Source: Vulcanimicrobiota bacterium (GTDB lineage Bacteria > Vulcanimicrobiota > Vulcanimicrobiia > Vulcanimicrobiales > Vulcanimicrobiaceae). Taken from it: a stretch of DNA of 32,944 nt. The notes beneath the pieces were generated by a model, which was not told where the DNA came from, did not search any database, and saw only the letters and a program-made list of their open reading frames with translations. This document shows positions 1 to 32,944 of this stretch, piece after piece. Location: the NCBI GenBank assembly GCA_003136355.1, contig PLED01000089.1, positions 1,010 through 33,953 on the forward strand, written 5' to 3'. Within the stretch, counting starts at the first letter, position 1; the number at the start of each line of letters is the position of its first letter. The position numbers were made by a program, and so were the translations under genes.

Positions 1-1046
1 TCGATGAAGTCGATGACGATGATGCCGCCGATGTCGCGCAGGCGCACTTGGCGCGCGATCTCCGCCGCGGCCTCGATGTTGGTCTTGACGATCGTGTCTT
101 CGAGATTCTTTCCACCTGTGAACTTGCCCGAGTTGACGTCGATTACGGTGAGCGCTTCCGTTGTTTCGATCACGATCGAGCCGCCGGAGGGAAGATTGAT
201 CTTCGGTTTCATCAGGCGCTGGATCTCTTCGTCGATCTTGTAATCGGCAAAGAGTGACGAGCCGCCCGGATAATACGCGACGCGGTCGAGATATTGCGGA
301 CCGAGCAGCTGCAAGAAGCTGCAGACCTTGCGGTACTCTTCTTCGTTATCGATCAGGACTTTGTCGACGTCGGCGCTCACGAAATCGCGAGCGGCCTTGT
401 AGACGAGGTTCATGTCTTTGTGGAGCAATGCCGGAGAGGCCGCGCGTTTGTACATCTCGAGAATGCCGTGCCACATGCGAATGAGCACGCCCAGGTCGGC
501 GATCAATTCGGCTTCGCTCACGCCGGCCGCGGCCGTGCGAACCACGGTTGCCATGCCTTCGGGGCGGATGCGCTTCATGACGGCTTTGAGGCGGTTGCGT
601 TCTTCGGCGGTATCGATCTTGCGCGAGACGCCGCTGTACTTGCCGGTCGGCATCAGAATCAGATAGCGTCCGGGCAGCGAGATGTTGGTGCTGATGCGCG
701 CGCCTTTGAGGCCGCGCGGTTCTTTGACGATTTGGACGAGCACGTCGTCGCCGCGGTTAACTTTTTCGCTGATCGTCCAGCCGCTGCGGCCTTGCGTGAT
801 TTCGACGTCGCCGATGTTCAGCGGCGTCTTGTTGATGTCGTCGACGTACAGAAACGCGTTGCGTCCCAGTCCGATGTCGACAAAACTCGCGCCCATTCCG
901 GGCAGAACGTTTTGGACTTTTCCTTTGAAGATCGAGCCGATGACTTTTTCTTCACGCTCGATGTAGAGTTCGGCGAGGACCTTGTCCTCGAGGATTGCGA
1001 CCCGGTTTTCCCAGGGATCGCTCGATATGAGGATCTCGGTTGACAA
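1..1046 (-). CDS. rng: Ribonuclease E/G family protein (3' end truncated by window edge), TTG start
   Basis: Minus-strand translation from TTG at 1046 (upstream GGAGGAG Shine-Dalgarno) reads LSTEILISSDPWENRVAILEDKVLAELYIEREEKVIGSIFKGKVQNVLPGMGASFVDIGLGRNAFLYVDDI, the typical RNase E/G N-terminus with S1 domain. Frame is open to the left edge, so absent from the ORF track. Confidence 0.93.
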   Translation of the reverse strand, partial: MSTEILISSDPWENRVAILEDKVLAELYIEREEKVIGSIFKGKVQNVLPGMGASFVDIGLGRNAFLYVDDINKTPLNIGDVEITQGRSGWTISEKVNRGDDVLVQIVKEPRGLKGARISTNISLPGRYLILMPTGKYSGVSRKIDTAEERNRLKAVMKRIRPEGMATVVRTAAAGVSEAELIADLGVLIRMWHGILEMYKRAASPALLHKDMNLVYKAARDFVSADVDKVLIDNEEEYRKVCSFLQLLGPQYLDRVAYYPGGSSLFADYKIDEEIQRLMKPKINLPSGGSIVIETTEALTVIDVNSGKFTGGKNLEDTIVKTNIEAAAEIARQVRLRDIGGIIVIDFI

Positions 1047-1131
1047 ATTTACTCCTCCGCGAGGACGACCAGCATCCGGCTTTTCAGCTCCTGCGATCGC
1101 CTGCTAGCGGTTCTAAAAATTCTGAACGTTA

Positions 1132-1167
1132 CCGGCGCAGCCCATAGCTTAGAGGGCAGGCTGCCGG
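1132..1167 (-). promoter_or_regulatory. Stem-loop in the rng 5' leader
   Basis: Minus-strand CCGGCAGCC-tgccctctaagctat-GGGCTGCGCCGG can form an interrupted stem; lies in the roughly 160-nt non-coding GC-rich leader ahead of rng. Confidence 0.4.
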
Positions 1168-1204
1168 TTTGGCCCCCCGTTCCCGCCACCCGGGGACCGG
1201 ACCT

Positions 1205-1291
1205 TTAATACGCGGGCGGCGCCTCCCACCGCTGGGCCATCTCCAATACATCAAACCATGACTTCGAATCGCGGATATTGGTTGCGCTCAT
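1205..1291 (-). CDS. Possible 28-aa leader ORF upstream of rng (MSATNIRDSKSWFDVLEMAQRWEAPPAY)
   Basis: ATG at 1291 to TAA at 1205-1207 on minus strand; GAGGGAA upstream; non-repetitive residue mix including two W and one F. Confidence 0.3.
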   Translation of the reverse strand: MSATNIRDSKSWFDVLEMAQRWEAPPAY

Positions 1292-1310
1292 ACCGTGTGT
1301 TGTTCCCTCA

Positions 1311-1376
1311 TGTCATCCTGAGCTTGTCGAAGGACCCCGAGTAGTGCGCCCGCAGGCGCACATATCGAGGGGCGTG
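1311..1376 (-). repeat. Intergenic palindromic repeat element (CCTTCGACAAGCTCAGGATGACA type) with attached hairpin, directly after rodA
   Basis: tgtcatcctgagcttgtcgaagga at 1311-1334 followed by a hairpin with a perfect 7-bp stem GTGCGCC-cgca-GGCGCAC (1344-1361) flanked by CCCCGA/TCGAGG. A degenerate inverted copy of the 5' core is at 6654-6678. Confidence 0.7.
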
Positions 1377-1377
1377 C

Positions 1378-2505
1378 CTAAGCGTTCCCCAAAACGCCGC
1401 GATCTTTTTGGGCGTAGATATTGAGCAAGACGCCGATAGCCGCGAAATCCGTCAGTACCGCGGATCCGCCATAGGACAAGAACGGCAGCGGTATGCCCGT
1501 GATCGGCATGATGCCGATCGTCATGCCGATATTGACGACGATGTGAAATGCGAACATCGCGACGATGCCGCTGGCGAGCAAGAAGCCGAAACGGTCGCGC
1601 GCGCTGATCATCGCGATCACGCCGCCGAACAACAGCACGCCGTAGCACGCGAGGAGCATAACGGTGCCGACGAATCCGAGCTCTTCGCCGACAACGGTAA
1701 AGATGAAATCGGTCGAGTGTTCCGGCACGAAATTCAGCTGCGTCTGCGTACCGTGATGCAAGCCGCGGCCGAACCAGCCGCCGCTGCCCACCGCAATCTT
1801 CGATTGATTCAAATTGTACCCGGCGCCCTGTGGGTCGGCCTTGGGATTGAGGAAGATCAGCAGCCGGGCTTTCTGGAAAGGCTTTAAGATATATTTCGTT
1901 TCGATGGCCAGCGCCATCGCTGCCGCTCCCGCTAGTGCGTATGCGGCGAAGTGCTGCCACTTCGGCAAGCCGAAGAAGAGTTGCGCGCTCATGATCGCCA
2001 TGAAGACGAGCGCCGTTCCGAGGTCGGGCTGTTTTGCGACGAGCAGTGCGGGAATGGCGACCATCAGCAGCGGCTTCCATAACTCGGTCAGCTTCGTGTA
2101 CTCACCTTTGCAGAGCACCCACGCAAGCGAGATCGCGAGAATGAGCTTTGCTGGTTCGGATGGCTGGAACGTACCGAGCGGGCCGAGGCTAATCCAGCGT
2201 TGCGCGCCGTGCGACGAGTGTCCGCCGCGCAAAATGAATGCCAGCAGCAGCAACGTAACGACATACAAACCCGGCGCCCACTTCGAAAAATCGCGATAAT
2301 CGATGCGCGAGAAACCGAGCATGACGCCGATGCCGAGGATCGCGTAGAGTATCTGCTTGCGATACTCGCCGGGATCGGTGTGTAAACCCGCGGACTGAAT
2401 GATCACGATGCCGAACGACGTGACGAGAATCGCGGCCACGACCAAATACCAATTGACCCGCCCAGCATACCGGCGCGCGTGCGCGCCGAAAGTCATTGTT
2501 GCCAT
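1378..2505 (-). CDS. rodA: Rod shape-determining protein RodA (SEDS family glycosyltransferase)
   Basis: Multi-TM protein with SEDS motifs: PDLGTALVF, RLLIFLNP, GWFGRGL, FVPEHSTDFIFTVVGEELGFVG, GIPLPFLSYGGS. Confidence 0.95.
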   Translation of the reverse strand: MATMTFGAHARRYAGRVNWYLVVAAILVTSFGIVIIQSAGLHTDPGEYRKQILYAILGIGVMLGFSRIDYRDFSKWAPGLYVVTLLLLAFILRGGHSSHGAQRWISLGPLGTFQPSEPAKLILAISLAWVLCKGEYTKLTELWKPLLMVAIPALLVAKQPDLGTALVFMAIMSAQLFFGLPKWQHFAAYALAGAAAMALAIETKYILKPFQKARLLIFLNPKADPQGAGYNLNQSKIAVGSGGWFGRGLHHGTQTQLNFVPEHSTDFIFTVVGEELGFVGTVMLLACYGVLLFGGVIAMISARDRFGFLLASGIVAMFAFHIVVNIGMTIGIMPITGIPLPFLSYGGSAVLTDFAAIGVLLNIYAQKDRGVLGNA

Positions 2506-2510
2506 CGCCG

Positions 2511-2888
2511 CTAGTCGATCCGCTCGCTGAAGTTGATGTGGTTGTCGAACGGATCGATGACGACAAGGTCGCGCCTGCCCCAGTCCTGCACCTGAATGCC
2601 GGGATTCATGTAGCGGTAGTTCTTGGCTTTCAACTCCGCAAGCAAAGCGTCCAGCCCATCCGTCTCGATGAGGACATGAGTTCCGGGAGTTCCGTCGCCG
2701 TGATGCTCGCTCAAAAATAAAGTAACATCGCCGCGCGATATTCCCATGAACAGCGGCGCGTTCTCATTGAAGCGATGCTCGAATTCCACCTTAAACCCGA
2801 GGTAGTCAAGATAGAACTCGCGCGCCTTGGCGACATCGAACATCCGCAAGATTGGAATCGCACGTTTTAGGGCTGGCTGGATTTCGAT
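2511..2888 (-). CDS. VOC/glyoxalase (bleomycin-resistance-like) family protein; start probably upstream of the listed TTG at 2849
   Basis: ALKRAIPILRMFDVAKAREFYLDYLGFKVEFEHRF...LFLSEHHGDGTPGTHVLIE...DPFDNHINFSERID. The first beta strand (RAIPILRMFDV) is encoded upstream of the TTG, and AGGAGG precedes ATC codons at 2886-2888 and 2880-2882. Confidence 0.85.
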   Translation of the reverse strand: MEIQPALKRAIPILRMFDVAKAREFYLDYLGFKVEFEHRFNENAPLFMGISRGDVTLFLSEHHGDGTPGTHVLIETDGLDALLAELKAKNYRYMNPGIQVQDWGRRDLVVIDPFDNHINFSERID

Positions 2889-2912
2889 GCTCCTCCTGGA
2901 CCTGGGCTCACT

Positions 2913-3146
2913 CTAGTTTCTCGACACGGTCGTTTCCGCATCTTCGCCAAGTTCGCCAGATGCGAAGGGATATAATTCTGGCTCATCGCCTCCGACGTTC
3001 ATGCGAAAGATCGAGTCATATTCGGCGTGAAAGTCTGACGCCCGGGCTGCCTCCTTCGCGTTGCTGTCGCGCGCAGCCGGTGTATCGAAAGGCCCGATTG
3101 CTTCAGCATCCACCCCCGATGTGATCAGCAAAACATAGTATTTCAT
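2913..3146 (-). CDS. Small hypothetical protein (77 aa)
   Basis: ATG at 3146 (MKYYVLLITSGVDAEAIGPFDTPAARDSNAKEAARA...) with AGGAGG 9 nt upstream; the listed longer ORF start at 3206 lacks this support. Confidence 0.65.
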   Translation of the reverse strand: MKYYVLLITSGVDAEAIGPFDTPAARDSNAKEAARASDFHAEYDSIFRMNVGGDEPELYPFASGELGEDAETTVSRN

Positions 3147-3229
3147 CAGCCATGCCTCCTGGATAGTTTTTGGGGGATCCAGGATCCCACGACGAGCGCC
3201 CTGCAACCTCCCGGCTGCGGAGGTTTCCG

Positions 3230-3700
3230 ATGGAAAATGTCAGCGAGAACCTAAAGAGCGACGTCGAGGCGAAGCATGCCTTCCAAGAGGTACTGCAGCG
3301 CGAGGGTTATTCCGCCGTGCAGATTAGCGCCTCTCCAACCGACATCGCCGCCAAGAAAGACGGTGTACGCTGGCTTTTTGAGGTCAAGTTCACGCGGGCG
3401 GAGACTCATTGCTTCGGCGCAGCAACACTAACGGAATGGGCGGCCGCTGCGGAGGACGCGGAGCACTTCCGGTTTGTGATCGCCTATAAGAAAGCCGACG
3501 GTTGGCGTTTCGACCGCTACAGCCCAGACGAATTCATGGCTTTTAGTTCGGTTCCACCATTTAAGATTTATTTCAACGTACCCATCGGAAAGAAGCCGGC
3601 CGCAATCCGAACGCGTCTTTCGAAACGCATATACCTAACAAAGTCGCGCCTGAAGCTCTTGAGCCGGCAGTTCGAGGAACTGCGCGCGCTGGAGAATTAA
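3230..3700 (+). CDS. PD-(D/E)XK nuclease-like / restriction-endonuclease-fold protein
   Basis: ATG at 3230 with GGAGG 7 nt upstream. SPTDIAAKKDGVRWLFEVKFT fits the D-(x)n-E-x-K catalytic pattern after an N-terminal helix (AKHAFQEVLQREGYSAVQIS). Confidence 0.6.
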   Translation: MENVSENLKSDVEAKHAFQEVLQREGYSAVQISASPTDIAAKKDGVRWLFEVKFTRAETHCFGAATLTEWAAAAEDAEHFRFVIAYKKADGWRFDRYSPDEFMAFSSVPPFKIYFNVPIGKKPAAIRTRLSKRIYLTKSRLKLLSRQFEELRALEN

Positions 3701-4089
3701 GTCGCCGGTGCCGGAGCTCCGTTGCTGGCGGCGCCGGATTGCGGCAGCCCGGGCTGCGCTGGTTGCAGCGAGCGCCGCTTGCGCCGGCGGCGGCGCGGCG
3801 GTCCGGCCGGGGGCGACGGCGTCCGGTTCACGGAGATGATCGGTACGTTGGCGAGCATCGCGAAGACGCTGTCTTGGTGTTCGAAGCGCACGTCGATCTT
3901 GTCGCGATCCACCTCAACGTAGCGCGAGACCACTTCGACCAAGTCGCGCTTCATCGCTTCGACCATGTCGGGCGCGAGCGAGAGATGATCGGACATCAGC
4001 ACCAGCCGCAGCCGTTCTTTTGCCGTCTCTCCGGATTTTTCGCGGCCAAATAACTTGCTCAGATTGTTGAAGACATCGTTGAAGGTCAT
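3697..4089 (-). CDS. minE: Cell division topological specificity factor MinE with basic Pro/Arg-rich C-terminal extension
   Basis: KERLRLVLMSDHLSLAPDMVEAMKRDLVEVVSRYVEVDRDKIDVRFEHQDSVFAMLANVPI is a canonical MinE core; last gene of the min operon, ATGA overlap with the upstream minD. Confidence 0.95.
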   Translation of the reverse strand: MTFNDVFNNLSKLFGREKSGETAKERLRLVLMSDHLSLAPDMVEAMKRDLVEVVSRYVEVDRDKIDVRFEHQDSVFAMLANVPIISVNRTPSPPAGPPRRRRRKRRSLQPAQPGLPQSGAASNGAPAPAT

Positions 4090-4961
4090 TTGCGGCCTCC
4101 CAGCAGCGATCCGAGTTTGTCCATGAACGTTTCTTTGTACTCGACCATCGGGGCGGGAACGTCTTCGCCCGCAATGCGCGCCGCGATCGTGTGATAGGCT
4201 TTCGCGGTTGCCGAATCGGTGCGCAGCGCGAGCGGTTCGCCTTTGTTGGTCGAAACGATGACATCGGGTTCGTCGGCGATCACGCCCAGCAGCGGCAAGC
4301 GCAGAATCGAGTTGACGTCTTCAACTGAGAGCATCTTGCCTTTGTGCACCAGATGCGGACGCACGCGATTGATGATCAGCTGCGGTGAGAATGCGTTGCC
4401 GAGCAGTCCGACGACCCGGTCGACATCGCGCACCGCCGAAACTTCCGGCGTGCAGACAACGATCGCTTCCTGGGCTCCGACCACTGCGTTCGTGAATCCC
4501 ATCTCGATACCGGCCGGGCAGTCGATCAGCACGTAATCGAACTGCTCGCGCAGTTCTTCGATCAGATCGCGCATGGACTCGGTATCGACCTCGTCCTTTT
4601 CGCGCGATTGCGCGGCGGCCAGCAAGAAAAGATTCGGGAAATTTTTGTCGCGCACGAGCGCTTCGTCGAGTTCGACTTTTTCTTCGAGCACGTCGAGCAC
4701 GTGATGGCGCACGCGGCTTTCCAAGCCCATCAGGATATCCAAGTTGCGCAAGCCGACGTCGGCGTCAACGAGTGCGACCTTCGCACCGCGCTTTGCAAGA
4801 GCGACGCCGAGATTTGCCGTCGTCGTGGTTTTGCCCACGCCGCCTTTCCCGGACGTTATGACGATTGCGCGTCCTAGAGTCACGGGCGCTCCCGACGTTT
4901 GCGCTGCGTTGGCTTGCGCGTCATCGTGCGCGACATCGAAAGGTTGCCGGAGAGGAAGCAT
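4086..4961 (-). CDS. minD: Septum site-determining protein MinD, second copy (with ~30-aa N-terminal extension)
   Basis: Deviant Walker A SGKGGVGKTTTTANLG, VDADVGLRNLDILMGLE, DYVLIDCPAGIE, C-terminal amphipathic helix ETFMDKLGSLLGGRK. Confidence 0.93.
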   Translation of the reverse strand: MLPLRQPFDVAHDDAQANAAQTSGAPVTLGRAIVITSGKGGVGKTTTTANLGVALAKRGAKVALVDADVGLRNLDILMGLESRVRHHVLDVLEEKVELDEALVRDKNFPNLFLLAAAQSREKDEVDTESMRDLIEELREQFDYVLIDCPAGIEMGFTNAVVGAQEAIVVCTPEVSAVRDVDRVVGLLGNAFSPQLIINRVRPHLVHKGKMLSVEDVNSILRLPLLGVIADEPDVIVSTNKGEPLALRTDSATAKAYHTIAARIAGEDVPAPMVEYKETFMDKLGSLLGGRK

Positions 4962-4962
4962 G

Positions 4963-5754
4963 TCAGCCTGCTTTCAGCGCGCCGATAAGCCGGCCGAAAA
5001 AGCCGGGCGCGTCGAGGTTGGTAAAGGGAATGAGGTCGCCTTCGAGGCGCCGTACGATTTTTTCGTAGATACCGCGCAAGCGATAGCCTTCGCCGAGTAC
5101 GAGCGGTTCGCCGCGGTTGGTCGTGTCGATGATCTCTTCATCGTCGGGTATGATACCGAGCAGCTCGATCGAGAGAATTTCGCAGACGTCGTCGATCGAC
5201 AGCATGTCGCCGCTGCGCACCATGTCGGGCCGGATGCGATTGATGATCAGGCGCATCGGAATCGAGCGTTCCGCCAGTTTGCCGATCACGCGATCGGCGT
5301 CGCGAATCGCGCTCACTTCGGGCGTTGTCACGACGATGGCTTCGTCGGCGCCGGCGATGGCGTTCCGGAAACCACCTTCGATGCCGGCCGGGCAATCGAT
5401 CAGCACGTAGTCGGCCATGCCGGCGAGCTCGTCGATCAGGCGCGCCATTTGGGCTTCGGTGATCGCATCTTTGTTGCGCGTTTGCGCGGCCGGCAAGATC
5501 GCCAGCGATTCGAAGCGCTTATCTTTGATCAGCGCTTGCCGGACTTGGCAGCGCCCCTCGATGACCTCGACCAAGTCGAAAACGATCCGTTTTTCCAAGC
5601 CGAGCACCAAGTCCAGGTTGCGCAGCCCGATGTCGGTATCGACCAGAATCACGCGGTGGCCGCGTTTCGCGAGCGCCGCGCCGATATTGACCGTGGCGGT
5701 GGTTTTGCCGACGCCGCCCTTGCCGGACGTCAGCACGATCTTGCGAGCCTTCAC
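4963..5754 (-). CDS. minD: Septum site-determining protein MinD, first copy (GTG start)
   Basis: SGKGGVGKTTATVNIG, VDTDIGLRNLDLVLGLEKR, DYVLIDCPAGIEGG, C-terminal amphipathic helix APGFFGRLIGALKAG; GTGA overlap with minC stop. Confidence 0.95.
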   Translation of the reverse strand: MKARKIVLTSGKGGVGKTTATVNIGAALAKRGHRVILVDTDIGLRNLDLVLGLEKRIVFDLVEVIEGRCQVRQALIKDKRFESLAILPAAQTRNKDAITEAQMARLIDELAGMADYVLIDCPAGIEGGFRNAIAGADEAIVVTTPEVSAIRDADRVIGKLAERSIPMRLIINRIRPDMVRSGDMLSIDDVCEILSIELLGIIPDDEEIIDTTNRGEPLVLGEGYRLRGIYEKIVRRLEGDLIPFTNLDAPGFFGRLIGALKAG

Positions 5755-6617
5755 TCCACCTTCTCCTTGGTTTCCTTAGCAAAACGCTCCGCCGAAACCA
5801 GCGGAACGATCGTTATGCGTTCATTCTGCACACAGGCCGCTTCGGGCTCTTTGCGAGCTCCTCGCGCGCCGGCTTCTGCCGCGATCAACGTAGCGATGCG
5901 CAGCTGCGTCGGCGACAGATCGACCGCATAGACGCGCGCACCGGCATCGCCTTGCGCTCCGGCATGCGCTACGCCGCGCAGCGATCCAAAAACCGCGATG
6001 TCGCCGCCGGCGATCAGCTCCGCGCCTGGATTGACGTCGCCGATAACGACGATGTTGCCGACGTTGTGCAAAGCCTGCCCGCCACGGAGAGTGCCCACGT
6101 GATAGAGCGTTGCGGGCGCGACCGGCGCGATCTCGACGTATTGCGGTTCCGGGTCGGGCGCGGGCGCCAGACGCCGAACGCTGCTTTCCCCGCGGCTCCG
6201 GCGCACGGCGATGTCCTTACGCGCGCCCTCAAAGTCCGGGACCAGCGACCGCGCGGCGTCCGAAAGCTTCGCCTCTCGTTTGGGCCGCAGCGCCCGGCGC
6301 CGTGCCAGCTCTTCACCGTCGTCGGGTTGGGCCGCAGTGACGCCTTCGAGCGTGATTCCGTGTTCGCTCAGAAGGGTCCGCAGCCGCGCGAGCTGATCGT
6401 CGGAGAGATTTTCGCGCCCGACGGCAGCCGTGGCTTGCGTCCCGGAATAAAATCCCGGGCGCTCGCTGAGCTTGCCCTCCAACTCGGCAAGAGCTTCGTC
6501 AAAATCGCGCTCTCCTAAGGCAATTTCAAGGCCGAGGCCCCTGCCGCGCAACACCGCCATCAGGCAGGCCGTTCGAACGCGCAAGCGGCCGCCCTGCGGC
6601 CTCCACAGAAGCCCCAC
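5751..6617 (-). CDS. minC: Septum site-determining protein MinC
   Basis: C-terminal beta-helix region: YHVGTLRGGQALHNVGNIVVIGDVNPGAELIAGGDIAVFGSLRGVAHAGAQGDAGARVYAVDLSPTQLRIA; directly upstream of minD. Confidence 0.93.
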   Translation of the reverse strand: MGLLWRPQGGRLRVRTACLMAVLRGRGLGLEIALGERDFDEALAELEGKLSERPGFYSGTQATAAVGRENLSDDQLARLRTLLSEHGITLEGVTAAQPDDGEELARRRALRPKREAKLSDAARSLVPDFEGARKDIAVRRSRGESSVRRLAPAPDPEPQYVEIAPVAPATLYHVGTLRGGQALHNVGNIVVIGDVNPGAELIAGGDIAVFGSLRGVAHAGAQGDAGARVYAVDLSPTQLRIATLIAAEAGARGARKEPEAACVQNERITIVPLVSAERFAKETKEKVE

Positions 6618-6629
6618 AATAAGTTCCGC

Positions 6630-6638
6630 TTATACACA
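6630..6638 (+). promoter_or_regulatory. DnaA-box-like 9-mer TTATACACA in the minC/M48 divergent intergenic region
   Basis: Exact match to TTATNCACA consensus; single site. Confidence 0.3.
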
Positions 6639-6653
6639 GCTCCTCCACAGCCG

Positions 6654-6678
6654 CCCTTCGACTTACTCAGGATGACAT
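6654..6678 (+). repeat. Degenerate inverted copy of the 1311-1334 repeat core
   Basis: cccttcgacttactcaggatgacat versus reverse complement of 1311-1334 tccttcgacaagctcaggatgaca; differences concentrated in the central trinucleotide. Confidence 0.6.
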
Positions 6679-6762
6679 AGGTGTAACAAAGGAACCTGCA
6701 CCTGCGTTCTGGGAGTGCGCAGTATCTGAACTCGGGCCTGCTTCGGCGGGTTATAGGTAATA

Positions 6763-8820
6763 ATGACCATGCTGTTTCGTAAGATCGTCCCATCGGCGCT
6801 CATTTTGGCATTGCTGAGTGCCATATGTCCGGCACCCGCGCTCGCGCTTTCCACCGCGAACGAGGTCGCCATCGGGCGCAGCTACGATCAGCAGATCGTT
6901 GAAACCAGCGTCATCGAAACCGATCCGCTGCTCAACGCCTGGGTGCAGAGCGTCTCGTCGAAACTCTGGGCGCAAACCGCGCGCAAGGACGTTCCGTATA
7001 ACGTCAAGATCGTCGGCGACACGAGCATCAACGCGTTTTCGACGCTCGGCGGTTATGTGTACGTCAACAGCGGGCTGCTGGATTTCGTCCAATCCGACGA
7101 CGAACTCGCGGCCGTCATCGGCCACGAAACGGGCCACATCGAACGGCGCCATACCGTCACGATGCAGTCCCAATCGCAAATTTTGAGCATCCTGCTCGGC
7201 GTCGCATCGATCTTCTCGCCCTTCGTCTATCAATTCGGCAACCTGCTGCAAGCCGGCGCCATGGCGAAGATGCAGCGCATCGACGAGCTGCAAGCCGACC
7301 AGTATGGCTTGCTTCTCATGTCGCGCGCCGGCTTCGACCCCGAAGCGATGATCACGATGCAGCAGCATCTGGGAGCGCTCGAAGGCGAGCACAACGACCT
7401 CGTCACCAAATATTTCGAAAGCCACCCCGGCTCGGGCGCGCGCATTTCGCACCTGCTCGGCTATCCGGAGCTCGATCCGACAAAGGTCACGGCTCAACAA
7501 AAACTGGTACGCGCGCAACACGATCTCGATGAAGATCGCTACAATATCGCGGCCATCGACTTAAACGACATCCTCAAGACCGATCCGTCGAACCAGGAAG
7601 CGCTGCTCGGCCTAGGACAGAGCGAACTCGCGCTCGGACTCACGAGCAAGAGCGAGCAGACCTTGGGAACGCTCGCGCAAAGCACCTCGCCGCAGGTAAA
7701 AGCCGCCGCGCTTCAGCGCATGGCCGCGCTGCGTTCGATGCAGGCGCGCCGCGTCGATCTCACGCGCCCGGACCTTGCAAGTTTACGCGCGCAAGTGCAG
7801 CAGGCCGTGCAAGTGCAGGCACAAGCGCAAGCGCAAGTCGCCGCGCGGCACGATCAGGGTCACAGCCAGCTCAAGTCGCTGCAGCTTCGTCTGCAAGCGA
7901 TCCAGTATGAAATTCCCGACTTTAGCTCGATCGACATCAAGCACGGCTCGCGCCTGGAAGCGATCGTAAAAACCGTCAACGGCATGAGCCGCTCGGTCAA
8001 CAGCGCTTTCCAAGACGCAACCTCGGCCATCGACAACGTCGGCTCGATCGATGGAAAAACCAACAAACCCGACGGGCTGCTTCGCGAGAACGCGCAAATC
8101 CTGGACGAGATGCAGGCGCCGCTCAACCTGAATCCGATTCCCTCGGATTCGATTGCAATCTTTCCGTCGTACCCGCACATGATCGGGGAAATCTCGACCG
8201 CCGACGCCGACATGGTGCGTTCGGTAGACGCGGGCCGCGCGGCCGCGATGCAGCTCGACAGCGGGCTTGCCGATCTCGACGCGTTCTTCAAGCGGCTGCA
8301 GCAGATCCGCCTGAACGCATTCGGCGACGTTGATCAGTTCGACTACACCTCGCTGCTGCCGTACATGCAGAAAGCGACTGCATCGCTCGGCGCCGCGGCG
8401 ATTTCGGCGTCGCAGGCGAACCAGCTCTACGATCTGGCGAGGGCGCGGCAACTTTCGACGCGCATCACGCTGCTTGGCGTGGGAACGTCTCCGCAGCGTT
8501 ACGACACGCTACAAAAAGCGCTGAACCTGCGCTTTAGCAACGACGACATCGATTACATCGGCATGCTGCACGACAACGTCACGCCGGGCGAACTGGCGGC
8601 TGCTTCCATCATCGCGGCCGACTACAAGACGTCGCCGCAAGCGATCATCCGGGAAGCCCACGAGACCCACCGCAGCGTCATCGACGTCGCCAACGCGCGC
8701 GGCATGCATGCGCTGGCCCTTGAGATCTTTATGGGTCTGATCTATCTAGACTACACCGACGATCCCGCCAAGGAAGCCCAACCGGACGGAACCGCAACAA
8801 ATCAGAACACCGGCGTGTAG
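6763..8820 (+). CDS. M48 family metalloprotease with TPR region (BepA/YfgC-like), N-terminal signal sequence
   Basis: N-terminal hydrophobic segment; AAVIGHETGHIERRHTV (HEXXH) and DELQADQYGLLLMSRAGFDPEAM; followed by TPR-like ALLGLGQSELALG repeats. Confidence 0.9.
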   Translation: MTMLFRKIVPSALILALLSAICPAPALALSTANEVAIGRSYDQQIVETSVIETDPLLNAWVQSVSSKLWAQTARKDVPYNVKIVGDTSINAFSTLGGYVYVNSGLLDFVQSDDELAAVIGHETGHIERRHTVTMQSQSQILSILLGVASIFSPFVYQFGNLLQAGAMAKMQRIDELQADQYGLLLMSRAGFDPEAMITMQQHLGALEGEHNDLVTKYFESHPGSGARISHLLGYPELDPTKVTAQQKLVRAQHDLDEDRYNIAAIDLNDILKTDPSNQEALLGLGQSELALGLTSKSEQTLGTLAQSTSPQVKAAALQRMAALRSMQARRVDLTRPDLASLRAQVQQAVQVQAQAQAQVAARHDQGHSQLKSLQLRLQAIQYEIPDFSSIDIKHGSRLEAIVKTVNGMSRSVNSAFQDATSAIDNVGSIDGKTNKPDGLLRENAQILDEMQAPLNLNPIPSDSIAIFPSYPHMIGEISTADADMVRSVDAGRAAAMQLDSGLADLDAFFKRLQQIRLNAFGDVDQFDYTSLLPYMQKATASLGAAAISASQANQLYDLARARQLSTRITLLGVGTSPQRYDTLQKALNLRFSNDDIDYIGMLHDNVTPGELAAASIIAADYKTSPQAIIREAHETHRSVIDVANARGMHALALEIFMGLIYLDYTDDPAKEAQPDGTATNQNTGV

Positions 8821-8829
8821 TAGCCTTTG

Positions 8830-9813
8830 ATGGCTACCGCAACCGGCGAGATTTTTCGCCTCGTCCGTAAGGGCATCGACGTCCGCGCGGTCACCGCACA
8901 CACCCGCAAGCCCTTCAGGCTCTATTTGTGCGGCGACCCGGCGCTGGTAGCGTCGATGCGTGCGCTGTTGCTCTCCGGACACGACGATTCCGTACCGCCC
9001 GACGCGGCAGCTTGCTTGGAAACGATCGTTCCGGGAATGGCGCCGCTCACGATGACGCGCGAAGGTCGCGCAATTCTCTTCCTCGGACGGCGCGGCGACG
9101 CGACGGGCGCGGATTTCGCCGGCCTGCGCGCGCTCGATCTGCCGATCTTCGCGATCACTGTCGACGAAGATGCGCAGCCCATCGGTCCCGCCACCGCGCC
9201 GGTCGCGGGCGCAATCGGTGAATACCTCGTTACCGCCGTTACCAAAGAAGCATTGCGCGGACGCGTGTTTCCCCACGTGGTCGAACGCTGCAAAGGCGTT
9301 GAGATCGCGGTCGGCCGCAGACTTCCCGTCATGCGTGAAACCGTCGCCGCGAAATTAACGCGCGACGCGGCCAACAACGCGCTGAAGGTCGCGCTTGCCA
9401 GCGCCGTCGTCGACCACATTCCGGTCTTCGGTTTAGTCTTGGGCGCCTTCGCGTCGGCCGGCGACATGGTGGCGATCACCGGCATCCAAATGATGCTGCT
9501 GCTCCATATCGAGGCGGCGTACGGGCGCGATCCGGATCTCCAGCATTTGTGGCAGCTGCTTCCGGTCGTCGGCGGGGGCTTCGGCTGGCGCATGTTGGCA
9601 CGCGAGCTTTCCGGATTCATTCCAGTTGCCGGGATCGCCATTAAAGGCGCGATCGCCTACGCGGGCACGATTGTTGTCGGCGAGGGCGTAACGTTTTACT
9701 ACGAGCATGGCCGGCACATGAGCGCCGGACAGGCGAGCTCGATCTACGAAAATACGAAAAAGGACGCGCTCGGCTTCGCGCGCGACCTGATCGCCCGCTT
9801 TACAAAACGCTAA
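8830..9813 (+). CDS. DUF697-like membrane protein (C-terminal YcjF/GTPase-associated type hydrophobic domain)
   Basis: Hydrophobic C-terminal block IPVFGLVLGAFASAGDMVAITGIQMMLLLHIEAAYG...FIPVAGIAIKGAIAYAGTIVVGEGVTFYYEHG; N-terminal Rossmann-like segment lacks a P-loop. Confidence 0.6.
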   Translation: MATATGEIFRLVRKGIDVRAVTAHTRKPFRLYLCGDPALVASMRALLLSGHDDSVPPDAAACLETIVPGMAPLTMTREGRAILFLGRRGDATGADFAGLRALDLPIFAITVDEDAQPIGPATAPVAGAIGEYLVTAVTKEALRGRVFPHVVERCKGVEIAVGRRLPVMRETVAAKLTRDAANNALKVALASAVVDHIPVFGLVLGAFASAGDMVAITGIQMMLLLHIEAAYGRDPDLQHLWQLLPVVGGGFGWRMLARELSGFIPVAGIAIKGAIAYAGTIVVGEGVTFYYEHGRHMSAGQASSIYENTKKDALGFARDLIARFTKR

Positions 9814-10537
9814 GGCGCGTCAGCAACTCTTCGTCGTCTAACTGCTGCAGATCGCGCGAAACGCGCGGGCGAACGCGCGCGGCAATTCTTGACGCCATCA
9901 TAACGCGGTTAGGCGGCGCCATGGCCTCGCGGCGCGCGACGAACTGATCGATGAGCGCTCGCTCTTGGGCGCTCAGCATGAGCGGATGCGCGGTTTCCGA
10001 AGGAGCCTCCAACAGGTCGGCCAGCTTAGCCGCGCGCGCGTCACGAACGACGATCGTCCCCGCCGCCATGTCGCCGAGCCGCTTGTTTTCCGGTGAGAGC
10101 AGCGCCGCGACGGCGCTGATCGCATACAGCCCCGCGACGAACTCGCCGACGCGAATCAGGTTGCGGATCGCAACGCTCGCGAAGTCCGCCGGATAGCCGC
10201 CGTCGCGCACGACACGCAGTCCCATCAATTTTTTTCCGGGCGTCTGCCCATTCCAAAATGCTTCGAAGAGAATGAAGTATCCGAAGTAGACGATGAAGAT
10301 GATCGCTGCGATGAGCGCGATCGCCAGCGACGTTTCGATTTTCGTCGGCGCCGAAGCGTCGCGAGCCGCGGCGCCCAAGTGCGATCCGGCATAAATCAAT
10401 CCCCAGATAATGCCGAACATGACCAGCGTCTGGATCCCCACGTCAACGGACACGGCTAAGAAGCGGCTGCCCAACCCCGCAAGCTCGTAGGAGAACGCGA
10501 TGCTTTCCGGAGTGCGGACTTCCAGCGTGCGATCCAT
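9800..10537 (-). CDS. RDD family membrane protein
   Basis: GLGSRFLAVSVDVGIQTLVMFGIIWG...FWNGQTPGKKLMGLRVVRDGG...ENKRLGDMAAGTIVVRD. Confidence 0.9.
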   Translation of the reverse strand: MDRTLEVRTPESIAFSYELAGLGSRFLAVSVDVGIQTLVMFGIIWGLIYAGSHLGAAARDASAPTKIETSLAIALIAAIIFIVYFGYFILFEAFWNGQTPGKKLMGLRVVRDGGYPADFASVAIRNLIRVGEFVAGLYAISAVAALLSPENKRLGDMAAGTIVVRDARAAKLADLLEAPSETAHPLMLSAQERALIDQFVARREAMAPPNRVMMASRIAARVRPRVSRDLQQLDDEELLTRLSVL

Positions 10538-10570
10538 CGCAAGCGCGTTTCGCCCCGCGGCATGCCGTAT

Positions 10571-10586
10571 GCCCCCTTCGGGGGGC
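10571..10586. other. Perfect 6-bp GC stem with TTCG loop between divergent RDD and spoIIM-like genes
   Basis: gcccccTTCGgggggc, a C(UUCG)G tetraloop hairpin if transcribed rightward. Confidence 0.6.
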
Positions 10587-10616
10587 AGTTCGCGGCGCGC
10601 GCCGCAATACTCCGGA

Positions 10617-11582
10617 GTGGATCAGCGTTCGTTCGTGCGGCGCCGCGGCCGGGCATGGGAGCGTTTGGAGCTGTTGCTCGCCCGCACCGGGCGGCGCGGC
10701 TTACGTGCCCTGGATGCGGCGGAGCTCTTTGAAGCCGGCAAGCTGTACCGGTGGGTCACGTCGGATCTTGCTTTCGCGCAAGGTCGCGGCTACGGCGCCG
10801 AGCTGCAGCACTATCTCAACCGCTTGGTCGCGCGATCTCACGCGTTGGTCTACGGAGCTGCGGTCGAGCCGGGACGAACGCGCATCGCCCACTTTTTCAC
10901 ACAGACTTTTCCGCGCGAGTTCCGCCGGTCGTGGCCGTACGTCGGCGCGTGCGCGGCGTTGACGATCGTTTGGGCCGTGATCGCTTTCGCACTCGTCAGT
11001 GCCCATCCGGCCGACGCGTATGCGCTGCTGCCGGAGTCGAGTGTTCCATCGCATATCATCAAGAGTCTGCACGATTCGAACTTTGCGTTCACGTCGGAAT
11101 ATTCGGCCGCCATGTCGTCACTCATCATCACCAACAATATCAAAGTGGCAATCCTCGCCTTTGCCGGCGGCATCGTCACGCTCGGACTCTTCACCGTCTA
11201 CGAATTAGCGCTTACGGGTTTAATGGTCGGCGCCCTCGGCGCGCTTTACGGGCAAGCGGGCTTCGGAGCCGATTACTGGGCGACCATCGCGCCGCATGGC
11301 GTCATCGAATTGACGTCCATTCAAATCGCCGCGGCCGCCGGATTGCTGCTCGCGGCCGGCGTCTTGAATCCCGGCAGACTCAGCAGGCGCGACGCGATCG
11401 CGCAAAACGGACGGCGGGCCGGCATCCTGATCGGTGGTGTCGTGGCGATGCTGTGCGTCGCCGGCATGATCGAAGGCTTTTTCACAAACTTGCGTTTCTC
11501 GATTCCGGTTCGCGAGAGCGTCGGCGTCTTTACCGCGCTTGCGCTTATCGCGTATTTCGGTTTCGCGGGACGCGGGCGCTGA
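10617..11582 (+). CDS. SpoIIM-family (stage II sporulation protein M-like) membrane protein
   Basis: GTG at 10617 giving VDQRSFVRRRGRAWERLELLLAR...; ELQHYLNRLVARSHALVYG; NNIKVAILAFAGGIVTLGLFTVYELALTGLMVGALGALY; IAPHGVIELTSIQIAAAAGLLLA. Confidence 0.88.
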   Translation: MDQRSFVRRRGRAWERLELLLARTGRRGLRALDAAELFEAGKLYRWVTSDLAFAQGRGYGAELQHYLNRLVARSHALVYGAAVEPGRTRIAHFFTQTFPREFRRSWPYVGACAALTIVWAVIAFALVSAHPADAYALLPESSVPSHIIKSLHDSNFAFTSEYSAAMSSLIITNNIKVAILAFAGGIVTLGLFTVYELALTGLMVGALGALYGQAGFGADYWATIAPHGVIELTSIQIAAAAGLLLAAGVLNPGRLSRRDAIAQNGRRAGILIGGVVAMLCVAGMIEGFFTNLRFSIPVRESVGVFTALALIAYFGFAGRGR

Positions 11583-11583
11583 C

Positions 11584-12846
11584 ATGCGCGATCTCTTTCG
11601 CGGAAAGTTTTCCATCCGTCAGCGTTTTGAATGGCTGAGTTTGGCGATCACGCTGGCGTTCGCGCCCGCGATAGCGTTTGTGATCGGCCGCGTTTGGCAC
11701 GAAGTGATCGGCGTCTCGTCGGTGGGCGTTTTAGTCGTCGTAGCGATGGTCTATGTGACGATCGCGCGCGGCGCGCTGCTGGGCAGCTGCGTCATGATCA
11801 CCCGCACGCAGTTTCCCGAACTTTTTTCCGTGGTCGAGCGGTGCGCCTCGATGCTGGAATTGCCCATGCCGATGGTCTTCTTGCGCGACGACATCCGCGT
11901 TCCGGTCGTAGCGGTCGGTTTCGGCGATCCCTACTCGCTGATCATTTCAACGCACTGGATCGATCATTTCAAAGAGGACGAGTTGACGTTCGTCGTCGGA
12001 CGCGAACTCGGACACATCGCTGCCGGGCACGCGCGGCTGACCTCGATTTTGAGCGTCAACGGACACGAGAACGCCATCGTCTCGCTGATTTTCGGCGCCT
12101 GGCTGCGGCGCACGGAGTTTTCGGCCGACCGCGCCGGCCTGCTCTGCTGCGGAAGCACCGACGCCGCGTACCGAGCGATCGCGCTCTGCGAATTCCATTT
12201 GTTCGCGCGTAAAGTCGACCTGGCTGCCTTCGCGCAACAGCGCGTCGAGATCGCCCACGATTCGGTGCTGCGTCTGGGCGAATGGCTCGCACCCAATCCC
12301 TACGCTACCAACCGCATGGAAAGTCTGCGCGTTTTCCATCACACAGCGCTTTATGAGTATTGGGAAGAGCGCTTGGTCGCGCGGCCGGCATCGCTCGAAC
12401 CGGTCGAGCACCGGTCGGGAGAAGTTACGAAGGACGACTGCGCCAGCTTCGGCCGCCGCCTCGCGGCGATTGCGATCGATTACACGCTGGTCGCCGCGAT
12501 CGGCAATTTGGTCGTTACCAGCACCGGCGTGCACTATGGCGGAATCCGCTGGAACGTCAATTTCGATCCCGGTCCGATCGCCGAATTCTTGGCCTACAAC
12601 ATCATCCTCGTCGCGCTCGCGGGACAGACATTCGGCATGATGATCGTCTCGGTGCGCGTGACGAACACGCATTTCGGACGGCCCAGTCTCTTGCAAGTGA
12701 TTTGGCGATATCTGATCGCGACGCCGCTCTTCATCTTGAGTCTGTTCTGGCCCGGATTTTGGCGCGTCGAGCTGCACGATCGCGCTTCGGGAACGCGCCT
12801 GGTCGGCTTGGAACGGACGCTGCAGCGCGCCGCGCTGCGGGCGTAG
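11584..12846 (+). CDS. M48-like (probably inactive) peptidase domain fused to RDD membrane domain
   Basis: VVGRELGHIAAGHARL (RELGH instead of HELGH) plus EFSADRAGLLCC; C-terminal RDD: FGRRLAAIAIDYTLVAAIGNLV...LAGQTFGMMIVSVRVT...FWRVELHDRASGTRLV. Confidence 0.82.
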   Translation: MRDLFRGKFSIRQRFEWLSLAITLAFAPAIAFVIGRVWHEVIGVSSVGVLVVVAMVYVTIARGALLGSCVMITRTQFPELFSVVERCASMLELPMPMVFLRDDIRVPVVAVGFGDPYSLIISTHWIDHFKEDELTFVVGRELGHIAAGHARLTSILSVNGHENAIVSLIFGAWLRRTEFSADRAGLLCCGSTDAAYRAIALCEFHLFARKVDLAAFAQQRVEIAHDSVLRLGEWLAPNPYATNRMESLRVFHHTALYEYWEERLVARPASLEPVEHRSGEVTKDDCASFGRRLAAIAIDYTLVAAIGNLVVTSTGVHYGGIRWNVNFDPGPIAEFLAYNIILVALAGQTFGMMIVSVRVTNTHFGRPSLLQVIWRYLIATPLFILSLFWPGFWRVELHDRASGTRLVGLERTLQRAALRA

Positions 12847-12847
12847 C

Positions 12848-14188
12848 CTAGAGCAGTCCGCGCTGTTTGACCAGCAAATACCGGTCGATGAGCGCGGTGG
12901 TGAGCTCGCGTGCCGGCACGTCGATGACTTGCACGCCCAGACGCTGCAAGATCGCGGCAGCCGCGCGCCGTTCGTCCCGCAGTTCGAGCGCGACCGCGGC
13001 CGCGTAGACGTCCGAGCTGCTCTTCGGGGTAATCTCCAGCGCGTGGTCGATCGCGCGATCGTTCATGAAGACGCAGATTACCACGTGCCGTTTGGCCAAA
13101 ATGCCGATCTGCGCGAGCACGGAGCTCTGCGCCACGGGATCGACCATGTCGGTAAAAAAGACGATGAGGCTGCGCTTGCGCACGTGGCCGCGCACATAGG
13201 CGAAAGCCCGCGCGTAGTCCGACTCTTCAAACCGCGGCTCCAAATCGTGAACCTGCGCGGCGATTGAGGAGATGGACCGTCCGCTGCGCGGAGCCTGTGC
13301 CCGCAATATCTCGCCCGCAAACGCGACCAGTCCGATCTTGTCGTTTGCCAGCGACGCGATCGACGCAACCGAAAGCGCCGCGGTGATCGCATAGTCGAAC
13401 TTGCGCTGTTCGTCGACGCGCGGCGTCATCAGCCGTCCGGCATCTAAAACGACCATGACGTTTTGACTGCGCTCCACTTCGTACTCGGCGACCATCAAAC
13501 GGCCGCGCCGCGCCGTCGCCTTCCACTCGATCGAGCGGAATTGATCGCCCGGCGCCCAGTCGCGCAGGTTTTCCAGCTCTGTTCCGGTGCCGCGCAAACG
13601 CATGCGCCGCAAGCCTGCTTCAATAAGCCGGTTACGAACGTGCAACGCACCATACCGTTCCACTGCCGAGAGATCGGGAGAGACGCGGACCGGCTGCGGA
13701 GCGTTGAAGCGCAGCCGGCGGCTGAGAAATCCGAATTGGTTTTGCGCGGTGACGTACATCGTGCCCAACGCGCCGGTACCGCGCGCGACCGGAATTACGC
13801 TGCGCTCGGCGGACGCTTCGCTGTGCGGAGGGACCGAAACCATAATCTCGTCTTGTGGATACCGTAAGACGCGGCAATCGCTTTCGATCAGGTTTAAGCT
13901 TAGCGCAGCATCCGACCTATTGCGGATGCGATAGCGCAGCACGCCCGCTGCGCGAAGCGCGAACGGTTCGGGCGGCTCGCGTTCGATCTCGAGCGAGGCA
14001 CGCGCCACCCCGGTGAAAGCATCGGCAAGCGTGCCCGCAACCAGCGCGGCCGCGCATAGCGTTGCCAAAATCAAAAATGCCGGAAGCGCGCCGCCGATGG
14101 CCAGCAGGATCGCGAGTATGGCCAGCGCCCAATACGTGCGCGGCGCGGGCCACACGCCGGCGAAGCGCGCTTTAGGGTGCGTCTTCAC
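12848..14188 (-). CDS. DUF58 domain-containing protein (vWA-like)
   Basis: GTGTELENLRDWAPGDQFRSIEWKATARRGRLMVAEYEVERSQNVMVVLDAGRLM. Confidence 0.92.
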   Translation of the reverse strand: MKTHPKARFAGVWPAPRTYWALAILAILLAIGGALPAFLILATLCAAALVAGTLADAFTGVARASLEIEREPPEPFALRAAGVLRYRIRNRSDAALSLNLIESDCRVLRYPQDEIMVSVPPHSEASAERSVIPVARGTGALGTMYVTAQNQFGFLSRRLRFNAPQPVRVSPDLSAVERYGALHVRNRLIEAGLRRMRLRGTGTELENLRDWAPGDQFRSIEWKATARRGRLMVAEYEVERSQNVMVVLDAGRLMTPRVDEQRKFDYAITAALSVASIASLANDKIGLVAFAGEILRAQAPRSGRSISSIAAQVHDLEPRFEESDYARAFAYVRGHVRKRSLIVFFTDMVDPVAQSSVLAQIGILAKRHVVICVFMNDRAIDHALEITPKSSSDVYAAAVALELRDERRAAAAILQRLGVQVIDVPARELTTALIDRYLLVKQRGLL

Positions 14189-15137
14189 GCGGAATCGGGA
14201 CCGACTCCAAGATTTCGCGCACGACCTTCACGGCCGTCACGCCATCGATCTCCGCTTGCGGCGCGACGATCAAGCGATGCGGCAGCACGAGCGCAGCCAC
14301 GTCTTTGACGTCGTCGGGAGTTGCATAGTCGCGCCCGTCGATCGCTGCGGACGCTTGCGCCGCGCCCAGTAGTGAAACGCCCGCGCGCGGGCTAGCTCCC
14401 AGACTCAGGCCGCGATGGGATCGCGTCGCCGCGATCAGGTCGTAAATGTACTGCTGCACCGGAGCAGCGACGCGGACGCCGCGCACTTCGCTTTGCGCCG
14501 TCGTGATTTCATCGGGACCGGCGATCGGCTTCAACGCTTTCGGCTCGATCGCGCGCGCGTCGAAACCTGCGGCGACACGTGAAAGAAGCTCGAGTTCGGC
14601 CGCCGGCTGCGGATACCCGGCGATCGCCATCACCAAGAATCTGTCGAGCTGCGCCTCGGGCAGCGGGTAGGTGCCTTCATACTCGATCGGATTCTGCGTG
14701 GCGCAGACGAAGAACGGGCGCGGCAGCTGCAGCGGCACGCCGTCGATCGTGACGCGACCCTCTTCCATCGCTTCGAGCAGTGCCGACTGCGTTTTGGGAG
14801 GCGTGCGGTTGATCTCGTCCGCCAGCAAGAAATTCGTGACGATCGGTCCGGGCCGCATGCTAAACTCCGCGCTCTGCGGATTGAAGACGGTCGTCCCGAC
14901 GACGTCGGCCGGCATCAAGTCCGGCGTGAATTGGATGCGGCGGTACTGCGCACCTAACAGTGCGGCTAAGGCGCGGACGGCAAGCGTCTTGCCCGTTCCC
15001 GGAACGCCTTGGATCAGCGCGTGCCCGCGCGCCAGCAGCGCGACGAGAAGCGCGAATGTCAATTCGTCGCCGCCGACGATAATCTCGCGCATTCCGACGC
15101 CGACGCGTTCAGCTACGTCCCGAGCGGTCGTTACCAT
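14172..15137 (-). CDS. MoxR-family AAA+ ATPase
   Basis: [91 protein letters not shown]. Confidence 0.96.
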
Positions 15138-16195
15138 TCGTAATCCTTTCGCAACTGCGCGAAGATCGTTCCGGCCAGCAGGACCTCGCGCGGTCCGGCA
15201 TCCCTTCGTTCCCCAAGCCGGCGCAACTCATCGAAGGCGGCGCGGCCGCGTTCATCGCCAGGCGGCGGCGAACGAAAACCGGCGGCGGCTCGCGCCAGCC
15301 GTGTGATGACGTCGTGCGCCGCACCGCCGCGCTGCAGCATTCGCGCCAGCGATTCAATGTACGCCAAGGAATTGCGTTCGTCGTCGCGTTCGAGCGCTCG
15401 CGCCGGCGCCAGCCGCACGTTCGCGGCGACGATCGCCAGCAGCAATGCCAGCAGAGCGATGATAACGGCGGCAATCACCGGCCGCGGCATCACTTGCCAA
15501 AACGTGCGTCCGGCGGCGTATCCATAGACGCGCTCGTCGAACTGCGGAGCTCCCGCGGCGGCGAACAGATCGTAGGCGAACGCGGCGTTGTCGTACGCGG
15601 CCAGCTGCGCGTTGTCAAAGAGGGCCGGCGTCACGACCTCCACGATCGTTCCGCGGCCGTGCTTGATCGAAACGGCAACCGCTCCGGCGCGCCCTGCCAG
15701 CAGCACCGAATGTTTGCGATCGCACCCCGTGCGTAAGACCGACGCAAAATCGCCGCCGACCACCCGGCGCGCTCCGTGAAAACCGCACGCCGTCCACGCT
15801 TCCTTACTTGCGGACGCGCGCGTCTTGGGAAGCCCGAGCGCATCGCGAGTGAGGGGAAACATGCTTCCGAGCACGATGAGTTTTCCGCCGCGCCGCACCC
15901 ATTTCTCCAGCGCGGCCGATTCTTTCGCCGAAAGAACCGACGAGTCGATGGTGTAGTCGCCCGCGAAAACGACCGTCGCGCGCGCCGGCAACTCGCCCAG
16001 CGGCAGCTCGTAGCGCTGCGGGTTCACTCCCTCGCGCTGCAAGAATTCGTACAGCGCAGCATAGCCGTTGGCTCCGGTATCGTAGGTCGAAGGAAACGAC
16101 GTATGCGCGCGCGGCGCCGTGGCGCGCAGCGCTGAAACCGCCGTCAAGAGCAGCAGCGCCGCGACTAAGATCGCAATCTCGGTACGGTTACGCAT
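15131..16195 (-). CDS. DUF4350 domain-containing protein
   Basis: Start ATG at 16195 (MRNRTEIAILVAALLLLTAV...); FPSTYDTGANGYAALYEFLQREGVNPQRYELPL; WVRRGGKLIVLGSMFPL; position between MoxR and DUF4129 genes. Confidence 0.8.
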   Translation of the reverse strand: MRNRTEIAILVAALLLLTAVSALRATAPRAHTSFPSTYDTGANGYAALYEFLQREGVNPQRYELPLGELPARATVVFAGDYTIDSSVLSAKESAALEKWVRRGGKLIVLGSMFPLTRDALGLPKTRASASKEAWTACGFHGARRVVGGDFASVLRTGCDRKHSVLLAGRAGAVAVSIKHGRGTIVEVVTPALFDNAQLAAYDNAAFAYDLFAAAGAPQFDERVYGYAAGRTFWQVMPRPVIAAVIIALLALLLAIVAANVRLAPARALERDDERNSLAYIESLARMLQRGGAAHDVITRLARAAAGFRSPPPGDERGRAAFDELRRLGERRDAGPREVLLAGTIFAQLRKDYEW

Positions 16196-16823
16196 GCGAG
16201 AGATCGACCGGCAGCGCGACATACGCGTCGTGCGCTTCCATCCATTGTCCGTGCGCGACGGGCATTTCGGCGTAAAACGCCGCAACGAACGGGCGAGCGA
16301 TCGCGTCGAACGCCGGCAAAACCGAGGGCTGTGTTCCGCGAAGCGTGCGCCGCCACTCGTTGACGGTGCGGCTCGGATCCTCGCGCGCAACTCCCAGCCG
16401 CTCCAAACGGCGCATCGCCGCGGCGAACAGCAATGCGACCGCCATGCGGTAGTCGCCGAGCGCCGCGGCTTCGCGGCTCAATTCGTAGAGCGCGCCAGGG
16501 TCGGGCGGTTCCGGCAACGCGTGCGCGGCATCGGTCCGCCGCGCGTCGCGAATGGATCCGAGCGCCAGACGTACCAGCACGACGACGACGACGGCAATCA
16601 GCGCAAAAGCCAGCGCGTCGCCGACAATCACGCTCGCGCGGTTGCCGATGTGCACGTGCGAGAAAAGCGCGTCCCACAGGCGCGACCACAAACCGCGCAG
16701 CCAATCCCAAAACATTTCCCATAAGGTGCGATGCGTGGACGGGATCGCCACCCGAAAACGTCTCTGCAAAAGGATCTCGCGCGCGAGATCGCGCGCTCCG
16801 AGCGGCGGCCGGCTCGCGGTCAT
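16188..16823 (-). CDS. DUF4129 domain-containing membrane protein
   Basis: One TM, C-terminal EAAALGDYRMAVALLFAAAMRRLERLGVAREDPSRTVNEWRRTL; neighbours MoxR/DUF4350. Confidence 0.8.
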   Translation of the reverse strand: MTASRPPLGARDLAREILLQRRFRVAIPSTHRTLWEMFWDWLRGLWSRLWDALFSHVHIGNRASVIVGDALAFALIAVVVVVLVRLALGSIRDARRTDAAHALPEPPDPGALYELSREAAALGDYRMAVALLFAAAMRRLERLGVAREDPSRTVNEWRRTLRGTQPSVLPAFDAIARPFVAAFYAEMPVAHGQWMEAHDAYVALPVDLSHA

Positions 16824-17755
16824 TCCAGCCGGTCGAGTTGCGTCTGTATGTCCAGCCCCTCGCGCCGGACCCGAACGTCAAAATAGTAGACGGCGAAAAG
16901 CAAAGCGGTAAAGGTGCTGCTGACGAGCGAGATCGGAGCCGTCAGGATTCCGTAGAGGACGAGCGAGTGCGTCATCGCTTGGGCAAGCACCGCTACGATT
17001 CCGAGCACGATATACAGTCCGATGGAAATCGCAGTCAGCGCGAGGAAAACGAGCACCGCGCGCCCGAGCTCGCGCCGGTTGAAAATGCGCGCAAAGCCCG
17101 ACGTGATCGCCGGAAAGACTGCAGCTTTTTCGACCACGATCGAGATGAAGGCGAATCCCATCGCGAAGATGCAGAGCGCCAGCGACAATAGCCAAGCGAT
17201 CATGAAAACAGCGATGAGAACGCCGAACACGATGATGGCGGCGGTTGAACCGCGCACCACGAATAGGCCGGCGGCAAAGATCGCACCGAACGCGAATGCG
17301 CCCACAACCACCGCCGCCCCGATGATGAGAATCGTCATCAGTTCTGCGCCCAAAATGGCCGGCCACCGCCGCAAGGCGGCAGCGTAGCTCTGACGCCACG
17401 TCGGACGCTGGGAGCGGTAAAGATCGGCAACCCCCGACGCCGTCGCCGTGTTGGCAAACGGCAGCAAGAGCAGCTGCAGCAGCAGTACGAGCATAAGAAT
17501 GCTTTCAAACTGCACCAATCGGGCAAAAACGACCGGCGACGGCGTACTGGACGGATGCGTTGCCTGCTGCAGCACCTGCTGATACTCTCCGCTGCCGTAC
17601 GTCGAAAAGTAGGACGCAACCGTGAGCGGCAGGATGACCACCATCATGATGAGCGTGAAGAGTCCGAAGTACCGGACATAGAGCGTCACCGTGCGGTCGA
17701 AAATTTCGCCGATGCCCAACGGCCGAAGCGGCAAGGCGTCACCCGCAATGCTCAT
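16820..17755 (-). CDS. Multi-pass membrane protein (glycerophosphodiester phosphodiesterase membrane-domain-like)
   Basis: ATG at 17755 (MSIAGDALPLRPLGIGEIFDRTVTLYVRYFGLFTLI...), several TM helices; first gene of the operon. Confidence 0.7.
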   Translation of the reverse strand: MSIAGDALPLRPLGIGEIFDRTVTLYVRYFGLFTLIMMVVILPLTVASYFSTYGSGEYQQVLQQATHPSSTPSPVVFARLVQFESILMLVLLLQLLLLPFANTATASGVADLYRSQRPTWRQSYAAALRRWPAILGAELMTILIIGAAVVVGAFAFGAIFAAGLFVVRGSTAAIIVFGVLIAVFMIAWLLSLALCIFAMGFAFISIVVEKAAVFPAITSGFARIFNRRELGRAVLVFLALTAISIGLYIVLGIVAVLAQAMTHSLVLYGILTAPISLVSSTFTALLFAVYYFDVRVRREGLDIQTQLDRLE

Positions 17756-17805
17756 GGGCCGCCCTTCTTGAGGATTTGAACGGGGTCCTATGGTAATGAT
17801 AGCGG

Positions 17806-18441
17806 ATGCAATTGCTCGGGCAGATCGCCGCAATCACGCGCTATCCCGTAAAAAGCCTGGCGGGTGAAGAGCTGCAATCCGCGGAGATCGCGCCGGACGG
17901 CATCCCCGGCGACCGCGAAGCCGCCTTTTTCGTTACAGGGGGTCACGCGCGCGCCGGCAAGACCTATCGCGGAAAAGAACACAACCTGCTGCACCTAACG
18001 AGCGATAAGAATCGCGCGCAAGCGCTGGCGCGCGAAAACAACGTCGACGTGGAGCTGCGCCGCGGCGCCCGCTATTTCGACGATGCTCCGGTTTCGCTGA
18101 TCTTCGACCGCTGGGTCGAGGAAGTTTCTGCGGCTCTTTCGCGGCCGATGGATTTCCGGCGCTGGCGCCCCAATCTGTACGCGCTCGCCGCTGACGATTT
18201 CAGCTTTCTGGAACCCGATCTGACCGGAAGCACAATCGAAGTGGGAACTGCCGTCTTGCGCGTCCGCTATCCGATCGAACGCTGCGTGGCAACGACCTAT
18301 GACCCGGTGACCGGCGAGCCCGATCCGGACGTGCTGCGCTACGTCGCGCAGCAGCGCGGCGCTCTGCTGGGCGTTTACTGCGACGTGGAACTGGCCGGCG
18401 CCGTGCGCACCGGCGACACTTTGCGTTTGCGCGCGCGCTGA
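17806..18441 (+). CDS. MOSC domain-containing protein
   Basis: GQIAAITRYPVKSLAGEELQSAEIAPDGIPGDREAAFF and RWRPNLYALAADD...RVRYPIERCVATTYDPVTGEPDPDVLR. Confidence 0.88.
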   Translation: MQLLGQIAAITRYPVKSLAGEELQSAEIAPDGIPGDREAAFFVTGGHARAGKTYRGKEHNLLHLTSDKNRAQALARENNVDVELRRGARYFDDAPVSLIFDRWVEEVSAALSRPMDFRRWRPNLYALAADDFSFLEPDLTGSTIEVGTAVLRVRYPIERCVATTYDPVTGEPDPDVLRYVAQQRGALLGVYCDVELAGAVRTGDTLRLRAR

Positions 18442-18740
18442 ACGTCGCGCACGACCGACTCGAGCGCGTCGATATAGTCGAGGAAACGATCGCGGCCGGC
18501 GCGCGTGATACGCACCATCGTCTGCGGCCGGCCCTTGCCCGTGATGCGGCGCGTTTCCACGATATCCATCTCGGCAAGCGCGTGCAGATGACGGTTCAGG
18601 TTTCCGTCGGTGAGTTCGCACACTTCCTGGAGCTGCGTAAACGAAATTCCTTCGGGATGCGCGATCAGCGCGCTGCAAATAGCTAAGCGTCCGCGTTCGT
18701 GAAAGACGCGATCGAGTGCGCTCAATGCAAACTGCGTCAT
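18375..18740 (-). CDS. Winged-helix transcriptional regulator
   Basis: ATG at 18740; LDRVFHERGRLAICSALIAHPEGISFTQLQEVCELTDGNLNRHLHALAEMDIVETRRITGKGRPQTMVRITRAGRDRFLDYI. Confidence 0.88.
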   Translation of the reverse strand: MTQFALSALDRVFHERGRLAICSALIAHPEGISFTQLQEVCELTDGNLNRHLHALAEMDIVETRRITGKGRPQTMVRITRAGRDRFLDYIDALESVVRDVQRARKRKVSPVRTAPASSTSQ

Positions 18741-19345
18741 GCCGTTTCCCTTTCGCGATCGCGTATGACGATGGTGCCGATGACCGCCTGACCGGCGCCA
18801 AAACCGATCGCCAACACCCATGGCGCCAGCGCGACCGCCGGCGGCGCGAAAAGCAGAGCGGCGCCCGCAGCCAAAAATGCGACGCAGACCGGAACGACCG
18901 CGGGCGGCAGCATCGTGCGCGAAGCGATCAGTCCGACGCCGTAACAGCCGAACCAAACGCCCGGAAGAAACACGAACAGGTTCGCGCGCAAGAGCGCGAA
19001 CGAAAGTGCGGCTCCCAGCAGCAGGGCCGGCAAAATCGCAAAGCCCACGGTCGCGGTCTGCCAGCGTTCGCGCGCCGTAGCATCGTTGACATACCAGTGC
19101 GCGATGGCGCTGTAATTGAGGACGACCGACGCCGCGCAGCACGCAAACCAAATCGCAAAGTACAGCCGGCCGGCGTGCACCGAGGTGACCGCCGGGACCA
19201 ACAGCCACTGCACCACGCCGGCGGTCAGCGCAAATCCGCCGGAAACGAGCGCAGCTAAGCCGGAATAGCCTTTGAACCGCTGCACGCCGCTCAGCCGCTC
19301 GCGGACCTCGGCGATGTCGGCGAGGGCCCGTTCTAAATCGGTCAT
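18737..19345 (-). CDS. Multi-pass membrane protein, translationally coupled to the regulator
   Basis: ATGA overlap with 18740; multiple hydrophobic helices. Confidence 0.8.
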   Translation of the reverse strand: MTDLERALADIAEVRERLSGVQRFKGYSGLAALVSGGFALTAGVVQWLLVPAVTSVHAGRLYFAIWFACCAASVVLNYSAIAHWYVNDATARERWQTATVGFAILPALLLGAALSFALLRANLFVFLPGVWFGCYGVGLIASRTMLPPAVVPVCVAFLAAGAALLFAPPAVALAPWVLAIGFGAGQAVIGTIVIRDRERETA

Positions 19346-19351
19346 CCATTA

Positions 19352-19366
19352 CTTTGTATCACAAAG
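19352..19366. promoter_or_regulatory. Palindromic operator candidate CTTTGTATCACAAAG
   Basis: Perfect 6-bp arms CTTTGT/ACAAAG around a 3-bp spacer, just upstream of the ATG of the membrane protein-regulator operon (19345). Confidence 0.6.
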
Positions 19367-19457
19367 CGGCGCGACGCTCAACCCGCAGGCGGGACGGCCG
19401 AGACCGCCTAAGGCCTGCTCGTCTTCCTTGCTTTCTTCTCACATTAAGGAGCCTTGC

Positions 19458-19859
19458 GTGAAAAACACCACACCGAAAATCGACCGCGCGACTTTGCTCA
19501 AGGGCGGGGGAACCGCAGCACTGGCAGCAGTGCTCGCCGGCACCATGGAAGCGGACGCCGACGCCTGCTGTTTTCCCATCGACCTGAGCTATGGTGATAA
19601 TCTTACTAGCATGGCAGCAACACCGATCGAAAATACGAGTTCCCGGAGAAGAAAAACCGGCGCGACGGAATTCACTGCGGTGAGAATTTGGGCACCGAAG
19701 CCGGGTGGCGGCGGTCCTGCCCAGCCCACCACGCCGTGGACGCTCCTTTTTACCGCTTCCGAAGCATTTGTGTCCGGCAATGATGAGAATGGGAATCCGC
19801 ACGGGAGCCACGGCAAGCCCAAGGCTCTAGGCGGAGAAATTTGGGTGTACGTTAAGTAG
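19458..19859 (+). CDS. Small hypothetical protein with N-terminal hydrophobic (signal-like) segment
   Basis: GTG at 19458 preceded by AAGGAG; VKNTTPKIDRATLLKGGGTAALAAVLAGTMEADADACCFP... Confidence 0.6.
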   Translation: MKNTTPKIDRATLLKGGGTAALAAVLAGTMEADADACCFPIDLSYGDNLTSMAATPIENTSSRRRKTGATEFTAVRIWAPKPGGGGPAQPTTPWTLLFTASEAFVSGNDENGNPHGSHGKPKALGGEIWVYVK

Positions 19860-22548
19860 TCGTCACTTCCGAGCGGCGGCTCAAGCGAAGAAGCAATGCT
19901 TGAGCCGCCGCTTTCCAGTTCGTCGTCAGTTGCGCGGGTTGGTCGATAGCATCGCCGAAACGCGCACGCAGTTTTGCCTCCGCTTCCTCGTGGCCCAAAG
20001 ACGTTTTCTCGTTCAGTGAGTACATCCGCCGGATAGAGGACGCCAACGCAAAGGCATCTCTTGCAGCTCCGGCATCTTGCCTGTGAAGTAATACTACTGC
20101 GCACGATTCCAAACTGTTCACGACGAGATTAGGCGCATCAACTCGTATTGCCGTGTCGAGACTTTCGGCCGCGAACTCGTCCGCCTCGGCAACCCGTTCC
20201 CGGTACACCGAATCCACGGCCATTGCAGCCAGAATGTCCGACTCGCCGAACTCGTTCTTCAGGTCACGCTTTATCGTCAGCGCTTGATCGAACAATGTGG
20301 CCGCGCGGTCGAAGTCGCCGCGTTTAAAGGCGAGCGTTCCTTGCAGTGCGGTAACCGTCGCGCCAACATCGGGATCGCCAAGAACTCTTGCCGCCGTCAC
20401 GCATTCCGAAAGGAGCTGCGCGGCGGCCTCGAGTTCCCCGTGCTGAAGCTTGATAGCTGCGCAGTTGGCACTGGACGTCACGAAAGCGCGCTCTTGCCCG
20501 GATTGCTTGCAGCGCGCGGCGATGTCGCAATAGAGCCGCTCGGCGCCGGCAGAGTTTCCCCGGCGGCTCTCGTTGACCGCCAGCGCATGCAGAGCTGCCA
20601 GCACGCCGGCCCCATCGTCTTTCTGATGGTAAAGCCGGAGAGCGCGCTTAGCTAGCGAGTCTGCCTCGTCGTAGCCACCTTCGATACTGGCGAAGGTGGC
20701 CGCGTGCCGTAAAATGTTCGGTGGCGCAGCGTCGCCGGCGCTCATGTCCAGGAAGCGCTTAAGCCACGCGCGCCCTTCTTTCACTGTGCGGCGTATGTAC
20801 CAGTAACGATATAAGCCTAAAAGCATCTCCCCCAGACGCGGCTGTTTGTCTTCGAAGCCAAACTCGAGGGCTGCGCGAACGTTTGCGATTTCATCGTCCA
20901 CGGCAGTTAGCCAGGATGCCAGCTCATCGTGCGCAAGCGTCGTAGCACCTCGTTCGGCCAGCGCGCAAAATATTTCAAAATACGCCAGCCGGGAACGGTT
21001 CAAGAGCTCGGCATCAGTTCGTTCGCACGCGTATTCGCGGATAACGTCTAGGATACGGTAGCGGCTTTCGGCGTCGAAAGCGACGGCCAGAAACGATTTG
21101 TCGACCAGCGCTTCCACGATATTCAGCGCCTCTGTTTCGCCCGCGACCGAAGCGATCGCCTCGCATGACGGTAATGTAAATCCCCCGACAAACAGCGAAA
21201 GACAGCCTAATAGCGCCCGCTCGCGCGCCGATAGCAGCTCGTAGCTCCACGCGATGGTCGCGCGCAACGTGTTGTGGCGGACGTCGTCGATGTTTGAAGC
21301 GCGCAGGAACGCGAGCTGCGATCCGAGGCGCGCGCGTATGTCGTGCAGCGAAAATGTCGATAGGCGGGCCGCCGAAAGTTCGATCGCCAGCGGGATGCCC
21401 TGAAGGGCCTTCGCGATAGCAGCAAGATCATCCGGATCACCGGCTGGATCGAAATTATGAACTGCAGACTGGGCGCGCTCGATAAACAGACGCGCCGCCG
21501 CTTCATCGTCCACGGGCCCCAAGCGGAAGATCTGCTCGCCGCGAACGTGGAGCGATTCCCGGCTCGTCGCCACGATTCGCACGCCTTTCGCGTTGTCGAG
21601 GATCGTCTTTGCGGCAGAGCCGATCGCCGGCATCAGGTGTTCGGCGTTGTCGAGCACGATCAGTAAGCGCTTGCGTCCGAGCTCGCGCAGCAGCGTCGTC
21701 TCGATTGGTTCACCGGAGGCTTCTCCAACGCCAAGGGTGCCCGCGATTGTTTGCGATGCGAGCGCGGGATCGGAAACCGGTGCAAGCCGTACGAGCCAGA
21801 CGCCGTCTTCGAATTCATCCAGCAATTCCGCGCCCAGCTGAATTGCCAGCCGAGTTTTTCCTATTCCGCCCGGGCCGCATAGCGTGACGAGGCGTTTTTG
21901 CGCGACCAGGGCGCGCAACTCTTGCAACTCGCCATCGCGACCAACGAAACTCGACAGCTCCAGCGGCAAGTTGTTCGGACGGAAGTCCAGCGTGCGCGGG
22001 GGCGGAAAGTCGCGCTGCAGCTGCGGAGCGCAGAGTTGAAAAATCGTTTCGGGTTCGGCGAGGTCGCGCAGGCGGTGAGTGCCGAGATTTATGCAGTCGA
22101 CTCCAGGCGGCAGCTCGCCGCTCACCAGCGCGGCAGTTGCCGAGGACAGCAATATTTGTCCGCCATAGCCGCATGCCATCAGGCGCGCCGCCCGGTTGAG
22201 CGCCGGTCCGAAATAGTCGTCGTCGGCAGAAAGCGCGTTGCCCGTATGCACGCCGATGCGAATGCGCAGTTCGCCGACCGCTCTATCCCACGCTTGGCCG
22301 GCAAGCTTCCGTTGCACTTCGACGGCAGCCGCAGCTGCGCGAGCGGGCACCGGAAAGACGCAACAAAAACCGTCGCCTAAGCGCTTGAAGACGTTGCCGC
22401 CGTGCGCTTGTAAAGTTTCGGAAACGATCGCGTCATGCGTAGCGAGCGCCTGCGCCATGGCGTCGGGCGCGTGATCCCAGCGAGCCGTGCTGCCTTCTAT
22501 ATCCGTGAAAACAAAAGTCAGCACACCGGTCTGAGGCAGCGGGTGCAT
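19852..22548 (-). CDS. Class III adenylate/guanylate cyclase domain fused to STAND (NB-ARC-like) ATPase and TPR repeats
   Basis: FVFTDIEGSTARWDHAP, VFKRLGDGFCCVFP, RIGVHTGNA, ALNRAARLMACGYGGQILLSS; VTLCGPGGIGKTRLAIQLG; C-terminal helical repeats. Confidence 0.9.
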   Translation of the reverse strand: MHPLPQTGVLTFVFTDIEGSTARWDHAPDAMAQALATHDAIVSETLQAHGGNVFKRLGDGFCCVFPVPARAAAAAVEVQRKLAGQAWDRAVGELRIRIGVHTGNALSADDDYFGPALNRAARLMACGYGGQILLSSATAALVSGELPPGVDCINLGTHRLRDLAEPETIFQLCAPQLQRDFPPPRTLDFRPNNLPLELSSFVGRDGELQELRALVAQKRLVTLCGPGGIGKTRLAIQLGAELLDEFEDGVWLVRLAPVSDPALASQTIAGTLGVGEASGEPIETTLLRELGRKRLLIVLDNAEHLMPAIGSAAKTILDNAKGVRIVATSRESLHVRGEQIFRLGPVDDEAAARLFIERAQSAVHNFDPAGDPDDLAAIAKALQGIPLAIELSAARLSTFSLHDIRARLGSQLAFLRASNIDDVRHNTLRATIAWSYELLSARERALLGCLSLFVGGFTLPSCEAIASVAGETEALNIVEALVDKSFLAVAFDAESRYRILDVIREYACERTDAELLNRSRLAYFEIFCALAERGATTLAHDELASWLTAVDDEIANVRAALEFGFEDKQPRLGEMLLGLYRYWYIRRTVKEGRAWLKRFLDMSAGDAAPPNILRHAATFASIEGGYDEADSLAKRALRLYHQKDDGAGVLAALHALAVNESRRGNSAGAERLYCDIAARCKQSGQERAFVTSSANCAAIKLQHGELEAAAQLLSECVTAARVLGDPDVGATVTALQGTLAFKRGDFDRAATLFDQALTIKRDLKNEFGESDILAAMAVDSVYRERVAEADEFAAESLDTAIRVDAPNLVVNSLESCAVVLLHRQDAGAARDAFALASSIRRMYSLNEKTSLGHEEAEAKLRARFGDAIDQPAQLTTNWKAAAQALLLRLSRRSEVTTT

Positions 22549-22563
22549 AGGAGAACTTTCCGG

Positions 22564-23172
22564 CTAGAGCGTGCGGCGGCCTTCGATGGCTTTCGCCAGC
22601 GTTACCTCATCGGCGTAATCCAGATCGCCGCCGATGGGCAATCCATAGGCAAGTCTCGTCACAGCCGATGCGAGCGGGGTAAGCAGCCGCGAAAGATAGA
22701 CCGCAGTAGCTTCTCCTTCCGCGTTCGGATTGGTCGCTAAAATAATCTCGTGCGGGTTTTCCTTACCGACGCGATCGACCAGTTCTTTGACGCGCAATTG
22801 CGCCGGACCGATTCCGTCCATCGGCGAGATCAGTCCGCCGAGCACGTGATAGCGGCCCTTGTACGCGCCGGTGCGTTCGAGCGCGAAAATATCTTTGGCT
22901 TCGGCAACAACGCAGATTATCGTGGCGTCGCGGCGCTCGTCGGTGCAGATCGGACACGGATCCTCTTCGGTGATCGAAAAGCAGTTGGAACACAGCCGCA
23001 CGCGATCTTTCACCGCGAGGATCGCTTCGGCTAGGGATTGCGCTTCGTTGCGCGGACGGTTCAGCAAATAAAAGACGAGCCGCGCTGCTGTTTTCGGACC
23101 GATGGTCGGCAGCTTGCTCAGTTCGTTGATCAGTGCTTGAACCGGGCCCGCGATGGAGCCAGAGTTTGGCAC
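22564..23172 (-). CDS. recR: Recombination protein RecR
   Basis: LSKLPTIGPKTAARLVFYLL, CSNCFSITEEDPCPIC, VVAEAKDIFALERTGAYKGRYHVLGGLISPMDGIGP, ATNPNAEGEATAVYLSRLL. Confidence 0.97.
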   Translation of the reverse strand: MPNSGSIAGPVQALINELSKLPTIGPKTAARLVFYLLNRPRNEAQSLAEAILAVKDRVRLCSNCFSITEEDPCPICTDERRDATIICVVAEAKDIFALERTGAYKGRYHVLGGLISPMDGIGPAQLRVKELVDRVGKENPHEIILATNPNAEGEATAVYLSRLLTPLASAVTRLAYGLPIGGDLDYADEVTLAKAIEGRRTL

Positions 23173-23481
23173 TTAGGACAAGCCGGGTATGCGCAAGCCG
23201 CCCGTAACTTGGCCCATGCGCGATTGGGTAGCCTCATCGGCTTTCTTGAGCGCATCGTTGCAAGCCACGACGATCAGATCTTCGAGTGTCTCGGCGTCAT
23301 CCGGATCGATCGCTTCAGCGGCGATTTTCACGGCTTTCACGCGATGATCGCACGACATCTCGACGCGCACGGCTTCGCCGCCGGCGTTGCCCGTTACGAC
23401 CGTTTCCGCGAGCTCTTCCTGAGCTTTGGTCATCTCTTGCTGCATCTTGCGCATCTGCGCCATGATGTTGGCCTGGTTCAT
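23173..23481 (-). CDS. YbaB/EbfC family nucleoid-associated protein
   Basis: MNQANIMAQMRKMQQEMTKAQEELAETVVTGNAGGEAVRVEMSCDHRVKAVKI; between dnaX and recR. Confidence 0.95.
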   Translation of the reverse strand: MNQANIMAQMRKMQQEMTKAQEELAETVVTGNAGGEAVRVEMSCDHRVKAVKIAAEAIDPDDAETLEDLIVVACNDALKKADEATQSRMGQVTGGLRIPGLS

Positions 23482-25074
23482 TTAGGTCATCCGTTCGTTG
23501 ATGTAGGAAAGGAGTTCGTCCGGATCGTCGGGCGGCGGCGCCGGAGACGCGTTCTTGGGCGAGGCTTCAACCCTAAAACGCACGCGCAGCGGCGCGCCCA
23601 GCACCTCCGCGATCGCATCTTCGATCATCTTCGCGTTATCCTTGAGCGTTTCGGCAAATATGGCGTTGGGCAGCTTGATCACCAGCGCGTTGCCTTCGAT
23701 CGCTTCGGGTTGAGCGCGCGAGAGCTGCGTTCGCAGCGATTGACGTTCGCCTTCGACCCGCGTGCGAATCGACTGCCACGCCGAGCGGACTTTCTGAATC
23801 GTGAGCGGACCGTTCGAGCTCGTTTTCTCTGCAGTTGGCGGCAGTTCTGCCGGCAGCGGCGGCCCGTCGGGCGGCGTTGTGATTTCCGCGGCGGGTTTTG
23901 GTGCGGCCGGTTTCGGTGCGGCTCTTGGTGTGGCCGGTTGCGGCGCGCCGGATTCGAGAACGCTGACGCGCGAGGAGATCGCGTCCAATGTCGGATCTTC
24001 CGCCGCTAATGTGAATCGAAGGAGTGCGGTTTCCAACTCGAGACGGGGATTGCCGCTGGAGCGAACTGTGGAAAGCGCTTCGGCCAACAGACGCAGCGCG
24101 CGCACGATCTGCGCTTGGGTGAGCTCCTTGCTTCTGCCCACGGCTGCTTCCGCGTCGGCGGGCGCGAGATCGCGCGCGAGGAGTGCCGGATCGATGCGCG
24201 CGACCAAGAGGTTGCGAAACTCGGCGATCATCCCGCGGATCAGCACTTGCATATCGGTCCCGGCGTCGCTCGCCTCGTCGATCGTCTTCAGCGCACCGGC
24301 GGCATCGCGCGCGATCGCGCGATCGAGCAGCATGCGCGCGTACGTGCGGCCGCTGGCGCCGAACGCCAGCTCGACGGTAGCCGCATCGATCTTGCCATCG
24401 GCAAACGCCGCGGCCTGTTCGAGCATCGTCAGCGCATCGCGCAATCCGCCATCGGCGCGGTAAGCGATGGCGGAAAGCGCCGAATCGTCGATCGGGATTT
24501 TCTCGGCCGCGGCGATCTCGCGCATGCGCTCGATCATGACCGGTATGGCGATGCGTCTGAACGCATAGCGCTGACAGCGAGAAAGAATCGTCAGCGGAAG
24601 TTTTTCGGGCTCGGTCGTCGCGAGAATGAAGACCGCGTGTGGCGGCGGCTCTTCCAGCGTTTTCAGAAACGCGTTGGCGCCTTCTTTGGTGAGCATGTGC
24701 GCCTCGTCGATGATGTACACTTTCATGCGCATCGCCGCCGGCGCAAACTTCACGGCGTCACGGAGCGCGCGGATTTCGTCGATGCCGCGATTGCTGGCCG
24801 CGTCGATCTCGAGTACGTCGAGCGCGGTGCCGGAAAGAATCGCGCGACAGTTTTCGCACGTGTTGTCCGGCGTGGGCGTTGGGCCGTTGACGCAGTCGAT
24901 GCAGCGCGCCAAGATTTTTGCGGCCGAGGTTTTCCCCGAACCGCGCGGTCCCGAGAAAAGGTACGCGTGGGCCAGCTTGCCGCCGGAGATCGCGCTGGTC
25001 AGCGTGCGGACGACGGCTTCTTGGCCGACCAATTCGGCGAAACTCTTGGGCCGCCAGTCGCGATACAGGGACAC
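23482..25074 (-). CDS. dnaX: DNA polymerase III subunit gamma/tau (GTG start)
   Basis: SLYRDWRPKSFAELVGQEAVVRTLTSAI, FSGPRGSGKTSAAKILA, zinc Cys set CIDC...CENC, VYIIDEAHMLTKEGANAFLKTLEEPP. Confidence 0.97.
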   Translation of the reverse strand: MSLYRDWRPKSFAELVGQEAVVRTLTSAISGGKLAHAYLFSGPRGSGKTSAAKILARCIDCVNGPTPTPDNTCENCRAILSGTALDVLEIDAASNRGIDEIRALRDAVKFAPAAMRMKVYIIDEAHMLTKEGANAFLKTLEEPPPHAVFILATTEPEKLPLTILSRCQRYAFRRIAIPVMIERMREIAAAEKIPIDDSALSAIAYRADGGLRDALTMLEQAAAFADGKIDAATVELAFGASGRTYARMLLDRAIARDAAGALKTIDEASDAGTDMQVLIRGMIAEFRNLLVARIDPALLARDLAPADAEAAVGRSKELTQAQIVRALRLLAEALSTVRSSGNPRLELETALLRFTLAAEDPTLDAISSRVSVLESGAPQPATPRAAPKPAAPKPAAEITTPPDGPPLPAELPPTAEKTSSNGPLTIQKVRSAWQSIRTRVEGERQSLRTQLSRAQPEAIEGNALVIKLPNAIFAETLKDNAKMIEDAIAEVLGAPLRVRFRVEASPKNASPAPPPDDPDELLSYINERMT

Positions 25075-25117
25075 CCCGGATAGTACTTTTCAGCGTTTCG
25101 GCGCGCCTGCCGCGGGG

Positions 25118-25123
25118 TATACT
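25118..25123 (+). promoter_or_regulatory. Candidate -10 element TATACT for recQ-like gene
   Basis: TATACT 75 nt upstream of the ATG; weak TTTCGG 16 nt further upstream. Confidence 0.35.
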
Positions 25124-25198
25124 TGTCACGCTTAGCGCTTCTTTTCTTTAACAAAGAGGCGGAATCGCACGTCCCGGCGGCCGTGCAGCGGAGAGAGA

Positions 25199-26842
25199 AT
25201 GATCGACCTGCGGGCCGCGCTTCGTGAGAAGTTCGGCTTCGAAGAATTTCAATCGGGCCAGGAAGAGGTCGTCACTCGGATCATGTCCGGCGAAGACACG
25301 CTGGCAATCCTCGCCACGGGCGCCGGCAAGAGCCTCACCTATCAGCTGCCTGCTTTGCTGCTCGAAGGCACCACCGTTGTGGTCAGCCCGCTCATCGCGC
25401 TCATGAAAGATCAGCTCGACATGCTGCGCGAGCTGGGCGTCAACCAAGTGGTTGCGCTCAACTCAACCCTCTCCGAAGATCAGGAAGCCGCCGCGATCGA
25501 CCGCGTGCGCAGCAAGAGCTTGAAGATCGTCTTCGTCACGCCCGAAAAGCTCGAGGACGAGGCCTTTCTGCGGCTGCTCGATGAAATCACCGTGCCGCTT
25601 TTCGTCGTGGACGAAGCGCACTGCATCAGCCAGTGGGGCCACGATTTCCGGCCGGCATACCTCGCGCTGGGCGCGGTCATCGCGCGCCTCGGCCATCCTA
25701 CCGTATTGGCGCTCACCGCAACCGCGACGCCCGCGGTGCGTGAAGACATCTTGCACCAGCTCGGAATTCCGAGCGTCAAGCCGATCGTACGCGGATTCGA
25801 TCGTCCGAATTTGGTTTACGACGTACGGCGCGCCGAAAAAGAAGCCGACAAGTTGAAGATCCTGCGGCGCCTTTTTCTGAACGACGAGCTCGAAGGCACC
25901 GGCATTATCTACACCGCGACGATCAAGAACGCCATGGAAGTGCAGCAGTACCTGCAGGACGAGCTCGACATTCCGGCCGCGGTCTACCATTCGAAGCTGC
26001 AGAAGCACGACCGCACCTCGGTGCACGAGCTGTTCATGAACGAGCACATCCGCGCCGTCGTCGCGACCAATGCCTTCGGTTTGGGAATCGATAAGCCCAA
26101 CATCCGTTTCGTCGTCCATTACGATCTGCCGGGATCGGTGGAAGCCTATACGCAAGAAGCCGGCCGTTCGGGACGCGACGGACTGCCTTCGCGCTGCATC
26201 CTGATCTACCGCATGAGCGATACGCGCGTGCAGAACTACTTCCTGACCGGCAAGTATCCCGATATCGAAGAAGTGCAAAAGGTTTTCGGAACGCTGCAAA
26301 TCTTCGCCGGTCAGTCGGGCGGAGTCTCGATGACCGACCTGCGCAAAATTCTGCAGCTGCCGCTCACGAAGCTCAAAGTGATTCTGGCGATCCTCAAAAA
26401 AGGCGGCTTCATCGAAACGCCGAGCCGTTCGAAGTATGCGCTGACCGAAGCGGCGCGCAATAACGAAGCGATGCTTTTGAACCTCGCCAACTACGAAACC
26501 AAAAAATCGTACGACCAAAGCAAACTGGCGATGATGCTGCAGTACGCCGAGACGACGTCGTGCCGGCGCCGGTTCATTCTGAATTACTTCGGCGAAGGCT
26601 TCGACCGCACCAATTGCGATGCGTGCGACAATTGCCGCCGCCCCCGCATCGCAGCGCACAACGGCAGGCCCGCGCCCGGCGAGTCGGGCTTCCGCATCGC
26701 CGATCTCGTTTATCACCCCAAGTTCGGACAGGGCACGGTCGAGCGCGCCGAAAAAGACTTGGTAACCGTGCTCTTCCCAAGTGTGGGCTATAAAACGCTG
26801 CTTGCCTCAGCGGTAAGCCGCGAAGTAGCCAAAATCGCGTAA
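25199..26842 (+). CDS. recQ: RecQ family ATP-dependent DNA helicase with C-terminal DUF3553-like (PcrA-tail-like) module
   Basis: [55 protein letters not shown], zinc [26 protein letters not shown]-terminus [33 protein letters not shown]; no HRDC domain recognised. Confidence 0.95.
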
Positions 26843-26849
26843 GCGAAAG

Positions 26850-28457
26850 ATGGAGCGAACCCAGCTCGCCGCGATAGTCGCGGCCGCTTCTCTTTTTATA
26901 TGCGCCGCCGGCTCGACCGCGCTGCTCGCGCGCGCGCAAGTTCCCGCGCCCTCGCCGAGCGCTTCGGCCACTCCCGGAACGCCGAGTCCCGCACCTACCC
27001 AGCCACCCATCGTGGTGTCGCCGGCATCCGCGCAAGTTCCGGTCGGCGGCCAAACGACCGTCCACATCATGTCCGCGCTCGGGCAGTTGACGTTTGTGAT
27101 TTCGAATCCGGCAGTTGCCGCCGGATCGATCGATCAAGGCACGCAGACGCTCACGCTCAATGGGAAATCTCCGGGCTCCGCCATCGTCACGATCACGGAT
27201 CAGCGTGCTATCAGCGCGCAGCTCCAAGTTCGCGTGGCTTACAATGCGGGCAGCATCGCCGACTCCGCAACGATCCGCATCACGGGCGATCCAGCCAGCC
27301 CGGAGTTCGTCAAACAGGAGGCGACCGCGACCGCAGCTGCGCTACTGCAGGCGCGTCCAGGCGCGCAGGCGATCGTCACGACCGACCTCGTGAATTACAA
27401 TCAGCCGCTCCAGCAAGACGACACCGCCGTCGTCGACGTTCCGGTGCTGCTGCAGGGCGAGCAATACTTCACGGTCTCCGGCACGACCCACGTTCGCGTG
27501 GAAAACGTCGCGGCGCCCGCGATTCTGCCCGACTCGCTGATGGTCAGCGACTATCCCGAACGGCTCACCGCCAACGGCATTCTCTTCGCGGCCGATCTCC
27601 AACGCGCGCAGCCGTCGCGCTTTCTGTATTTTCATTTCAACCCGCCCGGCGAACCCGCGCGGCGCATTGTCCTTCGCGCTGAGAACCGCTCGGCGCAGCC
27701 GGCTCAGCTGCAGTTCATTTCCGGCCAAGCCGGCCCCGCTCCCAACGAAATGGAGGTCGGTCACGCCGCCACCAATCGCTTCCTCGAACGCCAAGTCCAA
27801 AACGAGGGACGCATTATCACCATCGCGGGAAGCGGAACGCTGCAGCTGACGCAGCAAGACCTTCCGCCCAACGCAGTCGTCTGCGGGTTGCTGCAGCTAC
27901 GCGTTCTCAACGGCAGTTCGGTGCACTTAACGCTTTTCGTGCAGAACGCAACCAGCCCGGTCGACGAACCGCTGAACGGCACCGACTTGCTGCAGGGTGG
28001 CCAGCGCCACGCGCGCGGACTCTACAGCATTCCCGAATTCCACTATTCGCGAACATGGAGCGTCGACGCCGATTACCTCGAGCTGCCGATCGGCGACATT
28101 CCGCTTCCGAATGTGATGCAGGGCGAAGCGCTCTCCGGCGACTACGGCGTCAAACAAAGCTTCGTCGTCAAAGTCACTAACCCGACGAACAGACCGCAAG
28201 CGATCGCGATCTACGAAAATCCGCGTGGCGGCCGCGCTACCGGTACGTACGTCATCGACGGCGTGCTGATCCAGTCGCACGGCGTTCCCGCATTTTCGCG
28301 CTACAAGATCCGGCAGTACGTCGTGCCCGCGCGCGGATTCTTGCGCGTCACGATCGTCACGATTCCGGAAAGCGGCTCAAGCTATCCGCTGCGCTTGATC
28401 TTCGCGCCCGACGACGGAAGCGTCGCGCCGGGGGCACCGGGTTCGCCGGTTTACTAA
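26850..28457 (+). CDS. Secreted protein of unknown function with N-terminal Ig-like/BIG-type segment
   Basis: Signal-like N-terminus, Pro/Ser-rich linker, then IVVSPASAQVPVGGQTTVHIMSALGQLTFVISNPAVAAGSIDQGTQTLTLNGKSPGSAIVTITD. Confidence 0.75.
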   Translation: MERTQLAAIVAAASLFICAAGSTALLARAQVPAPSPSASATPGTPSPAPTQPPIVVSPASAQVPVGGQTTVHIMSALGQLTFVISNPAVAAGSIDQGTQTLTLNGKSPGSAIVTITDQRAISAQLQVRVAYNAGSIADSATIRITGDPASPEFVKQEATATAAALLQARPGAQAIVTTDLVNYNQPLQQDDTAVVDVPVLLQGEQYFTVSGTTHVRVENVAAPAILPDSLMVSDYPERLTANGILFAADLQRAQPSRFLYFHFNPPGEPARRIVLRAENRSAQPAQLQFISGQAGPAPNEMEVGHAATNRFLERQVQNEGRIITIAGSGTLQLTQQDLPPNAVVCGLLQLRVLNGSSVHLTLFVQNATSPVDEPLNGTDLLQGGQRHARGLYSIPEFHYSRTWSVDADYLELPIGDIPLPNVMQGEALSGDYGVKQSFVVKVTNPTNRPQAIAIYENPRGGRATGTYVIDGVLIQSHGVPAFSRYKIRQYVVPARGFLRVTIVTIPESGSSYPLRLIFAPDDGSVAPGAPGSPVY

Positions 28458-28507
28458 TCGGGGTCCGTCTGCTCGACCGCAGCGAAAGGGCGCTAGCGCG
28501 CCTCTGT

Positions 28508-28675
28508 TCATGGACGCCTCAGGAATCTCAAGTAAAAAACTGCGAACACCAAAACAATGCCAATATTCACTATCAGCCGTTCCCGGAACCGGTTCTTGAA
28601 GAACAGGACATCTACAGCGACTATGACGGCTGCCATCGCCACCACGTAAAGCACGACCGCTAGCTGTCTGCCCAT
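28508..28675 (-). CDS. 55-aa two-TM membrane microprotein (absent from ORF track)
   Basis: Translation: MGRQLAVVLYVVAMAAVIVAVDVLFFKNRFRERLIVNIGIVLVFAVFYLRFLRRP*; two hydrophobic helices around a basic loop. Confidence 0.75.
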   Translation of the reverse strand: MGRQLAVVLYVVAMAAVIVAVDVLFFKNRFRERLIVNIGIVLVFAVFYLRFLRRP

Positions 28676-28741
28676 TTCAGATCAAATTCTTTGCTAGGAC
28701 GGCACTCCCTGTGCGCAGAGATGCCGCCTTGGAGACAATCC

Positions 28742-28800
28742 CTAGCTCGCTAGAACGTGCTGGTAAACTGCTTGCGTCTGCGCCGCCGCGCCGGGCTCGC
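28742..28800 (-). pseudogene. Duplicated 3'-terminal fragment of the adjacent glycosyltransferase gene
   Basis: Fragment AAAQTQAVYQHVLAS* matches the GT C-terminus AAAQMQAVYERALSS*; near-identical DNA at 28763-28791 and 28872-28900. Confidence 0.7.
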
Positions 28801-28850
28801 TTACATCTAAACATGTAGGGATGCCGGTTGCGGCCGTAAACTCCATTTCT

Positions 28851-29879
28851 TCAGCTCGACAGCGCTCGTTCGTAAACTGCTTGCATCTGCGCCGCCGCGC
28901 GCGCCCACGAGAAGCGCTCGATCGAACGCGCACGGACGGCGTCGCTGTGCGCTTGCGCCGAGCGGGGATCAGCAACGATCGCTGCAATCGCGCTCGCCCA
29001 CGCCTGCGGATCGTCGACGGCAATGACGGGCGCGTCGCCGCCAACGACTTCGGGCAGCGATGACTGATCCGATACGACGACCGGTACGCCGGCGCAAAGC
29101 GCCTGCGCGGCGGCGTAGCCGAAGCCTTCGTAGCGCGACGGAACGGCGACGAGCGCGCATTTCGCGTAGAGATCGATCAGCGCCGCGCGCCCAATGTATC
29201 CGCGGAACTCGAGGCGGTCGCGCACGCCCAGCGATTCGGCGAGGCGCAAACATTCGTCGCGGTACGTCGTGAACGGTCCCGCCGAAACGACGCGCATGCG
29301 CGAGCCGATCAGCGGAAGGGCGCGGATCAGCACTTCCAAGTTCTTGCGCCGCTCGACGGTGCCGGGAACCAGAATGACGTCGCTCGGAAACTGCCGCTCA
29401 ACGTTGCAATAGTCGGATGCGACGCCGTTGTAGACGACATGGATATGTTCCGGCGCGACGTCCATGACATCGAGCAGCTCGCGCCGCGAAAACTGCGAGT
29501 CGACGGCGATCGCCTTGGCGGCGGCGTAGCGTTTTAGCGCGAAGCGGCCGAAATAATAGCGCGCATAAGCGGGAGCGTGCCGCTGCACTTTCAGCCACGC
29601 GACGTCATGCACCGTCACGACCGTCGGAAGCGGCGTCGACAGGGGCATCGTGCCCGAGGCGCAGTGCAGCACTTGCGCGCCGGATGCGCGAGCGCGCCCC
29701 GGCAGCAGCACCTGATCCCACAGCAAGCGCCGGTCGAAACGCCACGGATCGAGCTTGGGCTCGCGCAGCTCGACGATGCCGGTTCCGGCTGCGCGCAGTG
29801 CGTCCGCCAAACCAATCACGTACTCGCCGATGCCGGTCGCGGTTCCGAGCGTCAGCTGCGCGTCGAGCGCAACGATCAT
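28851..29879 (-). CDS. Glycosyltransferase (GT4-type, GT-B fold)
   Basis: TVHDVAWLKVQRHAPAYARYYFGRFALKRYAAAKAIAVDSQFSRRELLD, VVYNGVASDY, VPGTVERRKNLEVLIRAL, VPSRYEGFGYAAAQALCAGVPVVVSDQSSLPEVVG. Confidence 0.95.
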   Translation of the reverse strand: MIVALDAQLTLGTATGIGEYVIGLADALRAAGTGIVELREPKLDPWRFDRRLLWDQVLLPGRARASGAQVLHCASGTMPLSTPLPTVVTVHDVAWLKVQRHAPAYARYYFGRFALKRYAAAKAIAVDSQFSRRELLDVMDVAPEHIHVVYNGVASDYCNVERQFPSDVILVPGTVERRKNLEVLIRALPLIGSRMRVVSAGPFTTYRDECLRLAESLGVRDRLEFRGYIGRAALIDLYAKCALVAVPSRYEGFGYAAAQALCAGVPVVVSDQSSLPEVVGGDAPVIAVDDPQAWASAIAAIVADPRSAQAHSDAVRARSIERFSWARAAAQMQAVYERALSS

Positions 29880-30742
29880 TTCAGAAGCGCTTGCAGCGTG
29901 TGCAGAAAATGCGAATGCGGATCGTACGAGCGGCTCAACCGCTCGTATTGCCGCGCGGATGCGAGATTGCCAAGCCGGAAATCAGCCACGCCCAATCCGG
30001 CATAAGCATCGGCACTGCCTGGATTTCCATCGATCGCGCGTTTGAAAAACATACGTGCACGCGCGGGATCGTCGAGATTGAGTTCCTGGCTGCCTGCCGC
30101 GATCAGATACCGTTCGGCTAGCGGCGCCAGCTTGACGGCGGCGTCGTAATCGCGCATGCCTTCTTCAAACCAGCCGCGCCGGTGCGCCGGGTCCATATAT
30201 CCGCGTTGCGTCGCTAGCCGGCCGAGTCCCCAATAGGCGTCAGCGAGCGCGTCGGGATGCGTCGCGGTTCGTTCCAGCCGGTCTTTCAGACGCAGTTCCA
30301 ATTCGTATGCGCCCGGAAGGTCGTGGGCCGCCAAACGATTGACCTCGCCGCGAATCGCGAAGACGTCGTTCGCGTCCACGAAATAGCGGTAGGCTTCGGC
30401 CTGGTTGCCGCGCGTTCGTGCGATCCTGCCCAAGAGTTCCGCTCGTGCCGGTGACCCGGGCAGACGCAGCGCGTAGCTTTGGGCGAGCTGCAAGTCGTTA
30501 CGATCGAGGGCCGCAGTCGCAAGCATTGCCGCAACGTATGGCGCGGGCGCGATATTTTCGATCGCCGCGTACGCTGAAGCGCCCCATGCGGCCGGAATGT
30601 GCGCGGGCAGCGACACCGGCGCGGCTGCGCGCGAAAAAATCGCATCGGAAGCTGCCTGCACAAAACCTAAGCCAAAAGCCAGGGCCGCGAGGACGGTGAC
30701 GAGGATGGCGTAAACTGCCGAGCGGCGTACCGCCTCGGTCAG
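29876..30742 (-). CDS. TPR-repeat protein with N-terminal TM/signal anchor; likely CTG start at 30742
   Basis: Frame upstream of the listed GTG (30661) encodes TEAVRRSAVYAILVTVLAALAFGLGFVQAAS, an obvious TM anchor; no ATG/GTG/TTG in frame before the upstream stop; CTG overlaps the upstream gene's TGA as CTGA. Confidence 0.75.
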   Translation of the reverse strand: MTEAVRRSAVYAILVTVLAALAFGLGFVQAASDAIFSRAAAPVSLPAHIPAAWGASAYAAIENIAPAPYVAAMLATAALDRNDLQLAQSYALRLPGSPARAELLGRIARTRGNQAEAYRYFVDANDVFAIRGEVNRLAAHDLPGAYELELRLKDRLERTATHPDALADAYWGLGRLATQRGYMDPAHRRGWFEEGMRDYDAAVKLAPLAERYLIAAGSQELNLDDPARARMFFKRAIDGNPGSADAYAGLGVADFRLGNLASARQYERLSRSYDPHSHFLHTLQALLK

Positions 30743-31884
30743 AATTTCACCGTGAAGTTCAGATCGGCGCGCGTCTGCTGGAGATTATAATCGGGCGCGT
30801 ATGAATCTTGATAATGATACTGGCGCGCCGAGAGCGTGATCGCGCTCGAGCCGGACGGAAGCTGATACGTCACGTTTCCGAGATAGGTATCTTTGCGCGC
30901 ATCGAGTCCCGGGAAAAGCAGCGCGCCGTACTGCCCTTGATAATGCTGCTGCTCGTACTGCAGTCCGACGGTTACGCGCGGCGTTACCGGAACTGCCAGT
31001 TTCGCGCCCACGCTCTGCTTAGTCAGATTCGTCAAACCCGGATAGTACAGCATCGGAGCTTGCGGATCGAAACTGCCGGTACTCGGCGCGCCAAAGACCG
31101 GGTCAGGATTGGCGGGCACGTACGGAAAAGCTGCGTCTTGTTGAAAGCCGATACGTTCGACGCCGCCGGTGAGCTGAATGCCGAGGCGTTCGTTTCCGGT
31201 GCGCAGCGTGAAGTTGGTAGCGGCCGTCAGACTTTGCGCGCGCGCGTCGCTCACGTAGGGACAAGGCGCGGCTTGATCGGTTGTCCCGCAGACTTGCAAA
31301 ATGTGAAATGCGTCGGGATGCAGCGACTGCATGCCGGCGCCCGAGAGCTGCCCTGAAAAATGCAGCGCACCGATGCGAACCGGAACGGTGAGCTCGGCCG
31401 TCACGGATTGCAGCGTCGGCACGTACGGCTGATAGGTCCCGAAGCGCACCGAAGGAGTCTGCGCGAAACTGCGCGCGATTGCCGGCAAACTGATCGCATC
31501 TTGCTGATCGGTCAGCGGGGCCACGAGCGGGGCGTCATCGGCGTATAACGGCGCGGATGTCGCGAAAGCTGCGGCCGAAATGCTTTGCGCGGGCTGCGCG
31601 CGTTCGCTCGGGAGCGTGAGATGCACGCGCGCCAGAGGAGCGGTTTGCGTTGCGGCCGGAGCCGGCAACGTCAACGAATCGGTTACGGCGACGTTAAAAA
31701 GTTCAGCACCGAAGGTCGAGGCGATGCGCTTGGCCGGGGCGAGCGAGAAAAAACTCTCAGCGTTACGGTCGAAGATCCGGGAGTGGTCGAGGGTCGCTCC
31801 GGCGGCTTGGGCAGCCGCGGGCAGGCTTAAAGACAGCGCGGCTACCAGCGCTGCTAAGACGGCCGAGCGAGAAAACCCAGTCAT
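30739..31884 (-). CDS. Outer-membrane beta-barrel-like protein with signal peptide
   Basis: ATG at 31884 with GGAGAAGG upstream; signal MTGFSRSAVLAALVAALSLSLPAAAQA; alternating barrel-like strands and C-terminal F (NFTVKF*). Confidence 0.65.
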   Translation of the reverse strand: MTGFSRSAVLAALVAALSLSLPAAAQAAGATLDHSRIFDRNAESFFSLAPAKRIASTFGAELFNVAVTDSLTLPAPAATQTAPLARVHLTLPSERAQPAQSISAAAFATSAPLYADDAPLVAPLTDQQDAISLPAIARSFAQTPSVRFGTYQPYVPTLQSVTAELTVPVRIGALHFSGQLSGAGMQSLHPDAFHILQVCGTTDQAAPCPYVSDARAQSLTAATNFTLRTGNERLGIQLTGGVERIGFQQDAAFPYVPANPDPVFGAPSTGSFDPQAPMLYYPGLTNLTKQSVGAKLAVPVTPRVTVGLQYEQQHYQGQYGALLFPGLDARKDTYLGNVTYQLPSGSSAITLSARQYHYQDSYAPDYNLQQTRADLNFTVKF

Positions 31885-31950
31885 ACCTTCTCCACATACC
31901 CGCAAACGGGCGCACCCTTTACTATCGGCACAAAGCGGGGGACGTTTCAT

Positions 31951-32367
31951 CTACGGCAGCGGCGGCCCAAAACCCCGTTGGGCGTAGCGCCGGGCTATCA
32001 GCAAGGCCGCATAGTCGTCGATGGGCCCGGGAGGGAGCTGGAGGCCCAGGGGGATAAGGCGGCGCCACCCCGCCGGCGGGTGGTCGGCAAAGTAGAGGGC
32101 CCTCGCGCGATAGCTGGTGTCGGTCTCATCGATCAGATGGACCGGTGCCCCCAAAGGTTCCAGGAGCGCCCGCAGCGCCGCCGAGTTCGTTCCGCCGCCC
32201 AACGCGACGGCCCGCAACGGGTGGGCGTCCACCAGCGGGCCGAGCGTTCTCAGCAGTCCATCCATGGTTTCGATGCCCAGCGCCAGCGGCGCAGAGACCG
32301 CGTCTTCTATCAGGGCGAACCCGATCTTGCGCGTTCCCGGATCGATGCCGAGAACAGCCTGGCTCAC
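31951..32367 (-). CDS. YqgF/RuvC-like RNase H-fold protein (GTG start)
   Basis: AVLGIDPGTRKIGFALIED, VHLIDETDTSYRARALYF, IDDYAALLIARRYAQ; GTGA overlap with the upstream gene. Confidence 0.8.
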   Translation of the reverse strand: MSQAVLGIDPGTRKIGFALIEDAVSAPLALGIETMDGLLRTLGPLVDAHPLRAVALGGGTNSAALRALLEPLGAPVHLIDETDTSYRARALYFADHPPAGWRRLIPLGLQLPPGPIDDYAALLIARRYAQRGFGPPLP

Positions 32368-32944
32368 GGGACCTTCTGAAGCACGACGACGACCGGAAGC
32401 GCCAGGGTGTGCGGATAGATGTCGGTAGCGGCAAACGCCGACAGAACATAGTTTCCTGTGCCGTTTGCCAGCATCGTCTGCATTTGTGCGGCCGAGGGCG
32501 GCAGGGACTGCACGGCCTGCACGTTGCTCACGAAGTACGGAGGGAATCCATCGCTGGTCGCCTTCTGAGGAACAAAGTTCGCCAGCAACTCGTAAACGGC
32601 CAGCTTCGCGTTGACATTTTTTCCGCTCGGCACGCTTTCATAAGCGATCAGATCTCCGCGCTTGTACATCAAACGGTCCGGAATCGGCGGCGTGATTCCG
32701 AAGTGAACTTCGTCGCCAAGCTGCCCCGGGCGGCTCGCCGCGTACAGATTCTGATCCGCTGCCGCCAGCACAAGCACGTCACCTTCGGCCAGCGCGGCGC
32801 GCATCTCGGGACTATCCGCGTAATTGTCGAGCACCTGCTGCACGTCGGCCGGAGGTTTGAACGGGCGCAGCCCTAGCGGCGGATAAACTTGGTTTACATA
32901 AGCGACAGTTTGATCGTAGAGCTGCTTGTCCTGACGGCGCCGCA
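32364..32944 (-). CDS. Hypothetical protein, 5' end truncated by window edge
   Basis: Frame stays open beyond the listed start at 32843 to the window end (RRQDKQLYDQTVAYVNQVYPPLGLRPFKPPADVQQVLDNYADS...). Confidence 0.7.
   Translation of the reverse strand, partial: RRRQDKQLYDQTVAYVNQVYPPLGLRPFKPPADVQQVLDNYADSPEMRAALAEGDVLVLAAADQNLYAASRPGQLGDEVHFGITPPIPDRLMYKRGDLIAYESVPSGKNVNAKLAVYELLANFVPQKATSDGFPPYFVSNVQAVQSLPPSAAQMQTMLANGTGNYVLSAFAATDIYPHTLALPVVVVLQKVP

Follow-up and report, generated by a model that had tools for sequence, protein, structure and literature searches.

A Min operon with two adjacent minD genes

The window, by which we mean the whole 32,944-nucleotide stretch of DNA that was analyzed, contains a Min operon in which all of the min genes lie on the minus strand in the order minC-minD1-minD2-minE, followed downstream by rodA. 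The septum-site inhibitor MinC is encoded at 5751-6617 (TIGR01222, 111.7 bits against a cut-off of 95.3; MinC_C, PF03775). Next come minD1 (4963-5754, with a GTG start) and minD2 (4086-4961), each of which encodes a full-length MinD ATPase, and minE (3697-4089; TIGR01215, 73.7 bits against a cut-off of 49.3; PF03776). The next operon gene, rodA (1378-2505, minus strand), is conserved in synteny and matches TIGR02210 with 402 bits, which is also above cut-off. All five genes exceed the equivalog cut-offs of their own NCBIfam families.

The junctions described in the initial annotation proved to be exact. minC and minD1 overlap by GTGA (5751-5754), such that the GTG start of minD1 overlaps the minC stop, a single base (4962) separates minD1 from minD2, and minD2 and minE overlap by ATGA (4086-4089). 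The real minC start is probably an internal ATG near 6560, given that the MinC_N domain starts only at residue 23 of the long ORF. The minE product has an N-terminal amphipathic segment and a canonical contact helix, AKERLRLVLM, in which alignment reveals that the equivalent of R21 is kept; it combines this R21-type contact helix with a dimerization domain. FtsZ is also present in the genome.

Two features of the minE region vary among relatives. The C-terminal extension of MinE in the window is long and of low complexity, consisting of PPRRRRRKRR and a proline/alanine-rich stretch (3697-3830), and the median length of MinE in Eremiobacterota is 145 residues in genomes with one MinD and 138.5 residues in genomes with two, with a median of 95 residues in the other sampled phyla. 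In the genus of the window, the interval between minE and rodA holds an insertion of approximately 1.2 kb (2511-3700) that carries a glyoxalase-superfamily gene (2511-2849, minus strand; Pfam Glyoxalase_7), a small ORF of no assigned family (2913-3206, minus strand), and, on the plus strand, an ORF that matches NOV_C weakly (3170-3700). minE and rodA lie close together in many other class members.

Both copies have the features of a MinD ATPase

The two MinD proteins share 51% identity over 260 amino acids. They match TIGR01968 (minD_bact) with 364 bits for MinD1 and 360 bits for MinD2, well above the equivalog cut-off of 212.9 bits, and the same family is matched by all 59 members of the alignment. 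As had been read from the sequence initially, SGKGGVGKT, GLRNLD, and DCPAGIE are present in both proteins, and their C-termini, GFFGRLIGALKAG and FMDKLGSLLGGRK, can form amphipathic helices. The hydrophobic moments of these helices are 0.51 and 0.46, as compared with 0.54-0.64 in single MinDs, and at the level of sequence they are predicted to be membrane-targeting, with mean net charges of +1.4 for MinD1 and +2.2 for MinD2. Across 77 distinct sequences of each paralogue, K11, K16, and D40 (E. coli numbering throughout) are invariant in both.

By sequence, the nearest solved relatives of both proteins are the MinDs of Aquifex, Pseudomonas, and E. coli. An AF2 monomer model of MinD2, built with 59 aligned sequences, has a mean pLDDT of 89.6 and places the C-terminal helix at residues 279-287. 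The best PDB matches to this model are all MinDs from the same three sources, including MinD-MinE complexes. FlhG/FleN proteins share the deviant Walker A ATPase superfamily with MinD1 and MinD2, and they also have a membrane helix and an N-terminal extension, as does MinD2. However, FlhG/FleN and ParA rank far behind MinD among the matches, with FlhG/FleN at 24-26% identity in the structural alignment. The possibility that one copy is an FlhG- or ParA-type protein is rejected on these grounds: both copies lie above the MinD equivalog cut-off, neither groups with FlhG or ParA, the PDB matches are MinD, and no FlhF above cut-off was detected in the genome.

The tandem pair occurs throughout the class Eremiobacteria

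Named relatives at 96-98% identity belong to Candidatus Eremiobacterota, and the window itself belongs to the class Eremiobacteria. The 149 genomes of the phylum that were scanned comprised 112 class genomes with MinD and 5 without, and 20 genomes outside the class with MinD and 12 without. At least two MinD matches were found in 110 of the 112 MinD-bearing class genomes, and in the other two (G095 and G069) the operon is cut by a contig edge; by comparison, each of the 20 MinD-bearing genomes outside the class has exactly one MinD. We read 97 class loci directly, representing 77 distinct sequences of each paralogue from many assemblies. The order minC-minD1-minD2-minE is found in all 97, with rodA next wherever the contig extends that far, and the minD1-minD2 junction is 20 bp or shorter in 72 of the 77 distinct loci. 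Thus, uncultured soil bacteria of this class carry two diverged MinDs side by side in the Min operon, and this is so class-wide.

The recurrence of the gene order across the class indicates that the arrangement first seen in the window is not due to chance. An assembly duplication or artefact, which we consider to have a negligible chance of being correct, is rejected given that the same arrangement is found in so many independent loci and assemblies. Absence of the second copy from close relatives had been raised as a possibility; instead, it is present in every class relative whose operon is uncut. Two loci depart from the common pattern in other ways. In one draft genome, a frameshift splits MinD2 and runs into the minE frame (L049:5793-7127, from the same genome as L142), which is probably a sequence error. 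Another genome, G110, carries the complete minC-minD1-minD2-minE-rodA operon twice, once on each of two contigs (L160 and L161), either because the bin is mixed or because the whole operon was duplicated.

MinD is present in 171 of 200 Firmicutes genomes, and 8 of these have a second copy, at a separate place in 8 of 8 cases (G167, G177, G209, G276, G302, G311, G326, and G350, each with a diverged second MinD). MinD is found in 40 of 121 Chloroflexota genomes and is single-copy every time. No tandem MinD pair was detected in these 171 Firmicutes and 40 Chloroflexota genomes, and all 40 named loci outside the phylum likewise have a single minD. This survey covered Eremiobacterota, Firmicutes, Chloroflexota, and the 40 named loci, and we do not claim that the pair is unique to the class. 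A search of the open-licence literature, with most subscription papers outside its reach, returned no account of tandem MinDs in a bacterium. A paper on Clostridioides difficile MrpAB, followed as a lead on a MinD paralogue, does not concern one.

The paralogues probably derive from an old duplication and are under purifying selection

A phylogenetic tree and a synteny comparison had been proposed as checks on the initial annotation. In a tree of 26 MinD1, 26 MinD2, and 26 single-copy MinD sequences, MinD1 forms one clade (support 100/99) and MinD2 forms another (100/100), with the longer stem branch leading to MinD2. Families f1, f2, and f3 split identically within the two clades, and pairwise distances among MinD1s correlate with those among MinD2s (r = 0.81). 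A recent duplication is rejected because the pair is class-wide and the paralogues form separate, fully supported clades.

In approximately unbiased (AU) tests, the topology joining MinD1 and MinD2 in a single clade has a slightly better likelihood (p = 0.51), and the alternatives were likewise not rejected. The segment from R155 to N181, which follows helix 7, is informative in this respect. It is 19 residues long in 58 of 58 single-copy MinDs, 18 or 16 residues long in MinD1, and 17 residues long in all but one of the MinD2s. The simplest reading of these lengths is that a shortening after helix 7 arose once, prior to the duplication, and is common to both copies. A one-residue shortening that is shared by the paralogues and absent from all 58 single MinDs favors one duplication within the lineage, and the data fit one ancient tandem duplication that preceded diversification of the class.

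Comparisons within the genus give dN/dS values of 0.02-0.05 (minD1) and 0.04-0.12 (minD2), and both copies are under purifying selection. These observations bear on the idea that the two genes simply provide more MinD of the same kind. Although both copies are intact and reside in one operon, as dosage or redundancy would have it, we consider this very improbable: the copies are only about 51% identical and carry differences that are fixed class-wide, each lineage is under purifying selection for its own residues, and the copies show no trace of gene conversion, MinD1-MinD2 identity being 0.538 within a locus and 0.536 between loci.

Fixed differences adjoin the MinC and MinE contact sites

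E53 of MinD meets R21 of MinE (PMC12462528), and both members of this published contact pair are kept, by alignment, in the Min proteins of the window. Helix 7 residues S148, D154, and I159 contact both the RSGQ motif of MinC and the MinE contact helix (PMC6803595), and L48, V147, and L194 affect MinC activation and the response to MinE (PMC10897333). The initial annotation had suggested that one MinD might serve as the partner for MinC and the other as the partner for MinE. The residues of these sites argue against such a clean split, since both copies retain E53, N45, D152, D154, N222, and G224. E53, D154, M193, N222, and G224 show little or no variation across the 77 distinct sequences of each paralogue, N45 is kept in 76 of 77 MinD1s and 77 of 77 MinD2s, and D152 is kept in 77 of 77 MinD1s and 76 of 77 MinD2s.

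We then define fixed changes relative to positions that are nearly invariant in 58 single-copy MinDs. In MinD1, N54K is found in 77 of 77 sequences and L159 is changed in all 77, to K in 64 and to M in 13, with K in the window. In MinD2, D59H is found in 76 of 77 sequences, V57 is replaced by R or K in 61 of them and by another residue in nearly all of the remainder (R in the window), and P212A is found in most f1 members. These fixed changes adjoin the published MinC and MinE contacts. Helix 7 remains canonical in MinD2 (L159), and V57 and D59 after E53 remain unchanged in MinD1. A permutation test gives no significant linear clustering of the MinD2 changes around residues 54-61 (p = 0.42). 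Because the differences are fixed, complementary, and adjacent to contact sites, functional specialization or heterodimerization of the two MinDs is plausible.

The MinD-binding motif of MinC in the window is RGGQ in place of RSGQ. RGGQ is found in 59 of the 62 loci that have K159 in MinD1 and a readable motif; all 13 loci with M159 have RSGQ instead, as do most single-MinD genomes. The coincidence of RGGQ with K159 is suggestive only, as the two probably fall on one branch and would amount to one event and not to independent evidence.

MinD2 also has an N-terminal tail ahead of the core (4878-4961, minus strand; approximately 28 residues in the window). The tail is present in all orthologues examined; it has low confidence in the AF2 model and is probably disordered. 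Its universal presence, the fact that MinD2 has the longer stem and is less constrained, and the position of rodA after the operon would suit a scenario in which one copy, more likely MinD2, positions another membrane cargo such as the RodA elongation machinery and the other copy runs the classical Min cycle. However, the sequence of the tail is not conserved, MinD2 keeps the residues of its MinE and MinC sites, and minC-minD-minE-rodA is an ordinary arrangement in single-MinD Firmicutes, which makes the presence of rodA uninformative. We regard this scenario as improbable.

A possible MinD1-MinD2 heterodimer

The P-loop strand of the MinD fold is flanked on one side by the strand preceding helix 7 and on the other by the strand preceding switch I and E53. 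In a two-fold sandwich dimer, helix 7 of one subunit would therefore face the E53 edge of the other, and fold topology would place residues 54-59 of one subunit beside helix 7 of its partner. Since each paralogue has altered a different part of this docking surface and has largely kept the other part, we infer that a MinD1-MinD2 heterodimer with unequal MinC and MinE sites is the likeliest explanation for the pair, although its chances fall a little short of even.

According to this heterodimer model, an ancestral minD would have been duplicated in tandem, with both copies kept as presumably active, membrane-targeted ATPases. MinD1 and MinD2 would be co-translated and would assemble mainly into one sandwich heterodimer on the membrane, in which the two binding edges for MinC and MinE would no longer be equivalent, one being near-canonical and the other altered. 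MinD2 would contribute its canonical helix 7 (L159) and an altered edge beside E53, and MinD1 would contribute intact V57 and D59 after E53 and an altered helix 7 (K or M at 159). Hydrolysis of ATP would still be triggered by MinE acting from one side, and the unequal sites would serve to recruit MinC. In E. coli, MinE on one side of the MinD dimer is enough to trigger both ATPases (PMC6803595), so a dimer that retains a single good site could be functional.

Homodimers of either copy are formally possible as well, since K11 and all of the ATP contacts are kept in each copy. This leads to the main rival explanation, which is that MinD1 and MinD2 form two homodimer pools that divide the labor, differing in how tightly they bind MinC or MinE, how long they stay on the membrane, or how fast they hydrolyze ATP, and that are coupled in one oscillator or gradient. 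Each copy keeps every examined residue for ATP-driven homodimerization along with its C-terminal amphipathic helix, the helix 7 and post-E53 regions have diverged differently in the two copies, and the predicted membrane-targeting tails differ slightly in charge. Nevertheless, neither copy has been lost in any uncut class operon, which suggests mutual dependence, and tight co-translation favors mixed dimers, the interface residues being common to both proteins. On balance, we consider separate homodimer pools to be unlikely, if a serious contender. A stronger version of the heterodimer model is comparably doubtful: the heterodimer would be obligate, complementary degeneration having left it one good and one impaired MinC/MinE site, and the outcome would be a naturally asymmetric Min ATPase that is unable to form symmetric MinCD copolymers and whose patterning is unlike that of the E. 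coli oscillator.

Relationship to known Min systems

Min is a textbook two-component pattern-forming system based on a symmetric MinD homodimer. Relative to canonical MinCDE systems (E. coli minB; minC-minD-minE-rodA in Firmicutes), the gene order here is the same save for the extra minD, and the MinD-binding motif in the MinC C-terminus, the catalytic and membrane features of MinD, and the MinE contact helix are common to both. Canonical systems have a single MinD gene, whereas Eremiobacteria have two diverged tandem MinDs with class-fixed differences beside the site, namely L159K/M and N54K in MinD1 and V57R/K, D59H, and the N-terminal tail in MinD2, as well as a shorter segment after helix 7 in both. 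We file the arrangement as a variant of the Min system and not as a new kind of system.

To our knowledge, archaeal MinDs occur without a MinC-MinE operon. Haloferax volcanii has several MinD homologues in one genome (PMC11621097, PMC11312570), as is the case here, but here the MinDs are bacterial and their genes sit in tandem, flanked by minC and minE. The proposed natural asymmetric dimer would have its laboratory counterpart in E. coli MinD heterodimers engineered to have only one site for MinE or MinC, for which one site is enough for hydrolysis or division inhibition (Park et al. 2012 and Park et al. 2015, as cited in PMC6803595 and PMC6771821). Those heterodimers are point mutants of one gene, whereas here the asymmetry of the putative heterodimer would stem from two natural genes. 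A class-wide pair of co-evolving MinD genes would provide a test, with natural proteins, of whether two MinE/MinC sites are required in a MinD dimer, and it would allow one to ask whether MinCD copolymers matter and how a second ATPase alters Min patterns. The division-site machinery of Eremiobacteria may run on a two-part MinD.

Other genes in the window

Neighboring the Min operon, the region at 6763-16390 encodes two M48 peptidases, two RDD-domain proteins, SpoIIM, a DUF58/VWA protein, a MoxR ATPase, and a DUF4350 protein. Farther along, adjoining recR and dnaX, an 898-amino-acid protein (19852-22548) combines an adenylate/guanylate cyclase domain with a STAND/NB-ARC-type ATPase and TPR repeats.
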